From: a virus
Direction: 5' to 3' (one strand)
IMG/VR virus record: IMGVR_UViG_3300044825_002279
Span: 1 to 64,000 of that record
Length of the DNA stretch: 64,000 bases
This document shows, piece by piece, positions 1 to 64,000 of the stretch. The position numbers were made by a program, and so were the translations under genes. The notes beneath the pieces are model-generated. The model was not told the origin of the DNA, did not search any database, and worked only from the letters and a program-made list of their open reading frames with translations. The stretch's first letter is position 1, and every line of letters starts with the position of its first letter.

Positions 1-40
1 CGCGCCCGCGGCGGTAGTTGGGGCGAAGAACGCTATGCAT
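1..40 (-). CDS. Transposon passenger gene, start only (cut by window edge)
   Basis: A perfect AAGGAG (47-52) lies 6 bases ahead of an ATG at 38-40, and 13 codons (MHSVLRPN...) are read before the edge. The gene follows the 68-aa gene in the IS operon. It could be the front of the reading frame that ends at 63908, but the frame across the edge cannot be checked; about 2 unseen bases (modulo 3) would be needed. Function unknown. Confidence 0.5.
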   Translation of the reverse strand, partial: MHSVLRPNYRRGR

Positions 41-52
41 GTCGGGCTCCTT

Positions 53-259
53 TCAGGAGGTCATAGAGGCGGGGAGTTCGCGGGAGGCGAAGCCGAAGAA
101 CCGGGCGCGCTCATGTTGAGACCGCCAGTCATCGTAGGCGGCCCATTCAAGCGAGCCATCCGCCATGTAGCGGAAGACGCGACGGGTTAGGCCCTTGCGA
201 AGCACAGGCTCAACCATGACGGTTGAGCCATTGGGGCCGATTTCAAGCGTGACGGCCAT
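53..259 (-). CDS. Small transposon passenger protein, unknown (68 aa)
   Basis: The ATG at 259 overlaps the TAA of the upstream gene (TAATG), which supports translational coupling and rules out a longer in-frame extension to 355. The protein starts MAVTLEIGPNG, contains an aromatic-rich middle (WAAYDDW) and has no recognised domain. It lies inside the IS1595-type element, between the inward promoter and the transposase, so it is probably element cargo and not a phage gene. Confidence 0.65.
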   Translation of the reverse strand: MAVTLEIGPNGSTVMVEPVLRKGLTRRVFRYMADGSLEWAAYDDWRSQHERARFFGFASRELPASMTS

Positions 260-468
260 TAGACCGCCTCCGCCCAGACGGCGGTCACGTTGTGACCAAA
301 TTCGCGGCCTTCGCGCCAAGCGCGAGCGATGCCAGATGCCTCGTCCCGGCACCACGTGAAAGCCTGAAACTCGGCGCCTTCAGCGGTGCGAACGAAGATG
401 CGGAACGTCGGAGCCATGAAACCCTCCCGGGGCTGATGGGCGGAATTGCCCGTGGCTTGATTGCTCAT
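259..468 (-). CDS. Small transposon passenger protein, unknown (69 aa)
   Basis: First gene after the promoter at 514-542. AAGGAG lies 6 bases before the ATG at 468. A second start at 417 (MAPTFRIF) has a weaker GGGAGGG very close to its ATG, so the upstream start is preferred. No family is recognised; the sequence reads like a compact beta/alpha domain (FRIFVRTAEG, then a Trp-rich end). It is coupled to the 68-aa gene by TAATG. Confidence 0.6.
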   Translation of the reverse strand: MSNQATGNSAHQPREGFMAPTFRIFVRTAEGAEFQAFTWCRDEASGIARAWREGREFGHNVTAVWAEAV

Positions 469-513
469 CGCTATCTCCTTGTGAGCGTTCGTCTTATCCG
501 CTCCATAAGTAGA

Positions 514-542
514 TATCTACCCCGGATATCTCGGGGAGTCAA
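514..542 (-). promoter_or_regulatory. Inward promoter at the IS end, with palindromic operators
   Basis: On the minus strand TTGACT (537-542) is followed by exactly 17 bases and then TAGATA (514-519). The spacer is itself an inverted repeat (CCCCG...CGGGG, 520-536), and a perfect 12-bp palindrome GTAGATATCTAC (509-520) covers the -10. The -35 is inside the terminal inverted repeat. Leader to the ATG at 468 is about 40 bases. The palindromes suggest autoregulation by a dimeric repressor; which protein binds is unknown. Confidence 0.55.
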
Positions 543-555
543 ATATATAATTCCC
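528..555. repeat. Terminal inverted repeat, right end of IS1595-type element
   Basis: Read on the minus strand from 555 this is GGGAATTATATA... ending ...CCCCGAGAT. It matches 24 of 28 positions of the repeat read on the plus strand from 62613. Both begin with GGG and end in CCCCGA(C/G)AT. Confidence 0.75.
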
Positions 556-563
556 ATTTTATG
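556..563. repeat. 8-bp target-site duplication (right copy)
   Basis: ATTTTATG, identical to 62605-62612. It contains the TAA stop (559-561) of the phage gene on its right. Confidence 0.75.
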
Positions 564-879
564 CGGCCTCCTGGGCCAGGATCGCGGCGATCTCGTCCGC
601 GGTCAGGGCCGGCTCCAGCGTGGGCTGGGCGGCGTCCGAGTCCTCCTCGGCCATGTCGTCCCAGAACCGCTTCTCGGTCTTGGGCCCGGTCGAGATGTGG
701 ACGATCCGGCCCCAGGGCAGGTGGATCATCTCGCCGTCGGTGTCCTGGCTCGTCACGCCCAGGAACCCGGCCCGGACCAGGACGCCTAGAGCGCCCTGCC
801 GGCCGTCGTTCAGGCCCAGCATCACGGGCCGGCCGATGTACCTCCGCGCCACCGCGCGGAGGTAGAGGGTCTTGAGCAT
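559..879 (-). CDS. Early phage protein, unknown (106 aa)
   Basis: Last leftward-operon gene before the IS insertion; its TAA lies in the target duplication. The start at 879 overlaps the stop of the upstream gene (TGATG). The N-terminus is basic and the C-terminus acidic and Ala-rich. The middle (GALGVLVRAG..., IHLPWGRIVHIS) looks like a small beta-barrel. No family is recognised. Confidence 0.75.
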   Translation of the reverse strand: MLKTLYLRAVARRYIGRPVMLGLNDGRQGALGVLVRAGFLGVTSQDTDGEMIHLPWGRIVHISTGPKTEKRFWDDMAEEDSDAAQPTLEPALTADEIAAILAQEAA

Positions 880-1151
880 CAGGCGCGCCCCTGCTCGGCC
901 GAGATCTCGGCCTCATGGTTCGCCCCGCGGGGCTCATACCGACCGCACCGGTCCTCCTGCTCGATCAGGAGTGAGATCAGGTGACCCAGCTCGTCCCGGT
1001 CGAGCGAGAACGCGATGAACCTGGTCCCGGACCGGAACGTCACGAACGCGGCGCCGCCCTTGGTGCACGCGGAAACGCCGATCTCCTGGACCCCGTGCTT
1101 GGGGTGGATCTTGGCCAGGGTCTGGCCGTGGAGCTGGAAGCCGTTCGTCAT
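879..1151 (-). CDS. Early phage protein, unknown (90 aa)
   Basis: Starts at ATG 1151, 49 bases after the RecT-type gene, with AGGAC about 10 bases upstream. Coupled by TGATG to the gene that follows. It has a strand-rich first half (AAFVTFRSGTRFIAFSLDRDE) and a helix with LGHLISLLIEQED. It is close to the RecT gene but not demonstrably part of recombination. Confidence 0.7.
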   Translation of the reverse strand: MTNGFQLHGQTLAKIHPKHGVQEIGVSACTKGGAAFVTFRSGTRFIAFSLDRDELGHLISLLIEQEDRCGRYEPRGANHEAEISAEQGRA

Positions 1152-1199
1152 GGCAAATGGTCCTGTGCGTTATCGGGGTGGCGGGGTCAGGCCGGCCGC

Positions 1200-2231
1200 C
1201 TACCCCACCCCGGTGATCTTCTCCGCGACCAGGCGCTCCAGCGCCCCGTACTCGCCGGCCTGGAGCTTCTCCTCCGCGGCCTTGGCGCGGTCGCGGTACA
1301 GGACCCAGTAGCGGTCGGCGTCCGCGGCCTCCGAGCGCTCGAGCCCGGCCCGCAGGGCGGACATGAACGCCATGGCGCCCTTGACGCGCAGGAGGCCAAG
1401 CGGGTCGGGGTCGGGGGCCTGAGTGCGCGCGGACTGCTCGTCGCGGACCAGGCCGGCGACGAGATCGCTGCCGGGGTTGTTCCCCACCAAGGCCTCGAGC
1501 TGCTCGTCCGTGGCATCGCGACACCAGTCCCGGACTCGCCCTTCGACCTCGCCGGGCGTGAGGGCGACCTCCTCGCCGTAGTAGTCGAACAGGTACGCGA
1601 GCTGAGCCGGAGCCGAGGCCCGAGCCGTGTCGCGTGCGGTCGGGGCTGGGGTCACGTCCCGCATCGGCGGCACGTCGTCGACCTCGTCCTCACCCCACAC
1701 GCCGAGCAAGGTTTCGGGGCAGTGGCGCCGCGCCCAGAACCGCGCCGCGAAGTACGCGACCTGCTGCTTGGGGTCGGTGCGCCACAGCGAGGAGCTGCCG
1801 GCCACCGCCTTGGCCTCGCCGACCGTGATCGAGTAGGTCCGCGGCGCGTCCTCGCCCCTGAGCGTGGCACTCACCGTGACCCGGCACTTGTCGCCCTCGC
1901 CCTCGTAGTCGAAAGCCAGCGGCGCCTTGACCGGCGCGCGGGTGTTCACCACCGCGGTGACGAGCTTGCCGCCGAACAGCAGCTTGCCCTTGACCGAATA
2001 GGTCTCCTGGGCCACCGCGAACGGCGACATCTCCCAGCGTCGGGCCTGCTCCACCACGAGGAAACAGTCGGCCGGCTTCCCCTGCAGATGATCGGGGACC
2101 AGCTTCATCTCGGACATGACGCTCGCGACCTGCATCATGGCCCCGAACTGGTCCGGGTCGAAGATCGGGTTGTCCATCTGGAACGGCGCCACTTCCGTGG
2201 CGGTCGCATGGGGCAGCTTGGCGATAGCCAT
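1200..2231 (-). CDS. RecT-family single-strand annealing protein (343 aa)
   Basis: Probable phage recombinase that anneals complementary single strands during replication-linked recombination. The first 190 residues have the RecT order: an N-terminal helix pair with 'MMQVASVMSEMKLVPDHL', the block 'FLVVEQARRWEMSPFAVAQE', the strand 'GKLLFGGKLVTAVV', and the signature 'YFAARFWARRHCPETLLGV' before an acidic ED pair. The tail beyond residue 200 is Ala/Glu/Arg-rich and not conserved with RecT. The gene follows a coiled-coil protein gene (12-base gap), a pairing common in prophages. No 5'-3' exonuclease partner is evident in the window, which is unusual for a Red-type pair. Could alternatively be placed in a RecT-like orphan subfamily. 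Confidence 0.85.
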   Translation of the reverse strand: MAIAKLPHATATEVAPFQMDNPIFDPDQFGAMMQVASVMSEMKLVPDHLQGKPADCFLVVEQARRWEMSPFAVAQETYSVKGKLLFGGKLVTAVVNTRAPVKAPLAFDYEGEGDKCRVTVSATLRGEDAPRTYSITVGEAKAVAGSSSLWRTDPKQQVAYFAARFWARRHCPETLLGVWGEDEVDDVPPMRDVTPAPTARDTARASAPAQLAYLFDYYGEEVALTPGEVEGRVRDWCRDATDEQLEALVGNNPGSDLVAGLVRDEQSARTQAPDPDPLGLLRVKGAMAFMSALRAGLERSEAADADRYWVLYRDRAKAAEEKLQAGEYGALERLVAEKITGVG

Positions 2232-2243
2232 CTGATCAGGCTC

Positions 2244-3149
2244 CTAGGCCACGCGGGCCTTGTAGGACTCGAAGAACCGGACCCCGCTCAACGGCTGGTC
2301 CCCGGCGGCGACAAGGCGCTTCAGGGAGTCGGCGTTCTCGCGCATGAACGCCCGCATGGCCTTGTCGATCGCGGCCTCGTCGAAGTAGCGGGAGACCTGC
2401 CGGGCCGCCTCGACCCGGTCCGTGATCTCGAAATCCATCTTGGTCGCGAGCGTGGCCGTGCCGCCCAGGGCGCCGCGCGTGCGCGCCAGATCGGCGGCCT
2501 TGGCCTGCGCCAGGCGCTGCGCCTCGTCGGCCTCCTCCTGGGCCCGCCGGGCTGCCTGGAGCGCTTCGAGCTCGCGCTCGCGGGCAGCATCCTCCTCGCG
2601 CCGGCGCCGCTCCTCGGCCTCGCGCTGGGCCGCCAGGGCCTGGGCCGGGTCGACCTTCGGCGTCAGTGCCGCGATCCTGGCGCGCTCGGCCTCCTCGGCA
2701 GCCCGACGGGCGGCCTCCTCCTGCTCGCGGATGCGACGCGCCTCGGCGGCGGCAGCCTCTGCAGCCTCACGGGCCTTGCGGGCCTCCTCCTCGCGGCGAC
2801 GGCGCTCCTCGTCGGCCTTGGCCCGGAGGTAGGACTGCATCCGGCGCTCGACCTCGTCGGCGACCTCCTTCAGGCGGGCCGAGAGTTCGGTGAAGAAGCC
2901 GTCGACCGTGCGCTTGGCCTTCAGGAAGTCGTCGCCCTCGGCCTTGCGGGCCGCTTCGGCATCCTTGGCCGCGGCCTTGATCTGCTTCACGAAGCCTGCG
3001 GCCTTGTCGATCGTGGCCTCGTCGATCTTGGCCGGAACCCGGTCGAGCGCTGCCGCGAGCTCGGCGGTGCGGGTCCGCAGTGCCGCGTACTTGTCCGCCA
3101 GCCGCTCCTGGATCGGATCGGCGGCCACGGGCGGGAAGTTCGTGTCCAT
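2244..3149 (-). CDS. Coiled-coil protein upstream of RecT (301 aa)
   Basis: Residues about 95-235 are an almost continuous charged helix (runs of Glu, Arg, Ala), predicted as a long coiled coil. The N-terminus (to about 95) is also helical, and the last 60 residues form a compact domain ending 'SGVRFFESYKARVA'. Proteins of this shape commonly precede RecT or Erf genes in prophages, with an unproven accessory role in recombination. Start at ATG 3149, 10 bases after the preceding gene. Confidence 0.75.
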   Translation of the reverse strand: MDTNFPPVAADPIQERLADKYAALRTRTAELAAALDRVPAKIDEATIDKAAGFVKQIKAAAKDAEAARKAEGDDFLKAKRTVDGFFTELSARLKEVADEVERRMQSYLRAKADEERRRREEEARKAREAAEAAAAEARRIREQEEAARRAAEEAERARIAALTPKVDPAQALAAQREAEERRRREEDAARERELEALQAARRAQEEADEAQRLAQAKAADLARTRGALGGTATLATKMDFEITDRVEAARQVSRYFDEAAIDKAMRAFMRENADSLKRLVAAGDQPLSGVRFFESYKARVA

Positions 3150-3159
3150 ATTTGACTCC

Positions 3160-3447
3160 TCAGAATAGGCTTGGCGCGCTGGCCAAGTCGAACGTGGGCG
3201 ATACTGTCTCGGGACTGTGCGCCGCCCCGATGCGATCGAACTCAGCCTGGCCGATCGGGTGCAGACGGTGGCCCCATTCCTCGTAGCGGGGCCGCTCGTG
3301 CCGCTCGGCGCCGACGTAGAGGACCAGCCTGGGGCGATCCGCGACCCGGCCGTCGTCGTCGTGCGAGTTCTCGACCCGGATCAGGACCGCGAGCCAGACG
3401 CCCTTGCGGGCAGCGCGCATCTTGTAGGTGCCGGGGCGGAGGATCAT
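3160..3447 (-). CDS. Early phage protein, unknown (95 aa)
   Basis: ATG at 3447 overlaps the stop of the upstream gene by 4 bases (ATGA). The N-terminal half is strand-like (MILRPGTYKM, GVWLAVLIRVE) and the C-terminal half polar. No family recognised. It is the first of six consecutive genes joined by 4-base overlaps. Confidence 0.7.
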   Translation of the reverse strand: MILRPGTYKMRAARKGVWLAVLIRVENSHDDDGRVADRPRLVLYVGAERHERPRYEEWGHRLHPIGQAEFDRIGAAHSPETVSPTFDLASAPSLF

Positions 3448-3761
3448 GGGGCGGGGTCCGTCTGGCTGGGCGCCATGTCCGGCCCGGCCTCGCCGAGCTC
3501 GGCGCGCAGCCAGTCGCGGTATTCGTCCGTGACCACGGCCCGGCGCAGGTTGCCGCGCAGCACTGCACCGCGGATCCAGAGGTAGCTTCGGTTGACCGTG
3601 TAGCCGATGTGCTCGACCCGGCCGTCGTCGAGACTGTACGCAACCCAGATGAACACAGGGGCGTCGTTGGTACTGCTGCCGAACAAGCAGTCCAGATCAT
3701 GGAGCGACCGGATCGGCTCGCCCGGCCCGTACTTGCGGGGGCGTTTCATCTTGCCGCTCAT
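3444..3761 (-). CDS. Early phage protein, unknown (105 aa)
   Basis: A basic N-terminus (MSGKMKRPRKYGPGE) precedes a small alpha/beta domain (APVFIWVAYSLDDGRVEHIGYT) and an acidic tail. 4-base overlaps with both neighbours. No known family is recognised. Confidence 0.7.
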   Translation of the reverse strand: MSGKMKRPRKYGPGEPIRSLHDLDCLFGSSTNDAPVFIWVAYSLDDGRVEHIGYTVNRSYLWIRGAVLRGNLRRAVVTDEYRDWLRAELGEAGPDMAPSQTDPAP

Positions 3762-3961
3762 CTTGCGGTCTCCCTCACCACCCGCCCGGCATCATGCGCC
3801 AGGCGCGCCGCCTGGGTCCGGGCCTCGCGCAGCCGGCCCACCACCTCGCAGGCGTGGACGTGCTTGGCCTCGGCCACTGCGAGATCAATCGCGGAAACCA
3901 GCCGGCAGAGCCGGTGCGCCCTGACCGCGGGGTCGCGGTGCGCCACCTGCGGGGGCATCAC
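3758..3961 (-). CDS. Early phage protein, unknown (67 aa)
   Basis: Small, Ala/Arg/His-rich and helical. The start is either GTG 3961 (GTGA overlap with the upstream stop) or the ATG next to it at 3958 (TGATG). No domain recognised; support is mainly operon packing. Confidence 0.55.
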   Translation of the reverse strand: MMPPQVAHRDPAVRAHRLCRLVSAIDLAVAEAKHVHACEVVGRLREARTQAARLAHDAGRVVRETAR

Positions 3962-4161
3962 GCGGCTGCCTCGAGCAGGAGCTTGTCGAGCCCGGCCGGA
4001 TGGACCCGCAGCCTGCGCTCGGCCTCGCGCCGGGTCTCGACCCGGAGCTGCCGGACCATGCCGGCCGCGTCCTCGAGCCCGAGTTGGCGCAGCCGCACCG
4101 TGATGGATTCCAGGTCGGCCAGGACGTAGGCGACCCGGGAGGACAGGCGCTGCTGCGTCAT
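3958..4161 (-). CDS. Early phage protein, unknown helical (67 aa)
   Basis: Starts MTQQRLSSRVAYVLADLES at ATG 4161, which overlaps the upstream stop by 4 bases. A longer frame to 4455 exists but runs through two other genes, so the overlapping ATG is preferred. The whole protein is amphipathic helix (LRQLGLEDAAGMVRQLRVE). Function unknown. Confidence 0.65.
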   Translation of the reverse strand: MTQQRLSSRVAYVLADLESITVRLRQLGLEDAAGMVRQLRVETRREAERRLRVHPAGLDKLLLEAAA

Positions 4162-4418
4162 GAGCCGATCCTTTCCAGGCGGGACATGCGGGTCACGCGG
4201 TCGGCTGGGAGGACCATGCGGGTCCAGGTGAGGGCCACGAGCAGGCCCGGCTCGTCGCGCCCGATGTGGCGGATCACGGCCGGCCGCTCGACGGTGGCCG
4301 AGTGGACCCTGCCGCCGATCCAGACGAGCACCGCGTCGCCCTTGACGGGCAGCGGCATGGCCGGGGCGAACTGGTGCTCCAGGCCGGCCGGGAGCGTGGC
4401 GGGGGTCGGTCGGGTCAT
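4158..4418 (-). CDS. Early phage protein, small beta-barrel-like (86 aa)
   Basis: Start MTRPTPATLP at 4418, overlapping the upstream stop by ATGA. The middle 'VKGDAVLVWIGGRVHSATVE...' alternates strands and turns like a small SH3-type barrel. No family is recognised. Confidence 0.65.
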   Translation of the reverse strand: MTRPTPATLPAGLEHQFAPAMPLPVKGDAVLVWIGGRVHSATVERPAVIRHIGRDEPGLLVALTWTRMVLPADRVTRMSRLERIGS

Positions 4419-4822
4419 TCTGCGGCCTCCTGGCCCCATGGTGCCAGCGCGCCACCGCGGCTCCACCGCTCCTGCGCCTGAACCATCCCCGCCGTGCCGG
4501 GCCGCCAGTCGGCGTGCTCGGCCTGTCGCTCGCGGGCGGCGGTCACGCTCAGGGCGGCCTTGGTCGCGGCCTTGAGGTGGTCGCCGAGCAGGCTCAGGTG
4601 CCGCCGGACCTCGCCGCCGCCCAGGATGCCGTCGCGCTCGACGTCGGCCTCGTGGGCCAGAGCGCGGAGCAGCGGGGCGGTGTCGGCGTCGATGCTGCAG
4701 AGGCCCTCGAGGTCGGCTGTGGCCTCGTCGTAGAGCGCCGAGCTGAACGGCTGCTCGAGCAGCTTGCGACCGACCGAGACTATGCGCGGCAGGCGGTCCA
4801 TGTCGGGGGGCAGGCGGCTCAC
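4415..4822 (-). CDS. Early phage protein, unknown (135 aa)
   Basis: The GTG at 4822 (VSRLPPDMDRLP) overlaps the upstream stop as GTGA and is chosen over an in-frame ATG at 4858, which lies inside the upstream gene. Mostly helical, with a Trp-containing C-terminal segment. No family is recognised. Confidence 0.6.
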   Translation of the reverse strand: MSRLPPDMDRLPRIVSVGRKLLEQPFSSALYDEATADLEGLCSIDADTAPLLRALAHEADVERDGILGGGEVRRHLSLLGDHLKAATKAALSVTAARERQAEHADWRPGTAGMVQAQERWSRGGALAPWGQEAAE

Positions 4823-5022
4823 GACACCCACCCGGCAACCTGCCGCCCGATCTGCCACACGGCCCAGCCGGCGCAGTAGACCGCGACCCAGAGTAGGCTG
4901 GTCGCAATGCCCCAGAGCGGCAGCGCGCGGTGGGGCGGCATCCGGGGCGTGTCGTCGTTCGCGGGCGGGATGCTCGAGGCCGCAGCGGAGATGCCGGCGG
5001 CGAGGTGCAGGGGGTCTTGCAT
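4819..5022 (-). CDS. Small single-pass membrane protein (67 aa)
   Basis: One hydrophobic segment near residues 37-58 (LWGIATSLLWVAVYCAGWAV) follows a polar N-terminus. It lies two bases after the first gene of the leftward operon. Early membrane proteins in temperate phages often act in exclusion, but nothing here proves that. Confidence 0.65.
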   Translation of the reverse strand: MQDPLHLAAGISAAASSIPPANDDTPRMPPHRALPLWGIATSLLWVAVYCAGWAVWQIGRQVAGWVS

Positions 5023-5024
5023 GG

Positions 5025-5276
5025 TCAGAACCCCGCCTTGGTCAGGATGACCTCGCCAGCGGTGACGGACTTGATCACCAGAGTGCCGCTACTGGGCTCT
5101 TTGTCCGCGACTTGGGCGTTGAGGAGCAGAAAGTCCCCGGCCCGGACCATTCGACTGGCTTCGTTGAAGTAACCGGCCCCGAACACCTCGGTCCGGTGAT
5201 CCTCGGTCCGGTAGTGCCAGAGGCTGAAGCCGTTGGCGTAGCCTATGCAGGACAGGTTCTTCGACTGGTATGCCAT
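5025..5276 (-). CDS. First gene of the leftward operon, unknown (83 aa)
   Basis: GGGAG 7 bases before ATG 5276; the predicted leader from the promoter at 5312-5340 is about 30 bases. The sequence begins MAYQSKNLSCIGYANGF and continues with strands rich in aromatic residues (FSLWHYRTED, VFGAGYF), then an Ala/Val-rich sheet. I believe similar small proteins occur in alphaproteobacterial phages, but no function is known to me. Being first from pL, it is expected to be expressed immediately on induction. Confidence 0.75.
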   Translation of the reverse strand: MAYQSKNLSCIGYANGFSLWHYRTEDHRTEVFGAGYFNEASRMVRAGDFLLLNAQVADKEPSSGTLVIKSVTAGEVILTKAGF

Positions 5277-5311
5277 GGGTCACTCCCACACCGCTATGTG
5301 CGGCTGGGGTG

Positions 5312-5340
5312 AGCAAAGATCAAAAAGTTGCGCCGGTCAA
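5312..5340 (-). promoter_or_regulatory. Leftward early promoter (pL)
   Basis: On the minus strand: TTGACC (5335-5340), a 17-base spacer, TTTGCT (5312-5317). The spacer holds an operator (5320-5333) in inverted orientation. The layout mirrors the rightward promoter at 6036-6065, whose -10 TATGCT is also followed by CA. Repressor bound in the spacer would block polymerase. Confidence 0.65.
5320..5333 (+). promoter_or_regulatory. Operator copy 1 (in pL)
   Basis: TCAAAAAGTTGCGC, identical to 6045-6058 and differing by one base from 5993-6006. Its position between -35 and -10 of pL and its presence at both sides of the repressor gene mark it as a repressor or Cro binding site. Confidence 0.7.
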
Positions 5341-5378
5341 CTCAATTTTTTGAGCATCTCCTGCTCAACTCGACCGGC

Positions 5379-5636
5379 TCAGAACGCGCTCGTGCTCCGG
5401 CGGCAGCGCTCATCCACGACAGGACCGGCCGCGCGACCGTCGGCAAGCACGGGCCACGATCCTATCTGCTGCATGTAGGAGTAGCCGCGATCTAGGCACG
5501 CCTGGTGCGCGCTCGGCCCGGCGCTGTCGCAGGTCGAGAGCCACGCGATCAGGCCGAGCCCGAGAAGCCCCAGGATGGGGAGCGTCGGCCGCGGATTAGC
5601 CGGCTTTGCGCTTGGCCGGACTCTGATCCGCGGCAT
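5379..5636 (-). CDS. Small membrane or lipoprotein-like protein behind the repressor (85 aa)
   Basis: The gene overlaps the 3' end of the repressor gene by 41 bases and is probably co-expressed from the lysogen. After a basic, Pro-rich N-terminus it has a hydrophobic stretch 'LPILGLLGLGLIAWLSTC' and then a 50-residue domain with three Cys. Repressor-linked membrane proteins can give superinfection exclusion; that is inference only. The coding call is moderate because the overlap is long. Confidence 0.5.
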   Translation of the reverse strand: MPRIRVRPSAKPANPRPTLPILGLLGLGLIAWLSTCDSAGPSAHQACLDRGYSYMQQIGSWPVLADGRAAGPVVDERCRRSTSAF

Positions 5637-5982
5637 CGTCTTCGGCGTCGATCGCGTCCAGGAGCTCGCGGATCAGCGTCACGAGCTGCCGGACATTGCG
5701 GGCGCCTGGCTGCGCAGGGGCGCGCACCGGTGGTTCGGAGCCCTGCTTGGGCAGGTGGTCCAGGAAATCGTCCGCTACCGGGGCCAGCCCGAGGAACTGG
5801 TCGGGCGTGATCCTCAGGACCGCGCAAGCCTTCTTGATGTTCCCGAAGCTCGGGTTCCGGCCTGCCTTCCAGTTCCGTAGCGAGTTGGCCGAGACGCCCA
5901 GCCGGCCACCGAGCACGCGATCACGCCAGCCGGTCCTGGCCTCGACCGCCTCGATGATCTCGCGCGTGCTCAAGCTTCGCAT
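5596..5982 (-). CDS. cI-like lysogeny repressor (128 aa)
   Basis: Residues 1-75 contain a helix-turn-helix of the XRE/cI kind: 'LGGRLGVSANSLRNWKAGRNPSFGNIKKACAVL', followed by 'ITPDQFLGL' typical of the end of such domains. The remaining 50 residues are a Pro-rich linker and a C-terminal helix (VRQLVTLIRELLDAIDAE) that could dimerise. There is no LexA-type peptidase domain, so induction by RecA self-cleavage is not expected. The start MRSLSTREI at 5982 sits just below operator copy 2, consistent with autoregulation. A much longer frame to 6489 crosses the rightward promoter and is rejected. Confidence 0.8.
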   Translation of the reverse strand: MRSLSTREIIEAVEARTGWRDRVLGGRLGVSANSLRNWKAGRNPSFGNIKKACAVLRITPDQFLGLAPVADDFLDHLPKQGSEPPVRAPAQPGARNVRQLVTLIRELLDAIDAEDDAADQSPAKRKAG

Positions 5983-5992
5983 GCCCGGATGA

Positions 5993-6006
5993 TTAAAAAG
6001 TTGCGC
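5993..6006 (+). promoter_or_regulatory. Operator copy 2 (upstream of repressor)
   Basis: TTAAAAAGTTGCGC, one base different from the other two copies, 10 bases from the repressor start. On the minus strand it overlaps TTTAAT, a possible -10 for the repressor's own promoter, so binding here may be autoregulatory. Confidence 0.6.
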
Positions 6007-6035
6007 GCCCATTGCACCTGCAATCTTCTGAGCGC

Positions 6036-6065
6036 TTGACGTGCTCAAAAAGTTGCGCTTATGCT
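6036..6065 (+). promoter_or_regulatory. Rightward early promoter (pR) with operator copy 3
   Basis: TTGACG (6036-6041), an 18-base spacer and TATGCT (6060-6065). The spacer contains TCAAAAAGTTGCGC (6045-6058). Transcription would start near 6072, right at the ATG of the Cro-like gene at 6073. Confidence 0.65.
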
Positions 6066-6072
6066 CAACGTC

Positions 6073-6282
6073 ATGGACAGCGTCACCAAAGCCATGACGG
6101 ACCTGCAGCGAAGGCTTAGCGAATGCGGCCTCAGCGCGCCGGTCGTTGCCAACGCGGCCGGGGTCAAGCCCAACACGGTCCGGCGCTTCCTGCGGACCGG
6201 AGCGGCCAATCGGAAATCTCTGGAGCGGATCGAGCGGGCGCTCAACGGTTTCGCGCGCGGCGAGAGCGGTCATGCTGCTTGA
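6073..6282 (+). CDS. Cro-like DNA-binding protein (69 aa)
   Basis: First gene from pR and divergent from the repressor. Residues about 15-50 form a helix-turn-helix ('SAPVVANAAGVKPNTVRRFLRTG') and residues 51-60 the following helix (KSLERIERAL). An in-frame ATG at 6061 lies inside the -10 and cannot be used; the ATG at 6073 has no Shine-Dalgarno and would be leaderless or nearly so. Expected role: competes with the repressor for the three operators and commits to lytic growth. Confidence 0.75.
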   Translation: MDSVTKAMTDLQRRLSECGLSAPVVANAAGVKPNTVRRFLRTGAANRKSLERIERALNGFARGESGHAA

Positions 6283-7043
6283 TGCCTCAAGGCTGCCATC
6301 GGTCGCTGAGGCCGAGCACCCTGGGCGAGCCGACGCTGCGGTGTCGTCCTGGAGATGTCTAGCCGGTTCGGCACACAGCGGTTCCTCGCTGCGACACCGG
6401 GGCACACGATGATGCACCGCAGCAACATGCGGCACGCGTTCACCGTTCACGGTAGCGATGTAAATCAACCTGGACGTTTCGAGAGACAATGCGTCCTCCG
6501 CAGGGCCCTATTCGTGCGCCGCGATACGCTCGGCGATACCCGTCACGATGCCGTTATTTCGAATGCGCCGCAAGGTTGCAATTGTGAGCCTTCGGGTCGC
6601 GTAGATCGATTTACCGGTAGCGCTCAAGCTGCGAATGTCGCGCTGGCGACAGGTCGCGACTTCTACGCGAGCCTTAGCCGCAACTCCACAACCCCAGCGG
6701 CAGCTGCCGCGCGCTCCCGGGCCCAGGGTGACGCGACAGCTGCCGGTCGGGTTTCGGGCCAGCTCGGCCCGGCAGTGGACCTGCGGCCCGGCCAATTTGA
6801 GGCGTTTCCTCGCAGATTGGGGTGGGCTCCGGCCCGCCCCGTCTTTCCGGACCCGATCAATCGGACGCCAGACCCGAGAGGGCTTGCCTCGAAGCGGAAC
6901 ACCGCCGAGCCATCCCGAGTCGTGCGGCCGACGTCGCGTACGGCTTGCCCGCCGGTCGACGGGCATCCCAGACGGTTGACCTCCCTGTACCCACTGGGGC
7001 GCTGCCACGCGGTGGCGCCCCGCTTCTTTCCCAGGCGCGCCGC
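6283..7043. other. 761-base stretch without a confident plus-strand gene
   Basis: Between the Cro-like gene and the next rightward gene. The plus-strand frames here read as low-complexity Arg/Pro-rich sequence without a ribosome site and I do not accept them. The only stretch with coding character is on the minus strand (6508-6795). The first 400 bases are less GC-rich than the surroundings. The segment could carry leader or antitermination sequences, but no defined hairpin was recognised. Confidence 0.4.
6508..6795 (-). CDS. Possible antisense small protein (95 aa, tentative)
   Basis: The frame ending at 6508 has a protein-like C-terminus ('SLSATGKSIYATRRLTIATL', then 'GIVTGIAERIAAHE'), and 14 of its last 20 sense codons end in G or C. 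A TTG at 6795 preceded by GAGGAA is the best start I can find; the frame stays open further upstream. It would run against the rightward transcript. No family is recognised, and there is no identified promoter. Confidence 0.3.
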   Translation of the reverse strand: MAGPQVHCRAELARNPTGSCRVTLGPGARGSCRWGCGVAAKARVEVATCRQRDIRSLSATGKSIYATRRLTIATLRRIRNNGIVTGIAERIAAHE

Positions 7044-7160
7044 ATGAACGCGGCTCCTGATCGCGATCGGTCCGGTGTGCGGACGTCCGGGCCGATCGCC
7101 ATCGGGGGTGCCCAGACCGCCCCGGGCATCCGCCACCGGCTGCAACACCAGGAACGCTGA
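7044..7160 (+). CDS. Possible 38-aa leader protein
   Basis: Short frame starting MNAAPDRDRSG whose TGA overlaps the ATG of the next gene (TGATG). Only a weak AGG lies about 9 bases upstream. Coupling is the main argument; the peptide itself is unremarkable. Confidence 0.35.
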   Translation: MNAAPDRDRSGVRTSGPIAIGGAQTAPGIRHRLQHQER

Positions 7161-7852
7161 TGCAGATCGCCAAGGTCAAGAGCTCCAAGGGCCTGATCAC
7201 CATCAGGGCGCAGGAGATCACGGAAGGCCCCGAGGGCGACAACATCAAGCAGATCGAGGTCGAGAGCCGCGAGGAGCCCCGGGCCGAGTTCCACGCCGCC
7301 ATGGGCGACCTGATCGGCCCGGCGCTCCGGATGGTCGAGGCCCCCGAGGCCTGGGAACAGGTCGCGACCATCTCGGGCCTCTCGATCACCCACGAGGAAG
7401 ATCGCGGCATGGGGGCGGTCGTGACGCTCCTGATCCCGCTCGAATGCGCGCCCTCGCCGCTGGTGATCAACACGCCCTACCTGCCGAGCCACGGCCGAGA
7501 CGAGAACGACACCGGGCCATGCCTGCCCTCGGCGCTCGTGAGGGCGGTCGAGCGCGTCCACGACGAGGCGCTGGCCTACCTGGGCGGCGAGCGCGCGCCG
7601 TCGGCGCAGACCGACCTGTTCGCCGCACCGGAGCCCGTCTCGCCGCTGGACACCATCGCCGACGAGCTCGCGCGCGACCCTGCGCCGCCGGCCGACGACA
7701 CCCGCGACACCGTCACTTTCACCATCCCGGGCCGCGAGCCGGTGACCACCAACATGGCCGGCCTCAAGGCCGCCGCCGACAGGCTCCAGTCGGGCGGCAT
7801 CCGGCCCGCCCGCGGCCGCCGTCCTGCGCGGCCCAACGCCGAGATCCACTAG
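7160..7852 (+). CDS. Early phage protein, unknown (230 aa)
   Basis: AGGA sits 6 bases before the ATG. The N-terminal 110 residues form an alpha/beta domain (IAKVKSSKGLITIRAQEI, then VATISGLSITHEEDRGMGAVV) and the rest is Pro/Asp-rich with a C-terminal basic patch. It opens the replication operon ahead of the helicase. No family recognised; a role in replication or DNA binding is possible from context only. Confidence 0.75.
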   Translation: MQIAKVKSSKGLITIRAQEITEGPEGDNIKQIEVESREEPRAEFHAAMGDLIGPALRMVEAPEAWEQVATISGLSITHEEDRGMGAVVTLLIPLECAPSPLVINTPYLPSHGRDENDTGPCLPSALVRAVERVHDEALAYLGGERAPSAQTDLFAAPEPVSPLDTIADELARDPAPPADDTRDTVTFTIPGREPVTTNMAGLKAAADRLQSGGIRPARGRRPARPNAEIH

Positions 7853-7883
7853 CCCGATCCGATCACCGCAAGGAACGTCCGCC

Positions 7884-8393
7884 GTGTCCTTCTTCGCCAC
7901 CAAACCGACCTCGCACCGCTGCACACCTGCCGACATGGTGGGCGTCTCGATCAAGTGCGTCCGCAAGACCACCAAGCGGGGCCTCCGGCTCTCGATCGGC
8001 CCAGGCGTGGCCCGGACCTACGGGCTCGTGCCCGGCACCCGGGTCAAGATCCTCTGGGGCCGCGACCAGGACGCGGGCTCCATCCTGGTCGCCAAGGTCG
8101 AGGTCGGCGGGGCTGCGCTCAGGCTGCCCGGGAACGTCAAGACCGGGGCGCTCAGCACCGTCGTGGGCTGCCTGCCCGAGAGCCCGATCGCGGATCACCG
8201 GCAGGCGCAGTGGCGGCTCCGGTCCGGCACCATGGACCCCGCCAAGGTGGCGCCCAAGCCGTACCAGGGCGGCGCCGGCTTCGTGCTCAAGCTGCCCCAG
8301 TCCTGGTGGGACCTGGAGGCGTCGCCGACCCAGCAGGCGCTCAGGACCGTCACGGCGGTGCCGATGCCGGCGGCACGGGAGCGGGCGGCCTGA
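7884..8393 (+). CDS. Early phage protein, unknown (169 aa)
   Basis: GTG start with AAGGA about 9 bases upstream. The segment 'GVSIKCVRKTTKRGLRLSIG' followed by 'GLVPGTRVKILWGRD' resembles the swapped-hairpin pattern of AbrB-type folds, but the match is weak. It ends 1 base before the helicase ATG, so it is probably co-translated with it. Function unknown. Confidence 0.7.
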   Translation: MSFFATKPTSHRCTPADMVGVSIKCVRKTTKRGLRLSIGPGVARTYGLVPGTRVKILWGRDQDAGSILVAKVEVGGAALRLPGNVKTGALSTVVGCLPESPIADHRQAQWRLRSGTMDPAKVAPKPYQGGAGFVLKLPQSWWDLEASPTQQALRTVTAVPMPAARERAA

Positions 8394-8394
8394 G

Positions 8395-9873
8395 ATGGCG
8401 CTGGCGCTTCGGCCATACCAGGAGCGTCTGATCGCGGACGCCCGCGAGGCCTTCCGGGAGCACCGGCGCGTCATGCTCCAGGCCCCGACCGGCGCGGGCA
8501 AGACCCTGATCTTCGCCTGGCTGTCCCGATCGGTCGCCGAGCGTGGCCGGCGCGTCTGCATCCTGGCGCACCGGCGCGAGTTGGTCCGGCAGGCGAGCCA
8601 GAAGCTCGACGACATGGGCGTGTCCCACGCCGTGGTCGCGGCGGGCTCGCGAGCGGTCCATCGCGTGCCCGTCACGGTGGCATCGGTCCAGACCCTGGCG
8701 CGGCGGCTCGATCTCTACCGCGACGCGTTCGACCTCCTGGTCGTCGACGAGTGCCACCACGCCACCGCGGGCACCTGGGCGGCGGTCACCGCGGCCTACC
8801 CGAAGGCCCGCATCCTGGGCGTCACAGCCACCCCACAGCGCTTGGATTCGCGGGGCCTCGCGGACGCGTTCGACTGCCTGATCGTCGGCCCCTCGGTCCG
8901 GGACCTGATCGCCCAGGGTTTCCTCGCACCCTACCGCGCCTACGCGCCCGCCGACGGACCCCCGGACCTCTCGCGGGTCAAGCGGGTCGCCGGCGACTAC
9001 GACAGCCACGCCCTGGCGGAGATCATGTCGGGCGGCAAGCTGGTCGGCTGTGCGGTCGAGCACTACCGCCGCCACGCCGACGGGCTCCCGGCCGTGGCGT
9101 TCTGCGTCACGGTCCAGCACGCCGAGGCCGTGGCCGAGCAGTTCCGCGCCGAGGGCTACCGGGCCGTGTCGGTCGACGGCTCGCTCCCGGACGATGAGCG
9201 CGACCGGCGCATCCGCGGGCTCGAGGACGGTTCGGTCCAGATCCTGACCTCATGTTCGCTTATCTCCGAGGGCCTCGACATCCCGGGCATCTCGGCCGCG
9301 ATCCTGTTGCGCCCGACGCAGTCCCTGGGGCTGCATCTCCAGCAGGTCGGCCGCGCGCTCAGGCCCAAGCCGGACGGCTCGGCGGCCGTGATCCTCGATC
9401 ATGCGGGCAACTGCTCGCGCCACGGGCTGCCGTGCCAGGACCGCACCTGGACCCTGACGCAGAGCCGGCCGGCCAAGAAGCGCGACGCGCCCACGCCGAT
9501 CCGGACCTGTCAGGAGTGCTACGCGATCGCACCCGCGGCAGCCAAGCACTGCCCGGCATGCGGGCTCGTGTTCGTGGCCGACGACGGCATCCCGGAGCAC
9601 GCGGCCGGCGAGCTGGTCGAGATGCGGCCCTCCTGGTGGGCCCCGGACGGCAGGCCCGCGGTCGAACGCCGGCGGGCCGATATCGATCTGGCCGTGGCCC
9701 GGTGCCGAACCTGGGGCGACCTCAAGGATCTCGCGAAGGCGCTCGGGTTCAAGCCCGGCTGGTGCGCCAAGATCGCCCAGGCCAAGGGATGGAAGCCCAC
9801 CAAGTTCCGGCCCGGCGGGTTCCCGGTCGAGTTCGCGCCCCGTGCCGCGGCACCGGTCGAGGCCGCGGCGTGA
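8395..9873 (+). CDS. Superfamily 2 DEAD/DEAH-type helicase (492 aa)
   Basis: ATP-dependent DNA or RNA unwinding enzyme for phage replication or recombination. Motifs: Q-like 'LRPYQERLI' at 5-13, Walker A GAGKT at 33-37, DECHH at 118-122, 'GVTATPQR', a second RecA-like domain with 'EGLDIPGISAAILLRPTQS' and motif VI 'QQVGRALR'. Behind this is a four-Cys zinc ribbon (CQEC...CPAC) and a C-terminal 100-residue region. Close to the UvsW/RecG-like phage helicases called 'DEAD/DEAH box helicase' in prophages. Starts at ATG 8395 and is coupled to the nuclease gene by GTGA. Confidence 0.92.
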   Translation: MALALRPYQERLIADAREAFREHRRVMLQAPTGAGKTLIFAWLSRSVAERGRRVCILAHRRELVRQASQKLDDMGVSHAVVAAGSRAVHRVPVTVASVQTLARRLDLYRDAFDLLVVDECHHATAGTWAAVTAAYPKARILGVTATPQRLDSRGLADAFDCLIVGPSVRDLIAQGFLAPYRAYAPADGPPDLSRVKRVAGDYDSHALAEIMSGGKLVGCAVEHYRRHADGLPAVAFCVTVQHAEAVAEQFRAEGYRAVSVDGSLPDDERDRRIRGLEDGSVQILTSCSLISEGLDIPGISAAILLRPTQSLGLHLQQVGRALRPKPDGSAAVILDHAGNCSRHGLPCQDRTWTLTQSRPAKKRDAPTPIRTCQECYAIAPAAAKHCPACGLVFVADDGIPEHAAGELVEMRPSWWAPDGRPAVERRRADIDLAVARCRTWGDLKDLAKALGFKPGWCAKIAQAKGWKPTKFRPGGFPVEFAPRAAAPVEAAA

Positions 9874-10271
9874 GCCCGGAACTCGATCCGGCCATGGGCA
9901 CCGGCCCGGCCCCGTCGCCGGGTCACTGCGCCCACACGGACCTGGTGAACCGCACCATGCTGGCGCTCTCGGCCCGTGGCGTCATGTGCTGGCGGAATCC
10001 AACCGGCCGGACCCGCACCGCCTCCGGCAGCGTGTTCGGCTTCGGCCTGGTCGGCTCGGGCGACATCCTGGGCGTCATCCCGCCCAACGGCCGCGCGCTC
10101 GCCGTCGAGGTCAAAACCGGCCGCGGCCGCCAGACGCCAGCCCAGATCCGATTCCAGACGGCGTTCTCGAAACGCGGCGGCCTCTACGTGGTCGCCCGCT
10201 GCCCCGGCGATGCCATTCTGGCGATCGAGCACGCAATGGGTAGTGCCGCCGCCGTGGGTTGGCACGCATGA
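9870..10271 (+). CDS. VRR-NUC domain nuclease (133 aa)
   Basis: GTG start overlaps the helicase stop (GTGA). The core 'GSGDILGVIPPNGRALAVEV' followed by K-T-G-R-G-R-Q-T carries the D...ExK residues of the PD-(D/E)xK superfamily, and 'QIRFQTAFSKRGGLYVVA' matches the VRR-NUC C-terminal part. Such stand-alone nucleases are typical of phage replication modules and may resolve junctions or flaps. It sits between helicase and primase with 4-base overlaps on both sides. Confidence 0.88.
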   Translation: MSPELDPAMGTGPAPSPGHCAHTDLVNRTMLALSARGVMCWRNPTGRTRTASGSVFGFGLVGSGDILGVIPPNGRALAVEVKTGRGRQTPAQIRFQTAFSKRGGLYVVARCPGDAILAIEHAMGSAAAVGWHA

Positions 10272-12325
10272 TGGCGAGCCGCCCGCAGGACATGCTCTCG
10301 ATCGAGCAGATCGCCCTGGCGCTGGGCGGGGCCAAGCGGCTCGGCTCCGGCGGTTGGTCCTGCCGCTGCCCCGCCCACGAGGACGGCCACGCGTCCCTGA
10401 GCCTGTCCGAGAAGGACGGCAAAACTTTATGGCGATGTCATGCGGGCTGTGATCAGACCGCGGTCCGCGACGCCCTGGTGCAGCGCGGACTCTGGCACGC
10501 CAGCGAGCCCGGCCGCGCGGGCACCCCGCACCGGCCGGCCCAGAAACCCAAGCCGGTCGCCGCCAAGAAGGCCGAGCCCACCCAGATCGGCAAGATCGTC
10601 GCGACCTACGACTATGTCGACGTGACCGGCGAGCTGCTGTTCCAGGTGGTCCGGTTCGATCCGAAGACCTTCCGGCAGAGACGCCCGAACGGCTCCGGGT
10701 GGGAGTGGGGCCTCGGCAAGGTCAAGCCGATCCCCTACCGGCTGCCGGACATCCGGGACGCCCACACGGTGTTCGTCGTCGAGGGCGAGCGCGACGTCGA
10801 CAACCTCAAGGAGAAGCTCGGCGTCTGCGCCACGAGTAGCCCCATGGGGGCCGGCAAGTGGCGCATGGAGTTCGGCGAGTACCTCGAGGGCAAGCACGTC
10901 GTGGTGCTGCCCGACAATGACGAGCCCGGCCGGGCCCACGCCGAGGCCGTGGCCGCGAGCGCCGCCCAATACGGCGCGCGCGCGATCCGGATCGTCAACC
11001 TCCCGAACCTGCCCGAGAAGGGCGACGTCTCCGACTGGCTCGCCGCCGGGGGTACGCTCGAGGACCTCCGGGCCCTGGTGCGCGAAACTTCGCTCTACGG
11101 CCGGCCATCCCCCACGGGCTCGGGCGGCGACACGGCCTGGCGCGCGCGCCTGATCCAGGGCGACCACGGCCCGCTCGGCAACGAGGCCAACGTCGCGATC
11201 GCGCTCAACCACGCGCCCGAGCTGGTCGGCCGCATCCGGTTCGATGCGTTCCGGACCGCGGTGCAGATGCGCGAGATGCCCTGGGACGCCCGGCCCGAGT
11301 GGCGGGACTGGACCGACGACGACGACGTGCACCTGGCGTGCTGGATCCAGGAGGCGGGGATCAACTACCCGAGCCACCGGCTGCCGGGCGTCGTCGGTGC
11401 CATGGCGGCCAAGATCCAGCATCACCCGGTCCGGGACTATCTCGACGGCCTGAAATGGGACGGCGAGCGCCGGCTCGAGACATGGCCGTTCACCTATCTC
11501 GGTGCCGCCTACGATGCCGGGAAGGACGCGGCCCTGATCTCGGCCTTCGGGGCCAAGTGGATGATCTCCGCGGTCGCGCGCGTGTTCCGGCCCGGCTGCA
11601 AGGCCGACTGCGCCCTGATCCTCGAAGGCGTCCAGGGGGCCGGCAAGAGCACCAGCGTCCGGGTCCTGTGCGGGCCCGACTGGTACGCCGACCAGCTCTC
11701 GGACATCGGGAACAAGGATGCGTGCCAGGACCTGCGGGGCAAGTGGGTGATCGAGCTCGCGGAGCTCAAGAACGTCCGGGGTGCCGAGGTCGAGAAGGTC
11801 AAGGGCTTCATGTCCCGGGCGGTCGACCACTACCGGCCCAGCTACGCCCGCCGCACGGTCGACATCCCGCGCCAGTGCGTCTTCATCGGCAGCACCAACG
11901 AGGACGCCTATCTCCACGACACCACGGGCAATCGCCGGTTCTGGCCGATCAAGGTGGGCCAGATCGAGATCAAGGCGCTGACCCGCGACCGCGACCAGCT
12001 CTGGGCCGAGGCGGTGCACCGGTACCGCGAGGGCGACAACTGGTGGTTGCCGCGCGAGCTCGAGGACAAGGCCGAGAAGGCCCAGGCGGACCGGCTGGAG
12101 TACGACACCTGGGCGGCGTTCGTGGAGCCGTGGTTAAGTTCAAAGTCAGAAGTCACCACCCGCGAACTAATCGTCGAGTGCATCGGCAAAGAAAAAAAGG
12201 ACATCACGCGGAGTGACGAGACCAGAGCCGCCTACGTGCTGCGCTCGCTCGGGTTCCGCTCCACCGACACGCGCCACCCAATCTGGGGTTGCCGCGTCTA
12301 TAAGAGGGTTGACCGCCTTGCGTGA
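10268..12325 (+). CDS. Primase-helicase, CHC2 zinc finger, TOPRIM and VirE-type ATPase (685 aa)
   Basis: Multi-domain replication protein. Residues 32-61 hold a CHC2-type zinc finger (CRCPAH...CHAGC). Residues about 170-265 form a TOPRIM region (VFVVEGERD; VVVLPDNDEPG). Residues about 440-600 are a VirE/D5-like ATPase with Walker A 'EGVQGAGKST', an Asp/Glu block 'KWVIELAELKN', and 'GNRRFWPI' typical of VapE-like proteins. Start at ATG 10268 overlaps the nuclease stop (ATGA); a TTG at 10259 is in frame but lies within that gene. The probable origin iterons begin 50 bases after its stop, which fits a role in initiation. Confidence 0.9.
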   Translation: MMASRPQDMLSIEQIALALGGAKRLGSGGWSCRCPAHEDGHASLSLSEKDGKTLWRCHAGCDQTAVRDALVQRGLWHASEPGRAGTPHRPAQKPKPVAAKKAEPTQIGKIVATYDYVDVTGELLFQVVRFDPKTFRQRRPNGSGWEWGLGKVKPIPYRLPDIRDAHTVFVVEGERDVDNLKEKLGVCATSSPMGAGKWRMEFGEYLEGKHVVVLPDNDEPGRAHAEAVAASAAQYGARAIRIVNLPNLPEKGDVSDWLAAGGTLEDLRALVRETSLYGRPSPTGSGGDTAWRARLIQGDHGPLGNEANVAIALNHAPELVGRIRFDAFRTAVQMREMPWDARPEWRDWTDDDDVHLACWIQEAGINYPSHRLPGVVGAMAAKIQHHPVRDYLDGLKWDGERRLETWPFTYLGAAYDAGKDAALISAFGAKWMISAVARVFRPGCKADCALILEGVQGAGKSTSVRVLCGPDWYADQLSDIGNKDACQDLRGKWVIELAELKNVRGAEVEKVKGFMSRAVDHYRPSYARRTVDIPRQCVFIGSTNEDAYLHDTTGNRRFWPIKVGQIEIKALTRDRDQLWAEAVHRYREGDNWWLPRELEDKAEKAQADRLEYDTWAAFVEPWLSSKSEVTTRELIVECIGKEKKDITRSDETRAAYVLRSLGFRSTDTRHPIWGCRVYKRVDRLA

Positions 12326-12375
12326 CCTATGCGAGCGTGCCCATTCGTTCGGCGCAATGCCGGGCGCGGCTGGTT

Positions 12376-12680
12376 CCCCAACCTTTCGGAAACGGCCCCA
12401 ACCTTCCCCAACCTTTTTCCCAACCTTTATGGTTTGGAATCAAAGGCTTCACCAACCTCCCCAACCTTTTCCTCGCGCGCACGTATATGGCGCTGTGTCT
12501 GACCGATCCATGGTCAGGTCATCACCTCATCATGTCATCATACCAGTTCGGGTGATCGGTGCGCCGCACCACAGAGATTCCGCCAAAAAGGTTGGGGAGG
12601 TTGGTGAACCTATTGATTTTAAACGAAATAGGTTGGGGAAAGGTTGGGGAAAGGTTGGGGTCGGTAGACAGAGGTTGGGG
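12376..12680. repeat. Inverted iteron array, probable replication origin
   Basis: Six copies of (C)CCCAACCT(TTT) read on the plus strand at 12376, 12396, 12406, 12419, 12452 (partial) and 12459. Six inverted copies, (AA)AGGTTGGGG, are at 12587, 12598 (partial), 12630, 12639, 12650 and 12672. Close copies are 10-13 bases apart, about one helical turn. The 116 bases between the clusters contain the hairpin CTGACC-N7-GGTCAG (12499-12517). The region has no convincing gene, lies directly behind the primase-helicase, and has the form of an iteron origin. A large stem-loop regulating transcription is an alternative. Confidence 0.65.
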
Positions 12681-12698
12681 GAAGTACGGGACGCGGAG

Positions 12699-12715
12699 CG
12701 CGGGTTGAACCCGCG
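12699..12715. repeat. Perfect 17-base palindrome
   Basis: CGCGGGTT-G-AACCCGCG, 46 bases before the next gene and 19 bases after the last iteron. It could be an operator or a hairpin of the origin region. Confidence 0.45.
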
Positions 12716-12760
12716 GTCGCATAGGGCTGGGAAGCCAGCAATCGCGCGGGTTTCCGCCCC

Positions 12761-12958
12761 ATGACCGCCTACCTCGTCGAGTACCGCCGCCCCGCCGGCC
12801 CGTCCTGGTGGGCCAGCTCCGAGGGCGTGACCCTGGAGCCCAGGGCAGCCGCGAGAATGTCCCACGCCGAGGCGCTCGATCATGTCCGGCGGACCCTGGC
12901 GGCCTATCCGGCCGAGGGGCTCAAGGCGCGGGTGGCACTGGCTCGGAGGGTGGCATGA
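12761..12958 (+). CDS. Early phage protein, unknown (65 aa)
   Basis: First gene after the iteron region; no Shine-Dalgarno is seen before the ATG. Starts MTAYLVEYRRPAGPSWWASS and ends in a helix. Coupled by ATGA to the next gene. No family recognised. Confidence 0.65.
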   Translation: MTAYLVEYRRPAGPSWWASSEGVTLEPRAAARMSHAEALDHVRRTLAAYPAEGLKARVALARRVA

Positions 12959-13452
12959 GCCGGACCAAGTCCTCGGCGGCCGCGGCACCCCACCTGCCCT
13001 CGGACGACAGCGCCATCCTGGCCGCGGCCGACATGCGGCTCGAGAACGCCCGGCTCTCGCTCCGGGCCGCCGTCGAGGCCTTGGAGCTCGAGCCCACCTC
13101 GGACTGGGCGGAGAACCGGGTCGCGGCCGCCGCCAGGTCGTTCCGGCTCGAGGCCGTGGCGGGACAGCGGCGCGAGCTCCAGCGGCTCAGGGCCGAGCTG
13201 GCGGGTGCGGTGCGGGTACCGGACGCTGGGCGAGGGCTGTTCCTGGGCCTCTGTCGGGACCGGGACGGCAGCCTACAGGTCGAGCCCTATCCGCCGCAGC
13301 TCCGGGACCCGGTGGCCGGCGGCATCGTCCACGCGGCCGACAGCCCGCTCCACAAGCTCGCGCAGTCCAGCGGTGCCGCCAGTAGCCCCCGCATCGTCAT
13401 GGGCGACACCCGCCCCGTCGACCCCACGATAGCCGCAGGAGACCCGGCTTGA
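12955..13452 (+). CDS. Early phage protein, helical (165 aa)
   Basis: Starts MSRTKSSAAAAPHLPSDD at an ATG overlapping the upstream stop. Residues 20-85 are a helical pair rich in Arg/Glu/Leu, possibly coiled coil. Then comes a less structured C-terminal part. No family recognised. Confidence 0.65.
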   Translation: MSRTKSSAAAAPHLPSDDSAILAAADMRLENARLSLRAAVEALELEPTSDWAENRVAAAARSFRLEAVAGQRRELQRLRAELAGAVRVPDAGRGLFLGLCRDRDGSLQVEPYPPQLRDPVAGGIVHAADSPLHKLAQSSGAASSPRIVMGDTRPVDPTIAAGDPA

Positions 13453-13889
13453 CCCACCCCGTGGATCGCATCCGCGCGGCGCTGCCGCCCGAGTACGTGG
13501 ACCACTACCGCGGGGAGCCGTGGCAGGTGTCCTGGCCGAAGGTCGCCGCCGCCCTTGTGGCCCTCGCTCTCGTGGCGGCCGTGTGCTCCGCGATGGCCCA
13601 GGCGCAGGACATCAACCGCCCGGCCGAGCCCTTCCCGCCGACCTGCTTCCCGCTCGCCGACGTCGCGAAATCGCTCGCGGACAAGTACGGCGAGGAGCCC
13701 GTCGTCCAGGCGCTCAACGGCAACGGTGGCCTGGTGCAGATCTGGGCCAGCGAGGGCGGCGCCACCTGGACGCAGATCCTGGTCTCGCCCGGCGGCATGG
13801 CCTGCATCGTCGGCGCCGGCGAATCGATCGAGGTCCGCAAGTTCGGCGGGCCAGGCGAAGGCGGGGCGGGCGGAGGAACCCCGTCATGA
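13449..13889 (+). CDS. Single-pass membrane protein (146 aa)
   Basis: The TTG start overlaps the upstream stop (TTGA). One hydrophobic helix (VAAALVALALVAAVCSAMA, about 31-49) divides a short cytoplasmic N-terminus from a roughly 95-residue outer part with two Cys (TCFPLADV, MACIVGAGE). The helix may instead be an uncleaved or cleaved signal (AQA|Q). The C-terminus is Gly-rich. Function unknown. Confidence 0.65.
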   Translation: MTHPVDRIRAALPPEYVDHYRGEPWQVSWPKVAAALVALALVAAVCSAMAQAQDINRPAEPFPPTCFPLADVAKSLADKYGEEPVVQALNGNGGLVQIWASEGGATWTQILVSPGGMACIVGAGESIEVRKFGGPGEGGAGGGTPS

Positions 13890-14071
13890 CCGCCCTGGTC
13901 CTGCTCTTCCTCGCCTGCTCGCCCACCGGCTGCCGCGAGGTCGCCCTCCCGTGGGACGGTGGATTGCAGGCCTGCATGATCCACGGCCAGCAGCTCGTCG
14001 CCGCCTACGCGACCGAGCGCGGCCTCACGGTGCCGCGTGGGTACCGGTGCACCACGGGTCGCGAGGCGTGA
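13886..14071 (+). CDS. Small secreted protein (61 aa)
   Basis: The ATG overlaps the upstream stop. A short hydrophobic N-terminus (MTALVLLFLACSPTGC) looks like a signal or lipoprotein signal, followed by a 45-residue domain with two more Cys. No family known. Confidence 0.55.
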   Translation: MTALVLLFLACSPTGCREVALPWDGGLQACMIHGQQLVAAYATERGLTVPRGYRCTTGREA

Positions 14072-14430
14072 CCACCCGGCTCGCCCGCGACGTGGCCCTG
14101 ATCGAGCGCCTGTACTTCGACCAGGGCTGGGAACCCGTCGCGATCGCGGCCCAGATGCACCGTGACGCCGGCTGGGTCGGCTCCGTGGTGGACCAGCTCC
14201 GCCGTGAACCCCAGGGGGGGGCACGCGAGCGGCGCCGCGACGTCCGGCTGAACCACTCGACCCGCCAGGAGCGGGCCCGCGAGGCATCCCTGCAGCTCGC
14301 CGAGATCCGCCGCCAGATCGCGGCGCTGAACCGCGAGGCCCAGCGGCTCGAGCTGATCTGCGTCACCGCCCGACCCGCACCCGTCCCTCAGCGCAGGACC
14401 CAGCCCGATGCCCGAACTGCTGCCGCTTGA
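14068..14430 (+). CDS. Helical early protein (120 aa)
   Basis: GTG start overlaps the upstream stop. Residues 1-55 suggest a helix-turn-helix-like fold ('DVALIERLYFDQGWEPVAIA', 'DAGWVGSVVDQLRRE'). Residues 65-100 form a charged helix. The 3' end overlaps the ParB-like gene by 23 bases. Possibly DNA-binding; not identified. Confidence 0.6.
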   Translation: MTTRLARDVALIERLYFDQGWEPVAIAAQMHRDAGWVGSVVDQLRREPQGGARERRRDVRLNHSTRQERAREASLQLAEIRRQIAALNREAQRLELICVTARPAPVPQRRTQPDARTAAA

Positions 14431-15196
14431 CCTGATCCGCCTCGACGGCGGAACCCAGACGCGATCGATCACCGACGCCGACACGGTCCACAGCTACGCG
14501 GTCGAGATGCAGCGCGGGGACCGGTTCCCGCCCGTCGTGGTGTTCTTCGACGGCCAGACCCACTGGCTCGCCTCGGGGTTCCACCGGTACTACGCGGCCG
14601 AATCCGCATCCCTGGGGCGCATCCTGGCCGACGTCCGGCAGGGCACCCAGCGCGACGCGGTCCTGTTCAGCGTCGGCGAGAATGCCGACCACGGGCTGCG
14701 GCGGACCAACGAGGACAAGCGCCGCGCGGTCCGCAAGCTGATCGAGGATCCCGAGTGGTCGCAGTGGAGCGACCGCCGCATCGCCGAGGCCGCGCGGGTC
14801 CACCACGACATGGTCTCGGACATGCGCGCCGAGCTGTCGCCAACGGCACCGGGCCTGCCCCGGATGCGCACCGTGGAGCGCGGCGGGAACACGTACCAGA
14901 TCGACACCGCGAACATCGGGCGGACGGCCCCGGCGCAGCCCAGCCCGGAACCGGCGAATGCGCCCGGTGCCACCCCGAGCCGCCCGGCCGGCATCCGGGA
15001 GCCCGAGCGGCCGAACCGGGCGGCCATCACGGTCCAGGCCCTCCAGGGGATCGAGCGCGCCTGGGGCACGCTCCCGGACCCGTTCGTGGCGGCACTCGAC
15101 CACCCGGGGTTCGGGATCGAGCAGGCCGAGCGCATCGCCGGGTGGTTCGACAAGCTCGCCCAGGCGCTCCGGCAGCGGATCGAGCGGGCGGGATAG
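14408..15196 (+). CDS. ParB-like nuclease-domain protein (262 aa)
   Basis: Residues 1-110 form a ParB/Srx fold: 'ELLPLDLIRLDGGTQTRSI', 'FPPVVVFFDGQTHWLASGFH' and the following RYYAAESA helix. Residues 100-150 carry a helix-turn-helix ('WSDRRIAEAARVHHDMVSD'), as in ParB. A Pro-rich linker and C-terminal helical domain follow. Phage proteins of this kind are usually called ParB-like; they may act in partition, DNA modification or regulation. No parA or clear parS is visible, so classic partition is not supported. Confidence 0.8.
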   Translation: MPELLPLDLIRLDGGTQTRSITDADTVHSYAVEMQRGDRFPPVVVFFDGQTHWLASGFHRYYAAESASLGRILADVRQGTQRDAVLFSVGENADHGLRRTNEDKRRAVRKLIEDPEWSQWSDRRIAEAARVHHDMVSDMRAELSPTAPGLPRMRTVERGGNTYQIDTANIGRTAPAQPSPEPANAPGATPSRPAGIREPERPNRAAITVQALQGIERAWGTLPDPFVAALDHPGFGIEQAERIAGWFDKLAQALRQRIERAG

Positions 15197-15217
15197 GCCC
15201 AGGAGGACGACGCGGCC

Positions 15218-15523
15218 ATGACCCAGGATCACCTCGCCGACCCGCCACCGTGCGCGATCCGCCAGCGCGTGATAGAACGCTGGCTCAGCGCCGCCCGGCC
15301 GGGCGACCAGATGGTCTACCACCGGGGCGAGCTCTACCGGGACAAGCTCCGGGACCCGGACCTCGCGGCCGCGGCGCAGAGGATGCTGGAGCTGAGCACG
15401 GGCCGGTTTGCGATCATCTCGAAATGCGGCCACGAAAGGGGCCTGCTGGTCGGATCGCGGACCGTGGAACTCGTGACCCGTCGGGAGCGGGGTGAGCTGG
15501 TCTACATGGCCCGCCGCCTGTAG
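15218..15523 (+). CDS. Early phage protein, unknown (101 aa)
   Basis: AGGAGG lies upstream of ATG 15218. The domain 'MVYHRGELYRDKLRDPDLAA' plus a C-terminal strand region suggests a small alpha/beta fold. No family identified. Confidence 0.65.
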   Translation: MTQDHLADPPPCAIRQRVIERWLSAARPGDQMVYHRGELYRDKLRDPDLAAAAQRMLELSTGRFAIISKCGHERGLLVGSRTVELVTRRERGELVYMARRL

Positions 15524-15535
15524 GAGCGCGCCCAG

Positions 15536-15931
15536 ATGATGACCCCCGCCGACCTCCTCCAGTGCCCGGCTTGCACCGCGGTCTCGCCCGGCTCGTGCTG
15601 GGACCTCGACCCGCCCGTGACCGGCGAGAGCCCGCGCCACAGCCCGGCCGACTGGGTGCTCAAGTGCCCGAGCTGCGGGGCCACGCCGATCGTGGTCATG
15701 ACCGCGCCGCCGGTGCCGGTGCCAGAGCCGAAGCCGCCGGTGCGGCCCAGGCCGAAACCCAGGGCCAAGCCCAGGGCCAAGCCCAAGCCGGCGCCCAAGC
15801 CCCGCCAGGAGCCCGCCAAGCCGCCTCGCAAGCGGGCCGAGCAGCAGCAGCGCCCAAGGAACCAGCGCCCGGCCCAGGAGCGGCCCGCAGCGCCCCGCAA
15901 CACCCGCCCCGCTCGCCGCCCCAGGCCGTGA
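15536..15931 (+). CDS. Zinc-ribbon protein with basic Pro/Lys/Arg tail (131 aa)
   Basis: CPAC (10-13) and CPSC (44-47) make a likely zinc ribbon in the first 55 residues. The last 70 residues are almost only Pro, Lys, Arg, Ala and Gln, organised as PKPRAKPRAKPKP-like repeats. A disordered basic tail of this sort would bind nucleic acid. Function unknown. Confidence 0.65.
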   Translation: MMTPADLLQCPACTAVSPGSCWDLDPPVTGESPRHSPADWVLKCPSCGATPIVVMTAPPVPVPEPKPPVRPRPKPRAKPRAKPKPAPKPRQEPAKPPRKRAEQQQRPRNQRPAQERPAAPRNTRPARRPRP

Positions 15932-15979
15932 CAAACCCCACAGACAGCCGCCCGGACCCCGCCTAGTGTGTCCGCCACC

Positions 15980-16297
15980 ATGACCCGCCTCGCCCTCGTC
16001 CTGCCCGTCCTGCTCGCCGCCTGTGCCCAGGCCGACAAGCCCGCGCTCTCGGACTTCACCCCCGAGGCCGACGGCCGCTGGCGGTTCATCGCCCAGTCGA
16101 CGGGCACCAGCTACCCGCCGGACAGCGCCTCGGCCGAACAGACCCGCCTCTTGTGGCTCCAGGAGGACGTGATCGCCAACCGGGCCTGCCCGCCGAACGG
16201 GGCCTATCGGGTCACGCGCCGGACAGTGCTCCAGGAGGGGCAGACCTATATCGGGATCGGGCTGTATCGGATCGTGTACGACGTGGAGTGCCAGTAG
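15980..16297 (+). CDS. Lipoprotein (105 aa)
   Basis: From ATG 15980 the protein begins MTRLALVLPVLLAACAQ, a signal II sequence with lipobox LAAC. A GTG at 15968 would add four residues. The mature part is a small beta-rich domain ending in Cys-Gln. Early phage lipoproteins often interfere with receptors or superinfection, but there is no direct evidence here. Confidence 0.7.
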   Translation: MTRLALVLPVLLAACAQADKPALSDFTPEADGRWRFIAQSTGTSYPPDSASAEQTRLLWLQEDVIANRACPPNGAYRVTRRTVLQEGQTYIGIGLYRIVYDVECQ

Positions 16298-16330
16298 CGC
16301 GGCACCCCGGCGCGGTACGGTTCTGGACTT

Positions 16331-16402
16331 CGGGGCCGGTCAGTAATCGGCTGATTTCTGACCCCGCCGGGCTATCGGGGCTCAGGACCCGCAACAGCCC
16401 CG
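16331..16402 (+). terminator. Two hairpins between early genes and the late region
   Basis: Hairpin 1: GGTCAG-T-AATC-GGCT-GATT-T-CTGACC (16338-16363), flanked by CGGGG and CCG. Hairpin 2: CGGGGCT (16376-16382) with AGCCCCG (16396-16402). Neither has a U run, so they may be regulatory, pausing or factor-dependent stops, not classic terminators. They lie just before the methyltransferase gene that opens the late block. Confidence 0.4.
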
Positions 16403-16408
16403 AGCCCC

Positions 16409-17788
16409 ATGTCGCCCGCCCAGCAGAACCCAACGACATGGCCGGCCGACAAGGTCGAGCGGCGGCCGCTCTCCAGTCTGATCCCCTACGCCCGGAACGC
16501 CCGCACCCACAGCGAGGCACAGGTGGCACAAATAGCCGCCAGCATGCGCGAGTGGGGCTGGACCAACCCGGTGCTGGTCGACGAGCATGGCGGGGTTATC
16601 GCCGGGCACGGCCGGATTCTGGCGGCTCGCCAGCTGGGCATCACCGAGGTCCCGGTCATGGTCGCCCGAGGCTGGTCCGAGGGGCAAAAGCGCGCCTACG
16701 TCCTGGCGGATAACAAGCTGGCCCTGAACGCCGGCTGGGACGAGGATCTGCTCAAGGTCGAACTCGCCGACCTGAGCGAACTCGGGATGGACCTCGAACT
16801 CATCGGCTTCTCCGGCGACGAGCTGGCCGCGCTCATGGCCGAGACGACCGAGGGCCTGACAGACCCCGACGCCGTTCCCGATGTGCCGACCGAGCCCGTG
16901 AGCGTCCTGGGCGACGTGTGGGTGCTCGGGCGCCACCGGCTGGCGTGCGGCGACAGTACGACGGTGGAGGCGGTCGACAAGGCGCTGAACGGCGTCAAGC
17001 CGCACCTGATGGTGACCGACCCGCCGTATGGGGTGAAGTACGACCCGAACTGGCGCAACGAGGCGGACAGGGCCAACGGCAAAGCCTACCGCGCGAGCGC
17101 CGTAGGCAACGTGAGCAACGACGACCGCGCCGACTGGTCGGAGGCGTGGGCTCTGTTCCCCGGCGACGTGGCCTATGTGTGGCACGCGCCCGGCGGCAAC
17201 AGCGTAGTCGTCGGCGAGAGCCTCAAGACTGCGGGCTTTGAACTGCGGATGCAGATCATCTGGGCGAAGTCTCGCCTTGTGATCGGTCGCGGCCATTACC
17301 ATTGCCAGCACGAGCCTTGCTGGTACGCGGTCAAGAAAGGCGGCACCGGCCATTGGTCTGGGAGCCGACAGCAGACAACGCTGTGGTCGATTGAGCACCG
17401 CAAATCCGAGACCGGCCACGGCACCCAGAAGCCGGTCGAGTGCATGATGCGCCCGATCGACAACAACAGCAGCTTCGGCCAGGCGGTCTACGAGCCGTTC
17501 TCGGGCTCGGGCACGACCATCATCGCCGCCGAGATGACCGGCCGCTGCTGCCACGCCATCGAGCTTGACCCGGCCTATGTCGACGTTGCCGTGCGCCGCT
17601 GGCAGGAGTTCTGCGGCAAGGTCGCAACCCATGCCGACACCGGCCTCACCTTCGCCGAGATGGCATCAGATCGAGGTGTGGTACTGCCCGCTGGATCGGT
17701 GGCTGGTGGCCCTCACGGACGGGTGGACCCTGCCGTGGGTAGCGAGCCCGATGCTGGGGCATCACGGTCAGTACTCAGTGCTGCTTGA
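16409..17788 (+). CDS. ParB-domain fused DNA methyltransferase, N4/N6 type (459 aa)
   Basis: Residues about 15-115 are a ParB-like domain ('RPLSSLIPYARNARTHSEAQ', GVIAGHGRILAAR). Residues about 165-415 are a DNA amino-methyltransferase: DPPYG (motif IV, near 205) precedes 'EPFSGSGTT' (motif I, near 370), the beta-type order. A target region lies between them. Such ParB-MTase fusions are frequent in phages and protect their DNA from host restriction. No restriction gene is adjacent. The last 37 residues overlap a second gene in another frame and look unlike a methyltransferase end. Confidence 0.88.
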   Translation: MSPAQQNPTTWPADKVERRPLSSLIPYARNARTHSEAQVAQIAASMREWGWTNPVLVDEHGGVIAGHGRILAARQLGITEVPVMVARGWSEGQKRAYVLADNKLALNAGWDEDLLKVELADLSELGMDLELIGFSGDELAALMAETTEGLTDPDAVPDVPTEPVSVLGDVWVLGRHRLACGDSTTVEAVDKALNGVKPHLMVTDPPYGVKYDPNWRNEADRANGKAYRASAVGNVSNDDRADWSEAWALFPGDVAYVWHAPGGNSVVVGESLKTAGFELRMQIIWAKSRLVIGRGHYHCQHEPCWYAVKKGGTGHWSGSRQQTTLWSIEHRKSETGHGTQKPVECMMRPIDNNSSFGQAVYEPFSGSGTTIIAAEMTGRCCHAIELDPAYVDVAVRRWQEFCGKVATHADTGLTFAEMASDRGVVLPAGSVAGGPHGRVDPAVGSEPDAGASRSVLSAA

Positions 17789-17822
17789 GTGGGAATCGGA
17801 AATACAAAATGGACCCCGGTGA
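17676..17822 (+). CDS. Methyltransferase-linked mini-protein, copy A (48 aa)
   Basis: GTG 17676, out of frame inside the 3' end of the methyltransferase gene. The peptide Y-C-P-L-D-R-W-L-V-A-L-T-D-G-W-T-L-P matches the 40-aa protein at 26335 (shared pattern Y.P...WL.AL.DGW.LP, then SVL and W). Two diverged copies, each overlapping a methyltransferase gene, support that this frame is really translated. Its end also overlaps the small terminase start. Function unknown. Confidence 0.6.
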   Translation: MWYCPLDRWLVALTDGWTLPWVASPMLGHHGQYSVLLEWESEIQNGPR

Positions 17823-18237
17823 AGATCGCCCGCCGCTGACTTCCGGCAAGGTCTACGTCCCGACCGAGAAGGACAGGCGCATCGTCGAGATGATGATCGC
17901 GGGCGGCATCACGCAAGAGGGCGTGGCCCGAGCCCTCGGCATCTGTGTCGACACCCTGGTGAAGAACTATCGGCCAGAGATCGACGGGGCGGTCGACAAG
18001 GCCAACGCCCAGGTGGCGGGCTCGCTGTTCAGAAAAGCGGTGAGCGACAATCACCCCAACGGGGTCACGGCCGCGATCTTCTGGCTCAAGACCAGGGCCA
18101 AGTGGCGCGAGACCAGCAGCGTGGAAGTAACCGGCGCCGACGGCGCACCTCTCGGCATGGTCCTCGGTGCCGCCGAGGTGGCTGCACTGCCCGACGAGAA
18201 GCTCGAGGATGCGTTTCGCACGCTGTCGTCCGGCTGA
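17809..18237 (+). CDS. terS: Terminase small subunit (142 aa)
   Basis: DNA-recognition subunit of the packaging motor. The N-terminal half has a helix-turn-helix 'VEMMIAGGITQEGVARALGI' followed by 'CVDTLVKNYRPEID', the usual small terminase form, then helices with 'AAIFWLKTRAKWRETSSVE'. ATG 17809 preceded by GGAA is preferred; an upstream TTG (17785) is possible. Directly followed by terL. Confidence 0.85.
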   Translation: MDPGEDRPPLTSGKVYVPTEKDRRIVEMMIAGGITQEGVARALGICVDTLVKNYRPEIDGAVDKANAQVAGSLFRKAVSDNHPNGVTAAIFWLKTRAKWRETSSVEVTGADGAPLGMVLGAAEVAALPDEKLEDAFRTLSSG

Positions 18238-18240
18238 GCC

Positions 18241-19869
18241 GTGCCCGCCGCCACCGCCCCCCGCCAGATCGAGATCCCGCCGCTCCGCCCGGCCTGCCCG
18301 CACCTGTTCGGCCCGGACGGCGAGATCGACCGCACCCTGCTGCGGGCCGAGCGCGAGCGCCGGCTGCGGGTCTACCAACTGGGCGCCGCCGAGCCACGAT
18401 TCGCCGCCCGCTGCATCGTCCAGTGCCGCGCCGACCCGCTCTGGTTCTTCGACAACTTCGCCTCGACGTTCGATCCGCGGATCAAGCTCACGGTGCCGAT
18501 GATCCTGTGGCCCAAGCAGCGGGACTACGTGACCTGGGTCCTGGAGCGAATCGCCGAGGCGCAGGACTTCGTCACCGAGAAGAGCCGCGACGTGGGCGTG
18601 ACCTACATGCACGTCGGGATCGCGGTCTGGTGCTGGCGATTCGACGACGGCTTCAAGACCACGTTCTGCGCCAACAAGCTCGACCTCGTGGACGTCAGGG
18701 GCAACCCGGACAGCATCTTCGAGAAGATCCGGGCGCTGATCCGCGGCCTGCCCAAGTGGCTGCTGCCCGAGGGCTGGAACCGGGCCAAGCACGACCGCGA
18801 GGCCCTGATCCTCAACCCCCAGAACGGCAACGTGATCTCCGGCGAGGGCGGCGACAACGCTGGTCGCGGCGGCAGGTCTAGCTTGTACGTGGTCGACGAG
18901 GCAGCCCACGTTGAGCGGGCCGACCGGGTCAATGCCGCGACCTCGGCCAATGCCCGCTCGCGGGGCTGGACCTCCTCGGTGAACGGCAACGGCAACCTGT
19001 TCTACCGCCTGGCGCACGGCGGCGACGTCGGGGTGTTCCGGTTCCACTGGCGGGACGACCCCCGCAAAAACGACGCCTGGGCGGCCAAGAAGCGGCGCGA
19101 CCTGACCCCCGTCGTGTTCGCCCAGGAGTACGATCTCGACTATGGGGCCTCGATCGCCGGGCTGGTGATCCCCATGCCGTGGGTCGACGCGGCGCGCGAG
19201 CTCTACCGCCGGCTCGGCGACCAGATCGCGACGTTCCGCGCAGCCAAGGGTGTCGCCGGTGTCGACGTCGGCGGCGGCAAGGCCGAATCCGTGGTGGTGG
19301 TCAAGCACGGGCCGGTGCTCGGCATGCCGCATGCCCGGGTCGACCAGGACGGCGTCAACATGGCCTACTGGGCGCTCGACATCGCCAAGGCCGAGAACGC
19401 GGGGCTGCTCAACTACGACGCGCCCGGCATCGGCTACCACATCGGGGCCATCCTGCAGCGCGCCGAGGGCTCGGACGTCCGGGTCCGGGGTGTCAACACC
19501 GGCGAGCCGCCGACCGACGTGGTCTGGCCCGACGAGCGGACCAGCCGTGACAAGTTCGCGAACCTCAAGGCCGAGCTGTGGTGGCGGGCCCGCGAGGCGT
19601 TCAACCGCTCATGGCTGCATCTTCGGCATTTGGACGGCGATCCCGAGGGTATCGAGTACCCCGCCAACGAGGTGATCCTGATGGCCGACGATACCGAGCT
19701 CGCCCGGCAGCTCAGCACCCCGCGGTACTTCCGGACGGAGCGCGGCAAGATCATGATCGAGACCAAGGACCAGCTCCGCTCGCGCGGGATTGCCAGCCCC
19801 GATCGGGCCGACGCCGCGGTCCTGGCGTTCCACGACGGCACCGGCGTCCTGTTCTACATCGGGGCCTGA
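18241..19869 (+). CDS. terL: Terminase large subunit (542 aa)
   Basis: Packaging ATPase and nuclease. The Walker A is of the deviant kind, EKSRDVGVT (113-121); Walker B is SLYVVDEAA (214-222). The nuclease domain begins near 340 with GVDVGGGKAES (first acidic residue), and the last catalytic Asp lies in 'SPDRADAAVLAF' (about 519-530). GTG start, 3 bases after terS. The length is normal for the family. The deviant P-loop is shared by a known group of TerL proteins, so activity is expected. Confidence 0.93.
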   Translation: MPAATAPRQIEIPPLRPACPHLFGPDGEIDRTLLRAERERRLRVYQLGAAEPRFAARCIVQCRADPLWFFDNFASTFDPRIKLTVPMILWPKQRDYVTWVLERIAEAQDFVTEKSRDVGVTYMHVGIAVWCWRFDDGFKTTFCANKLDLVDVRGNPDSIFEKIRALIRGLPKWLLPEGWNRAKHDREALILNPQNGNVISGEGGDNAGRGGRSSLYVVDEAAHVERADRVNAATSANARSRGWTSSVNGNGNLFYRLAHGGDVGVFRFHWRDDPRKNDAWAAKKRRDLTPVVFAQEYDLDYGASIAGLVIPMPWVDAARELYRRLGDQIATFRAAKGVAGVDVGGGKAESVVVVKHGPVLGMPHARVDQDGVNMAYWALDIAKAENAGLLNYDAPGIGYHIGAILQRAEGSDVRVRGVNTGEPPTDVVWPDERTSRDKFANLKAELWWRAREAFNRSWLHLRHLDGDPEGIEYPANEVILMADDTELARQLSTPRYFRTERGKIMIETKDQLRSRGIASPDRADAAVLAFHDGTGVLFYIGA

Positions 19870-19871
19870 CG

Positions 19872-22148
19872 ATGCGGGCCACGTCGCGGGGCGGCAAGGT
19901 CCGGCGCGGCATCCCGGCCGCCTGGCCCGGCGCCAGGCCGGAGCGCAAGGTCTCGGCCGTAGGGCCGATGATCGCCCAGTTCGCGGCCGGCCAGCCCCAG
20001 TTCACGCCCCGGCGCTACGACCGCCTGGCCGACGAGGCCTACACCCGCAACGTCATCGCCTACCAGTGCGTGCGGCTGATCTCCGATGCCGTGGCGTCGC
20101 TCCGGTGGTCGCTATTCCGCGGCGAGCAGGAGATCGAGAAGCACCCGATCGTCGACCTGATCCAGCGCCAGAACCCCATGACCCGCGGGGCTCGGTGGTG
20201 GCGCGAGCTCGTGGCCTACCATCTCCTGGCCGGCAACGCCTACGTCGAGGCCGTGACCGGGCTGCGCGACAACGCCCCGCCGTCCGAGCTGTGGAACCTG
20301 CGGCCCGACCGGGTCAAGGTGATCCCCGGCGACCAGGGCATGCCCAAGGCCTACCGGTACGAGGTCAACGGCCAGACCCACGACTTCCCGGTCGACCCCG
20401 TCAAGGGTGCGGGCCGGCTGCTGCACATCCGCGAGTTCCACCCGCTCAACGACTGGTACGGGTTCAGCCCGGTCGAGGCCGCGGCCCGCTACGTCGACAT
20501 GGACAACGCGGCCAGCGACCAGAACATCCGCCAGCTGCAGAACGGTGCGAGCCCCTCGGGGCTCATGATCTTCAAGAACAAGCTCGAGGCCGACCAGATC
20601 GCCCAGGCCGAGGCCAAGGTCCGGGAGAAGCTGTCCGGCACCGACAATGCCGGCCGGGTCCTGGTCCTGGGCGGCGACTGGGACTTCAAGCGGATCTCCG
20701 AGACCAACGTCGACATGCAGTGGCTCGACGGCCTCTCGGAATCGGCGCGCCGCATCTGCGCCGCGTGGAATGTGCCGCACATCCTCGTCGTCGCCGGCGA
20801 GAGCACGTACAACAACCGCGAGAATGCCCGGGTCGAGCTGTGGCTGCACTGTGTGCTGCCCTACGTCGACATGCTGCTGGGCGACCTCAACCCGTGGCTG
20901 TCCGACCTGTTCGGCGACGAGATCCAGCTCCGCTACGACCGGCAGGCGATCACCGCCCTGGAGCCGGTCCGGCGCGCCACCCGCGAGCAGTCCAGGGCCG
21001 ACTACCAGGCGCGCCTGATCACGCTCAACGAAGCCCGGGCCGAGATCGACTACGGCGAGATGCCGGACGGGGACCAGCTGGCGCCGCAGGTCGAGGCCGG
21101 CGTGGCGCGCGGTGTGGCCGAGCACGGCCTGTCTCTGGACCAGGATCGGGCCGAGAAGGATTTCGAGCGCACCACCCGGCGGGCCGAACTGAACGCCCAG
21201 CGCGAGGAGGCCCGGGCCGCGGCGGCACGCCAGCAGGTCCTCGAAGACGGCCAGACGGCCCACGAGCGGGCCCTGGACCTGGAGAAACTCCGGGCGGCGC
21301 GCAAGGCCGAGGAGATGGGCGAGGGCTGGGCCGTGGTCCGGCATCTCGTCAAGGCGGCCGACGCTGGCGATCTGGAGCGCAAGATCGAGCCCGGCGACTA
21401 TGCCGACCTCCCGGGCGGGCTGCCCGACGACGCCCTGGCGGAAGCGACCCGGCAGGCGCTCCAGGACATCGTGCGCGATTTCGGGCAGAAGACCTTCCAG
21501 GAGATCGGGCTCGACATCGGGTTCGACATCGCCAACCCGGCGGTGCAGGACTTCCTCGAGGAGTTCGCGGGCGAGCGGATCCGCGATATGGTGGGCGCCA
21601 CCACGCGGCGCGAGCTCGGCGAGGCCCTGGCCAAGGTGACCCGCGAGGGCCCGACATTCTCCAAGCTCACCCGGGCCGTCATGGACGTGTTCGAGCGTGC
21701 CGACCGCGAGCGTGCCGAGGTGATCGCCCGGACCGAGACCACGCGGGCCGCCGGGTTCGGCTCGCAGCGGGCCATGGAGCTGGGGAACGTCGAGCGGAAG
21801 ACCTGGATTTCGTCGCGGGATAATTTCGTTCGTGAGCAGCATGCGGAGTTGGATGGTCAGACCGTGCCAGCCACCGAGCCCTTCAACTGGGAGGGCAACG
21901 AGGCGATGTACCCCGGCGGGTTCAGCAAGGCCGCGCTCTCGGTGAATTGCCGCTGCATAGCCGTGGCGATCCCCGACGAGAAGGCCGCCGAGGCCCTTTC
22001 GACCAAGGATGCCCGGGCCGAGGCGTGGTCGCTGAAGGACAACCTGCTGCTGCACCACGAGCGGATCCTGACCGCGGCGCTGCGCGAGGGGTTCGCGCGG
22101 CAGATGCGGGCGGTGCTCACCGGGCTCGGGGATCGGCTCGCGTCGTGA
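19872..22148 (+). CDS. Portal protein fused to MuF-type head protein (758 aa)
   Basis: Residues 1 to about 400 are an HK97-family portal ('YTRNVIAYQCVRLISDAVAS', 'LLAGNAYVEAVTGLRDN', 'NDWYGFSPVEAAARYVDMDN'). A charged helical linker (about 400-540) connects to a minor head protein of the MuF/SPP1 gp7 family, with ARTETTRA near 619, the H..LDGQTVP region and the C-terminal CRC. In most phages these are separate genes. The ATG at 19872 is 2 bases after terL. The frame is continuous, so a fused virion protein, or one cut after translation, is expected. Confidence 0.88.
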   Translation: MRATSRGGKVRRGIPAAWPGARPERKVSAVGPMIAQFAAGQPQFTPRRYDRLADEAYTRNVIAYQCVRLISDAVASLRWSLFRGEQEIEKHPIVDLIQRQNPMTRGARWWRELVAYHLLAGNAYVEAVTGLRDNAPPSELWNLRPDRVKVIPGDQGMPKAYRYEVNGQTHDFPVDPVKGAGRLLHIREFHPLNDWYGFSPVEAAARYVDMDNAASDQNIRQLQNGASPSGLMIFKNKLEADQIAQAEAKVREKLSGTDNAGRVLVLGGDWDFKRISETNVDMQWLDGLSESARRICAAWNVPHILVVAGESTYNNRENARVELWLHCVLPYVDMLLGDLNPWLSDLFGDEIQLRYDRQAITALEPVRRATREQSRADYQARLITLNEARAEIDYGEMPDGDQLAPQVEAGVARGVAEHGLSLDQDRAEKDFERTTRRAELNAQREEARAAAARQQVLEDGQTAHERALDLEKLRAARKAEEMGEGWAVVRHLVKAADAGDLERKIEPGDYADLPGGLPDDALAEATRQALQDIVRDFGQKTFQEIGLDIGFDIANPAVQDFLEEFAGERIRDMVGATTRRELGEALAKVTREGPTFSKLTRAVMDVFERADRERAEVIARTETTRAAGFGSQRAMELGNVERKTWISSRDNFVREQHAELDGQTVPATEPFNWEGNEAMYPGGFSKAALSVNCRCIAVAIPDEKAAEALSTKDARAEAWSLKDNLLLHHERILTAALREGFARQMRAVLTGLGDRLAS

Positions 22149-22372
22149 TCATCGAATGGACCACCTACCCGGTCCACGACCGTGCCGGCCGCTTGCTCGG
22201 CCACCTCACGGTGCTGCACCCCTCCGACGGCGAGATCGTCCACAAGGTCTGGGGCGAGCCCGGCCGCACTGAGTGCCGCTCGCGGTTCGATCCGGTGCGG
22301 CGGTGCTATGTGGTGGACGAGGGATTTCCGCTGGGCAGGTTGCCGACGTTCGAGGCGGCGCGGCGCCAGTAG
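22145..22372 (+). CDS. Small protein behind the portal gene (75 aa)
   Basis: GTG start overlaps the portal stop (GTGA). Starts VIIEWTTYPVHDRAGR and carries two Cys and many Arg. No family. It is the last plus-strand gene before a reverse-strand insert. Confidence 0.65.
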   Translation: MIIEWTTYPVHDRAGRLLGHLTVLHPSDGEIVHKVWGEPGRTECRSRFDPVRRCYVVDEGFPLGRLPTFEAARRQ

Positions 22373-22439
22373 ACGGTCGCGGCGGGCAAGCAATCCGTTC
22401 GGTTTCCCCAGTGGAGGGAAGCGGGGGAGGGGTCGGCCC

Positions 22440-22562
22440 CTACAGCAGCCAGCCGAACCGCATGCGGCGCCTCAGCAGTGCCATGACCGATGGGGGAAGT
22501 AGCGTTGGCGGGCGCTTGATGTAGCTGCGCCGCCGCTTCCGGTTCGCCAATGCGAGCTTCAT
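22440..22562 (-). CDS. Small basic protein of a reverse-strand unit (40 aa)
   Basis: Its ATG overlaps the stop of the membrane protein gene upstream (ATGA). The peptide is very basic (NRKRRRSYIKRP, ALLRRRMRF). The overlap and reading direction are the only strong support. Confidence 0.5.
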   Translation of the reverse strand: MKLALANRKRRRSYIKRPPTLLPPSVMALLRRRMRFGWLL

Positions 22563-22792
22563 TGAGACGCGTGCCCCACCGGGATCCCAAACAGGCCGAA
22601 GACCGCCAGGGTCAAGACCACAGCCGCGACCGCCATCACTCCGGCCGGCACGCCGAGCAGCAGCGCCGCGATCGCGCCGACCAGGCCGGTGAGGCTCAGA
22701 ACGGCGAGCACTCCGGGCCAGATTGTCCGCGCAGGTTCGCCCGAAGGCATCGGGAAGCGCCGCAGCCATTCATGGAGCATCAAGGGGCGCAT
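22559..22792 (-). CDS. Reverse-strand two-helix membrane protein (77 aa)
   Basis: AGGAG lies 6 bases before ATG 22792. Two hydrophobic helices (about 26-45 VLAVLSLTGLVGAIAALLL and 49-70) are separated by a tight turn, and the N-terminus is polar. It is encoded against the head operon between the portal and protease genes and so needs its own promoter. This is a typical position for an inserted conversion gene. Exclusion or holin-like roles are possible but unproven. Confidence 0.65.
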   Translation of the reverse strand: MRPLMLHEWLRRFPMPSGEPARTIWPGVLAVLSLTGLVGAIAALLLGVPAGVMAVAAVVLTLAVFGLFGIPVGHASQ

Positions 22793-22986
22793 TGGGTACT
22801 CCTGAGGGTTCGCCGCCGGCCGGGCGCTACTCCGGCTCGGATCGCATTCGTCAGGGGCGAGCCGTACGGCTACCGGTCTGACAACAGGCGGGTTGCTTGG
22901 CCCACGGCGATCAACCCGTGGCGCTACCCCTGGCCTCGATCCGCTGGTTCCGCGCGTGTCTGCTCTCCACGCCGCGGCGGCCCCGC

Positions 22987-23017
22987 TTTGTAACACTTCG
23001 CCGTCCGTTTGTAACGC
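22987..23017. promoter_or_regulatory. Direct repeats TTTGTAAC in the intergenic region
   Basis: TTTGTAACaC (22987-22996) and TTTGTAACgC (23008-23017) start 21 bases apart, two helical turns. They lie in the 305-base gap between the reverse membrane gene and the protease gene, about 80 bases before the latter. Likely a binding site or promoter element; which strand it serves is unclear. Nothing else is recognised in this gap. Confidence 0.4.
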
Positions 23018-23097
23018 GTCCGGGCCCGACACTTTCGGCATACCCCGCCGCACGCCTCGCCTAGCGCTCGCTCCGTGCCCCGTCATGGAGTCGCGCC

Positions 23098-23799
23098 TTG
23101 TCCCTCGAGGTCAAGTTTCTCTCGATCGCGGAATCCGGCCTCGCCCTGAAGTCCGAGGACGGCGAGCCCGTGCGGATCGAGGGCTATGCCTCCACGTTCG
23201 GCGGCAAGCCCGACAGCTACGGCGACACCATCGTCAAGGGTGCGTTCACCAAGACGATCCAGGACTGGGGCAAGCGCAAGTATCGGCTCCCGATGCTGCT
23301 CGATCACTACAGCGCGCCCATCGGGCTCTGGACCGAACTGCGTGAAGACAATCGCGGCCTGTGGGCCAAGGGCGAGCTGACGCCGGGCCACACCCTGGCC
23401 TGTGACGTGGCCGCCAGCCTGAAGCACGGGGCCGTCTCGGGCCTGAGCATCGGCTACCGGCCGATCAAGTATACCATGCTGGACAACGGGCAGCGCCGGC
23501 AGCTCGACGAGATCGAGCTCGGCGAGATCTCCGTGGTCGGGCGCCCCGCCAACGATGCCGCTCGGGTCGAGCGGGTCAAGGCGGCCGAGTGCCAGACCGT
23601 GCGGGAACTGGAGCAATGGCTGCGTGAGCGCGGCCTGTCGCACTGGCAGGCCAAGCTGCTCTGCGCCGGCGGATTCGACGCCCTCAAGCAGGCTCGGGAC
23701 GAGCGGCAAGAGGGCGCAAACGGCAACGATGACCCTCGGGACGAGGGGGCGGCGGCCGGTGAGTTCCTGGAGGCCCTGCGGGCGCTCCGGGTGGCTTGA
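23098..23799 (+). CDS. HK97-family prohead protease (233 aa)
   Basis: Serine protease (family S78) that matures the capsid. 'RIEGYASTFGGKPDSYGDTI' is the N-terminal signature, His70 lies in LLDHYSAP, and Ser117 in SGLSIGY. The C-terminal 60 residues are helical with an acidic end. TTG start with GGAG 8 bases upstream. It lies directly before the major capsid protein. Confidence 0.92.
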   Translation: MSLEVKFLSIAESGLALKSEDGEPVRIEGYASTFGGKPDSYGDTIVKGAFTKTIQDWGKRKYRLPMLLDHYSAPIGLWTELREDNRGLWAKGELTPGHTLACDVAASLKHGAVSGLSIGYRPIKYTMLDNGQRRQLDEIELGEISVVGRPANDAARVERVKAAECQTVRELEQWLRERGLSHWQAKLLCAGGFDALKQARDERQEGANGNDDPRDEGAAAGEFLEALRALRVA

Positions 23800-23824
23800 A
23801 CCCCTATCTAACGGATTCCGACAG

Positions 23825-25213
23825 ATGACGGACCTGACCGAGGTCGCCGCAGAGGTCAAGCGCGAGATCGCGCGGATCGGCGACGACACCAAGAAGCTTC
23901 ACGACACGTTCCAGCGCGACCTCAAGGCCGCCCGCGACCTCGCCGAGGAAGGCAAGGCCGACGCCGGCGCGGTCAAGGCGCTCCTCGAGAGTGCGACGAC
24001 CAAGTTCGAGACCCTGGAGGCCAAGCAGCGCGAGAGCGAGGCCCGGGTGCTCTCCGAGGTCGACAAGGTGGGCGCCGCCCTGCGCCGCGTGCACCAGGGC
24101 GACCGCAGCGTCGACCTGCCCAAGGCCACGCACCTCGAGGCCCTGGAGTTCAAGAAGGCCGCGATGTCGGTCCGGGACGAGGCCAAGGCCCAGTCGTTCC
24201 GAACCCTGCAGCTGGGCGACGGCGACGTCGAGCGCTACGCCGAGTACTGCAAGGCGTTCGAGACCCTGTGCCGCAAGGGCGAAAAGTCCCTCAGCTCCGA
24301 GGAATACAAGGCCCTCACGACCGGGTCCGACCCGAACGGCGGCTACGTGGTCCCGGCCGCGATGTCGCAGCGGATCATGACGATCGTCTACGAGACCTCG
24401 CCGATGGACACCATCGCGACGGTCGAGACCATCGGCACCGACCGCCTGGAGATCCCGATCGACGAGGGCGAGGGCGCCTGCGGCTGGGTCGGCGAAGAGG
24501 AGAGCCGGGCCGAGACCGGCACCGCCACGTTCGGCGTCCAGGTGATCCCCGTCCACGAGATCTACGCCAAGCCCCGGGCGACGCAGCGCGTCCTCGAGGA
24601 CTCGAGCCTGGACCTCGAGGGCTGGCTCGCCCGCAAGAACGGCGACAAGATGGCCCGCACGGCCAACACGGCGTTCATCAGCGGGAACGGGGTCAAGAAG
24701 GCCCGCGGGCTGATGAGCTACACCAGCTCGGCCTCCGCGGCGTCGCGCGGCACGCCCATGCACTACGTCTCGGGTGCGGCAGCCCTGCTCACCCCGGACG
24801 TGATCAAGAACCTGCCGCTCAAGGCGCTCAAGGAGCCCTACCACCCGAACGCCCGGTGGCTCATGAAGCGCGCCGCCCTGGCGGCGATCGCGATCTTCCG
24901 CGACGACAGCGGGGCCTCGGCCGGCACCGGCCAGTACCTCTGGACCCCCGGCCTGCGGGACAACTCGATCCAGAGCCAGCTTGCCGGCTACCCGATCACC
25001 CTGGCCGACGACATGCCGGCCGTGGGCGCCGGTAACTTCCCGGTGGCGTTCGGCGACTTCCGGCAGGCCTACACGATCGTGCGGCGCCTGGGGATCACCA
25101 CCCTGCGCGACCCGTACTCGGCCAAGCCCTTCGTGGAGTTCTACAGCCGGATGCGGGTCGGGGCCGACGTCACGAATTTCGAGGCGTTCGTCCTGATCAA
25201 GTGCTCGACGTAA
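23825..25213 (+). CDS. HK97-fold major capsid protein (462 aa)
   Basis: The N-terminal 150 residues are a charged coiled-coil 'delta' scaffold ('TDLTEVAAEVKREIARIGDD'), expected to be removed by the protease next door. The mature shell begins around 'TTGSDPNGGYVVPAAMSQRI'. Typical later segments are 'SSLDLEGWLARKNGDKMART' and 'VAFGDFRQAYTIVRRLGIT'. Starts at ATG 23825. Confidence 0.93.
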   Translation: MTDLTEVAAEVKREIARIGDDTKKLHDTFQRDLKAARDLAEEGKADAGAVKALLESATTKFETLEAKQRESEARVLSEVDKVGAALRRVHQGDRSVDLPKATHLEALEFKKAAMSVRDEAKAQSFRTLQLGDGDVERYAEYCKAFETLCRKGEKSLSSEEYKALTTGSDPNGGYVVPAAMSQRIMTIVYETSPMDTIATVETIGTDRLEIPIDEGEGACGWVGEEESRAETGTATFGVQVIPVHEIYAKPRATQRVLEDSSLDLEGWLARKNGDKMARTANTAFISGNGVKKARGLMSYTSSASAASRGTPMHYVSGAAALLTPDVIKNLPLKALKEPYHPNARWLMKRAALAAIAIFRDDSGASAGTGQYLWTPGLRDNSIQSQLAGYPITLADDMPAVGAGNFPVAFGDFRQAYTIVRRLGITTLRDPYSAKPFVEFYSRMRVGADVTNFEAFVLIKCST

Positions 25214-25305
25214 CGGTCCGAGTGCTCGTCAAGTCCTCAGCAGTAGAGCGCGGCCGTGGGCAGGAAATGCCCCGGCCGCAACTCTAACCCCCACGGAGGC
25301 CCCCG

Positions 25306-25743
25306 ATGGCCATCAATCTCCACGAGCTGCACAACTCGATCAAGTACGAGCCGGGCTATGGCCCGGTCGCGACCGCAGTCGCCGACAACACCGCGATGGC
25401 GACCGCGATCATCGACACGCAGGGGTATCAGGCGGTCGAGTTCATCATCCAGACGGGCACCCTGGCCGACGCGGATGCCACGTTCGCGGTCACGATCGCG
25501 CAGAGCGACGCCTCGAACATGGCCAGCCCCGAGGCGGTCCCGTCCGAGTGCCTCGTCGGCACCCTGGCGGCGGCGAGCTTCACCTTCGCGGCCGACGGCG
25601 TGGTCAAGACCATTGGCGTGGTGCCGTCCAAGGGCGCGGGCAAGCGGTACATCCAGCTGACCGTCACGCCCTCGGGTAACTCCGGTGCAGCGCCCATGGC
25701 AGTCGTCGTGGCCAAGTTGCCCCTGACGTACCCGGCCGCCTGA
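25306..25743 (+). CDS. Head-associated protein, likely decoration (145 aa)
   Basis: Follows the capsid gene after 92 bases, with GGAGG upstream of the ATG. Beta-rich and poor in charged residues ('AVEFIIQTGTLADADATFAV', 'GKRYIQLTVTPSGNSG'), like a surface or tail-attached protein. Proteins in this position often decorate the head. No family is recognised. Confidence 0.7.
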   Translation: MAINLHELHNSIKYEPGYGPVATAVADNTAMATAIIDTQGYQAVEFIIQTGTLADADATFAVTIAQSDASNMASPEAVPSECLVGTLAAASFTFAADGVVKTIGVVPSKGAGKRYIQLTVTPSGNSGAAPMAVVVAKLPLTYPAA

Positions 25744-25806
25744 CCACTTGGTTCGTGATGCGGCGGGGTGGGCCTCAAGCTCGCCCCGCCGGCATGGGAG
25801 ACCGCC

Positions 25807-26097
25807 ATGGCGGCTGTGATCGCTCTTCGTCGGTTCGGCTATGCCGGTGACGCCCTGGGGCTCACCACGCTCTACGTCGAGCCCGGGCAGGAGTTCGACC
25901 TCCCGGACGACATGGTCCCGAGCCTCATGGCCGAGGGCTACGTCGCCCCCGCGGGCCGGATGGCCGACACCATGGCGCCCCCGCTGGAGACCAAGCCCGA
26001 GCCTGCGCCGCTCGCGACCCAGGACCCCGAGGGGCTGGTGACGCCGGCGGCCGAGCCGCTGGAGACCAAGCCGGCGCCGCGCCGCAGGAAGGCCTGA
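25807..26097 (+). CDS. Small structural-region protein with Pro-rich repeats (96 aa)
   Basis: ATG 25807 with GGGAG upstream. The first 45 residues fold as a small domain (ALRRFGYAGDALGLTTLYVE). The rest repeats PPLETKPEPAP and EPLETKPAPRRR, a direct repeat of the LETKP motif. Function unknown. Confidence 0.65.
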   Translation: MAAVIALRRFGYAGDALGLTTLYVEPGQEFDLPDDMVPSLMAEGYVAPAGRMADTMAPPLETKPEPAPLATQDPEGLVTPAAEPLETKPAPRRRKA

Positions 26098-26098
26098 C

Positions 26099-26335
26099 AT
26101 GCGGATCGCAGCCATGGCGGCCATGCTGGCGGTAGCCCACGGGACGGCGATGGCCGGCGACCGTGATCAGGTCCGCGACGGCTCGTGGCGGGACCGGACC
26201 ACCGACACCAGCCGCTCGCTCGACGCCCGCGCCGCCGAGGCCCTGGCCTGGAGCCGCACCGCCGAGGGCCAGCGCGCCGGGTGCGGGTGCTCGCCCGATC
26301 GCAGCAACGGCCAAGCGGACGCGGCGGGGTTCTGA
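26099..26335 (+). CDS. Small secreted protein (78 aa)
   Basis: An N-terminal signal-like segment (MRIAAMAAMLAVAHGTAMA) is followed by a very polar domain ending in a CGC motif. Its stop overlaps the ATG of the next gene (TGATG). No family recognised. Confidence 0.55.
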   Translation: MRIAAMAAMLAVAHGTAMAGDRDQVRDGSWRDRTTDTSRSLDARAAEALAWSRTAEGQRAGCGCSPDRSNGQADAAGF

Positions 26336-26457
26336 TGCTCACCCGCTACGTGCCCGTGGAGTCGTGGCTGCTGGCCCTCGCAGACGGCTGGCGCCTCCCG
26401 CTCGTGCCCGACACCAACCCGACCGGGCATAGCGTGCTCATGTGGAGGTGGGCGTGA
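26335..26457 (+). CDS. Methyltransferase-linked mini-protein, copy B (40 aa)
   Basis: Starts MLTRYVPVESWLLALADGW and ends SVLMWRWA. It resembles the mini-protein at 17676 and overlaps the second methyltransferase by GTGA. Here it lies before the enzyme gene, while copy A lies behind its enzyme. Possibly a small partner or inhibitor of the methyltransferase; inference only. Confidence 0.65.
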   Translation: MLTRYVPVESWLLALADGWRLPLVPDTNPTGHSVLMWRWA

Positions 26458-27104
26458 GGGTCGAGACCATCGGCGACGCGACCCTGTATCTCGGCGACTG
26501 CCGCGATGTGCTCCCGACGCTGGGGTTCGGCTACGCGCTGATTACCGATCCACCCTATGGCCTGGGCGACCTTTGGCAAGGCGGCAAGGTCAAGTGGCGG
26601 CTGCACCATGGCAAGGTCGATTGGGACGCTGATGCTGTGCTTGGCTTGGCCGAGCTAGTTCTGCCCCACGCCGACAAGGCGATCATCTGGGGCGGGCATC
26701 TGTACGACCTGCCCAATGGGCGCGGCTGGCTCATCTGGGACAAGATCGTCCGCGAGTTCACGTCCGGGCATTGCGAACTAGCGTGGACTAATCTCGACCA
26801 GCCGGTGCGCGCGTTTAGCTATTCGCATGGGGCGCTGGCAACCGAGGGTAAGGTTCACCCGACGCAGAAGCCGGTCCCGCTCATGGAGTGGTGCGTCGAG
26901 TTCACGAGCGGCACCGTGCTCGACCCGTTCTGCGGCGCGGGCTCGACCGGCGTCGCGTGCGCCAATCTTGGCCGCCGGTTCATCGGCATCGAGCGCGAGG
27001 TCGAGTGGTTCGACCACGCCTGCCGCCGTATCGAGGCCGCCTACCGCCAACCCAGCCTCTTCACCGAGCCCGTCGCCCGCCCCGTGCAGGAGGCCATGCT
27101 GTGA
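26454..27104 (+). CDS. DNA amino-methyltransferase (216 aa)
   Basis: GTG 26454 with GGAGG upstream, overlapping the mini-protein stop. 'LGDCRDVLPTL' and TDPPYGLGDLW (motif IV, about 30) come before 'DPFCGAGSTGVA' (motif I, about 156), the beta-type order; HPTQKP is the usual companion motif. A compact stand-alone enzyme without a restriction partner, placed inside the head gene block. Likely protects phage DNA or modifies it for packaging or regulation. Confidence 0.88.
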   Translation: MRVETIGDATLYLGDCRDVLPTLGFGYALITDPPYGLGDLWQGGKVKWRLHHGKVDWDADAVLGLAELVLPHADKAIIWGGHLYDLPNGRGWLIWDKIVREFTSGHCELAWTNLDQPVRAFSYSHGALATEGKVHPTQKPVPLMEWCVEFTSGTVLDPFCGAGSTGVACANLGRRFIGIEREVEWFDHACRRIEAAYRQPSLFTEPVARPVQEAML

Positions 27105-27259
27105 GCGGCCTCGTCGTTTGCCTCGCCCTGGCGTGCTTCGCCCTCTCGTTCGCGGCCCTCGGCGCTGGGGATGTCGCGACGTGGGGCTGGTGCATGGCGA
27201 TGGCCGGGGCGCTGGCGGGGTGGGTGTACTACGGCGGCATCGAGGAGCGCGGGGTATGA
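27101..27259 (+). CDS. Small two-helix membrane protein (52 aa)
   Basis: GTG start overlaps the methyltransferase stop. Two hydrophobic segments (LVVCLALACFALSFAALG and WGWCMAMAGALAGWVYY) separated by a short loop. Unknown role, not near the lysis genes. Confidence 0.6.
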   Translation: MSGLVVCLALACFALSFAALGAGDVATWGWCMAMAGALAGWVYYGGIEERGV

Positions 27260-27360
27260 GCCGCGCCGGGTGGACGCCCGAATGGCTGGCCGAACACCTC
27301 GCCGGGAAGGTGGCGCAGGTCGAGCAGCGACCCGAGGCGCAGCCGGCTTCTGACCCCTGA
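27256..27360 (+). CDS. Short protein (34 aa)
   Basis: ATGA overlap with the upstream gene and TGATG with the connector gene. The peptide (MSRAGWTPEWLAEHLAGKVA...) is one amphipathic helix with a polar tail. Support comes from coupling only. Confidence 0.5.
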   Translation: MSRAGWTPEWLAEHLAGKVAQVEQRPEAQPASDP

Positions 27361-28037
27361 TGGCCATCATCTCGACCACCACGGCGGCGACGCGGCGCAG
27401 CCTCACGACGGCCGAGCGCTACCGCGAGCTGATGCCCGCGACCGACGCCCTGGAGGCCAAGCTCGAATCCCTGATCGGGCAGGCGACCGCCGCGATCGAG
27501 CGCTACCTCGGCCGCATCGTCGCCCGCGAGCGCGTCACGGAGCGGCTGCGCCTCGACGCCTCGACGGTGTGCTGCGTCCTGGAGCGCCGGCCCGTGGTGA
27601 CGATCCACGCCGTCACGGTCGAGGGCCAGGCGCTCGACGCCACCCGGTACCGGGTCGAGAACCCCTCGGCGGGGCTGCTGCGCCTGGAGGGCTCTGGCCC
27701 CAACGCGCTGTGGGACGAGCTGGTCGGCCAGTACGGCCAGGGTGACTACGGCTACCGCTCCGGCCCGCCGCGCACGCTGGTCTACGAGATCGACTACACG
27801 GCCGGCTTCGCGGTGCCGGGCCAGGGGATCGACCCGGTGACCCTGCCCGACGACCTAGAGGCCGCGTGCCAGCTGGCGGTGCGCGGCGTCCTGGAGCGGC
27901 AGGAGCGCAGCGCCGGCGTCGTGTCCGAGAAGCTCGGCGATGCCTCGTGGACCTATGCCCCCGCCGCGGTGACCGCCGGCCTGCTCACCGACGACGTCAA
28001 GGCCCTGATCGACCCCTATCGAAACGTGGCGCTCTGA
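27360..28037 (+). CDS. Head-tail connector, gp6/phiE125 gp8 type (225 aa)
   Basis: Helical N-terminal part with 'LESLIGQATAAIERYLGRI' and the C-terminal 'LEAACQLAVRGVLERQE', the pattern of head-completion connectors that sit below the portal. Start ATG 27360 is coupled to the upstream stop. The position ahead of the head-closure gene agrees. Confidence 0.8.
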   Translation: MAIISTTTAATRRSLTTAERYRELMPATDALEAKLESLIGQATAAIERYLGRIVARERVTERLRLDASTVCCVLERRPVVTIHAVTVEGQALDATRYRVENPSAGLLRLEGSGPNALWDELVGQYGQGDYGYRSGPPRTLVYEIDYTAGFAVPGQGIDPVTLPDDLEAACQLAVRGVLERQERSAGVVSEKLGDASWTYAPAAVTAGLLTDDVKALIDPYRNVAL

Positions 28038-28038
28038 G

Positions 28039-28401
28039 ATGCCCGTGATGTCGCCCCGCATGCTGCCGCAGCGGGTCCGGATCGAGCGCCTGACGCGCGT
28101 CTCGGACGGCCAGCGCGGCTGGGTCGAGAGCCGCATCCTGATCGTGGCTGCTGCTGCCTGCCGCCTGGGCTCGGCCCGACTGTCGACCTTCCAGGCCCAG
28201 GACGGCCAGCTGGTCTCCGAGGTCCAGCGCGATGCGTGGTTCAAGCGAGAGACCGACGTCCGGGTCGGCGACGTCCTGACGCTCGCGGGCCAGACCCTGG
28301 AGCTACGGGTCGAGAGCGTCGAAATCCAGGCCGATGGCGCCTACCGCAAGGCCAAGGTCACGGACGAGCAGCCGGACCCGGGCGTGGCGGTGGCGGCGTG
28401 A
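28039..28401 (+). CDS. Head closure / head-tail adaptor protein (120 aa)
   Basis: Small beta-barrel adaptor of the SPP1 gp16/HK97 gp7 kind: 'LPQRVRIERLTRVSDGQRGW' opens as in that family, and 'VRVGDVLTLAGQTLELRVES' is the middle. Coupled by GTGA to the next gene. Confidence 0.75.
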   Translation: MPVMSPRMLPQRVRIERLTRVSDGQRGWVESRILIVAAAACRLGSARLSTFQAQDGQLVSEVQRDAWFKRETDVRVGDVLTLAGQTLELRVESVEIQADGAYRKAKVTDEQPDPGVAVAA

Positions 28402-28874
28402 GCCAGAACGTCCTCCTCGACGACCTGAACCTGCGGATCAAGCTGCGCCGCATCCTGCTCGACGCGGGCCGCAAGGCCGGGGCCGGGATGGCGGGCCACC
28501 TGCAGCGCAAGCTCAACGTCTCGGCCCGGGTCGGCACGCCCGGCAGCGAGAAGGCCCGCAAGGCCGCGGCCAAGAAGGCCCGGCGCCGCGTGGCCCGGTT
28601 CCTGTTCCAGGCCAGCAAGCCCGGCGAGGCGCCGCGGAAGCGAACCGGCACGCTGCAGAAGTCGGTCGCGGCCGAGCTGCGCTACGACCTGGGCCGGGAA
28701 ACCCTCACGGTCCGGGTCGGGACCAACGTCGAGTATGGCCGGCACCTGGAGTACGGGACGCGCAAGATGGCGGCGCGGCCATGGCTCAGGCCGGGGCTGG
28801 TGGAGTACGGGCCGACGTTCAACCGCGTGGTGCTCGCCGAGATCCGGCGGCAGATCCGCGGCGGGGCGATCTAG
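28398..28874 (+). CDS. HK97 gp10-like neck/tail-completion protein (158 aa)
   Basis: GTG start. Family traits: a basic helical N-terminus and 'GTNVEYGRHLEYGTRKMAAR' followed by PWLRPG, typical of HK97 gp10 proteins that join tail to head. Confidence 0.82.
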   Translation: MSQNVLLDDLNLRIKLRRILLDAGRKAGAGMAGHLQRKLNVSARVGTPGSEKARKAAAKKARRRVARFLFQASKPGEAPRKRTGTLQKSVAAELRYDLGRETLTVRVGTNVEYGRHLEYGTRKMAARPWLRPGLVEYGPTFNRVVLAEIRRQIRGGAI

Positions 28875-28919
28875 GGTGGTCGGCCCCGAACCGCGCCTCA
28901 CCCGGCACCGTGAACCCTG

Positions 28920-29345
28920 ATGGCCGCCGGCATCCCCGACGCCCTGGGCGACGCCATCGCGGCCGACCCCGAGTTCGCGGACTGGCTGGCGCGTTACCGG
29001 GACGAGCCCGCGATCTTCTCGGCCGACCTGGCACCGCCCGACGCCACCATGCCCTATCTCGCGATCGGCCTGGCGATCACGGACGTCGGCTCGCCGCTGC
29101 TGTCCGGCCGCGAGGGCCCGCGCGACGTGGTGCGCGATCTCAAGCTCTGGGCGCCCGCCACCGGCAGCGTGGCCCAGATCGACGCCAAGGCCGAGCGGCT
29201 GCGCGAGATCCTGGCCGGCCGCGTGATCCAGGTCGCGGGCTACCAGGGTGCGCGGGTCTCGGTGGTCAACGGCCCGGTGGGGCTTTCGGCAGACGACGAC
29301 GCCTACGGCCGCCTAGTCACGGTCCGGGTCCATCTGACCAGGTGA
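28920..29345 (+). CDS. Tail terminator-like protein (141 aa)
   Basis: Alpha/beta protein with 'PYLAIGLAITDVGSPLLSG' and 'RDVVRDLKLWAPATGSVAQI', which resembles the DUF3168/gp17-type tail-completion proteins. The order (connector, closure, gp10, terminator, tail tube) is the normal one. Confidence 0.7.
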   Translation: MAAGIPDALGDAIAADPEFADWLARYRDEPAIFSADLAPPDATMPYLAIGLAITDVGSPLLSGREGPRDVVRDLKLWAPATGSVAQIDAKAERLREILAGRVIQVAGYQGARVSVVNGPVGLSADDDAYGRLVTVRVHLTR

Positions 29346-29354
29346 TGTGACGGC

Positions 29355-29696
29355 ATGGCGACGCTCTCAGTCCAGACCAAGTCCGCAGTGGGCAAGTCGT
29401 TCTCGCTCGCGGCGGCCACCAGCGGCGGCGACGTCGTGCCGAACACCGACGGCGGTGTCGTCGTGCTCGTCCAGAACGCCGACGCCAGCGCCAAGACCGT
29501 GACGGTCAAGTCCTACTACGCGGCCACGCCCCCGGCCGGCACCGCCAAGACGGATCTGGCCGTCGTGGTCGCAGCCGGCGAGGTCGCGAAGATCGGGCCG
29601 CTCGACGCCCAGACATGGAACAACTCCAGCGCCCAGGTGGAGCTCACCTACTCGGCCGTGACGAATGTCAAGGTCGCGGCCTACAAGGGGTCCTGA
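29355..29696 (+). CDS. Beta-rich structural protein (113 aa)
   Basis: Uncharged, Ala/Val/Thr-rich strands (GGVVVLVQNADASAKTVTVK) suggest an Ig-like sandwich. It lies between the tail terminator and the major tail protein, so it is probably a virion surface protein; no family recognised. Confidence 0.6.
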   Translation: MATLSVQTKSAVGKSFSLAAATSGGDVVPNTDGGVVVLVQNADASAKTVTVKSYYAATPPAGTAKTDLAVVVAAGEVAKIGPLDAQTWNNSSAQVELTYSAVTNVKVAAYKGS

Positions 29697-29699
29697 TAG

Positions 29700-30110
29700 A
29701 TGACGGTCGCCACGATCGACTCCCAGGGCACGCTGGTCGCGGTTGACGGCGTGGTCGTCGGGGGCGTCAAGGGCGTCTCCGGCCTGGGCTCCGGCTCGCC
29801 GTCCGAGCGTGACCGGACCACCCTGGCCGATACCAAGTTCAAGCGCATCGGCATGGGCCTGCGCGACGGCGGGCAGGTGACGCTCGACATCCTGGTCGAC
29901 ACCACCGACGCCGGCCAGCGCAAGCTCTACCGCTACTGGAAGGACGCGACGCGCGGATCGTTCACCCTGACCCTGGTGAACGGCTCGACCCGGACCTTCT
30001 ACGCCTACGTGACCACCTTCGCCGAGAATCTCAATTCCGACACGGACGTCATGGGCTCGTGCCAGCTCCGCGTCGACGGCGAGATCACCGGCTTCCCGGA
30101 CCCGAGCTGA
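29700..30110 (+). CDS. Major tail (tube) protein (136 aa)
   Basis: Features of siphovirus tube proteins: 'SERDRTTLADTKFKRIGMGL', 'DGGQVTLDILVDTTDAGQ' and 'SDTDVMGSCQLRVDGEITG'. It precedes the tail chaperone genes and the tape measure gene. Confidence 0.8.
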   Translation: MTVATIDSQGTLVAVDGVVVGGVKGVSGLGSGSPSERDRTTLADTKFKRIGMGLRDGGQVTLDILVDTTDAGQRKLYRYWKDATRGSFTLTLVNGSTRTFYAYVTTFAENLNSDTDVMGSCQLRVDGEITGFPDPS

Positions 30111-30116
30111 TAGCCC

Positions 30117-30539
30117 ATGACCGATGACGCCGTCCCGCTGGAGATCGGCGGCCATCGCCTGACGCTCCGCTACCCCCTGGGCGTCCTGAGCGGCATTCAG
30201 CGCCGCCTCGGGTGTCGCGACCTCGAGGACGTCCTGGCCCGCGTCGAGGCCCTGCAGCCACCCATGCCGGCCGACGGCCAGACGCTCGACGCCCGCCGGT
30301 GGATCATGGGCGTGGACCTGATCGACCTCCAGGAAATCGCCTGGTACGGCATCGGCCCGGGCGGCGGCCACGCTGTGTTCCCGACCTCGGACGATCTCGG
30401 GCTGGCGATCAAGGGCAACATGCTGGCCCAGGTCCTGGTCGCGATCGCCCACGGGGTGGCCGTCCAGTTCGCCAATCCCGCAGCCGCCCCGGACAACCCC
30501 GACCCCCCTCCGGTGGCGGGGGCGAGCCCCTCGGCCTAG
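30117..30539 (+). CDS. Tail assembly chaperone, gpG-like (140 aa)
   Basis: Placed between tail tube and tape measure like lambda G. Helical, with a Pro-rich C-terminus reading through CCCCCCT. The downstream frame is -1 relative to this one, as in G/GT systems. No sequence family is clear; the call rests on position and the slip site. Confidence 0.75.
   Translation: MTDDAVPLEIGGHRLTLRYPLGVLSGIQRRLGCRDLEDVLARVEALQPPMPADGQTLDARRWIMGVDLIDLQEIAWYGIGPGGGHAVFPTSDDLGLAIKGNMLAQVLVAIAHGVAVQFANPAAAPDNPDPPPVAGASPSA
30503..30509 (+). promoter_or_regulatory. Probable -1 ribosomal frameshift site
   Basis: C CCC CCT in the X-XXY-YYZ form, in frame with gpG. Slipping back one base leads into an open -1 frame (P-S-G-G-G-G-E-P-L-G-L-E-G) that continues to 30883, giving a gpGT-like fusion of about 250 residues. 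Confidence 0.7.
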
Positions 30540-30544
30540 AGGGG

Positions 30545-30883
30545 ATGGTCGAGACCGCGATCGCGTGGTTCGGCCTCTCGCTTCCCGCCGCCCTGGACCT
30601 CACGCTCTACCAGTACCGGGTCTACCATCGCGCACAGCGGCGCACGATCCGTGACCAGCACGAGCGCGACATGCGCCTGGCGTGGCTCACGGCCGCGATG
30701 ACCACCAAGCCGATCACCTACAAGGCCCTGGAGCGCCTGATCGCCGGCAAGGGCTCGGAGGATCCCGAGCTGCAGATCCGGCGCGAGCGCATCATGGCCG
30801 AGTTCGACGACGCCTACATGGCCGAGCGGGCGGCCGAGAAGGCTGCGGCCATGAGTGCCCAGGATACCAACCATGGCGGGTGA
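30545..30883 (+). CDS. gpT-like part of the tail assembly chaperone (112 aa, or -1 fusion)
   Basis: This frame (start MVETAIAWFGL, GAGGGG close before it) is -1 to the gpG gene and is probably made mainly as the extension of gpG by slippage at 30503-30509. It is helical and charged ('ALDLTLYQYRVYHRAQRRTI', LERLIAGKGSED). It ends inside the start of the tape measure gene. Confidence 0.75.
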   Translation: MVETAIAWFGLSLPAALDLTLYQYRVYHRAQRRTIRDQHERDMRLAWLTAAMTTKPITYKALERLIAGKGSEDPELQIRRERIMAEFDDAYMAERAAEKAAAMSAQDTNHGG

Positions 30884-33065
30884 GAAGGTCGGCGAGGCGT
30901 TCGTCGAGCTGCACTACAAGCTCGACACGCTGCAGCGGGACCTCCAGGCCGCCAAGGCCCAGGTCACGTCGCAGGTCGGCCAGCTCGCCGCCACGACGCG
31001 GCAGCAGACCGATCGCATGTTCGACGGGGTCGAGCCGCAGCTCGGCCGGATCGGCTCGGCGGTCGGCACGCTGCGGACCTTCATCGTGGGGGCGTTCGCG
31101 ATCCAGGCCGTCCAGGCCGTGACGGCGTTCACCACCAAGATCGTCGAGTCCGGCTCGCAGGTCCAGCAGCTCCGCGCCCGGCTGGACCAGTCGCTGGGCT
31201 CCGGCGCGTTCGACGACGTCGCGGCCTCGGCCAACCGGCTCGGCATCGGGATCAAGGATGCGGCCGACGCCACGGCCCGGTTCGGGCTGGCGGCCCAGGA
31301 CATCGGGCTCACCCGCGACCAGGTGATCAGCCTCACCGAGACCGTGGTCAAGCTCGGCCGGGTCGGCGGCAGCTCGGCGCAGGAAGTCAGCAACGGCATG
31401 TTCCAGCTCGCCCAGGCCCTGGCCTCGGGCAAGCTGTCGGGCGACGAACTGCGGTCCGTGCTGGAGTCGGTCCCGGAGGTCGCCCGGGCGATCGCGCGCG
31501 AGCTCGGCGTGGGGATCGGCGAGCTGCGCGCCATGGGCTCCGAGGGCAAGCTCACGGCCGACGTGGTCTCCGGTGCCTTGCTCCGGGCTGCCGACGATGC
31601 CGCCGCCCGGTTCGCCGAGCTGCCGGCCTCGCTCGAGCAGTCCCAGGCCCGGTGGGAGAACGCCGCGACCCAGCTGTTCGCGGCGCTGGACGCCAAGCTC
31701 CAGGGCTCTGCGATCTTCAAGTGGTTCAACGAGGCCCGGGTGGGCTTCGCCGAGGGCCTCGCGGTCGACCTTGGCGGCGGCTCGGCCGAGACGCAGATGC
31801 GGGTCCTCCAGGACCGGCTCAAGTCGCTCCAGGACGGCAACAGCTTCCTGGGCGAGAACAACGGCCTCATCGGGGACGTCCAGGCCCAGATCGACGACCT
31901 GCAGCGGCTCGACCGCGAGCTGAAGAAAATGGATCGCGAGCGCTCGCCGGCCAGTTCGGGCGAGACGCGCGGGCCAAACCCGCAGTCGCTCTATCCGGTG
32001 CGCACCGTCGAGGACGAGAAGGTCGCGGCCGACTACCGCGACGATGCCCGCCGGAACGCCGCGGACCTGAAGCGCGACCGCGAGCAGGCCGCCAGCGAGG
32101 CCGCGGCCGCCCAGAAGCGGTCCAACGCCGAGACCGCACGGCTCAACCGCGAGAAGGAGGCCGAGGCCCGCCGGGTCGCGGCCGCCGAGAAGGAAGCCCT
32201 CGACGTCCGGACCCGGCAGATCAACGACAGCGCCGACGCCCGGTGGGAAGCCCAGCAGCGGGCCGCCGAACAGCGCCGGGATCTCACCCTGGAGACCCTC
32301 GCCGAGGAGGAGCGCCTCCTCAAGGAAAACGACCCCCGGGGCTACTACGAGCTGACCGGGGACACCGAGTACGCCAAGATTTACGATCCTGCCGCAGGTG
32401 CGACCGACGCGCTCCGCGAGCTCGGCGAGGAGTCGATGCGCTACGGCGAGATGCTGGGCAACGGCATCCGGGCCGGGGCCGACGTCGTGGCCGAGAGCCT
32501 GACCCGTATGGCCACCACGGGCAAGCTGCAGATCGGCGAGCTGCTGAAGTCGATCGCGGACCTCGCGGTGTCGATGGCGATCCAGCTGGGCGTCAAGGCT
32601 GCGTTCGGGGCGGCGGGGAACTACTTCTCGGGCGGCGGTGCGGCAGGCGGTGGGCAGGCGGCGGCCGCCGGGTTCGCCAAGGGCGGGGCGTTCAACCGCG
32701 GCGAAGTCGTGCCTCTGGCCCGCGGCGGGATCATCAGTTCGGCGACCATCGTGCCCCTGGCCCGTGGTGCGGCCCTCATGGGCGAGGCCGGGCCCGAGGC
32801 CGTGATGCCGCTCGGGCGCGACAGCCAGGGCCGGCTCGGCGTGCGCGGCGGTGGCGGCGGGACCGTGGTGAACATCATCGACCAGCGCTCGGCCGCGGCC
32901 CCCGCGGTGGAGACCCAGCGGGGCACCGGTGCGGGCGGAATGGAGCGGATCACGATGATCATCCGGGCCGAGGCCCGTGCCGAGACGATTCGGACCATCG
33001 GGGGCGGTGGGGCTGATCCGGCCCTGCGCGAGCGGTTCGGCGTGGCGCCCAGGACGCGCCGCTGA
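30873..33065 (+). CDS. Tail tape measure protein (730 aa)
   Basis: Sets tail length. N-terminus is coiled coil ('KLDTLQRDLQAAKAQVTSQ'); residues about 90-300 carry the tape-measure N-terminal domain with 'GLTRDQVISLTETVVKLGRV' and 'LASGKLSGDELRSVLESVPE'. A long charged helix follows, then a Gly/Ala-rich region with 'GEVVPLARGGIISSATIVPL' and 'GEAGPEAVMPLGRDS', typical of lambda-gpH-like C-termini. Start ATG 30873 is chosen over GTG 30855. The size implies a tail of roughly 100 nm. Confidence 0.9.
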   Translation: MAGEKVGEAFVELHYKLDTLQRDLQAAKAQVTSQVGQLAATTRQQTDRMFDGVEPQLGRIGSAVGTLRTFIVGAFAIQAVQAVTAFTTKIVESGSQVQQLRARLDQSLGSGAFDDVAASANRLGIGIKDAADATARFGLAAQDIGLTRDQVISLTETVVKLGRVGGSSAQEVSNGMFQLAQALASGKLSGDELRSVLESVPEVARAIARELGVGIGELRAMGSEGKLTADVVSGALLRAADDAAARFAELPASLEQSQARWENAATQLFAALDAKLQGSAIFKWFNEARVGFAEGLAVDLGGGSAETQMRVLQDRLKSLQDGNSFLGENNGLIGDVQAQIDDLQRLDRELKKMDRERSPASSGETRGPNPQSLYPVRTVEDEKVAADYRDDARRNAADLKRDREQAASEAAAAQKRSNAETARLNREKEAEARRVAAAEKEALDVRTRQINDSADARWEAQQRAAEQRRDLTLETLAEEERLLKENDPRGYYELTGDTEYAKIYDPAAGATDALRELGEESMRYGEMLGNGIRAGADVVAESLTRMATTGKLQIGELLKSIADLAVSMAIQLGVKAAFGAAGNYFSGGGAAGGGQAAAAGFAKGGAFNRGEVVPLARGGIISSATIVPLARGAALMGEAGPEAVMPLGRDSQGRLGVRGGGGGTVVNIIDQRSAAAPAVETQRGTGAGGMERITMIIRAEARAETIRTIGGGGADPALRERFGVAPRTRR

Positions 33066-33436
33066 TGGCCCTCGCCGACTGGCCCACCACGCTGCCGCGC
33101 TACCCAAACATGGAGGGGCTGACGGTTACGATGCCGAAGCTCCTGCTGTCCAGCCCGATGGACCAGGGGCCGCCCAAGGTTCGCCGCCAGACCACGGCAA
33201 ACTACTGGCCGGTGTCCTGCATCTACGACCTGAGCGACGCCCAGGCCGCGATCCTGGTGGACTTCGTGCACGTCACCCTGGCCGGCGGGGCTCTGCCGTT
33301 CAACTGGTTCCACCCGCTCTACCGCAGCACCGCCCAGGCCTGCGTCGCCCGGTTCGATCCCGATAATCCGGTGGCATGGGCCCCGGCCTCGGGCGACGCC
33401 TGGCTGGCGGCGCTGCGCCTCATGATCATCCCGTGA
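33065..33436 (+). CDS. Minor tail protein (123 aa)
   Basis: Begins MALADWPTTLPRYPNMEGL and contains 'RRQTTANYWPVSCIYDLSDA'. It lies between tape measure and the DUF1833-like gene, where lambda M and distal tail genes lie. Probably a distal tail or tip component; the family is not certain. Confidence 0.7.
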   Translation: MALADWPTTLPRYPNMEGLTVTMPKLLLSSPMDQGPPKVRRQTTANYWPVSCIYDLSDAQAAILVDFVHVTLAGGALPFNWFHPLYRSTAQACVARFDPDNPVAWAPASGDAWLAALRLMIIP

Positions 33437-33933
33437 GGTCCCTCAACGCAGCGCTCCAGTACGCGATGCTGCAGCAGGACTCGGCCGAGGTCCCGCTGGT
33501 CCTCCTGACGATCACGCACCCGTCGTTCCCCGAGCCGATCCGGCTGGTCAACAACGGGGTATCGAGCGACGGCTCGACCAACATCGTGCGCCCCGAGGGG
33601 ACCTACGTCGCGTTCCCGTTCGACCTCGAGCTACCGTCCGACATGGACAACGAGGGACCCAAGGCCAAGCTCACCGTCTCGAACGTGAGCCGCGAGATCG
33701 TGGCCATCGCGCGCACCGGCGGCGAGGCGCCCCAGGTCACCCTGGAGGTCATCGCCGGGACCTCCCCGCTGGAGCCGGGCCCGAAGTTCGGCCCGCTGCG
33801 GTTCGGCACGCCGGAGATCACCGACCTGACCGTGAGCACCGACCTGGTCTCGACGGACGAGAGCCTGATGTCGGCCACCTACCTGCGGTTCGACGCCGTG
33901 CACTTCCCGGCGATGCTGCGGGCCGCCAGCTAG
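33433..33933 (+). CDS. DUF1833-like minor tail protein (166 aa)
   Basis: GTG start overlaps the upstream stop. 'LVLLTITHPSFPEPIRLVNN' followed by D-G-S-T-N and 'YVAFPFDLELPSDMDNEGPK' is the DUF1833 pattern found in siphovirus tails next to NlpC/P60 genes (lambda L position). Its stop runs into the reverse metalloprotease gene. Confidence 0.82.
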   Translation: MRSLNAALQYAMLQQDSAEVPLVLLTITHPSFPEPIRLVNNGVSSDGSTNIVRPEGTYVAFPFDLELPSDMDNEGPKAKLTVSNVSREIVAIARTGGEAPQVTLEVIAGTSPLEPGPKFGPLRFGTPEITDLTVSTDLVSTDESLMSATYLRFDAVHFPAMLRAAS

Positions 33934-34667
33934 CGATAGCTGGCGAGGATGTTGCCCTGGAACCGCCAGGAACCGCCGCAGTCGTGCTGCCCGTCGCCGA
34001 GCCTGACGTTCGTCATGCCGTAGAAGTTCGGGACCACGATATTGGCCGAGTAGAACAGCAGCCGCTGCCAGAACGGCGGCGCGCTGGTGTGCATGAGGTC
34101 GGTGAGATTGGTGCCGGGGATCATGTAGCCTCGGGTCACGACAGCACCGCTCTCGTGCCCGCAGCCGGCGAGGTGGCCGATCTCGTGCGCGAAGACCCAT
34201 TCGTTGGCACCGTTGCACCGGTCGACATCGCAAGCCACGAAGGCGTCCGACTGGCTGCGGGACGGCTGGTTACCGGCGATGCCGGTGTTGAACTGGCCCT
34301 CGCCATAGTCGGCGATCAGGACCACAACGTCGCCGGCCCACTTGTTGCGCTGGGTGTGCACCACGTCGAGCTTGCCGTCGCCCACGGCGATGATGCGGTC
34401 GATGTCGGTGTAGAGGTCGGTCTCGCGGTAGGAGCCGAACTTGTAGAGCCCGGCGACGCTCACGGTATGCCCGGCCTGAGATGTCAGCAGCGCCCGGTTC
34501 GTGTTCTCCATCATGCGGCTGGCGTAGTATGCCACCGAGCCGTGGCTCGCGATCATCTTGGCCTCGGCCTTTGCCGTGTAGGTCACGAGCACGCGGATGT
34601 CCGCGGCCTGGACTGGCGCGGCGAAGAACAGGGCGGCGAGGGCCACCGCAATCGTCTTGAGCATCAT
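33930..34667 (-). CDS. Secreted zinc metalloprotease, metzincin type (245 aa)
   Basis: Signal peptide 1-22 (cleavage after VQA). The catalytic motif is H161-E-I-G-H165-L-A-G-C-G-H171, that is HExxHxxGxxH plus Glu172, with a later Met-turn (DLMHTSAP). The N-terminal 'ADIRVLVTYTAKAEAKM' opening resembles M12B/M72 (peptidyl-Asp) proteases. GGGATGGG precedes the start. Encoded against the tail operon between the DUF1833 and NlpC/P60 genes, so it is cargo, not structure. Likely expressed by the lysogen and exported. A role in host fitness or in degrading surface proteins is inference. Confidence 0.85.
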   Translation of the reverse strand: MMLKTIAVALAALFFAAPVQAADIRVLVTYTAKAEAKMIASHGSVAYYASRMMENTNRALLTSQAGHTVSVAGLYKFGSYRETDLYTDIDRIIAVGDGKLDVVHTQRNKWAGDVVVLIADYGEGQFNTGIAGNQPSRSQSDAFVACDVDRCNGANEWVFAHEIGHLAGCGHESGAVVTRGYMIPGTNLTDLMHTSAPPFWQRLLFYSANIVVPNFYGMTNVRLGDGQHDCGGSWRFQGNILASYR

Positions 34668-34686
34668 CCCATCCCGCGTGGTTGCG

Positions 34687-35208
34687 ATGCTGCCCGCTAA
34701 CCCGCGCGAGTTCCTGGAACTGCCGATTCCGCCCCGGGCCGACCCACCCCCGATCGACCCGAAGATGAACTTGCGCAATCCGGAAATCCGGCCCGATTTC
34801 TTGCGGATCGACCCCGCACCCTACATCGGCCTGCCCTATCGGCGCGGCGGCCGCGAGCGCCCCGCGGTGGACTGCTGGGGCCTAGTCCGTTTGGTCTATG
34901 CCGAGCAGCTCGGGATCGAGCTCGACCCGCACGGCGACACCGTGGGCGTCCTGGGCCAGATCGCGGCCGAGGCCCGGGCCTGGATTCCGGTCCCGGCATC
35001 CGAGCTGCGGACCGCCGACGTGCTGCTGCTGCGCAGGATCGGCAGACCGTTCCACGTCGGGGTGGTCATAGACCCTGGCCTGCTCCTGCACACAGACGAG
35101 GGTCATGACGCAGTCCTGCAGCCCCTCGCCCGTATCGCGGACCGGTTCCAGGGCTACCGCCATCCAGGGCTTGTCCCTGGGCGCCCTCCCGCTCTACGTC
35201 AGCCATAG
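34687..35208 (+). CDS. NlpC/P60-family tail protein, gpK-like (173 aa)
   Basis: Peptidoglycan-cleaving tail-tip enzyme. Cys63 in 'PAVDCWGLVRLVYAEQLGI', His123 in PFHVGVVID and His135 form the likely catalytic set. The first 26 residues are Pro-rich and lie across the divergent start region; ATG 34765 (MNLRNPEIRP) is an equally plausible start. Overlaps the gpJ-like gene by 104 bases. Confidence 0.85.
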   Translation: MLPANPREFLELPIPPRADPPPIDPKMNLRNPEIRPDFLRIDPAPYIGLPYRRGGRERPAVDCWGLVRLVYAEQLGIELDPHGDTVGVLGQIAAEARAWIPVPASELRTADVLLLRRIGRPFHVGVVIDPGLLLHTDEGHDAVLQPLARIADRFQGYRHPGLVPGRPPALRQP

Positions 35209-38200
35209 GCCGCACCCGTTCGACCTGCGGGCGGTCCGGGTGGAGCTGCCCTACGGGCTCACGATCGCCGAGATCCTGGAGGTCGCCTGCGCCGACCCCG
35301 CGCTGCGCCGGACCATGTCGGTCAGGATCGCCGGCCACGACATTCCGGCCGCCGTCTGGCATCGGGTCAGGCCCAAGCCCGGCGTGCTGATCGAGGCGGT
35401 GCCGCTGCCGCTCGGTGGCGACACGCTGCGGACGATCCTGATCATCGCCGTCGTGGCTGCTGCGATGGCTGCCGGTGCCTGGATCGCCGGGCCGGCGCTG
35501 CTGGGTGCCACCGGGGCCACCTTCACCTTCGCGTCGGCCGGCATCGGCGGCGCCCTGACCCTGGGCGGCATGCTGGCCCTCAACGCCCTGATCCCCCCGG
35601 CCAAGCCGCAGATCGACCAGCCGACCACGACCAGCCCCACCTACGGGATCGAGGGCGCCCAGAACTCGGCGCGGATCAACGCCCCGGTCCCGGTCGTCAT
35701 GGGCGTGCACAAGGTCGTGCCGTCCCTGGCCGCCCCGTGGACCACGCTCCTCGACGACGACGACGAGTACCTCTACGGGCTCCTGTGCTGGAGCGTCGGC
35801 CCGGCCTCGGTCTCCTCAATCAAGATCGGCGACACCCCGGTCGAGAACTTCCAGGGCGTGCAGCTCGAGCACTATCTGGGCGACACCACGACCAGTCCGA
35901 CCTTCACGCTCTACCCCTCGCAGGTCACGATCACGGCGGTCTCGGCCCTGCTGCTCAGCGGCCGGCGCCAGGTGCGCCAGACCGACACCGACACCGACTA
36001 CGCCATCCTCGAGTTCCAGTTCCGCGAGGGCGCGATCAAGCTCTCCGATTCCACGGGCGACGAGCTCGGCGTCACGATCACCCTGCGCTACCGCTACCGC
36101 CTGGTCGGCGCCGGCACCTGGAGCGCCGAGACCGAGACCAACGTCGCGGGCAAGCAGGCCAGCCCCAAGCGCACCGCGCGCCGGATCGCGTTCCCCAGCC
36201 GCGGCCAGTACGAGATCGAGGTCTGGAGGGTCACGGGCGATACCAGCAGCAGCTCGATCAACGACAAGCTCTGGTGGGAGAACATCAAGTCGGTGAACTA
36301 CGACCCGCCGGTGCGCAAGTGCCAGGGTCTGGTCCTCACCGCGATCAAGATCAAGGCGTCGAACCAGCTCTCGGGCGTGATCCGCGACCTCAACGGCATC
36401 GTCACGTCCTACCGCCCGGCGTGGAACGGCTCGGCCTGGATCTACGTGCCGACCTCGCAGCCGGCAGCCCTGTTCCGCGGCCTGCTGCAAGGCAACAGCC
36501 TCAAGCGGCCCGTGCCCGACGACGAGATCGACCTCGCCCAGCTCCAGTACTGGGCCACGGTGACGGAGCCGGCTCAGCAGTACTGCAACTTCGTCATCGA
36601 CCGGGACCTGAGCGTCTGGGAGGCGCTCTCGATCATTGCGGCCACCGGCCGGGCCACGCCGACCAGGATCAACGGCAAGTGGTCCGTCGTGATCGACGAG
36701 CCCAAGGGCGTCCCGGCCCAGATGTTCACCGCCCGGAACTGCCGCAACTTCATGGCCCGGCGCATCTTCGCCGACGAGCCCCACGCCCTGCGGGTGCAGT
36801 TCGTCGATGCCGGGGCCGGCTACACGACCCAGACCCGCGACGTCTACTATGACGGCTACGACGCCAGCACCGCGACGGAGTTCGAGGAGGCGGAGTTCCC
36901 CGGGGTCACCAACGCGGACCAGCTCTGGCGCATGGCCCGCTGGCGCATGGCCGAGGGCAGGCTCCGCGCCGAGGCCTACACGTTCGAGACGGACTTCGAG
37001 CACCTGATCGCCACCCGCGGCGACCTCATCATGGTGCAGCACTCGGCGCCGCTCTGGGGACGCTCGGCCGGCCGGATCAGGCGCGTGCTGCTCAATGCCG
37101 GCGGGCTCATGGAGGCCCTGGAGCTCGACGAGGCGGTGGTCTTCGACGGCGCCGGCGACTTCGTGATCCGGATTCGCCTGTCGAACAATGCCCAGATCGT
37201 GCTCGATATCACCGAGCCCGTCGGCGAGACCCGGATCGTCTTTGTCGAGCCTCCGGTCGCCAACAGCTTCGTGATCGCACCGGGCGACCTCTACGTCATC
37301 GGCCTGCAGGACGAGGAGGCGGTCAAGCTCCTGATCCGCGGGATCGAGCCGATCGGCGACCTCGCGGCCCGGATCACCTGCGTCCCGTACCACCCGGCGG
37401 TCTACACGGCCCACCTGGGCACCGTGCCGGATTGGGACCCCAACATCACGGCGGTCCCGGGCCAGGAGGCGCCGATCATCCGGGGCGTCACGTCCGGGGA
37501 TGCCGCCGGCGTGCGAAACGCCGACGGCTCGCTGACCATGCGCGCGCTGGTCCTGCTGTGGGACGACGGCACCCGGCCCCTGGCGACCCTGTCCGGGGTC
37601 GACGTCGCGTGGAAGCGGCTCGACGACGAGGGGCCGTTCAACATCATCCAGGCCCCGCCGGAGGCCACCACGGTGGCTATCGTCGGTGTGCCGGTCGACA
37701 CCACGCTGCGGATCAACGCGCGCTACCGCTTCTCGACCGGGCGCCTGGGCCGGTGGGGCTCGGAGGTCCAACCCTACATCGCACCGCCCACCATCCCGCC
37801 GGCCGACGTCAAGGGCCTGATCATCGACGGGCTCTACCTGCGCTGGATTCACGCCTCGGGCGGCGATCACAAGGGGTTCCTGATCAAGTGGAGCCCGGTC
37901 GGCGGGCAGCCCTGGGAAGAGTGCGAGGACGTCACCGACCAGGCCGTCACCGCGACCGAGTTCCCGACGGCCGCAATCCCGGACGGCGCGCGCCAGATCC
38001 TGATCAAGGCGGTGACGATCCACGGGGTCCAGAGCGTCAGCCCGGCCAGGGCCACGGCCGAGGCCGGGTTCGCCTTCAGCCGCATCGACGTTGGCAACGA
38101 CAGCCTGCGGACCCGCGGCTTCCCCGGCACGGTCGTCAATGCGGTCAAGATCGGCGGCGAGCTGCGCGGGCTCGACAACTCGCTGTTCCTGGACGGCGGC

Positions 38201-38830
38201 GGCCGCTGGCTGGTCCCGGAAGGTGCCGACTGGCTGGAGCCCAGCTGGGCCGAGGTCACGTACATCTGCAACGTCTACACGCCGACCACGCTGCTGCGCA
38301 CCGACCGGATCTACCTGGACTACGACATCCAGGGCGATTTCAAGCTGGCCTACCGGTGGGGCACGGCCGACCTCGCGTTCGCGGCTTTCGTCGATCCGGT
38401 CCCCGACGGCCTGCTGACCGGCAACTTCAACGATCCGGTGGGCAGCTCGGTCGACGAGGAGGTGCTGCTGGTCTGGCGCGCATGGCGCCAGGGCATCCCG
38501 GCCTTGCCGAATCAGCCCCTGCAACTGCGCTGCATCATCGCCGGCGGCGGCACCGTCCAGCCCCTGATTCGCGAGCTTCGGCTGCGGTTCGACGCCGAGG
38601 AAATCCAGGAGACCTTCAGCAATCTCCCGATCGGCCCGGCCAGCACCTTCGTACCCAAGCAGCGGACGTACCGCAAGGTCGCCTACGTTCTCGGCAGTAT
38701 CACCGCCCCCTCCACGGCTACGACCTTCGTCGTCGACGGCAAGGCGCCGAATGCTATCCGCGTTCGGCTCACCAATGCCGCCGGCGCCGACGTCGCGGGG
38801 TTCGCTGACGTCCGCATTGGAGGCGGTTGA
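35105..38830 (+). CDS. gpJ-like tail tip / host specificity protein (1241 aa)
   Basis: Central tail tip protein. A hydrophobic stretch at about 108-135 ('ILIIAVVAAAMAAGAWIAGP') and the following 'INAPVPVVMGVHKVVPSLAA' are typical of gpJ-like proteins. Later regions include 'YDPPVRKCQGLVLTAIKIKA' and 'DELWRMARWRMAEGR'-like segments, then Fn3-like domains (about 780-980) and a receptor-facing C-terminus. The start is uncertain: ATG 35105 gives a long overlap with the previous gene, and TTG 35170 is an alternative. Confidence 0.85.
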   Translation: MTQSCSPSPVSRTGSRATAIQGLSLGALPLYVSHRPHPFDLRAVRVELPYGLTIAEILEVACADPALRRTMSVRIAGHDIPAAVWHRVRPKPGVLIEAVPLPLGGDTLRTILIIAVVAAAMAAGAWIAGPALLGATGATFTFASAGIGGALTLGGMLALNALIPPAKPQIDQPTTTSPTYGIEGAQNSARINAPVPVVMGVHKVVPSLAAPWTTLLDDDDEYLYGLLCWSVGPASVSSIKIGDTPVENFQGVQLEHYLGDTTTSPTFTLYPSQVTITAVSALLLSGRRQVRQTDTDTDYAILEFQFREGAIKLSDSTGDELGVTITLRYRYRLVGAGTWSAETETNVAGKQASPKRTARRIAFPSRGQYEIEVWRVTGDTSSSSINDKLWWENIKSVNYDPPVRKCQGLVLTAIKIKASNQLSGVIRDLNGIVTSYRPAWNGSAWIYVPTSQPAALFRGLLQGNSLKRPVPDDEIDLAQLQYWATVTEPAQQYCNFVIDRDLSVWEALSIIAATGRATPTRINGKWSVVIDEPKGVPAQMFTARNCRNFMARRIFADEPHALRVQFVDAGAGYTTQTRDVYYDGYDASTATEFEEAEFPGVTNADQLWRMARWRMAEGRLRAEAYTFETDFEHLIATRGDLIMVQHSAPLWGRSAGRIRRVLLNAGGLMEALELDEAVVFDGAGDFVIRIRLSNNAQIVLDITEPVGETRIVFVEPPVANSFVIAPGDLYVIGLQDEEAVKLLIRGIEPIGDLAARITCVPYHPAVYTAHLGTVPDWDPNITAVPGQEAPIIRGVTSGDAAGVRNADGSLTMRALVLLWDDGTRPLATLSGVDVAWKRLDDEGPFNIIQAPPEATTVAIVGVPVDTTLRINARYRFSTGRLGRWGSEVQPYIAPPTIPPADVKGLIIDGLYLRWIHASGGDHKGFLIKWSPVGGQPWEECEDVTDQAVTATEFPTAAIPDGARQILIKAVTIHGVQSVSPARATAEAGFAFSRIDVGNDSLRTRGFPGTVVNAVKIGGELRGLDNSLFLDGGGRWLVPEGADWLEPSWAEVTYICNVYTPTTLLRTDRIYLDYDIQGDFKLAYRWGTADLAFAAFVDPVPDGLLTGNFNDPVGSSVDEEVLLVWRAWRQGIPALPNQPLQLRCIIAGGGTVQPLIRELRLRFDAEEIQETFSNLPIGPASTFVPKQRTYRKVAYVLGSITAPSTATTFVVDGKAPNAIRVRLTNAAGADVAGFADVRIGGG

Positions 38831-40819
38831 TTGAGCGCTCGCGCAACCCTGCCGGCCGGCGTCCTGTGGGCCGAGGAGCCGCGCACCCCGTCCCTGGGCG
38901 TGGCCTATTCGGTCTGGGAGGCACTCTACGGGGTGCAGATCGCCGAGCAGGCCGCACCCGACGAGATCACCCTGGTCGAAGGCGTGGCGTCGCTCGCCAC
39001 CTCGGCGCAGGCCCGCCTGCTGCCGCAGATCGCCGACACGCCCGACGAGCTCGACCGGATCGACCTCAGCACGGTCGGCCAGGGTCGCGTGGTGCGTCTG
39101 TCGTGCGGGACCTTCACCGACGAGAGCGGCTCGGCCGCGATCACGATCCGCCACCGTGCGGGCGGGATCATCAACAGCGGCGAGTTCGTCCTGGCCGACG
39201 AGGCCGACATTGTCCTGCAGGACCCGGCCGAGTGGCTGATGGTGCAGCGCATCGGGAGCCAGTTCTGGCAGATCAGGCCGATCGGGTCCGGGCGGATCTC
39301 CCGGCTTTCGCAGAACCTCGACATGCAGGGCTATGCCGCGTTCGGGGGCAGCTACTTCGTCGATAGCCACGCGAGTTCGGCGCGGACCATCACGACCGAC
39401 GACCGCGGCAAGGAATTGGTGAACACGGTCTCCTGCGTCTACACGCTGCCGATGGCACAGCCGGCATCCTCGGCGTTGCAGTGGGCCGTGGGCGACTTCG
39501 TCCTCTTCCGTCAGGAAGGCCCGGCCTGCTCGTTCCGGACCTCGCTGGGCTCCACGCCGCGCAACCTCGACAATCACGACCGCGGCCGCGGCGTCGGCTC
39601 CAAGATGGAGTGCGAGCTGATCCGGGTCTCGCCCACGTTCCTGTGGGCCCTGGTCGGCCAGACCCAGAGTGCGGGCTCGGGGCCGGCGCCGGTCGAGCGC
39701 GTCTATGCCCATGTCGCCAGCGCCAGCACGATCACGACTGACGCCGCGTCGACCGCCTGGAAGAACGCCCAGGCGTTGGTGCACACCCCGGGCTCGAACG
39801 AGCGCTGGCTCTACCTCGCGCACTGTGGCTTCAAGTCCAGCAACTCGCAGAGCAACACCGGTGCGGAGCTGCGATTCCAGCGGGCGGAGATTACGGGCGG
39901 GCCGCAGCTCGGCTGCCCGCGCTACACGGCCCACCAGGATGCGCCGCTGCTGATGACGGCTGCCGCCTATGGCGTGAGCCCCGGGTCCCAGACGCTGAAC
40001 ATCGACGTCAAGGTCGGGAACGGCACCTATGCCGCCTCGGTGTTCTCGCCCGCGATCATCGGCATCCGACTCGCATCGGACGAGTTCCTGAGCCAGGCCG
40101 CCGGCTCCGCGAACAACGTCACCAACACGACCTATGTCGACTTGATCACGATGACGGAGACCTTCGCGGCGGACGATTACTACTTCTTCGTCTGGGGCGA
40201 CTACGGCTCGGTGAATACCCTGGGCGTCACCGTGGCGGTCGAGGTCGACGGCGTGCTCCGCCATGAAAAGGCGATCGGCCGCAACACCGGGCTCAATGGC
40301 TACTTCGGCTTCGTGATCCCGGCCACCTTCACCTCCGGATCGAAGACGATCAAGCTGAAGGTGAAGGGCAACGGCGCCTACAACTCGACCATCCAGAACA
40401 TGGGCATCTGCGCGCTCCGGAAGGCCAACTTCAACGACGTGGCCGCAGCCAACAGCCCCACCGGCGTGACCACGACCGCCACGGCCTATCAGGACTTCAC
40501 CACCGTCTCCAAGTCGCTCACGAGCGGCTGGGACTACCTGGTGCTGGCGGACCTCGACACCAAGCTGGACGTCGAAGGCAGCTCGCCAAGCGTCAAGGCG
40601 CAGATGGTGCGCAACGGTACCCGCGTCGGCAGCGAAAGCCGCACCGTGCCTCGGGCCGCCAATGAATACGCCCCGGTCACCTTCGGGGCCATGGCCGTGC
40701 TGGTGAAGTCGCTCGAAGAGGACACCTTCGCCTTGCAGTACGCGAGCGGCCGAACCACGGACACGGCGGACGTCAAGGAAGGGACCGTGCTGGTCCTGGC
40801 CTTGGCGCCGACCGCCTGA
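38831..40819 (+). CDS. Tail fibre / tip protein (662 aa)
   Basis: TTG start right behind the gpJ-like gene. The N-terminus (LWAEEPRTPSLGVAYSVWEA) may dock to the tip. Residues about 160-330 and 330-660 look like repeated beta domains (TITTDDRGKEL; ERVYAHVASASTITTD; 'YAASVFSPAIIGIRLASDEF'), rich in Thr/Ser/Gly. No enzyme motif seen. The stop overlaps the next ATG. Confidence 0.7.
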   Translation: MSARATLPAGVLWAEEPRTPSLGVAYSVWEALYGVQIAEQAAPDEITLVEGVASLATSAQARLLPQIADTPDELDRIDLSTVGQGRVVRLSCGTFTDESGSAAITIRHRAGGIINSGEFVLADEADIVLQDPAEWLMVQRIGSQFWQIRPIGSGRISRLSQNLDMQGYAAFGGSYFVDSHASSARTITTDDRGKELVNTVSCVYTLPMAQPASSALQWAVGDFVLFRQEGPACSFRTSLGSTPRNLDNHDRGRGVGSKMECELIRVSPTFLWALVGQTQSAGSGPAPVERVYAHVASASTITTDAASTAWKNAQALVHTPGSNERWLYLAHCGFKSSNSQSNTGAELRFQRAEITGGPQLGCPRYTAHQDAPLLMTAAAYGVSPGSQTLNIDVKVGNGTYAASVFSPAIIGIRLASDEFLSQAAGSANNVTNTTYVDLITMTETFAADDYYFFVWGDYGSVNTLGVTVAVEVDGVLRHEKAIGRNTGLNGYFGFVIPATFTSGSKTIKLKVKGNGAYNSTIQNMGICALRKANFNDVAAANSPTGVTTTATAYQDFTTVSKSLTSGWDYLVLADLDTKLDVEGSSPSVKAQMVRNGTRVGSESRTVPRAANEYAPVTFGAMAVLVKSLEEDTFALQYASGRTTDTADVKEGTVLVLALAPTA

Positions 40820-43800
40820 TGCTCACCGTACCCATCGCTGCCATCGTCGGCACCGCGGGCGCGCGCGGCACCCCACCCACGCCAGAGCTGATCTGCGTCG
40901 GCGAGACCATCCGGATGCGGACCACCGATCCCTCGACGGTGAGCTTCAACCCGGTGCTCAACGACGTGACCAACGACGGCGCCACCGTCGACATCGTCAG
41001 CCTGGACCCCCTGGCGGCGACGGTCGGGACGGTAGGCCGCACCGGCAACGTCGTGACGTTCACCAAGGCCCCGGGATACGCCGGGACCTTCGATCTGATC
41101 TATCACGCGCGCTCGAGCACCGGAGCTGAGGCCGACGGCATCATCAGCTTCATCGTCGACGGCACCACCAGCGTCGACTTCGTCACCGGTGTCGCTGATA
41201 CCCTGGACATCGAGATCGGGGCCACGACGCGCGACTTCGACGTGCTCGCCAACGACACCGGCAGCGGGCCGATCGAGATCACTCCCGGCAGCATCGTACA
41301 GCCGACCGGCGGGCCGACGCTCAGCATCGTGGGCGGGATGCTGCGGGTGACCCGGAACTCGGCGGCGATCGGCAGCTATGCCGGCGGCTCCTATCGGCCG
41401 CGGCTGGTCTCCGGTGCGGTGACTGCCTCGCCGGTGGCGCTCACCGTACGCGTGGTCTCGGCCACCGTCGTGGCGCCAGACTTCACCGTGGTGGTCCCGA
41501 TCACCGCGGCATCGCCGTTCCCGATCGACGCCCTGGCGCGCTGCAGCGGCTCCGGCCCGATCGAGCTCCACCCCACGGGGTTGATCGCGCCGACCGGCGC
41601 CAGTGACACCGCGGCGATCGTCAGTGGCAAGATCAACTACACCCGCGGCACGACTCCGGTCGGCGTCTACACCATGGGCTACAAGGCCCGGCTGGTCGCC
41701 ACGCCCTCGATCGAGGACGCCGGAACGATCACGATCAGGGTGATCGCGAACTGGCACCAGGGCCGGCCCCGCCGCGGCGGCCGCGCCTGGGCCACCGGCT
41801 ACCGCGAGATGGGCGCCTCGGCCGCAACCTGGATCGCGAACAACGGCAACGCCGACGTTTATTGCGGCGTCATCGCCCGGCCGGGGACCTCCGACACTAC
41901 ATGGGAGGGCATCTGGGGCGGGCTCGACAGCGAGGCTCCCACCGCAGTTACGGTGCAGGCCAGCTCGCAGCTCGACTGGTCGACCGGCGACTTCGGGACG
42001 CACGCCCGCGCCCTGCCGATCGACGGGGCCTTCCTGCTGGCCGAATGTGAGTTGTTCCCGGCGAGCTACCAGCCCGCCAGTGCCACCGACCTGCGCATCT
42101 GGGACCTGATCGACGGCGGGACCCTGGACGCCGGCTACCTGCGCATGGGCGCCCGCCTGCGCAAGAACCTCCTCGCCCTGGGCTGGTGGGACCTGGATCG
42201 CTTCGTCCTGGTGCCGTGTCCTGGCATGAACGTCGCGGGCGTGATCGGCCGCGTCTTCTCCGCCACCCGCACCCGCCACAAGACTGCGATGCAGCGGGTC
42301 TACGCCAAGCTGCGCGAGGGCTTCGGCAGCCGCCTGCGCATCGCCCACGTCGTCGGCCGGAAGGCGCATCTGGGCGGGACCGACCTCTCGGACTGGATTC
42401 CATCCAACGCAGCCGGCGGCGTCGATGCGGTCGGGCTCAACTTCGATCCCAGCGCCCTGGTGACCAACGAGGCAACCTTCGACAAGTACCTGTCCGGTTG
42501 GGACAGCGCCAGCTACGGGATGATCGACGACGTCCTGCGCGCGGCCGCGACCCTGTCGGTTCCGGTCATCGTGCCTCGCTGGGCGCCGCTCGCGCGCGTC
42601 ACCGCCGGCGAGAACCCGTGCCCGGTCGCCGACGTCGTGGCGCAGCAGTTCTCCAAGTTCCTCCGCGCCCAGGCGGCGGCCGGCAACCTCGTGTGCGACT
42701 GCATGAGCGGCCCCGAGTTGCTCAACAGCACGGGCTATGCTGGCACCGATACCGCGGGCATCGCGGCCTGGACCCGGATGGTCGCGGACATCAGGGCGAT
42801 CTGGAAGGGCACGCCGCTCAGCCCGATCCCGAGCCTCACGCTGGTCGCGACCAGCGTCACCATGGTCGACGGCGACAACCAGGAGGACGCCAACCCGCTC
42901 GCGGCCGCCACCGGCTCGGAGTCGGTGGGCGTCCGGCGCGTGACCGAGGTCCCCGCCGGGATGACAGCCTCGGTCGTCGGCAGCGGCCCCGCAGCCAGGG
43001 TGCGGATCAATCGCGGCACCGCGGCCCCAGGCACCAGAACGGTGCGGGCCGAGATGGCCCTGGGCTCCGTCCCTTACTTCACCGACGCGCAGATCGACGT
43101 CAACCTGCAGGGGCCGCTGTCGACAAGCGATCTGTCGCCCGAAAACCCGTTCAACTATCTCAGCGCCCATCACCGCCCGCTTGGTGCCGACCTCCAGTTT
43201 GGCATCCCGCCGAGCGTAAAGTTCGACAGGATAGGGGCTGCAAGCGCGGCCTCGGATTACACCGGCGGGACCAACACGCGCGGCCGCATCGCCATGGTCG
43301 GCGCCATGGTGCTGGCGGGCGAGGACAAGCCCGTCCACGTCGTCACATCTAGCATGAAAACCGGCCACTGGCTGAAGGACGCCGACAGCACGCCGACTAC
43401 CGGCTACAACATGCCTGCCCCGCCGGCCACCTACGACATCAAGGTCCCGGCTCCGGCCGATGTGGTCCCGCCCTACCCGACGGATGGTGACGCCGAGGTC
43501 GCGTTCTGGCCGCGCGACGGCGGCACTGTCGACATGGTCGATACCTTTTTCCACGCCCGGTACACCGGCACGCGCGGGGACGGCAGCTACGATTTCCTGG
43601 CCGACAAGCGCAGCAGCTGGCCTCTGGGCGGAACCGACGTTCCCGATGGATCGCCGGGCGATGCCGGCCCGAGCGCCTCGCGCCTGCGGCATCCCTACGG
43701 CACGGTAACGGGATTGGAGTGCAACGCAGCCACTCCTCTGATCCAGCACACGATGCGGCTGTACTGCACCCGGCACAGCCACAAGAACACGGTCGGCGAC

Positions 43801-45603
43801 CCCGCAACAGTCCCAGCCGACATCGCCCGGACCGTCGCCGCCAGCGCGCCGCCAGAAGCGCACATCATGGGTGATCGCGCCGTGTGGGCGGCCTACGGCA
43901 AGGACAAGTGGAACCCGCCGTTCGATGACCCCACCACGACGTATTGCGACAATCGCGGGGACATTCCCTACGGCACGATCCTGACGCTCAAGGAAGCCGA
44001 CTACAACACGCTGAGGGCGACCTCGGGGCTCAACGCCCTTCAGCTCGCGATGATCGATGCCTGGTATCTCTACGGCGGCCGGGTCTGCGACGGGCACGGG
44101 GACTTCGTCACCAACCCGACCCCGGCCGACGGTCGCGGCCCGAGGTTGGCGGTGCTGCGCATAAGCACGGACGGCAAGATCAGCTCCGCCAACGAGGCGA
44201 AGTTGAACGAAGTCCTGGCTCTGATCTTCCCCCACCTCTGGCCGGTCAAGAACCCTCGCTACCACTTCGCCGAGAGCGAGGTCTACAGCGTGGTCGGCAG
44301 CGACTTCTACGGCTACCCCTATTGCGGCGGCGGCGGCCCACGCCACCCGACCAAGTCCATCAACACGGCATGGGACCGGCCGACGGTCACACCACCGCCG
44401 CCGCCGAGCGGCGGGGTGTCGATCGACAACCCGTTCAACTTCAAGAGCGCCCATCACCGGCCGATCGGCGCCGGTGTGCGCTTCGGCATCCCGCCCGCGG
44501 TGGACTACAACGACACTCGCTCGGTCAACACGACCAGCGCCTACACCGGCGGCAATGAGGGCGAGCGCGGCCGAATCAAGAACTTCGGCCAGATGCAGTT
44601 CGGCGCCGACAAGCCGATGTACTCGGTCACTGCGTCGATGACGTCGCGGACGATCAGCAAGACTGCCGAGAGCAAGCCGGCAAGCGGGCACAACCTGCCC
44701 ATCACGATCAAGATCCCGGATCGCACCACGGTCGACCCGCCCTACCCGACCGACCATGACGGCGTGATCGCGTTCTGGCCGCGCAACGGTGGCACCGCCG
44801 ACATCTGCGACAGCTTCTTCCAGTTCCGGGACTCCGCGACCCACGCCTACAGGGCGTCCAAGGTCAACAGCTGGCCCATCGCCGGCATGGACGCCTATGA
44901 CAACGGGACGGGCGACCCTGGCGCGTCGGCGACCAAGTTGCGCCACCCCTACGGGGTCGTCATGGGCCACGAGCTCAACGGCGGCTCCGACGGTACGCCG
45001 GCGATACGCCACGCCCTGCGGCTGTTCGTGACCCGGCATAGCCACAAGAACCCCGGCCCCGTAGCTCCCGCCTCGACGCACCTGTTCAACCTCAAGAACG
45101 TCTGGCCGGCCCACGGCAAGGATGGCTTCTCGAGCGTACCCGGCGAGGACAATCAGGGCGACACGCCCTATGGGACGCTCTTCACGCTGAAGACCGCCGA
45201 CTTCAACACTCTGATGGCCCGGCCGGGGCTCACCCTGGCCCAGAAGGCCATGATCGAGTGCTGGTACTACTATGGCGGCCGCGCGGTCGACGGGCACGGC
45301 GATTCGATCCCGAACCCGACTCCAAGCGACGGCCGCGGCGCCAGGCTGGGCACCATCCGGATCAGCGACGACGGGCGGATCAAGAACTCGGTCGTCAGCG
45401 AACTGAACGCCATCTTCCCCCTCATCTTGCCGCTGCTGTGGCCGGTGTTCAACCCGCGCTACCACTTCCGCGACACCGACGAGCTGTTCAACTCTCCCGG
45501 CAACCCAGGGCACGGCTATTACTATGTCGGCGGCGGCGGCCCTCGGAGCGCCACCAAGTCCATCAACACCGCCTACGACCGGCCCACGGCCGCGGGGATC
45601 TGA
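40819..45603 (+). CDS. Giant fibre protein with cadherin-like, barrel-like and two tandem 'AHHRP' domains (1594 aa)
   Basis: Domain order: cadherin-like repeats (about 1-310; FDVLANDTGSGPIEI and its repeat ALARCSGSGPIELHP); an alpha/beta domain (about 311-670; WATGYREMGASAATWIANNG, 'GSRLRIAHVVGRKAHLGG', GVDAVGLNFDPS) that reads like a glycosidase-type TIM barrel; a linker beta domain (about 670-770); then two copies of a 390-400-residue domain (775-1188 and 1203-1594). The copies share NPFN..SAHHRP.GA, LRHPYG, TRHSHKN, D-PYGT...LK, YYGGR..DGHGD, NPRYHF and GGGGPR..KSINTA. A third copy is the protein at 55566. Probably a receptor-binding or surface-glycan-degrading fibre. Confidence 0.8.
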   Translation: MLTVPIAAIVGTAGARGTPPTPELICVGETIRMRTTDPSTVSFNPVLNDVTNDGATVDIVSLDPLAATVGTVGRTGNVVTFTKAPGYAGTFDLIYHARSSTGAEADGIISFIVDGTTSVDFVTGVADTLDIEIGATTRDFDVLANDTGSGPIEITPGSIVQPTGGPTLSIVGGMLRVTRNSAAIGSYAGGSYRPRLVSGAVTASPVALTVRVVSATVVAPDFTVVVPITAASPFPIDALARCSGSGPIELHPTGLIAPTGASDTAAIVSGKINYTRGTTPVGVYTMGYKARLVATPSIEDAGTITIRVIANWHQGRPRRGGRAWATGYREMGASAATWIANNGNADVYCGVIARPGTSDTTWEGIWGGLDSEAPTAVTVQASSQLDWSTGDFGTHARALPIDGAFLLAECELFPASYQPASATDLRIWDLIDGGTLDAGYLRMGARLRKNLLALGWWDLDRFVLVPCPGMNVAGVIGRVFSATRTRHKTAMQRVYAKLREGFGSRLRIAHVVGRKAHLGGTDLSDWIPSNAAGGVDAVGLNFDPSALVTNEATFDKYLSGWDSASYGMIDDVLRAAATLSVPVIVPRWAPLARVTAGENPCPVADVVAQQFSKFLRAQAAAGNLVCDCMSGPELLNSTGYAGTDTAGIAAWTRMVADIRAIWKGTPLSPIPSLTLVATSVTMVDGDNQEDANPLAAATGSESVGVRRVTEVPAGMTASVVGSGPAARVRINRGTAAPGTRTVRAEMALGSVPYFTDAQIDVNLQGPLSTSDLSPENPFNYLSAHHRPLGADLQFGIPPSVKFDRIGAASAASDYTGGTNTRGRIAMVGAMVLAGEDKPVHVVTSSMKTGHWLKDADSTPTTGYNMPAPPATYDIKVPAPADVVPPYPTDGDAEVAFWPRDGGTVDMVDTFFHARYTGTRGDGSYDFLADKRSSWPLGGTDVPDGSPGDAGPSASRLRHPYGTVTGLECNAATPLIQHTMRLYCTRHSHKNTVGDPATVPADIARTVAASAPPEAHIMGDRAVWAAYGKDKWNPPFDDPTTTYCDNRGDIPYGTILTLKEADYNTLRATSGLNALQLAMIDAWYLYGGRVCDGHGDFVTNPTPADGRGPRLAVLRISTDGKISSANEAKLNEVLALIFPHLWPVKNPRYHFAESEVYSVVGSDFYGYPYCGGGGPRHPTKSINTAWDRPTVTPPPPPSGGVSIDNPFNFKSAHHRPIGAGVRFGIPPAVDYNDTRSVNTTSAYTGGNEGERGRIKNFGQMQFGADKPMYSVTASMTSRTISKTAESKPASGHNLPITIKIPDRTTVDPPYPTDHDGVIAFWPRNGGTADICDSFFQFRDSATHAYRASKVNSWPIAGMDAYDNGTGDPGASATKLRHPYGVVMGHELNGGSDGTPAIRHALRLFVTRHSHKNPGPVAPASTHLFNLKNVWPAHGKDGFSSVPGEDNQGDTPYGTLFTLKTADFNTLMARPGLTLAQKAMIECWYYYGGRAVDGHGDSIPNPTPSDGRGARLGTIRISDDGRIKNSVVSELNAIFPLILPLLWPVFNPRYHFRDTDELFNSPGNPGHGYYYVGGGGPRSATKSINTAYDRPTAAGI

Positions 45604-45606
45604 GCC

Positions 45607-46638
45607 ATGCCGAGCTTTCCCGCTCCCGGCAGCTTCGCGGTCCGCGCCGGGACCAACGCCACCCGCGGGCCGCTGTTCGAGAACTTCCTGGCGGCCACCA
45701 AGAACGTGGTCGGCGGCGAGGGCCAGGCCACGGTCAACATCGTCGGCGGGGTGATCTCGCCCGTGACGTGGCGGGTCTTCGTCGACGTCGAGGGCGGGGC
45801 CGCGGCCTCGGACGATCTGGACCTGGTCTCGGCTGGCTCGGAGTTCCACGGCGGGGCGGTGATCGTGATCTCGGCCGCGGCCGACACCCGCACGATCGTG
45901 GTGCGGAATCTGGCCGGCAACATCATCCTCAAGTCGGCCACGTTCTCGCTCAAGGGCGTCTGGGCCCGGCTGTGGCTGCAGTATGACGGGACCAACTGGG
46001 TCGAACTCGCGCGCGACTACGGCCAGGACCGGGTGCAGGAGCGCACCGTCCTGGGGATCACGGGTGCAGCGCCGGTCTCTGGCCAGCCCGCGACCTACAG
46101 CCACGCGACCGGGGCGGAGGCCCAGGCGGGGACGAGCGAGACCGCCACGATGACACCGCTCGCCGTCGCGGTCGCGATGGGGACCGCAGCCCTCGCGATC
46201 GACGGCCGGCCGGTGGCCGCGTCCCTCGTGGGCGGGGACAACTTCCTGCTGTCGCGCAGCGGCACGCTCTACAAGATCAGCATCGCGGCCCTGCTGGCGC
46301 CGAGCTTCATCGCCTACGCTTCGACGGGCGAGCTCGGCATCGCGTCGGGCGCCACCTCGTTCGCGGCCCACAGCATGGGCGGCCAGCCGACCCTGGTCCG
46401 GGCCTACTACCGCTGCAAGACCGCCGAGGGCGGCTACAATGTCGGGATGGAAGTCCCGGTCGAGTGCATGATCCACGAGGAGGGCGTGCGCCGGGTCACG
46501 TTCGGCGCCGACGCGACGAACTACTACTACCAGATGTCCAGCACGGCCGCGGCGGTCCGGGGCATCAACCGCACCAGCGGGGCGGCGTTCAACCTGACCA
46601 ATGCCAACTGGCGGTTGTTCCTGCGCATGTGGCGATAG
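45607..46638 (+). CDS. Tail fibre protein (343 aa)
   Basis: 'GPLFENFLAATKNVVGGEGQ' and a beta-rich first half, then a collagen-poor fibre region with 'VSGQPATYSHATGAEAQAGT' and a C-terminal knob (YYYQMSSTAAAVRGIN). Similar small fibres often end tail gene blocks. No enzymatic motif. Confidence 0.65.
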   Translation: MPSFPAPGSFAVRAGTNATRGPLFENFLAATKNVVGGEGQATVNIVGGVISPVTWRVFVDVEGGAAASDDLDLVSAGSEFHGGAVIVISAAADTRTIVVRNLAGNIILKSATFSLKGVWARLWLQYDGTNWVELARDYGQDRVQERTVLGITGAAPVSGQPATYSHATGAEAQAGTSETATMTPLAVAVAMGTAALAIDGRPVAASLVGGDNFLLSRSGTLYKISIAALLAPSFIAYASTGELGIASGATSFAAHSMGGQPTLVRAYYRCKTAEGGYNVGMEVPVECMIHEEGVRRVTFGADATNYYYQMSSTAAAVRGINRTSGAAFNLTNANWRLFLRMWR

Positions 46639-46712
46639 CGGCCGGGGTAATTCGGCAGACCGGCGGACAGGCCCGGCGGTAGGGCGGGCGGGAGCAAAGG
46701 CCCGGAGCCCCG

Positions 46713-47540
46713 ATGGAAGCCAACCGACAGGCCTGGATGGATCTCCTGTTCTCCGACGATGTCGAGGGCGGCTGGTCCGACAGGCCCAAGAGCGCCGACC
46801 CCGGCGGCAAGACCATGCGGGGCATCACGCTCGGCTGCTACTCGGATTTCCTGGGCCGCGAGGCCACGGCCGACGAGCTGCGCCAGATCAGTGAAGAGAC
46901 CGCCCGCGAGATCGCGATCACGATGTTCTGGAACCCGGTCTCGGGCGACAGCTTGCCGGGCGGTGTCGACATCCTGGCGGCGGATTTCGCGTTCCACAGT
47001 CATTGGACCCGCGCGGCCAAGGAGCTGCAGAAGCTGGTCGGCGTGAAGGTCGACGGCTTCGTCGGCCCCAATACGATCTCGGCCGCGCGCAAGCAGGACC
47101 AGCAGGAGCTGGTGACCCGCTACTGCGACGCCCGCATGGACTTCCTCGAGGGCCTGTCGAACTGGGAACCGAACGCCCGGGGCTGGCGCAAGCGCGTGAC
47201 CCTGATGCGCGACCTCGCCCGCAAGAAAATCCAGGCGCGCCCGACCCTGACCGCGGCGCTGACCAATCCCGAGGTGGTCGGCACCGCCACGGCCGCGGCC
47301 GCGGGAGCCACCGGGATCGGATGGTATCTCGACCAGCTCGGGCCGCTGTTCGAGACCGTCAAGGGCCTGATCGACCCGGCCTATCTGCAGAAGCTCCAGT
47401 CCGTGGACGCGACCGTCGCGGCGTCGAGCGCCGGAGACCCGCTGCCGGCCCTGGCCCTCATGGCCTACATGACGGCCACGAGCGCGTTCGCGGTCTGGCG
47501 GATCGTCCAGACGTTCCGCAAGGGCAGGGTGATCGCATGA
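46713..47540 (+). CDS. Endolysin: GH108 muramidase with C-terminal membrane segments (275 aa)
   Basis: Cleaves the peptidoglycan glycan chain. E18-G-G-W-S...DPGGKTMRGIT is the GH108 active-site signature; Glu18 is the catalytic acid. A C-terminal PG-binding-3-like region follows ('KELQKLVGVKVDGFVGPNTI'). Residues about 190-275 add two hydrophobic segments (ATAAAAGATGIGWYL; LALMAYMTATSAFAVW), unusual for a simple endolysin, which may give membrane anchoring or a signal-arrest-release-like behaviour from the C-terminus. GGAGC upstream of ATG 46713. Confidence 0.88.
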   Translation: MEANRQAWMDLLFSDDVEGGWSDRPKSADPGGKTMRGITLGCYSDFLGREATADELRQISEETAREIAITMFWNPVSGDSLPGGVDILAADFAFHSHWTRAAKELQKLVGVKVDGFVGPNTISAARKQDQQELVTRYCDARMDFLEGLSNWEPNARGWRKRVTLMRDLARKKIQARPTLTAALTNPEVVGTATAAAAGATGIGWYLDQLGPLFETVKGLIDPAYLQKLQSVDATVAASSAGDPLPALALMAYMTATSAFAVWRIVQTFRKGRVIA

Positions 47541-47638
47541 ACCCCGCCCGCCGCCACCCGCCGCTCCCCTGGCCGCCCCTGGCCGCCCAGCTGGCCGCCG
47601 TAACCCTGTGCGGCCTGTTCTCGGCCATCTGGCCATGA
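47537..47638 (+). CDS. Small membrane protein in the lysis cassette (33 aa)
   Basis: ATGA overlap with the endolysin. MNPARRHPPLPWPPL followed by a single hydrophobic helix (AAQLAAVTLCGLFSAIW). Could be a mini-holin; support is limited to position and overlaps. Confidence 0.5.
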   Translation: MNPARRHPPLPWPPLAAQLAAVTLCGLFSAIWP

Positions 47639-47877
47639 TGGAGCTCCTGGCCGGATTCCTCGCCCCGTTCGGCGGCTGGCTCGCTCTGGCGGCCGCCGCG
47701 TTCGGGCTCGTGAAGTACCGAGAGTTCCGTGCCCGCAAGGAGACCCGCGATGCCGTCCAGGCCGACAGCGACCGGGCCGACCGGGATGCTCTGGCGCGCC
47801 GCGTGGAGAGCGACCGTCGCCTCGATCGCCCTGGCGTGGCTGGCGGGGTGCGCACCCGGCACACGCGGCCCGAGTAG
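47635..47877 (+). CDS. Inner-membrane spanin-like protein (80 aa)
   Basis: N-terminal hydrophobic helix (about 3-26, LLAGFLAPFGGWLALAAAAFG) followed by a charged coiled coil (FRARKETRDAVQADSDRADR). A lipoprotein gene begins out of frame inside it. This is the Rz/Rz1 layout, which fuses inner and outer membranes in lysis. Short for an Rz, so the pair is inferred from arrangement. Confidence 0.7.
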   Translation: MMELLAGFLAPFGGWLALAAAAFGLVKYREFRARKETRDAVQADSDRADRDALARRVESDRRLDRPGVAGGVRTRHTRPE

Positions 47878-48025
47878 CGTGTGCCCGCTCGTGGAGCCGA
47901 TCGACCTCACGGCCGCGGGCTGGGCAGCACTGGAGCAGGCCGACCCCAAGGGTGCGGCGCGAATCGACCGCCACAACTGCTGGTACGACGAAGAGTGCGG
48001 CTCCGGCTGCGAACCTGGAGAGTGA
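47750..48025 (+). CDS. Outer-membrane spanin lipoprotein, embedded (91 aa)
   Basis: AAGGAG 6-7 bases before ATG 47750, inside the i-spanin gene in another frame. The signal ends in the lipobox LAGC (WRATVASIALAWLAGCAPG), giving a mature lipoprotein of about 57 residues with four more Cys. Overlapping Rz1-type position. Confidence 0.75.
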   Translation: MPSRPTATGPTGMLWRAAWRATVASIALAWLAGCAPGTRGPSSVCPLVEPIDLTAAGWAALEQADPKGAARIDRHNCWYDEECGSGCEPGE

Positions 48026-48026
48026 G

Positions 48027-48167
48027 ATGGACTGGCTCTGGATCTTGCTTGCCCTCGCCGTGCTCGCCGGAGCCGTGTGGTGGACACTGCGCGGCCCTGG
48101 CGGCGGCGATGACGACACGACCCAGCAGCGCTGGGGCGGCGGCGGTGGGCGCGGCCGGGGCCGTTGA
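48027..48167 (+). CDS. Small membrane protein with Gly/Arg tail (46 aa)
   Basis: ATG 48027 right behind the spanin gene with GGAGAGTGAG before it. MDWLWILLALAVLAGAVWW is a membrane helix; the tail is GGGGGRGRGR. Unknown role. Confidence 0.6.
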   Translation: MDWLWILLALAVLAGAVWWTLRGPGGGDDDTTQQRWGGGGGRGRGR

Positions 48168-48172
48168 CACCG

Positions 48173-48880
48173 ATGCAGTCCGCGCCGCACCATCCGGGCC
48201 ATGCGACGGTGGTGGCTCCTGGCGACGCTCTCCGCGCTCCTGGCGGCCTGCCGGGAGCGGATCGTCGGCTGGGGGGCGGGCGGGGCACGCCGACGCCGCA
48301 GACCATCGCCACCCGACCGCGGCTAGTCCTCGCCTGGCTGTGCCTGCTCATCGCCGGCATGGCCATGGCGCTCACCGGACAGGTCACGTGGCGCATCGGC
48401 GGCCATGAGGTGTACGGCGAGTATGTCGTGGAGTTCCTGGCGCTGGGTGCGGCCGGGTTCGCCCTGCTCGTGTTCGGGCTGCGGAGCCTGCCCGAGCTGA
48501 TCGCCGCGCGCGTCACGCTCGGCCTGGCGCTGGTCTCGCCTATCACCGCCGCGTGGTCGTCCGACTGGTACTGGTCCGCCGAGCTGCTGCTGCACCTCGC
48601 CATCGTCGGCCAGCTTGCCGCGTGGGGGCGCGAGGCCCGGCGCATGGGCTCCAATGAGGCTTGGCCGGTTGGCGTCATGTTCGCCGGCATGGCGGTCGAG
48701 GCGGTCAACATCGCCTGGAAGATGACGCTCGGTCCTGACGTTCCGGCCGGGTGCGACGCCGCGTTTTACCTCTCGTGCACTGCCAGCCCGCACGCCGCGA
48801 TGGCGCTGCCGCTGCTGATGACCCTGGCTATGGTGCCATGGTGGCTCGGCATCCGCGCCCCGTGGCGGCGGCGGAGCTAG
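48173..48880 (+). CDS. Multi-pass membrane protein (about 235 aa)
   Basis: Four to five hydrophobic segments (VLAWLCLLIAGMAMALTG; FLALGAAGFALLVFGL; LGLALVSPITAAW; a C-terminal 'MALPLLMTLAMVPWWLGI'). Start uncertain: ATG 48173 or an in-frame TTG at 48164 that overlaps the upstream stop; ATG 48359 would remove the first helix. A small lipoprotein frame lies inside the first part. Could be a holin or an exclusion protein. Confidence 0.6.
   Translation: MQSAPHHPGHATVVAPGDALRAPGGLPGADRRLGGGRGTPTPQTIATRPRLVLAWLCLLIAGMAMALTGQVTWRIGGHEVYGEYVVEFLALGAAGFALLVFGLRSLPELIAARVTLGLALVSPITAAWSSDWYWSAELLLHLAIVGQLAAWGREARRMGSNEAWPVGVMFAGMAVEAVNIAWKMTLGPDVPAGCDAAFYLSCTASPHAAMALPLLMTLAMVPWWLGIRAPWRRRS
48201..48326 (+). 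CDS. Small lipoprotein frame (41 aa)
   Basis: MRRWWLLATLSALLAACRE is a near-ideal type II signal with lipobox LAAC. The mature part is a short Arg/Pro tail. It is out of frame with the membrane gene that covers it. A second Rz1-like peptide is conceivable; expression is unproven. Confidence 0.45.
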   Translation: MRRWWLLATLSALLAACRERIVGWGAGGARRRRRPSPPDRG

Positions 48881-49119
48881 ACCTTGCATGGCTGGTCCTG
48901 GCGATAGCGTTAGGGGTCGCGGCAATCGCACCATTTTGGCTAAAATCCAACCCACCGGACGCCTTGGACGCGCGCACGAAAGAGCTGCGCGAGGAATTCG
49001 CACGGCAAGCCGAGGTCGATGCGGAGCGCATGGCTAGGATCGAGGCGGAGCTGGCGGCGCTCAAGCGGTGGATCGCCCAGGAATTCGATGCGCTGCGCTC
49101 CCGGCGGCCACGGTCGTGA
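48838..49119 (+). CDS. Membrane-anchored coiled-coil protein (93 aa)
   Basis: One membrane helix (LDLAWLVLAIALGVAAIAPF) followed by a charged helix (ALDARTKELREEFARQAEVD). ATG 48838 lies inside the previous gene; GTG 48862 is another start. Shape is like an inner-membrane spanin, but the lysis pair already exists upstream. Confidence 0.6.
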   Translation: MVARHPRPVAAAELDLAWLVLAIALGVAAIAPFWLKSNPPDALDARTKELREEFARQAEVDAERMARIEAELAALKRWIAQEFDALRSRRPRS

Positions 49120-49481
49120 CCACCGAAGGCGCACTGGCCGAGAAGGTCCGCCGGCTCGAGCGCGACGTCGAGGATCTCGAGCAGCGGGTCGAGGCCGCGC
49201 ACCGCCGGGCAGAGGCGGCAGGCGGGGCCGCGGAGACCGCTATCGCCGAGGTCGGCCGGGTCAATGTGAACCTGCAGCACACCACGCGGATTGCCCAGGG
49301 CGTGGACGCCGCGCTCAAGACCCGGATGCAGGAGGAGGAGGTGCAGCGCCGGTCGCAAAGCGCGATCTGGCGCATGGTGCAGATCGCCGCCAGCTTGGGG
49401 CTGTTCGCATGGTCGCTGTTCACCGGCAAGCTCTCGACCACCCTGGAATATCTGCGGCAGCTCGCGGCGGGGCCAAAGTGA
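49116..49481 (+). CDS. Coiled-coil protein with C-terminal membrane anchor (121 aa)
   Basis: GTG start, GTGA overlap. Residues 1-85 are coiled coil (EKVRRLERDVEDLEQRVEAA), then a tail anchor (MVQIAASLGLFAWSLF). Opposite topology to the preceding protein, so the two could pair. Function unknown. Confidence 0.6.
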   Translation: MTTEGALAEKVRRLERDVEDLEQRVEAAHRRAEAAGGAAETAIAEVGRVNVNLQHTTRIAQGVDAALKTRMQEEEVQRRSQSAIWRMVQIAASLGLFAWSLFTGKLSTTLEYLRQLAAGPK

Positions 49482-49978
49482 GCGAGGTCGTCTATCGGCG
49501 GATCACCTGGGCGCACCGGCTGCTGGTGTGGCCTATCGTGCTCCTGTGCGGCGTCATCCCGGTCCTGATCTACGAGCAGGAGATCCGCGCCTTCTTCCGC
49601 CCGCCACCATTCGAGACGCTGGCCTCCCGCGGCGAGCTGATGCCCAACGGCCGCTGGAGGGTGACCTTCGACTTCAACGTCCGGGAGCAGTGCAGAGATG
49701 TGACCTGGCGCAAGTCGTTCCTGTTTCAGGGCCACGGCAACTATGTGCTGCTCGATGCCGTGGACGCGATCAGCCCGAACGCCCGGCCGGCGGTGCAGGC
49801 GGGCGGTGCCAGCAAGCCCGGCCCGCTGGAGTTCTGGCTGGAGTACGAGCCCATCCCCGGCGAGGTCGGCGCGTTCCTTGTCATCGGCTACTTCTCCGGC
49901 TGCCCGTCGGGCGCGGATCAGATCGTCAACCTGCCGCCCGTGGCGGTGGACTGGAGCGGTCTCGCCGCCCCCGGCTAA
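49478..49978 (+). CDS. Membrane-anchored protein with outer beta domain (166 aa)
   Basis: GTG start overlaps the upstream stop. Helix 'LLVWPIVLLCGVIPVLIYEQ' at about 14-34, then 'GRWRVTFDFNVREQCRDVTW' and a second half with Cys pairs. Last gene of the lysis/membrane block. No family known to me. Confidence 0.6.
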   Translation: MSEVVYRRITWAHRLLVWPIVLLCGVIPVLIYEQEIRAFFRPPPFETLASRGELMPNGRWRVTFDFNVREQCRDVTWRKSFLFQGHGNYVLLDAVDAISPNARPAVQAGGASKPGPLEFWLEYEPIPGEVGAFLVIGYFSGCPSGADQIVNLPPVAVDWSGLAAPG

Positions 49979-50087
49979 TCGGCTGACTCCCGCACGCCCC
50001 GGCCGCATCCACGGCACACCACAGCCGCGGACAGAGCGCCCATGACGTTCCCGACCTCGCGCCGGCAGCCGGGCGCGGTCCGCTAAG

Positions 50088-53000
50088 ATGGCAGCCGCCG
50101 CTCCGGTTCTGCTCGGCACGCCCTCGGGCGCTTCGGCCGCCACGGTCACCTCCGGCTCGGTCACGCCGACCCCGCACCACGTCATGGTGGTCCAGGGCTG
50201 CGCCCGCGTGAGCCTCGGAACGGCGCCGGCGTCCATCACCCTGACCAACTCCGCCGGTTGGACCTTCACCCAGATCGACGACTTCCCGTCGGCCAGCGGG
50301 GTGAGCCCTAGCCTGCGGCAGACGATATGGGTGATCGAGGTCCCGGACCCTTCCGTGTCGCTCACGGTCACGCTGAATTGCGTGGGCGCCAACACGATGC
50401 AGATCACCATGTTCGAGGTCCCGGGCGTCCTCGCCTCGGTGAGCAATCTGGGTCACGACGACAGCACCGCCGGTGATCCGGCCGTGACGATCAGCGCTCC
50501 GGCGACGAGCAGCCTGGTGCTCGGGATCGCGGCTTTCGCCGGCACCACGTCGCCGGCGACGTCGCCGCTGGCCACCGAGCTGGTCGAGACGATCGCGAAC
50601 CAGATCACGTCGGAGATCCGCTACACGCTGGGCAGCGGCCCTTCCTCGGCGACCTGGAGCACCGCGAACGCGCGCTCGGTGGGCACGCTGATCGAGTTCG
50701 TCGCCAGGACGGCCTTCAGCATGGCGGTGGCGGCCGGCAGCTTGGCGGCGGCCGGCCAGGCGCTCGGCGCCAGAACGGACCGCCGGGTGGCCGTGGCGGC
50801 CGGTTCGTGCACGGCCTCCGGCCAAGTCCTCGCCCTGCGCGCGGCGCGCATCATGGCGCTCGACGCCGCGACCTTCACCCATGCCGGCCAGGCGCTCGCA
50901 CTCCGGGCCGATCGTAGACTGGCGCTTGCGGCAGCGGCTTACGTGGCGACCCCGCAGGACCTCACGATCCGCCCGCCGATCCGGATCACGCTCGCGGCCG
51001 GTTCGTTCGCCGCCACCGCCCAGCCGACAACCCTGCTGCTGGCCCGCAGTCTGGTGGCCGCGACCGGAAGCTACGGCATCACGGGCCCGCCTCTGGCCCT
51101 GCGGCTCGGCCGCGCCATGGCTACGGCCGCCGGCGCGTTCACGGCTACCGGGCGCGACATCTTCCTGCTGACCCAGGACCCGAGCGCGATCCAGCGCCCG
51201 ACCGTCCTGACCGCCAAGGGCGTCTCGGCCAACGCCCTCACCACCGACAATTTCCCCACGACCCCTGGCGCGCTCCTGATCGTCCAGGCGGCGTCCCGCC
51301 TCGCATCGGGCACGGCGCCGGACACGATCTCGATCACGGGCTCGGCCGGCCTGACATGGGAGCCCGAGGACGATTTCCCGTCGGCGAGCGGCACCAGCCC
51401 GAGCTCGCGCCAGACGGTCTGGACCGCGGTGGTGCCGACCGACGCTACCGTGATGAACGTCGCGCTTGCCTGCACCAATGCCGCGCAGCTCGGCGTCGTG
51501 GTCTACGAGATCCCCGCCGGGGCTTCGCCGACGATCACCAATGTCGGCCACGCCGCCAGCAGTGTCGGCGATCCGTCGGCCAGCATATCGACGCCCAAGA
51601 CCCCGAGCATGGTCCTGGGGCTCGCGGCCTTCGCGGGCACCAGCGCTCCGTCGGCCTCGCCGCTGGCGCGCGCGATCCGCTCCGCCGGCCTGACCTCGAC
51701 GGGCCTCTACCTCGAGGCGCGATACACGCTCGGGACCGGGCCTTCCTCGGCCGCCTGGACGTCCGCGAACGCCCGGTCGGTCGGAGCGCTCCTGGAGATC
51801 GAGAGCGCCGGCTACCAGCTGGCGCTTGAGGCAGGTTCGTTCGCTGCCGCCGGTCAGGACCTGGCGTTGCGGGCCGGGCGCAGCCTCGCCGTGGCCGCCG
51901 GTTCGTTCGCCGCTACCGGGCAGGCCCTGGCGCCGCAGCTGGCCCGCCGGATCGGGCCGGTGGCCGGGGCGCTCACCCTCGCCAGCGACGGGCTGATCCT
52001 GCGTCGTGGCCGCCCGGTGATCGTCGCGGCCGGATCGTTCACGCTCACCGGGCGCGCGGTGGCGCTCAAGTTCGGGCGCAACCTGTCGCTGGCCACAGGG
52101 GCGTTCACGCTCTCGGGGCAGGCGCTGGCGCTGCGGGCCGGGCGCACGTTGCCCCTGGCGGCCGCCGCGTTCGCGTTCACCGGGGGCAGCCTTACCCTCG
52201 CGGTCGGCAAGCGGTTCCCGGTCGAGGCCGGGACTTTCACGCTCGCGGGGCAAACGCTGGCGACCCGGCTCGGGCTGGCGCTGCCGCTGGGCGCCGGATC
52301 GTTCACGCTTGCGGGCGTCGCGCTCACGCTGCGCTACGGCAAGGGCATCGCGGTCACCGGGGGCGAGTTCGCCGCCTCGCCGGTCGACCTCATCCTGCGG
52401 GCCGATCGCGTGCTGCCAGCCGAGGCGGCGGCGTTCGCGGCCACCGGGGAGGATCTGGTCCCGCGCAAGGGTTACTATCTCAGTCCGGCCGCCGGCGACT
52501 TCACGGTCGCGGGGCAGGATCTCGGCGGGCGCCTGGGCTATACGATCAGGATCGATCCGGCCGCGTGCGAGGTCGTGGGCTACGATCTGGCGCTGGTGCA
52601 CGGCTACCCCGTGGCGCTGGGCGCCGGGGACTTTGCCGCGGCCGGCCAGGACCTGGTGCTGCGCGGCGGGTTCAATCTCCCGGTTGAGCGCCTCGACCTC
52701 AGTATTGCGACCGAATCGCTGGGCCTCGGCGCAGCCCGCATCGTTCAGATCGAGGCCGGATCGTTCGCCCTGACCGGCCAGGACCTTTCTCCTCGCGCCG
52801 GCCGGATGCTGTTGCCCGCCCCGGGCGCGATCTCCCTATCCGGCCAGGACCTGGCGCTTGAGGCGGGGCGCGTACTGCCGGCCGGTGCCGGGGCGTTCCT
52901 GGCCACACCGCGCGAGACGCCGCTCACCCGCAGCCGCCTGTTCCCGTTGGGCGCTGGATCCTTCCCGCTGCAATCGGACGGCCTCGGCTTCGTCGTCGAG

Positions 53001-54224
53001 CGCCGGATGGCCGTCGAGCCCGGGGCGTTCCTGGTGGCGGGCGTCGCGGTCACCCTGGAGCGACCTCGGTTGCTGGCGCTGGATCCCGGCGAGTTCACCG
53101 CGGCCGGCCAGGATCTCGGGTTCCCGGTCACGCGAGCGCTGCTGCCGGGCGTCGGCGAGTTCACGATCTCCGGCCAGGACCTCGGCACCGCAGCGGCGCG
53201 CCGGATCGGGCTTGCGGCCGTCGCCGTCGCCGTGTCGGGCCAGGATCTGGCGCTGGCGGCCGCGCGCGAGCTCGCGCCAGAGGCGGGGGCATTCACGCTC
53301 GCCGGCCAGTCAGCTTCACTGCGGCCCGATCGGTCCCTGGCCGTCGGACCCGGTACCGTGGATCTCACCAGCGGCGACCTGGTGTCCCGGCGCGGGGTCT
53401 CCCTGGAGGTCGCGGCGGGCGAGTTCGCCGCCACGGGGCTGGACCTCGTGTTCCGGGCCGATCGGCGGCTGGCGCCCGAGCCCGGCGCGTTCACGGCCGC
53501 GCCCGAGGACACCGGCCTTTTCCACGGTCCCCGGATGTCGGTCGAGGCCGGCGAGTTCGCGCTCTCGGGCGGCGATCTCGTGGCCGGTCGCCACATCACG
53601 AGCCCGGTCGAGCCCGGCGAGTTCGCGCTCGCCAGCGTCGCGGCGATCATGCGAGCCACCCGAAGCATCGACCTGTGGCGCGGCGTGCTCGAACTCGGCG
53701 CCGGCTCTCTCACCCTCACCCTGGCGCGGTCGATCACCTTTCGCCGGCGGGTCAATCTCGCGGGCGCCTTCGACCTGCGGCGCGAACTCGCCGGCAGCGT
53801 CCGGCAGCCGATCCCGGCCAGCTTTCGGCTGCGCTACGTTTTCGCCGCGTCCACGGTCCGCCCCGCAACAGGTGGCGATGTCCCGATGGTCGTGTGTCCC
53901 GACGAGACGATCCAGCGAGCCCAGGATGTGATCCTGGAGTTCCTGGTCGCCGGTGGCGCCGGGGCCGCGGCCGCGCAGTGGTACCTGGCGCCCAGCCGCG
54001 GCACCGCCGCCGCCAGCCGCCTGCTCACCGTCGTGAGCCCGACGAACGTCACGATCACCGACGTGGGTGCCGACGCCAAGGTCGAGATCCTGATCACCAG
54101 CACCCAGACCGAGAGCCTGCCGGTCGGCCGGTTCTTCCATCAGCTCTGGGTCGAGGATGCGCAAGGCCATGACGTGCCCGTGGCCGAGGGCGTGCTGGTC
54201 GTCGACGACAGTCTGAAGAACTAG
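50088..54224 (+). CDS. Giant repeat protein: 36 x 22-residue repeats, duplicated head domain (1378 aa)
   Basis: Residues 1-212 and about 367-578 are two versions of one beta domain (ITLTNSAGWTF...DDFPSASG...SPS.RQT; FAGTTSP...ATSPLA). Each is followed by 22-residue repeats of form (A/P)(L/V)xAGxFxxxGQDLxLRxGRxL: seven copies (213-366) and twenty-nine (579-1216). A 160-residue C-terminal domain (VCPDETIQRAQDVILEFL) resembles baseplate/fibre modules with Ig character. The regular 22-residue period suggests a beta-solenoid fibre. Probably a long adhesive virion fibre, expressed with the collagen-like gene downstream. Confidence 0.8.
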   Translation: MAAAAPVLLGTPSGASAATVTSGSVTPTPHHVMVVQGCARVSLGTAPASITLTNSAGWTFTQIDDFPSASGVSPSLRQTIWVIEVPDPSVSLTVTLNCVGANTMQITMFEVPGVLASVSNLGHDDSTAGDPAVTISAPATSSLVLGIAAFAGTTSPATSPLATELVETIANQITSEIRYTLGSGPSSATWSTANARSVGTLIEFVARTAFSMAVAAGSLAAAGQALGARTDRRVAVAAGSCTASGQVLALRAARIMALDAATFTHAGQALALRADRRLALAAAAYVATPQDLTIRPPIRITLAAGSFAATAQPTTLLLARSLVAATGSYGITGPPLALRLGRAMATAAGAFTATGRDIFLLTQDPSAIQRPTVLTAKGVSANALTTDNFPTTPGALLIVQAASRLASGTAPDTISITGSAGLTWEPEDDFPSASGTSPSSRQTVWTAVVPTDATVMNVALACTNAAQLGVVVYEIPAGASPTITNVGHAASSVGDPSASISTPKTPSMVLGLAAFAGTSAPSASPLARAIRSAGLTSTGLYLEARYTLGTGPSSAAWTSANARSVGALLEIESAGYQLALEAGSFAAAGQDLALRAGRSLAVAAGSFAATGQALAPQLARRIGPVAGALTLASDGLILRRGRPVIVAAGSFTLTGRAVALKFGRNLSLATGAFTLSGQALALRAGRTLPLAAAAFAFTGGSLTLAVGKRFPVEAGTFTLAGQTLATRLGLALPLGAGSFTLAGVALTLRYGKGIAVTGGEFAASPVDLILRADRVLPAEAAAFAATGEDLVPRKGYYLSPAAGDFTVAGQDLGGRLGYTIRIDPAACEVVGYDLALVHGYPVALGAGDFAAAGQDLVLRGGFNLPVERLDLSIATESLGLGAARIVQIEAGSFALTGQDLSPRAGRMLLPAPGAISLSGQDLALEAGRVLPAGAGAFLATPRETPLTRSRLFPLGAGSFPLQSDGLGFVVERRMAVEPGAFLVAGVAVTLERPRLLALDPGEFTAAGQDLGFPVTRALLPGVGEFTISGQDLGTAAARRIGLAAVAVAVSGQDLALAAARELAPEAGAFTLAGQSASLRPDRSLAVGPGTVDLTSGDLVSRRGVSLEVAAGEFAATGLDLVFRADRRLAPEPGAFTAAPEDTGLFHGPRMSVEAGEFALSGGDLVAGRHITSPVEPGEFALASVAAIMRATRSIDLWRGVLELGAGSLTLTLARSITFRRRVNLAGAFDLRRELAGSVRQPIPASFRLRYVFAASTVRPATGGDVPMVVCPDETIQRAQDVILEFLVAGGAGAAAAQWYLAPSRGTAAASRLLTVVSPTNVTITDVGADAKVEILITSTQTESLPVGRFFHQLWVEDAQGHDVPVAEGVLVVDDSLKN
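50724..51185 (+). repeat. 22-residue (66-bp) repeats, first array, 7 copies
   Basis: Begins AVAAGSLAAAGQALGARTDR; each unit is exactly 22 residues in the aligned copies. The last copy is degenerate and runs into the second head domain. Confidence 0.8.
51822..53735 (+). repeat. 22-residue (66-bp) repeats, second array, 29 copies
   Basis: Begins ALEAGSFAAAGQDLALRAGR. The units keep length without insertions: 29 x 66 = 1914 bases fill the interval exactly. The conserved positions are AG.F at 4-7 and GQDL at 11-14. Confidence 0.8.
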
Positions 54225-54242
54225 CCCCGCCAGGAGTAAGTC

Positions 54243-54668
54243 ATGGCCACGTTCACGAAGTTCCAGGGATTTGTGGAGGCGCTTGCCGAGAAGAAGCATA
54301 ATCTCGGCGCCGACACACTGCGGTACTACCTGACCAATACCGCACCCGACGCCGCCGCCGACTTCGTCAAGGCCGATCTCCCGACCGAGATCAGCGCCGG
54401 CAACGGCTACACGGCCGGCGGCCCCTCGATCACGATCAGCAGCTCGGCCCAGACCTCGGGTACCTACAAGCTGGTGATCGCCGACGTGACGATCACGGCA
54501 GCCGGCGGCTCGATTGGCCCGTTCCGCTACATCGTGCTCTACAACGACACGGCGTCCAACGACGAGCTGATCGGCTACTTCGACTACGGGAGCTCGATCA
54601 CCCTGCAGGACACCGAGACGTTCACGTTGGACGCGGATGCGACCAACGGCATCCTGACGATCGCCTGA
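54243..54668 (+). CDS. Phage structural protein, beta-rich (141 aa)
   Basis: AGGAG before ATG 54243. '[20 protein letters not shown]' and '[20 protein letters not shown]' are typical of small tail-associated proteins of siphoviruses that follow fibre genes. No precise function. Confidence 0.7.
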
Positions 54669-54693
54669 GCCTCAGCCGCAGCCGGGGACAGCC

Positions 54694-55569
54694 ATGGCGA
54701 TCTTCGACCGGGCCCAGCAGGCCTTCAACGATGCCGTCGACGCCGAGATAGGGGACCGGATCGCCTCGGCCGTGACCCCGATCGAGGAAGTCGCGGCCGG
54801 GGCTGCCCGGGATGCGACCGAGGCGTTGGCCGTGGCGCGGGGAGTGCCCGCCGGCCCCCAGGGCGAGCCTGGGGAGCCAGGGCCTATTGGCCCCCAGGGC
54901 GAGCCGGGACCGGCCGGCGCCCAGGGCCCGGAGGGGCCGCAGGGCCCGGAGGGGCCGCAGGGCCTGCGTGGGCCGGCCGGTCCCGATGGCGCGCCAGGAC
55001 CGCAGGGCGAGCGCGGCCCGACCGGCCTGCCCGGTCGCGATGGCCTGGACGGGCTGCCCGGCGCTCGCGGCGAGGTCGGGCCGGCCGGGCCGACGGGCGA
55101 GCGTGGGCCGGAGGGTCCGCAGGGCCTCATCGGGTCGCAAGGGGTTCCTGGCCCCGCGGGCCCGGCCGGTCCCCAAGGCTCCGCAGGCCCGGCTGGCACC
55201 GTCGGCCCCACTGGCGCCGACGGTGCGCCAGCCACGGTCACGCTCGAGTTCGGACCGGTGACGGCGTTCCCCTACGTGCCCAACGCCGCCGACGCGGTGG
55301 GCGGGCAGATCCTGCTGGCGCCGGCGGCCACAGCGCAGGTCATTCTCCCGGCCGGGCTCCACTCGGCTGGTGCGCCTGCCGGGTTCCGGAGCTGGCGCAA
55401 CGTCGTGTTCCTGATCGAGCCCAACGTCAGCGTGACGTTCATCGCCGGCGTGGGTGCGACCCTGCGGGCGACTGCGGACCTGGCGCCGATCTCGAGCTAC
55501 GTCGCGACCGGACCGCTGCGCGCGGTGGTCATGCAGACCAACGGCACCGACTGGCGGCTGCTGCGGTGA
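54694..55569 (+). CDS. Collagen-like fibre protein (291 aa)
   Basis: Short helical N-terminus (1-53), then 42 uninterrupted Gly-X-Y triplets (54-179) with [11 protein letters not shown] units, then a C-terminal beta domain (about 180-291) that can seed trimer formation ('[20 protein letters not shown]'). Trimeric collagen-like phage fibres use this design. GTGA overlap with the third 'AHHRP' gene suggests both belong to one fibre. Confidence 0.85.
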
Positions 55570-56783
55570 CCCCGCTGGCACGCCAGCTTGTCGGCCGCGA
55601 CCCGGACATGGCGCGGCTGCTGGTCAATCCGTACAACCGGTGGAGCGCGCATCATCGCCCGCTCGGCCGCGGCATCCGCTACGGCATCCCGCCCGCGACG
55701 CTGCAGGCGAGGGTCGCCGATCCGATCTACGTGCCGGGGATCGAGGGGTCGCGCGGCCGGCTGGCGAACGCCACCATGTTCCGCCTGGGCCTCAACAAGC
55801 CCGGCGTGAAGCACGCCTATTGGGTCGAGCCCGGGCACCCGATGCGGGAGGTCGAGTTCCAGGCGCTGGCGCCAGGGGGCGGGCAGGGCAACGGCGACGG
55901 CCTGCCGGTGACGCTGCGGCTGCCGCCCCAGAACGCGACCACCTTCTACCCGCCCTATGCCGGCAGTCCGACCAACCCGGCCGCCGACGATCGCGACAAC
56001 GAGATCCTGTTCTTCCCGCGCGGCGGCCTGCAGATCGACATGGCCGACTGCTTCCCGCAGTTCGTCTACGACAGCAAGCGGCCCGGGACGGCCGGCGGCA
56101 AGGCGTCGGCTCGATCGCGCCTGAGCTTCGGCCTCGGTGGCCGCGACGTCCGCGACCGGTGGGATGATCCCGGCAGCTGGGGCCCGAGCGCCATGGGCTG
56201 GCGGCTCCTGGGCGGGGTGCTGCGGCGCGCCGAGTGCGACGTGTTCTCGGACACGCCGCGGCCGGTCAACCACCTCCTGATCGCGACCGCCACCCGGCAC
56301 AGCAACGCCGGGGCGCCGGCCAGTGCCCATATCCTGTCGCGCTTCGTCTCCTACCCGGGCTGGGGCACCGATACCCCGCTCCTGGCCGGCGAGAACCTGG
56401 GCGACCTGCCCTACGGCTCGATCCTCACGATCCGCGACATCGATCTGGCCCTGCGCGAGCTCCTGGGCCTTAGCCCGTTCGGCAAGGTGCTGTTCGACAC
56501 CATAGCGGGTTACGGCCTCTGCCTCGCCGACGGCCAGGGCCAGACGGTCGACGGTGGCGGCGTTGTGCAGATGCGGGTCGATTGGGGTTGGGTGCCGGGC
56601 TCACCCGAGCATGCGCAGGTCGATGCCGACCTGATCAAGCTGCTGCCGCTGCTCTACCCCGTGTTCAACCCGCGCGGCCATGTCGGCGGCGACGCGCCCG
56701 AGATCTGGACCGACGGCCTGCCCTACGTCGGAGGTGGCGGCCCAAGGCTCGCCGGCAGCATCAACACGGCCTGGGATGCCTGA
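55566..56783 (+). CDS. Stand-alone 'AHHRP' domain protein (405 aa)
   Basis: GTG start overlaps the collagen-like gene. From about residue 20 the protein matches the two domains in the 1594-residue fibre: [56 protein letters not shown] and GGGGPR..SINTAWD. Conserved His, Arg, Asp and Gly residues suggest a binding or enzymatic site. As the last late gene it may be the tip of the collagen-like fibre. Function unknown. Confidence 0.75.
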
Positions 56784-56792
56784 CCGGCCGAG

Positions 56793-57584
56793 CTAGGCGA
56801 AGATGTCCAGGTGGTCGATCGGCAGGTGCCCCAGCACGTTGCTGAGCTCGATCGCGTCGTTCTCGACCCGGATCGTGAGCGCGCCTCGTGTCGGGTCGTA
56901 GACGACGTCGAGCCCGCCACCATCGCCGTCGGCGTCGGTCAGGGCACCATCATCGTTGGTGTCGAGCCAGTCCTTGGCCGTGGCGTCATCGGCCATCAGG
57001 GTGCCGTCCTCGTAGTAGATCGAGAGGCTCAGCCGCTCGCCCGGCGTGTAGTCGGCCCACAGGACCGTCATGCCGTCGGCGCCGACCCGGAACGCCATGT
57101 CGACCTGATCGGCGCCCTCGTTGCCGTAGATCACGGTCGGGCCCTGCATGTCCTCGAGGGTGAAGCTGGGGTGCAGGCTGCCGTCGCTGGCCTGCGATTG
57201 CCACCCGAAGTCGTCCCACTCGCCGGTCGAGATCACGTCGTCGCCGGCGCCGGCCTCGGTCACGCCATGGCAGAGCACGATCGTGTCGTTGCCATCCCCG
57301 CCATAGACCAGGGAGAAGTTCTGCCCGGCCACGATCAGGTCGTCGCCGCGCCCGCCGTCGATGAAGGCATAGCCGTTGCCGGCGCTGAGGCTGTCCTGGC
57401 CGTCCTTGCCCCAGAGCTCGTCGTAGCCGGCGCCTCCGTCGATCGCGTCAGCACCCAGCCCGCCATAAAGCCGGTCATTGCCGCCAAACCCGAAGATCAC
57501 GTCGTCCCCGGCCTTGCCCGCGATGAGCTCTCCGGCCTCGGTGCCGAGCAGGGTGTCGGCCCTGGCGGTGCCCTGGATGGCCAT
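56793..57584 (-). CDS. RTX-type calcium-binding repeat protein (263 aa)
   Basis: Residues about 20-110 carry glycine-rich nonapeptides (AGKAGDDVIFGFGGNDRLYG, GGRGDDLIVAG, GGDGNDTIVL) that form a calcium-binding beta roll. The rest is acidic (DTNDDGALTDADGDGGG). GGGGAG lies 7 bases before ATG 57584. Encoded against the late operon and ending 9 bases from it, so it needs its own promoter. RTX proteins are usually exported by type I systems, and the last residues (LDIFA) would fit such a signal. Probably a lysogen-expressed surface or secreted protein. Confidence 0.82.
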   Translation of the reverse strand: MAIQGTARADTLLGTEAGELIAGKAGDDVIFGFGGNDRLYGGLGADAIDGGAGYDELWGKDGQDSLSAGNGYAFIDGGRGDDLIVAGQNFSLVYGGDGNDTIVLCHGVTEAGAGDDVISTGEWDDFGWQSQASDGSLHPSFTLEDMQGPTVIYGNEGADQVDMAFRVGADGMTVLWADYTPGERLSLSIYYEDGTLMADDATAKDWLDTNDDGALTDADGDGGGLDVVYDPTRGALTIRVENDAIELSNVLGHLPIDHLDIFA

Positions 57585-57808
57585 GTGTGCGCTCCCCGTT
57601 GGTTAGGCGGGCATCATGCGCCGGATGCGGGGCCGAGGCTTGTGGGAAAACGCACACGGCGCGGGCACAGTTCCGCGGCTGACTGGACGGGCTGCTGTGC
57701 CGCCGGACGCTCCGCTGCCGGCGTCGCTCTGTTCGCTTGATGCGTTAGACGCGCTGCCGGAAAGTCAGGGATCGCCTGACTTCCGGGCTTCCCGCCGCGA
57801 TCTCTGCC
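57585..57808. other. Intergenic stretch between the RTX gene and the tRNA segment
   Basis: No gene is supported. It should contain the RTX promoter. It includes the inverted repeat AGTCAGG/CCTGACT (57763-57782 region) next to the tRNA-like block, which could be an integrase arm or core site, but I cannot assign it further. Confidence 0.4.
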
Positions 57809-57853
57809 CGGTTTTCAAGACCGCTCCGTTAAACCAAGCTCCGGCACCCATCC
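57809..57853 (-). other. Probable attP: 5' half of a tRNA-Ser(UGA) gene
   Basis: On the minus strand from 57853: GGATGGG (acceptor strand), TG, CCG...CGG D-stem with GG in the loop, then GCGGT-CTTGAAA-ACCG, an anticodon arm with anticodon TGA. After the anticodon stem (57808) no T-arm or matching acceptor follows. A partial tRNA beside an integrase operon is the normal look of a phage attachment site. The crossover would be near the anticodon arm. Confidence 0.65.
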
Positions 57854-57885
57854 TGGCCTGAAACCCGCACATACGCTCGGTTCGG

Positions 57886-58212
57886 TCAGCTTTCAACCTG
57901 TGCCGAACCGCTGCCGCCTGTGCCGTGTTCTGTGCCGGTGCGTTCCGGGGGCAGCGGCCCGGGATAGAGCTTCTCCCATCCCGCCGGCGGGGGCTTGGAA
58001 TGCTGCAGGTAGCAGCCCTGGTGGCCGCCGGCGCTGAGCATGTTGGCCATTAGCCCCAGCTCGTCGGCGGCGTCGGCGCGGCCCTGGTCGCGCAGCTCGT
58101 CCGAGCGCCGGCGCAGGAACAGGATGGCGTCGGCCCGCTCGAGGCATCGGTCCGCGCTCAGACCGTCCCATTCGGCCGGCCAGTGGACGATCAGGTCGGG
58201 TGCCCTACCCAT
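57886..58212 (-). CDS. Protein downstream of integrase operon, unknown (108 aa)
   Basis: ATG 58212 (MGRAPDLIVHWPAEWDG) has GAGGGGGA upstream; an in-frame ATG at 58248 lacks a good site. Helical with Arg/Asp and a Pro-rich C-terminus. Nearest gene to attP. Unknown. Confidence 0.65.
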   Translation of the reverse strand: MGRAPDLIVHWPAEWDGLSADRCLERADAILFLRRRSDELRDQGRADAADELGLMANMLSAGGHQGCYLQHSKPPPAGWEKLYPGPLPPERTGTEHGTGGSGSAQVES

Positions 58213-58257
58213 TCTCGTCCCCCTCGCGATCGGTTGCGCGCTGCTCATCTTCGGAGA

Positions 58258-59160
58258 TCACGGCTTATCCGCCTTAGCGGCCGCCTCGCGGGCCTTGGCG
58301 GCGGCCATGGCATCCTTCCACTCCTGGGTGTCGCGGTGCCAGCTGGGCTGGCCGGTAGCCCGGTCGTAGGTGGACATGGCGCCCAGGATCTCGAGCGCCC
58401 AGACCGAGAGCCGATCCAGAGGCAGGTCGGGCAGCTTGCCCTCGCCGTCCTGCACGATAACGCCGCGCTGCATGAAAGAATCCATGATCACCTGGTCGAG
58501 CGACGGCCTGGGCCAGGGCTGCCTGATCCATTCGGGCTTGGGCTCAGCGTTGCGCGATTGGAAGGTGACCTCGGAGTCCCCCGCGTCGAAGTCCTCGCCC
58601 GGTCCCCGTGGATACAGGTGGGGCTGCCAGTCCATGTCCCCCGCAGCCAGGGGCGGTGGGTGCTCCCGCTGGATCTCCGCCCTCGCCGGGATCGAGCACT
58701 TGATCGGGTGGTTGATCGGGCCCGGATCGGGGTCGACCCGCCCATGCCCTTCCAGGATGGGCATCGGCCAGCCGGGCACCGGCTCGATCCAGGTTCTCGC
58801 GTCCGGCATCGTGAACCTGCTGCCGTAGGGCGCCATCCCCTTGATCTTGAGGGTCTTCAGCGGCCGGAGCGAGGGGCGCAGCTCGAGCCAGGCCGCCTCG
58901 ATGTCGATCCACTCCGGGCACGGGTCGGGGTAGAGCTCCACCTTGAGCTCGCGCGGCAGCTCGCAGGTGAGGTAGGCCTCGTCCGGCTTTTTCGGCCGGC
59001 CGACGAGCTCGATCGGGATCCGGACGCCGAAGTAGGCGATCTTGTCGACCAGCTTGCGCCCGGCTTCGTTGTCGGCGAAGCGGGTCAGCCACCGGCCCAC
59101 GTCGTCGAGGTCGATCGAGAGGATCTCGATCAGGCCGGACGGGTGCGGAGGTTCGGTCAT
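58258..59160 (-). CDS. Unknown protein after integrase (300 aa)
   Basis: ATG 59160 (MTEPPHPSGLIEILSIDLDD), 16 bases after the integrase stop. 'KIAYFGVRIPIELVGRPKKP' and a Pro/Trp-rich second half (EWIRQPWPRP). Acidic helix at the C-terminus (EWKDAMAAAKAREAAAK). No family recognised. It separates int from attP. Confidence 0.7.
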   Translation of the reverse strand: MTEPPHPSGLIEILSIDLDDVGRWLTRFADNEAGRKLVDKIAYFGVRIPIELVGRPKKPDEAYLTCELPRELKVELYPDPCPEWIDIEAAWLELRPSLRPLKTLKIKGMAPYGSRFTMPDARTWIEPVPGWPMPILEGHGRVDPDPGPINHPIKCSIPARAEIQREHPPPLAAGDMDWQPHLYPRGPGEDFDAGDSEVTFQSRNAEPKPEWIRQPWPRPSLDQVIMDSFMQRGVIVQDGEGKLPDLPLDRLSVWALEILGAMSTYDRATGQPSWHRDTQEWKDAMAAAKAREAAAKADKP

Positions 59161-59176
59161 GTGGTGGTCGCTCCGG

Positions 59177-60181
59177 TTAGGCCCCGGCCGCCAGGCGCTT
59201 GGCCGTGACGGCTTCCTCGGGCGTGAGGAAGTCGAGGTAGATCTCGGTGGTGGCGATGGTGCTGTGGCCCAGGATCTGCTGCAGGGCGTAGATCGAGCCG
59301 CCGTCGCGCAGGTAGCGGACCGCGAACAGGTGGCGCAGATCGTGGGTGCGGAACGGGACGCCGGCGGCCTTCCTGAGCTGGTGCAGGTAGCTGGCGAGGT
59401 TGTGGTAGCGGTCGGCACCGCCGTCGCGGGTCGGGTGCCAGAACACGAACGGGCAGCCCAGCCGCCGCGGTGTGCCGTGAAGTGTGCCGAGTGCCGCTGC
59501 CGTGAGCGGCACCGCCCGGGCCCGGCCGGTCTTGCTGCGCTCGACCTGGAGCGCTGCCCGGGCCAGGTCGACCTGGCGCCAGGTGAGGCCGGCCGCCTCC
59601 TCGAGGCGCAGGCCCGTCTGCTCGAGCAGGCGGACCAGCGGCCGCAGGCGGGCGGGCAGGGCGGCCTGCAGCTGCTCGACCTGGTCCTCGGTCGGCAGCA
59701 CGATCGGGTCGCGGCGCTCGCGGATCAGGCCGCGGTCATAGGCGCGGGCCGGGTTGGCCGGGAGCCAGCCCCAGCCCACGGCCGCCTGGAGCACGGCCGA
59801 GACGGCGGTGAGGTCGCGGCGGCGGGTGGCGTTGGTGATGCCGGGGCGGCCCGCGATGCGCGCCAGCACCCTGCGGTCGATCTCGTCGAGGTGGAGCGGG
59901 GCCAGGACGTCGCCGGCGACCTTGAGGCTCGACATGTAGCGGCGCAGCGTGGCCGGGCGCAGCGCCTGGGGTGCGACCTCGGCATGCCAACGCAGGGCGG
60001 CCTCCGCCCACAGGCGGCGCTCGTCGCCCCAGGCGGCGCGGCCGAGCCGATCGAGCTCTAGCCTGGCCCGCTCCTGGGCGAGCTTCCGAACACCCGTGCG
60101 TAGGCTTCGGCGATGCTCGCGACCGGCGATGGTGACCCGGAGCCACCAGACCTGGCCGCGCCGGTAGAGATGGTCCGGCAC
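59177..60181 (-). CDS. int: Tyrosine recombinase / phage integrase (334 aa)
   Basis: Catalyses recombination between attP and the host tRNA gene. Catalytic set: R192 (TGLRLEEAAGL), K217, H280 and R283 (HDLRH), H306 (LGHS) and Y315 (TTEIYLDF). SAM-like core-binding domain about 50-150. GTG 60181 is chosen because GGGAGGG lies 8 bases upstream; a frame extending to 60214 exists. Overlaps the excisionase-like gene by about 124 bases in another frame. Confidence 0.92.
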   Translation of the reverse strand: MPDHLYRRGQVWWLRVTIAGREHRRSLRTGVRKLAQERARLELDRLGRAAWGDERRLWAEAALRWHAEVAPQALRPATLRRYMSSLKVAGDVLAPLHLDEIDRRVLARIAGRPGITNATRRRDLTAVSAVLQAAVGWGWLPANPARAYDRGLIRERRDPIVLPTEDQVEQLQAALPARLRPLVRLLEQTGLRLEEAAGLTWRQVDLARAALQVERSKTGRARAVPLTAAALGTLHGTPRRLGCPFVFWHPTRDGGADRYHNLASYLHQLRKAAGVPFRTHDLRHLFAVRYLRDGGSIYALQQILGHSTIATTEIYLDFLTPEEAVTAKRLAAGA

Positions 60182-60360
60182 CGCGCTGCCCTCCCTTCCG
60201 CATCCTCGATCCACCGTAGCACCGCCTCGCGGCGGAATGTCCAGACCCGGCCGAGCCGGGCCGCACTCGGGATCTCGCCACGGGCCGCCATCTGCTGCAC
60301 CCCGCGCTCGCCCAGCCCGGTGAGTGCGACGACGTCGGCGACGCGGATGCGGGTCACCAT
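60058..60360 (-). CDS. Excisionase-like DNA-binding protein (100 aa)
   Basis: MVTRIRVADVVALTGLGERG plus 'RLGRVWTFRREAVLRWIEDA' is a MerR/AlpA-type winged helix of the excisionase (HTH_17) class. The C-terminal 40 residues are Ser/Gly/Arg-rich and are encoded over the start of int. Likely directs excision or represses int. Overlaps its upstream neighbour by a few bases. Confidence 0.75.
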   Translation of the reverse strand: MVTRIRVADVVALTGLGERGVQQMAARGEIPSAARLGRVWTFRREAVLRWIEDAEGRAARCRTISTGAARSGGSGSPSPVASIAEAYARVFGSSPRSGPG

Positions 60361-60806
60361 CGCGGTGCGGCGTCCCACTCGGCGCGGTCCTGGTCGATCG
60401 GGTCGGCTACAAGCGCCCGATCTTCGGCGGCGGGGCGCAGGAAGAGAAACTCAGGGCCACCGGCTAGTGCGCATAGGGCAATCGCGGGCAGCGTGCGTGA
60501 CGCCGGCCCCGCGCGCTGCTCGGGCTCCTGCACCGGCTCCAGCTCGATCGTCCAGTCCTGCGGCAGGGGCACCAGGTCGGCGTCGACCGCAGGGACGGCG
60601 GCGAGCACGGCCTGGTGCAGCCGATCGTTCAGCGCGACCTCGGCCTGCTCAAAGAGCCGGGTGCGCTCGGTGGCCGGGTGCACGGGCTCGGCATCCGCGC
60701 CGATCCAGCACAGCACGATCTCGATCGCCGTGGCGCCGATCGCGGCTTGCTGCGCGGGCGACAGCTTCGCCCACTCGGCCGAGCCGGAGAGGAAGGGGGC
60801 GGTCAT
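60354..60806 (-). CDS. Early phage protein, unknown (150 aa)
   Basis: ATG 60806 (MTAPFLSGSAEWAKLSPAQQ) overlaps the upstream stop (ATGA). Helical N-terminal half (AIGATAIEIVLCWIG), acidic Pro-rich second half. Unknown. Confidence 0.65.
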   Translation of the reverse strand: MTAPFLSGSAEWAKLSPAQQAAIGATAIEIVLCWIGADAEPVHPATERTRLFEQAEVALNDRLHQAVLAAVPAVDADLVPLPQDWTIELEPVQEPEQRAGPASRTLPAIALCALAGGPEFLFLRPAAEDRALVADPIDQDRAEWDAAPRW

Positions 60807-61117
60807 CTGCCGACCTCGGTTCCGTCGAGCCACGCGAACTGAGCGAGCGGGAAGTGCGCCCCGCAAGCGACGCAGAACGTCCCGCTGTAGAACTGAGGGT
60901 CACGCGCATAGGTCTCGGCGATCGCCTGTCCCATCCTGGTCTCGGTCCCGCAGGTGCGGTGCCGGTAGGAGTGACGGAGGGGGCGGACGAAGCCCTTGGC
61001 TCGCTCGTCGGCCGAGAGCACGACGTAGCCCTTTTGTTGGCCGTCGGGGCGCAGCTCGCGGTGGTCGGGGGTGACGGGCGAGCCGTCCGTCAGGGTGGTG
61101 CGAGGGCGCTCTGTCAC
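60803..61117 (-). CDS. Early phage protein with possible zinc site (104 aa)
   Basis: Two Cys groups (RTCGTET; FCVACGAHF) could bind zinc. Coupled by overlaps to both neighbours. No family. Confidence 0.65.
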   Translation of the reverse strand: MTERPRTTLTDGSPVTPDHRELRPDGQQKGYVVLSADERAKGFVRPLRHSYRHRTCGTETRMGQAIAETYARDPQFYSGTFCVACGAHFPLAQFAWLDGTEVGR

Positions 61118-61317
61118 AGCTTGCTCCTAACCTCGAGCACGAACATCCGGGTCTCTTGGTCGATTCGCATCGTCATGATCTGGCCGGCGTTGGCGTCGAC
61201 CTCAGCGACAGGGATTTCGACGCGGCCGCCGGCGGAGCGGACCAGAGCCAGAAGCACCTGCTCCTTGAGCACCGGCAGCATGCGCTGCAGCTCGGCCTTC
61301 GCCCGGTCCGCGCTCAC
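61114..61317 (-). CDS. Early phage protein, unknown (67 aa)
   Basis: MSADRAKAELQRMLPVLKEQ helix, then strands with 'GQIMTMRIDQETRMFVLEVR'. Overlaps both neighbours by 4 bases. Unknown. Confidence 0.65.
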   Translation of the reverse strand: MSADRAKAELQRMLPVLKEQVLLALVRSAGGRVEIPVAEVDANAGQIMTMRIDQETRMFVLEVRSKL

Positions 61318-62606
61318 GCCCGCGCCCTCAGCCCGCGCATCCGCTCCTCGCGGTCGAGGATCGCCTGGGCCTTGTCGATCAGCTCCTGGGTGGCGATCAG
61401 CTTGCCGTTCACCTTCCAGCCGTTGCGCTGCTCCATCACGGAGTAGTCGCGGCGGCGGAGTTCGACAGCCGCGTTCTTGGCCGTCATGGGTGCGGGGTCG
61501 TTCAGCTGGGCGAGGACCTGGACGTCGGAGACCAGGGGCGCGCGCGGGGCGGCGGTGGGCGGTGACGGTGGGGTTGGCGCGGGAGCCGGGTCCACGGCTG
61601 GCAGCTCGGATGCGGGCTCGACCACGGTCACCGGCTCGGGCTCTGCCACCGGTTCGAGCTCGGGCTCAGGCTCCACCGGCCGCGCCACCTGGGCGGCCAT
61701 GCGGGCGTAGACTCTGCTGCGCGCGGTATCGACAGCTGAGCCGAAGCGACCTGATTCCGCTACCTGGGCGTCGGCGAGATCCGGCCGCACCATCTTGGGC
61801 GGGCCGAGGTGCAAGGCATCGCCATGGATCACGCCGTTGCGGATCAGGCCGTAGATGGCCCCGAAGCTGACTCCCAGCATAGCGCCGTAGGTCTGGCAGT
61901 CGACGAAGCCCTCGGGCGCGGGGGAGGCGGGCTCTGCCGCAGGTTGCTCAGCGGGCTCCGCAACCGGATCCGAAACCTCGCCCTGTTTGACAACCGGATC
62001 GGCCGAAGCGGAAACCTCGACCGTCCCTGGGTCAACCGGATCGGCCGCAATGGAAACCTCTGAGGCCGAGACGGGAACCTCTGCGGGCGGGTCCTCCCAC
62101 GGGGCGGGCAAGGTATGTGCGTCACACACATCCCTGGGCTCGAGATCGGCCGCAGGCGTCGGATCACCCCAGGCCCGCCCAAACGCCGCGTCGAGATCCT
62201 CGGCTGTGGCTTCCGGTCCGAGGTAGCCGGGCTCGGCCAGACCGACAGCCTCCTCGGGCTCGACGAACCCGCGCTCGACCAGATCGGCCACGAACTGCCG
62301 CTCGACCGTCGCCGGCGGAATAGGATCGGAATAAATCTCGCCGTTCTGCCCAGGCTCGGCGGCGGCCTCCGGCATAATTTCCGGCATATTTGGCGCCGGT
62401 TCCGGCGTGCCCACTGCGACCGGGAAATCCGCCAAGCCCGGCACCACGAACAGGTCGGGCGCCACCTCGAACAGCGCGCGGCGGTAGCCCTCCAGGGCGA
62501 CCTGGGCGGACTCCCACCGCCGGAACGCATCCTCGCGCTGGGCGACCGCCGCGGTGATTGCCTGGAGCAGCTCGACCGAGCGGGGCATGGCCGGGGGGTG
62601 GTCCAT
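61314..62606 (-). CDS. Large acidic Pro/Glu-rich early protein (430 aa)
   Basis: Start ATG 62606 (MDHPPAMPRSVELLQAITAA). A GTG at 62630 is in frame but lies in the transposon end and would not exist without the insertion. Helical N-terminus (to about 55), disordered Pro/Glu/Ala middle, a compact DNA-binding-like segment near 255-300 ('CQTYGAMLGVSFGAIYGLIR'), further Pro-rich linker, and a C-terminal helical domain. Three related DNA repeats (CAACCGGATC, at 61961, 61991, 62033) encode part of the disordered region. Unknown function. Confidence 0.7.
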   Translation of the reverse strand: MDHPPAMPRSVELLQAITAAVAQREDAFRRWESAQVALEGYRRALFEVAPDLFVVPGLADFPVAVGTPEPAPNMPEIMPEAAAEPGQNGEIYSDPIPPATVERQFVADLVERGFVEPEEAVGLAEPGYLGPEATAEDLDAAFGRAWGDPTPAADLEPRDVCDAHTLPAPWEDPPAEVPVSASEVSIAADPVDPGTVEVSASADPVVKQGEVSDPVAEPAEQPAAEPASPAPEGFVDCQTYGAMLGVSFGAIYGLIRNGVIHGDALHLGPPKMVRPDLADAQVAESGRFGSAVDTARSRVYARMAAQVARPVEPEPELEPVAEPEPVTVVEPASELPAVDPAPAPTPPSPPTAAPRAPLVSDVQVLAQLNDPAPMTAKNAAVELRRRDYSVMEQRNGWKVNGKLIATQELIDKAQAILDREERMRGLRARA

Positions 62607-62612
62607 TTTATG
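62605..62612. repeat. 8-bp target-site duplication (left copy)
   Basis: ATTTTATG, identical to 556-563. It contains part of the ATG (minus strand) of the phage gene starting at 62606. Confidence 0.75.
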
Positions 62613-62640
62613 GGGAACTATATACTTCACTCCCCGACAT
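62613..62640. repeat. Terminal inverted repeat, left end of IS1595-type element
   Basis: Begins GGGAACTATATACTTC and ends CCCCGACAT; 24 of 28 positions match the complement of 528-555. The stop of the 47-aa gene lies in it. Confidence 0.75.
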
Positions 62641-62770
62641 CCTTTTTAGCCTTCCGTTCCTCGCGTTCGATCTTCTTCGCCACCTTCGCAGCGGCCTCGC
62701 CTTTGCCCTTGGGGCGGTAGGCCAGAACGTGCGTCGTGAAGGCGTCGAGGGCTTTCAAAATCTCGGTCAT
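62627..62770 (-). CDS. Small basic passenger protein behind transposase (47 aa)
   Basis: ATG overlaps the transposase stop (ATGA). MTEILKALDAFTTHVLAYRP followed by a Lys/Glu/Arg helix. Ends inside the terminal repeat. Possibly a DNA-binding accessory; unknown. Confidence 0.6.
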   Translation of the reverse strand: MTEILKALDAFTTHVLAYRPKGKGEAAAKVAKKIEREERKAKKDVGE

Positions 62771-63684
62771 GCGATCAAGTCCTTGTAGGTCAGACGCGGG
62801 CCGGTAGCGGCCATGAGAAGGCTGGTGATCCGGTCGAGCGTGTGGTGCTTCACGTCGCCGTCGTTGAGCCGGAAAGTGAACTCGCTAACGTAGCGGTCCA
62901 GATGCTTCGCGCTGGCACTGTGATAGACGCCGTGGAGGCCGCGCTTCATCACTGCCCAGACGCTTTCGATGCTGTTTGTGGTCACGCCGTCGCGGACGTA
63001 TTCGCCCTGCCCATGGGCGACCGTCTCGTGCCGATAGAACAGCCCATCGAGCCCGAGGTAGCCGCCATGCTCGTCGGTATGGAGCGTAGAGCCCGGCTCG
63101 ACGTGGCCGTGAACGGCGCGGTGGAGCGTGTTGGCGGACGTGTTCGGGATCACACCGGCCTTCGTCCGACCGCCCTTCTCGCGCATCCCCAGCACCGCAG
63201 TCTTGCCGACCGCACCGCGCCCAGCGTTAAGCTTCTTGCCCTTGTGCTTGTTGGCTTCCTTACCGCCAACATACATCTCGTCGATCTCGACGAAGCCGCG
63301 CAGGACGGTCGGATCGTTCCCGCAGGCTTCGCGGAGCCGCTGAAGCATGAACCACGCGGACTTTTGCGTGACCCCGATCTGCTTCGCCAGTTGAAGGCTG
63401 GAAATGCCCTTCCGGGCCGTGACCAGCAGATACATGGCGTAGAGCCACTTGTGCAGCGGGATATGGCTGCGCTCGAAGATGGTCGCGGTGCGAACGGTGA
63501 AGTCCGTCTTGCAGGCATTGCAGCGGTAGAAGCCGCCCTTGCGCGTGGTGATCCGCTTGGCCTCGTCGCAGGCCGGGCAGACGGCGCCGTCAGGCCACCG
63601 CTTACCCTCCATGTAGACCCGCGCGGCTTCCGCGTCGGGGAACATTTGGAAAAGCTCGAACGTGGAGATCGTGGACTTGCTCAT
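62767..63684 (-). CDS. IS1595-family (ISXO2-like) transposase (305 aa)
   Basis: N-terminal zinc ribbon C36-x2-C39...C55-x2-C58 (CPAC, CNAC) followed by 'TIFERSHIPLHKWLYAMYLL', the hallmark of this family. The DDE core has D135 (VEIDEMYVGG), D204 (HTDEHGGY) and E240 (NSIESVWAVMK); the conserved K-x-x-K-G-K-K follows the first Asp. Full length for the family, with all catalytic residues, so probably active. Coupled to small genes on both sides by 4-base overlaps. Confidence 0.92.
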   Translation of the reverse strand: MSKSTISTFELFQMFPDAEAARVYMEGKRWPDGAVCPACDEAKRITTRKGGFYRCNACKTDFTVRTATIFERSHIPLHKWLYAMYLLVTARKGISSLQLAKQIGVTQKSAWFMLQRLREACGNDPTVLRGFVEIDEMYVGGKEANKHKGKKLNAGRGAVGKTAVLGMREKGGRTKAGVIPNTSANTLHRAVHGHVEPGSTLHTDEHGGYLGLDGLFYRHETVAHGQGEYVRDGVTTNSIESVWAVMKRGLHGVYHSASAKHLDRYVSEFTFRLNDGDVKHHTLDRITSLLMAATGPRLTYKDLIA

Positions 63685-63911
63685 TGCCCATGCATCTTCT
63701 GTTCGAGGAAGAAAAGGCTGTTCTGGATGCCTTGAGAGGCATCGCCGCCGTCCATGGCATCTGCGATGCGCTTAAGGCTGACGGCGATTGAGGTAAGCGC
63801 GGCATCCGAGATACACGTGGTGACAGTCTTCGCCTCGCGCTCGAACCGACCGTCCAATTCGTGCGGCTTGCTGAGCATGTCGGACAGCGGATCGGGATGA
63901 GGGCCGCTCAC
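63681..63911 (-). CDS. Passenger protein upstream of transposase (76 aa)
   Basis: GTG start overlaps the stop of the preceding gene (GTGA), and its stop overlaps the transposase ATG. Helical: 'ALTSIAVSLKRIADAMDGGD'. Unknown; the same direction and coupling suggest one transcript from the promoter at 514-542. Confidence 0.6.
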   Translation of the reverse strand: MSGPHPDPLSDMLSKPHELDGRFEREAKTVTTCISDAALTSIAVSLKRIADAMDGGDASQGIQNSLFFLEQKMHGQ

Positions 63912-64000
63912 AGGTCATACTCCGAAGTCACGCCGGTTAGCGAGAACTCGCGCTCCAAGTGATGTAGTTCGGCCTTCAAATCCTCGATGTCGTCGAGGGT
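63908..64000 (-). CDS. Passenger gene, C-terminal end only (cut by window edge)
   Basis: Thirty codons are readable (LDDIEDLKAELHHLEREFSL... ending EYDL), a coiled-coil-like helix. The start lies beyond base 64000. It may be the same gene that begins at base 40 on the left edge. Confidence 0.5.
   Translation of the reverse strand, partial: TLDDIEDLKAELHHLEREFSLTGVTSEYDL

Follow-up and report, generated by a model that had tools for sequence, protein, structure and literature searches.

Based on the collective evidence of this analysis, the repeat array located directly behind a primase-VapE helicase gene in a stretch of viral DNA is understood as a bidirectional (theta) phage origin of the SaPI type, at which the 688-aa protein encoded upstream would serve as the initiator, binding the sites as two facing rings. 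We assign this reading a probability of about 0.86. The candidate replication origin of the preliminary description is thus supported by strong circumstantial evidence, namely the occurrence of arrays behind VapE genes, an initiator resembling PriRep1 and the precedent of SaPI, as far as the available part of the literature on it goes. Added to that description are a long palindrome that contains the repeats, the failure of its central hairpin, the finding that arrays recur behind VapE while their words change, and a recurrent spacing.

Repeat array and palindrome

The window, by which we mean the whole 64-kb stretch analysed here, comprises bases 1-64000 of a 64,344-base virus record. Genes for terminase, portal, major head, tape measure and tail proteins are recognised in it, and the record is therefore ascribed to a tailed phage. 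At 5318-6058, three GATCAAAAAGTTGCGC-like sites surround a small minus-strand gene of the HTH_3 (CI/Cro) type, an arrangement that is likely a repressor-operator switch and suggests a temperate phage. At 16409-17788, a ParB-like nuclease domain is fused to a DNA methyltransferase (phrog_620 and phrog_498). The array is contained in 435 bp (12326-12760) that hold no convincing gene and directly follow the 3' end of the vapE gene; with the gene ending at 12325 and the first iteron starting at 12376, the iterons come immediately after the initiator gene. The mechanical ORFs running across the segment are 12213-12764 (+) and 12530-12988 (-), and the plus-strand one, which overlaps vapE, returned no family in a Pfam and PHROG scan. 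The tRNA and Rfam searches of the window gave no match. GC skew, earlier proposed as a check on the origin, shows no turn at the array within the window. No close relative of the window turned up: a DNA comparison with phages gave no match, and a single-protein VapE scan of viral and genome contigs yielded no confirmed relative. Two viral contigs retrieved by an exact-pattern scan were dropped as chance hits because their repeats lie inside reading frames unlike VapE.

The exact 7-mer CCAACCT/AGGTTGG occurs 13 times in the whole window, with 12 of the occurrences within 12326-12760 (12376-12680), six on the plus strand to the left and six on the minus strand to the right, which bears out the description of twelve repeats in two facing clusters. 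Allowing at most one mismatch, CCCAACCTTT is found 10 times in the window, in each case within 12377-12679, as compared to a mean of 0.81 and a maximum of 5 in shuffled sequence. The array is confirmed to be far above chance and to occur nowhere else in the record. Six copies of the word per side had been described; this holds for the 7-mer but not for the full word, since exact CCCAACCTTT is present in only 4 of 6 copies on the left and 3 of 6 on the right, the others differing in one or a few bases. The distances between successive sites are mirrored (20, 10, 12, 32, 9 on the left; 127 across the centre; 9, 32, 11, 11, 20 on the right), so that adjacent spacings of 10-13 bases, as given previously, apply to the steps of 10, 12, 11 and 11 but not to those of 20, 32 and 9. 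The spacings fall near multiples of the helical turn (mean resultant length 0.91 and 0.95 at 10.5 bp; chance 0.005), and the earlier statement that the sites share one helix face therefore holds for the window array; many relatives' arrays use a spacing of 8-9 bp. A second, weaker cluster, of the 8-base word CGCCCGGT in a 4+4 arrangement, was noted inside reading frames at 14905-15305, 2.6 kb behind VapE.

The two clusters are the arms of one interrupted palindrome of about 430 bp. In a gapped alignment, the left arm and the reverse complement of the right arm score 144, with none of 500 shuffles exceeding 67. In ungapped 95-base arms, 56 of 63 iteron columns agree, and 19 of the 32 non-iteron columns are identical (permutation mean 8.4; 0 of 10,000 as high). 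Even the iteron variant is mirrored (iterons 5 and 8). Sequence between the iterons being mirrored as well, the arms are an inverted duplication or are kept alike.

Between the facing clusters, the centre has the length of 116 bases originally reported. The hairpin described in it is not special: the DNA fold has a z-score of -0.57, 53 of 200 shuffles are at least as stable, and the hairpin is ruled out as a distinguishing feature. The GC content is 34% in the side gaps between outer and inner sites, 57% in the centre and 71% in the flanks, and the poorest 20 bp of the window's array lie in a side gap. A GC-rich dyad, GCGGGTTGAACCCGC, adjoins the right iteron cluster on its outer side at 12693-12720; the 82 bases around it (12681-12762) fold better than most shuffles (z -2.1).

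Table 1. Positions in the window of the repeats, the palindrome and the adjoining initiator candidate gene
Feature	Position	Strand	Basis or remark
Initiator candidate, 688 aa: TOPRIM primase-like N-terminal part, VapE-type helicase, predicted C-terminal winged-helix-like domain	10259..12325	+	
Part of vapE encoding residues 617-688 (winged-helix-like domain by prediction, proposed to read the iterons)	12107..12322	+	secondary structure of model
Left palindrome arm	12309..12508	+	gapped inverted alignment; starts inside last vapE codons
Iteron 1, outer left	12376..12386	+	repeat scan, arm alignment
Iteron 2, outer left	12396..12406	+	repeat scan, arm alignment
Iteron 3, outer left	12406..12416	+	repeat scan, arm alignment
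Iteron 4, outer left	12418..12428	+	repeat scan, arm alignment
Left side gap (outer to inner sites), AT-rich, candidate for melting	12429..12449	.	34% GC
Iteron 5, inner left, variant with ACCAACCTC	12450..12460	+	arm alignment
Iteron 6, inner left	12459..12469	+	repeat scan, arm alignment
Centre between facing clusters	12471..12586	.	57% GC; hairpin not above chance
Right palindrome arm	12554..12741	-	gapped inverted alignment
Iteron 7, inner right	12587..12597	-	repeat scan, arm alignment
Iteron 8, inner right, variant mirrored in iteron 5	12596..12606	-	arm alignment
Right side gap (inner to outer sites), AT-rich, candidate for melting	12607..12627	.	34% GC
Iteron 9, outer right	12628..12638	-	repeat scan, arm alignment
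Iteron 10, outer right	12639..12649	-	repeat scan, arm alignment
Iteron 11, outer right	12650..12660	-	repeat scan, arm alignment
Iteron 12, outer right	12670..12680	-	repeat scan, arm alignment

The primase-VapE protein

The 688-aa protein matches the Pfam family VapE-like_dom (4e-80), and its PHROG matches are primase/helicase families. An AlphaFold model of the full chain, built with 18 viral relatives, reached a mean pLDDT of 79.9 and a pTM of 0.52, the latter making the domain placement uncertain. Foldseek and VIA-align both returned PDB 7pds as the top match (Foldseek E 7.8e-29; Z 32.5, rmsd 4.7 over 387 residues, model residues 291-688). The entry contains PriRep1 with dsDNA, and we take PriRep1 to be a SaPI protein, the PDB title naming only PriRep1 with dsDNA. 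Sequence comparison agrees with the fold match (phmmer 2.5e-48; profile 8.1e-121), a profile built from eight VapE proteins aligns with most of the C-terminal part of the 7pds sequence, and the initiator helicase is thus regarded as homologous to PriRep1. Model residues from about 106 to 287 match the primase cores of DnaG and T7 gp4. At the C-terminal end, the model places helices at 617-626, 634-642 and 651-663 and strands at 631-633, 666-672 and 679-683; over roughly the final 70 residues, the predicted order (helix, strand, helix, helix, strand, strand) is that of a winged-helix-like domain.

Arrays behind VapE genes in phages and plasmids

With the window protein as query, VapE relatives were found on 160 of 72,556 plasmid records and 1,077 of 50,697 phage records. 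Seven phage records from the best VapE matches (L010-L016) all have, behind VapE, a gap with repeats in both orientations, each with a different repeated word, and the array follows VapE directly or, in L010, after a small gene. Among the records with a direct array is L014, the phage CL31 in Corynebacterium glutamicum MB001. Three scans of viral contigs, each contributing the best 80 matches of a capped list (80, 80 and 79 new; 239 loci), gave together with the seven records and the window 247 loci in 56 clusters at 60% identity over VapE; owing to this selection, they are not an unbiased sample. Tiles of 400 bp from -2400 to +2400 around the VapE stop codon were scored by the count of their most repeated 8-mer (at most one mismatch, both strands), from which the average over 8 shuffles was subtracted. 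In 33 clusters the top tile has offset 0 and in 9 it has offset -200; 42 of 56 clusters thus have it near the VapE stop, where about 4.5 are expected (2 of 25 tiles); the mean excess is 4.22 and 2.96 at these offsets and 0.12-0.83 elsewhere. A score of at least 3.5 near VapE is reached by 156 of the 247 loci, and an earlier pass over 24 clusters, with tiles spanning the whole loci, had the top tile at offset 0 in 16. The search beside homologous VirE-type primases, proposed in the preliminary description, therefore finds arrays immediately downstream of VapE in most of 56 divergent clusters. The words differ between the lineages, and the layout is often similar in distant relatives.

In the other 14 clusters, the top tile is not beside VapE. 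Two of them are explained: the small gene of L010 shifts the tile to +400, and in L018 (top tile -400) the array is at 5300-5760, inside the 3' end of the VapE reading frame. The L018 iterons appear to be translated as the tail of the initiator. The remaining 12 have their top tile elsewhere, and for some of these, other members of the cluster do carry arrays behind VapE. Relatives devoid of repeats at this site had earlier been named as an argument against an origin; in weak form this applies, as several VapE clusters show no array there.

The control involved 25 annotated records. In 21 of them, VapE is followed by a gap of at least 200 bp; L267-L270 lack such a gap and were left out for this reason. 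Scores of at least 3.5 were obtained in 15 of 21 post-VapE gaps versus 2 of 22 other gaps of at least 200 bp taken from the annotation tables (p 3.6e-6). Exceptions in the control are a strong TGTCAAAA array at 6141-6779 of a Nostoc plasmid with VapE (L260), located before a MobV relaxase gene and not behind VapE, and a terminal tandem repeat in a Ruegeria phage record. Arrays also follow the VapE gene on plasmids that have one. An example is pGO128 of Gluconobacter, circular and of 4,340 bp, whose five annotated genes encode a resolvase, two small proteins, VapE and an HTH_36 protein; the array begins immediately after VapE and does not pass the spacing rule described below. The HTH_36 protein could also act in replication, so that pGO128 does not prove VapE the sole initiator. 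In APSE-2 (L266), a putative replication origin is annotated at 1568-1668, upstream of VapE, and a regular iteron array is present directly downstream.

The geometry was analysed on one array per cluster, that of the best-scoring member, 46 being testable. Twelve sites is the commonest total (12 of 46 arrays; range 8-16), the count depending on the score threshold, and two further arrays, L037 and L071, share the 6+6 arrangement. In 8 of 46 clusters, the window included, mirror symmetry reaches p<0.05. It had been pronounced in the first 18 arrays, with regions set partly by hand (combined p 1.5e-8), and is marginal over the 45 other arrays combined (Fisher p 0.042); as a family-wide rule it is rejected. 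What tends to recur is a layout of facing inner pairs about 9 bp apart. The corresponding spacing rule, set post hoc after the first set had been seen, asks for facing sites across a gap of 70-130 bp, neighbours at 7-11 bp and a further site 30-53 bp out, and is passed with a score of at least 3 of 4. It is passed by 22 of 46 clusters against 1.5 expected from permuted spacings and strands. Of these 22 arrays, 21 have a centre of lower GC content than the flanks, and 15 have their GC-poorest 20 bp within the centre.

The unchanged rule was applied to a held-out set of 18 further records (8 plasmids, 10 phages), which may overlap the 56 clusters. The top tile is at -200 to +200 in 12 of them and elsewhere in 6. 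Nine score at least 3.5 beside VapE and nine fall below; eight of the former have at least six sites, and three of these eight testable arrays pass the rule (0.3 expected).

Comparison with known origins, alternatives and biological meaning

Origins of the SaPI type comprise two iteron sets that flank an AT-rich region. The window also has two sets; unlike SaPI, its lowest-GC segments lie between outer and inner sites, not in the centre. In iteron plasmids of the RepA/TrfA type, the repeated initiator sites adjoin the initiator gene, and the initiators are not helicases but load the host DnaB; the window initiator, by contrast, carries helicase and primase-like parts of its own. Iteron recognition is known for the phage P4 alpha protein as well. 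The latter, with its ori and crr, is compared here by description only, and the likeness consists in primase and helicase being fused in one initiator (available part of PMC7145576). The nearest precedent comes from SaPI and SCCmec. According to the part of PMC7581432 at hand, in SaPI origins the iterons immediately follow the gene of the Rep helicase, both SaPI Rep and Cch2 use a C-terminal domain to recognise the repeats downstream of their own genes, and the SaPI Rep sites are thought to be bound as two hexamers. Based on this precedent, the window array is placed as working like a SaPI-type origin, in a phage. Shared with SaPI Rep/ori, PriRep1 (7pds) included, are the self-loading helicase of the same fold and the iterons directly behind its gene, within what that source describes, and the match to PriRep1 in fold and sequence includes the C-terminal region. 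Distinct from SaPI are the 64-kb tailed-phage record in place of a satellite, the fusion of the helicase to a TOPRIM primase-like part and the long mirrored palindrome formed by the arms, the SaPI layout being compared in outline only. Cch2 likewise binds short direct repeats behind its own gene via its C-terminal domain (PMC7581432, same part), but has three 5-nt repeats only, belongs to the D5-type helicase family and has the primase on separate proteins. A literature search of limited coverage returned no paper on VapE, or virulence-associated protein E, with iterons in a phage.

The array could be an origin and its repeats still be bound by another host or phage protein (DnaA-like or a small initiator), with VapE only the helicase loaded there. 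Covariation of word and VapE bears on this point. From 133 selected loci, 29 without the anchor motif and 19 redundant ones were dropped (n=85); word similarity follows both the helicase core (partial rho 0.18) and the C-terminal domain (0.13), each beyond 999 of 999 permutations, and the sequence data alone therefore do not single out the word reader. That the C-terminal domain does no better than the core would fit a separate binder, as would the small gene between vapE and array in L010. The window's gap contains no such gene, however, and the use of their own C-terminal domains by SaPI Rep and Cch2, as reported in the cited part of PMC7581432, argues for VapE; we consider a separate binder distinctly unlikely.

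The position of the array between two genes of the same direction, in a phage that has a repressor region with an HTH_3 protein, could also accommodate an operator or silencer at which an early-gene repressor or VapE controls downstream transcription. Against it, nothing resembling a promoter was found in 12200-12900 in a scan by the sigma-70 consensus only, the repeat in the repressor region is a different one, and twelve sites over 300 bp that recur behind VapE across clusters suit an origin better. An operator in place of an origin is thus highly improbable, and autoregulation may be combined with origin function. The ParB-like proteins with genes further downstream, at 14408 and 16409 (matches to phrog_1033 and phrog_620, the latter in the methyltransferase fusion) bring to mind a parS-like centromere that they would read. 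This is hardly credible, given that no ParA match was found among the 30 window proteins, a subset of the ORFs, scanned with PHROGs, that the 14408 protein is without a Pfam match, and that the arrays go with VapE across clusters.

Operation as a SaPI-type origin would involve an initiator that has a DnaG-like primase part fused to the VapE helicase and is expected to load itself. Its predicted winged-helix-like domain is proposed to bind the 11-bp iterons, and the six sites per side may gather one ring per side, the rings facing each other. The rings would melt low-GC DNA within the array, here most likely in the two 34%-GC gaps, and would then run apart, with the fused primase part presumably priming both forks. 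A generalisation that we hold to be possible, if rather doubtful, is that phages and plasmids of the VapE type share one origin geometry with a freely drifting word: inner pairs about 9 bp apart face each other across about 100 bp, with outer sites about 45 bp further. The six-site half-array would then correspond to a helicase ring with one site per protomer, two facing hexamers would be templated by the DNA, and spacing, not sequence, would be the conserved code.

Lastly, the window site itself is a variant within known SaPI-like origins, and more interest attaches to the pattern across the family. Among the replication helicases of phages, phage-plasmids and some small plasmids, VapE is a common one. 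If most VapE carriers have their origin directly behind the gene, origins would become readable from sequence for many uncultured viruses, the spacing would allow the way in which two facing helicase rings are assembled to be tested directly, and a set of different recognition words on one protein scaffold would be at hand.

Follow-up and report, generated by a model that had tools for sequence, protein, structure and literature searches.

A candidate polysaccharide-active tail-tip domain present three times in one phage, from a wide family of phage tail and bacterial proteins

A domain of roughly 390 residues occurs three times in the window (the whole 64,000-nt stretch of viral DNA that was analysed): two tandem copies end a side fibre, and a third is a separate protein encoded beside a collagen-like fibre. 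The domain is best read as a carbohydrate-active tail tip (probability about 0.5), whose copies would dock the virion on a polysaccharide at the surface of the host, probably an alphaproteobacterium, and would most likely cleave that polysaccharide through a conserved D/E/H/D/D set of residues. Profile comparison and a tblastn match make it a divergent branch of a wide family that is nameless in the libraries searched. Fibre-tip receptor and depolymerase domains are already known as a kind; the family has no name in those libraries, no solved structure that we found and a wider spread than first observed. The genes concerned are as follows.

40819-45603, + strand, tail fibre ORF of 1594 aa (ORF list, translation)
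43141-44388, + strand, domain copy 1, in the C-terminal part of the fibre (BLASTP, multiple alignment)
about 44410-45600, + strand, domain copy 2, at the end of the fibre (BLASTP, whole-record search)
45607-46638, + strand, 343-aa protein directly 3' of the fibre (58% identity with the counterpart from phage G001)
54694-55569, + strand, collagen-like tail fibre gene, 291 aa (Collagen PF01391, E 2e-21; PHROGs tail fibre families)
55566-56783, + strand, domain copy 3, a stand-alone gene of 405 aa with a GTG start (BLASTP, whole-record search)
59177-60214, - strand, tyrosine integrase, beyond copy 3 (PF00589, E 6e-25; phrog_1, E 3e-54)

The first-pass annotation had described three diverged copies at these coordinates, and the ORFs, BLASTP and a search of the whole 64,344-base record confirmed them, with exactly three domain places in the record, each at E 2e-39 or better. 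In BLASTP, copies 1 and 2 align over their full length at 353 bits with 48% identity, and copies 2 and 3 at 147 bits with 34% identity (E 4e-45). The multiple alignment puts copies 1 and 2 at 52%, and copy 3 stands at 35-36% to the two fibre copies; the similarity among the three is far beyond chance. The fibre consists of an N-terminal Ig-like (Big_9-like) region, where the Big_9 match is weak, a conserved region of about 360 aa (41734-42810, + strand), a linker and the two tandem copies. The 360-aa middle region, 55% identical in G001 and 76% in G002, was presumed to resemble a degenerate glycoside-hydrolase barrel; a PDB profile search with it gave no match, and the glycoside-hydrolase-like reading is unsupported by that search. 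Family searches with the 343-aa protein behind the fibre also gave none.

The domain had been noted in one phage only, with a survey of others proposed. Three further carriers (G001, G002 and G003), IMG/VR phages like the window phage, emerged from scans of 2.9 million viral contigs; the four phages together hold nine copies. G001 has a single copy, at the end of a 1170-aa fibre that is syntenic with the window fibre and 50% identical to it over 1222 columns; G002 has one fibre copy and two adjacent stand-alone genes; and G003 has one copy ending a different fibre and one stand-alone gene. The number and arrangement of copies thus vary, and a copy at the C-terminus of a fibre is constant in all four phages. 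Scans of genome contigs found no domain relative. In the maximum-likelihood tree, both window fibre copies group with the G002 fibre copy (100/99), and a second group (97/98) joins the window stand-alone copy, the G003 fibre copy and G002 stand-alone 1. From these groupings, the window copies represent two old lineages plus one duplication inside the fibre lineage, with the fibre-type and stand-alone-type lineages older than the split of the related phages; a recent triplication in the window phage is ruled out by the tree. In G002 and G003, the last stand-alone gene is followed by a related gene whose product starts M-IY-VD--A (L011:14640-16057; L027:118-1464, - strand), possibly a beta-helix protein, and the two genes seem to travel as a pair.

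The first-pass annotation did not recognise the family, and for curated libraries this holds: the domain had no match at or near the curated cut-offs of Pfam, PHROGs and NCBIfam, and even at thresholds as loose as E 10 single copies drew chance matches alone. PDB sequence searches with profiles or single proteins likewise gave chance matches, and the confident match to a characterised family that would have overturned the claim did not appear. By tblastn, copy 2 and the G001 copy matched nothing in GenBank phages or plasmids. The G003 stand-alone copy, the sole phage-domain query to reach Gordonia phages, matched a Gordonia phage protein at E 9e-5. The matched domain occurs in 69 Gordonia phage records, where the usual annotation is minor tail or hypothetical protein and, in one case, glycosylhydrolase. 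By tblastn it also turned up in proteins encoded on plasmids or chromids of Rhizobium, Mitsuaria, Bradyrhizobium, Kitasatospora and Tsukamurella. We had presumed the domain to resemble secreted 'YGMIVADNG' proteins; a typed-in example of such a protein matched nothing, and the proteins found in Kitasatospora and Tsukamurella later confirmed the resemblance.

The profile of the nine phage copies was compared using hhalign with a profile of ten Gordonia phage and bacterial sequences, giving a probability of 98.8% over 275 columns with E 1e-16, an E-value from a single comparison that is uncalibrated against a database. Against the bacterial members alone the probability was 98.2%, and the controls (reversed profile and unrelated profiles) reached 0.1-0.9%. 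Six motif blocks were aligned alike and in order across three MAFFT modes; the wider-family motifs read S-WN-P / I-HAL / WPA..D / YG-YVVD / GGPG, and the window copies have HH for the WN of the first block. Together, the profile comparison, its controls and the agreement of the MAFFT modes make homology well supported at an identity of about 20%. Gordonia phrog_17388 (Guacamole gp30, Confidence gp29) and Stormageddon gp18 have the same six blocks in the same order; like the window fibre, these are phage tail proteins, and their predicted folds may match. They differ in that the Gordonia members carry the domain mid-protein, followed by about 300 residues, whereas it is C-terminal or stand-alone in the window, and in that the window domain has long insertions and its own SAHHRP, TRHS and GGGGPR..SINTA motifs. 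Stormageddon gp18 (L039:2629-4545), the member annotated 'glycosylhydrolase', lies just after the capsid gene region and adjoins a gene annotated ADP-ribosyltransferase.

Structure prediction and fold search, proposed for copy 1 in the first-pass annotation, yielded a medium-confidence model of a relative that lacks a match among solved structures, and no confident model of a window copy. AlphaFold2 with four sequences gave a pLDDT of 30; with 21 sequences, G002 stand-alone 2 (342 aa, 34-36% identical to the window copies) was modelled at pLDDT 75.6 and pTM 0.79 as a mixed alpha/beta domain with neither coiled or repeat structure nor a beta-helix. A search of this model against 350,542 solved chains returned none at E 1 or at a probability above 0.04, and the PDB fold matches listed (expansin and others), all at 0.04 or less, were disregarded. 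In the viral structure library, five phage proteins were matched confidently. The strongest match, a protein labelled parallel beta-helix repeat, has E 6e-19 and a TM of 0.71 by query length. Another is the model of a Gordonia phage minor tail protein (E 1.4e-12, TM 0.60), both structures being predictions and the alignment having included Gordonia sequences. Judged from the model of this relative, the domain fold may be new. Parallel beta-helix tailspike depolymerases share with the window domain the position at the fibre tip and the presumed glycan target, and one predicted match carries their label; unlike them, the domain is modelled, on the relative, as mixed alpha/beta, and it had no beta-helix match in the PDB.

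Five polar residues recur among 20 diverse phage and bacterial members: D (20/20), E (17/20), H (19/20), D (18/20) and D (20/20), the first D standing in GDxxV, the second in PAxxxD and the third in YGxxxxD. The set is complete in all three window copies, as listed here by the first base of each codon.

copy 1, + strand: D 43489, E 43717, H 43747, D 43903, D 44089
copy 2, + strand: D 44758, E 44971, H 45010, D 45121, D 45289
copy 3, + strand: D 55995, E 56232, H 56271, D 56370, D 56529

Two G002 copies deviate: in stand-alone 1 the conserved E is replaced by M, and in stand-alone 2 the E and H give way to Q and Y. The motifs called invariant in the first-pass annotation are so within the window phage, but SAHHRP and TRHS vary among the nine copies: SAHHRP becomes SPCNTP or AFCHRP in 2/9, and TRHS is altered or missing in the G001 copy, the stand-alone copy of G003 and stand-alone 2 of G002. 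Both are motifs of the subfamily. A common functional site, also suggested there, remains plausible, with D/E/H/D/D plus P-x-G and YG, rather than SAHHRP and TRHS, as its deeply conserved part.

The bacterial members are unnamed secreted proteins (Mitsuaria WP_067283622.1, Tsukamurella WP_139286264.1 and those of Rhizobium rhododendri and Kitasatospora), most of which have the D/E/H/D/D set, although the first motif is D-x-H rather than D-x-E in many. They differ from the window copies in being bacterially encoded, several of them in polysaccharide clusters or fused to CBM60/PA14. The Mitsuaria homologue lies inside a complete exopolysaccharide cluster that includes EpsD, EpsE, EpsF, a tyrosine autokinase, exosortase B, EpsI, an O-antigen ligase, acyltransferases, a pyruvyl transferase, several glycosyltransferases, a flippase and a UDP-glucose/GDP-mannose dehydrogenase. 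The Rhizobium homologue stands among glycosyltransferases and a Wzy-type O-antigen ligase, and the Tsukamurella homologue is fused to CBM60 and PA14. Genes of unknown function in exopolysaccharide clusters are often trimming lyases or hydrolases. The three contexts point to a polysaccharide as substrate or ligand. A literature search on member accessions of the wider family returned no paper, and a member with tested activity was not found.

A glycan-active tip is favoured by the fibre-end copy in 4/4 phages, the homology to Gordonia minor tail proteins and bacterial secreted proteins, the polysaccharide contexts, the conserved polar residues and the phage proteins matched by the model; against it stand the replaced E and H of G002 stand-alone 2, the replaced E of stand-alone 1 and the lack of a solved enzyme like the model. 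A glycan is quite likely to be the ligand, and for cleavage over mere binding the odds appear about even; different copies may serve different glycan variants, and the wider receptor range suggested in the first-pass annotation may follow from them. A structurally new class of polysaccharide-cleaving enzyme, common to phage fibre tips and bacterial exopolysaccharide-processing proteins, is a more tentative proposal; such a class would have escaped notice for want of a curated family or solved structure that includes it.

The main rival, which we consider rather unlikely, is a pure glycan-binding (lectin- or CBM-like) receptor-binding domain whose diverged copies give avidity and recognise glycan variants. 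A binding module would suit the tandem repeats and the occurrence on separate fibre proteins, one relative lacks the conserved E and H and another the E, and CBM60, PA14 and the exopolysaccharide clusters fit binding as well as cleavage. Yet acidic residues and a histidine are kept from actinobacteria to phages at about 20% identity, which would be more usual for a catalytic or metal site, and a stand-alone protein of secreted type in an exopolysaccharide cluster generally suggests an enzyme. A structural, trimerising or chaperone-like fibre-tip domain that lacks glycan specificity is improbable: its C-terminal place in fibres and the failure of known enzyme folds to match agree with such a role, but bacterial homologues sit in polysaccharide clusters outside any phage tail, the Gordonia members carry about 300 residues after the domain, and the mixed alpha/beta model has neither coils nor repeats. 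That the domain is an isolated phage orphan and its Gordonia and bacterial link an artefact is very improbable and already largely refuted, since against the low identity and the uncalibrated hhalign E-values stand the near-zero scores of reversed and unrelated profiles, the independent tblastn match, the rise in pLDDT from 30 to 75.6 with 21 sequences (though for a different, shorter copy) and the match of the model to a separately computed Gordonia phage model, whose relatives were in the alignment.

Receptor-binding tips and depolymerases set which bacteria a phage infects, and the majority are unrecognised. No Pfam or PDB counterpart of the present family was found, although dozens of Gordonia phage records carry it, as do siphophages of alphaproteobacterial type and exopolysaccharide clusters of bacteria. 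A single structure with a single activity assay would provide annotation for all members and possibly a new glycan-degrading fold, and the copy number of one to three per phage is a natural test of extra tips against host range.

For the carrier phage itself, one protein of the tail module is lambda-J-like (phrog_31, E 3e-108), with best GenBank matches in a Bradyrhizobium phage and next mostly in Rhizobium and Rhodovulum phages; from these matches, the host is probably alphaproteobacterial. A GH108-type endolysin gene lies downstream of the fibre, and the copy 3 gene begins within the end of the collagen-like fibre gene. The tyrosine integrase past copy 3 indicates that the phage is probably temperate. 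The integrase is flanked by an RTX (haemolysin-type calcium-binding repeat) protein (56793-57584, - strand) and an IS1595-type transposase (62767-63684, - strand), which may be host DNA beyond the prophage end. Long antisense open frames opposite the fibre and J genes (40534-46476, - strand, 1980 aa; 35816-40264, - strand, 1482 aa) are most likely a by-product of high-GC codon usage. A 1378-aa protein of the tail region (50088-54224, + strand) is made up of short repeats of the type 'AAGSFAATGQDLALRAGRxL', of which there are dozens, and is conserved in G001 (L004:12619-15810, 1063 aa) with a different repeat number.
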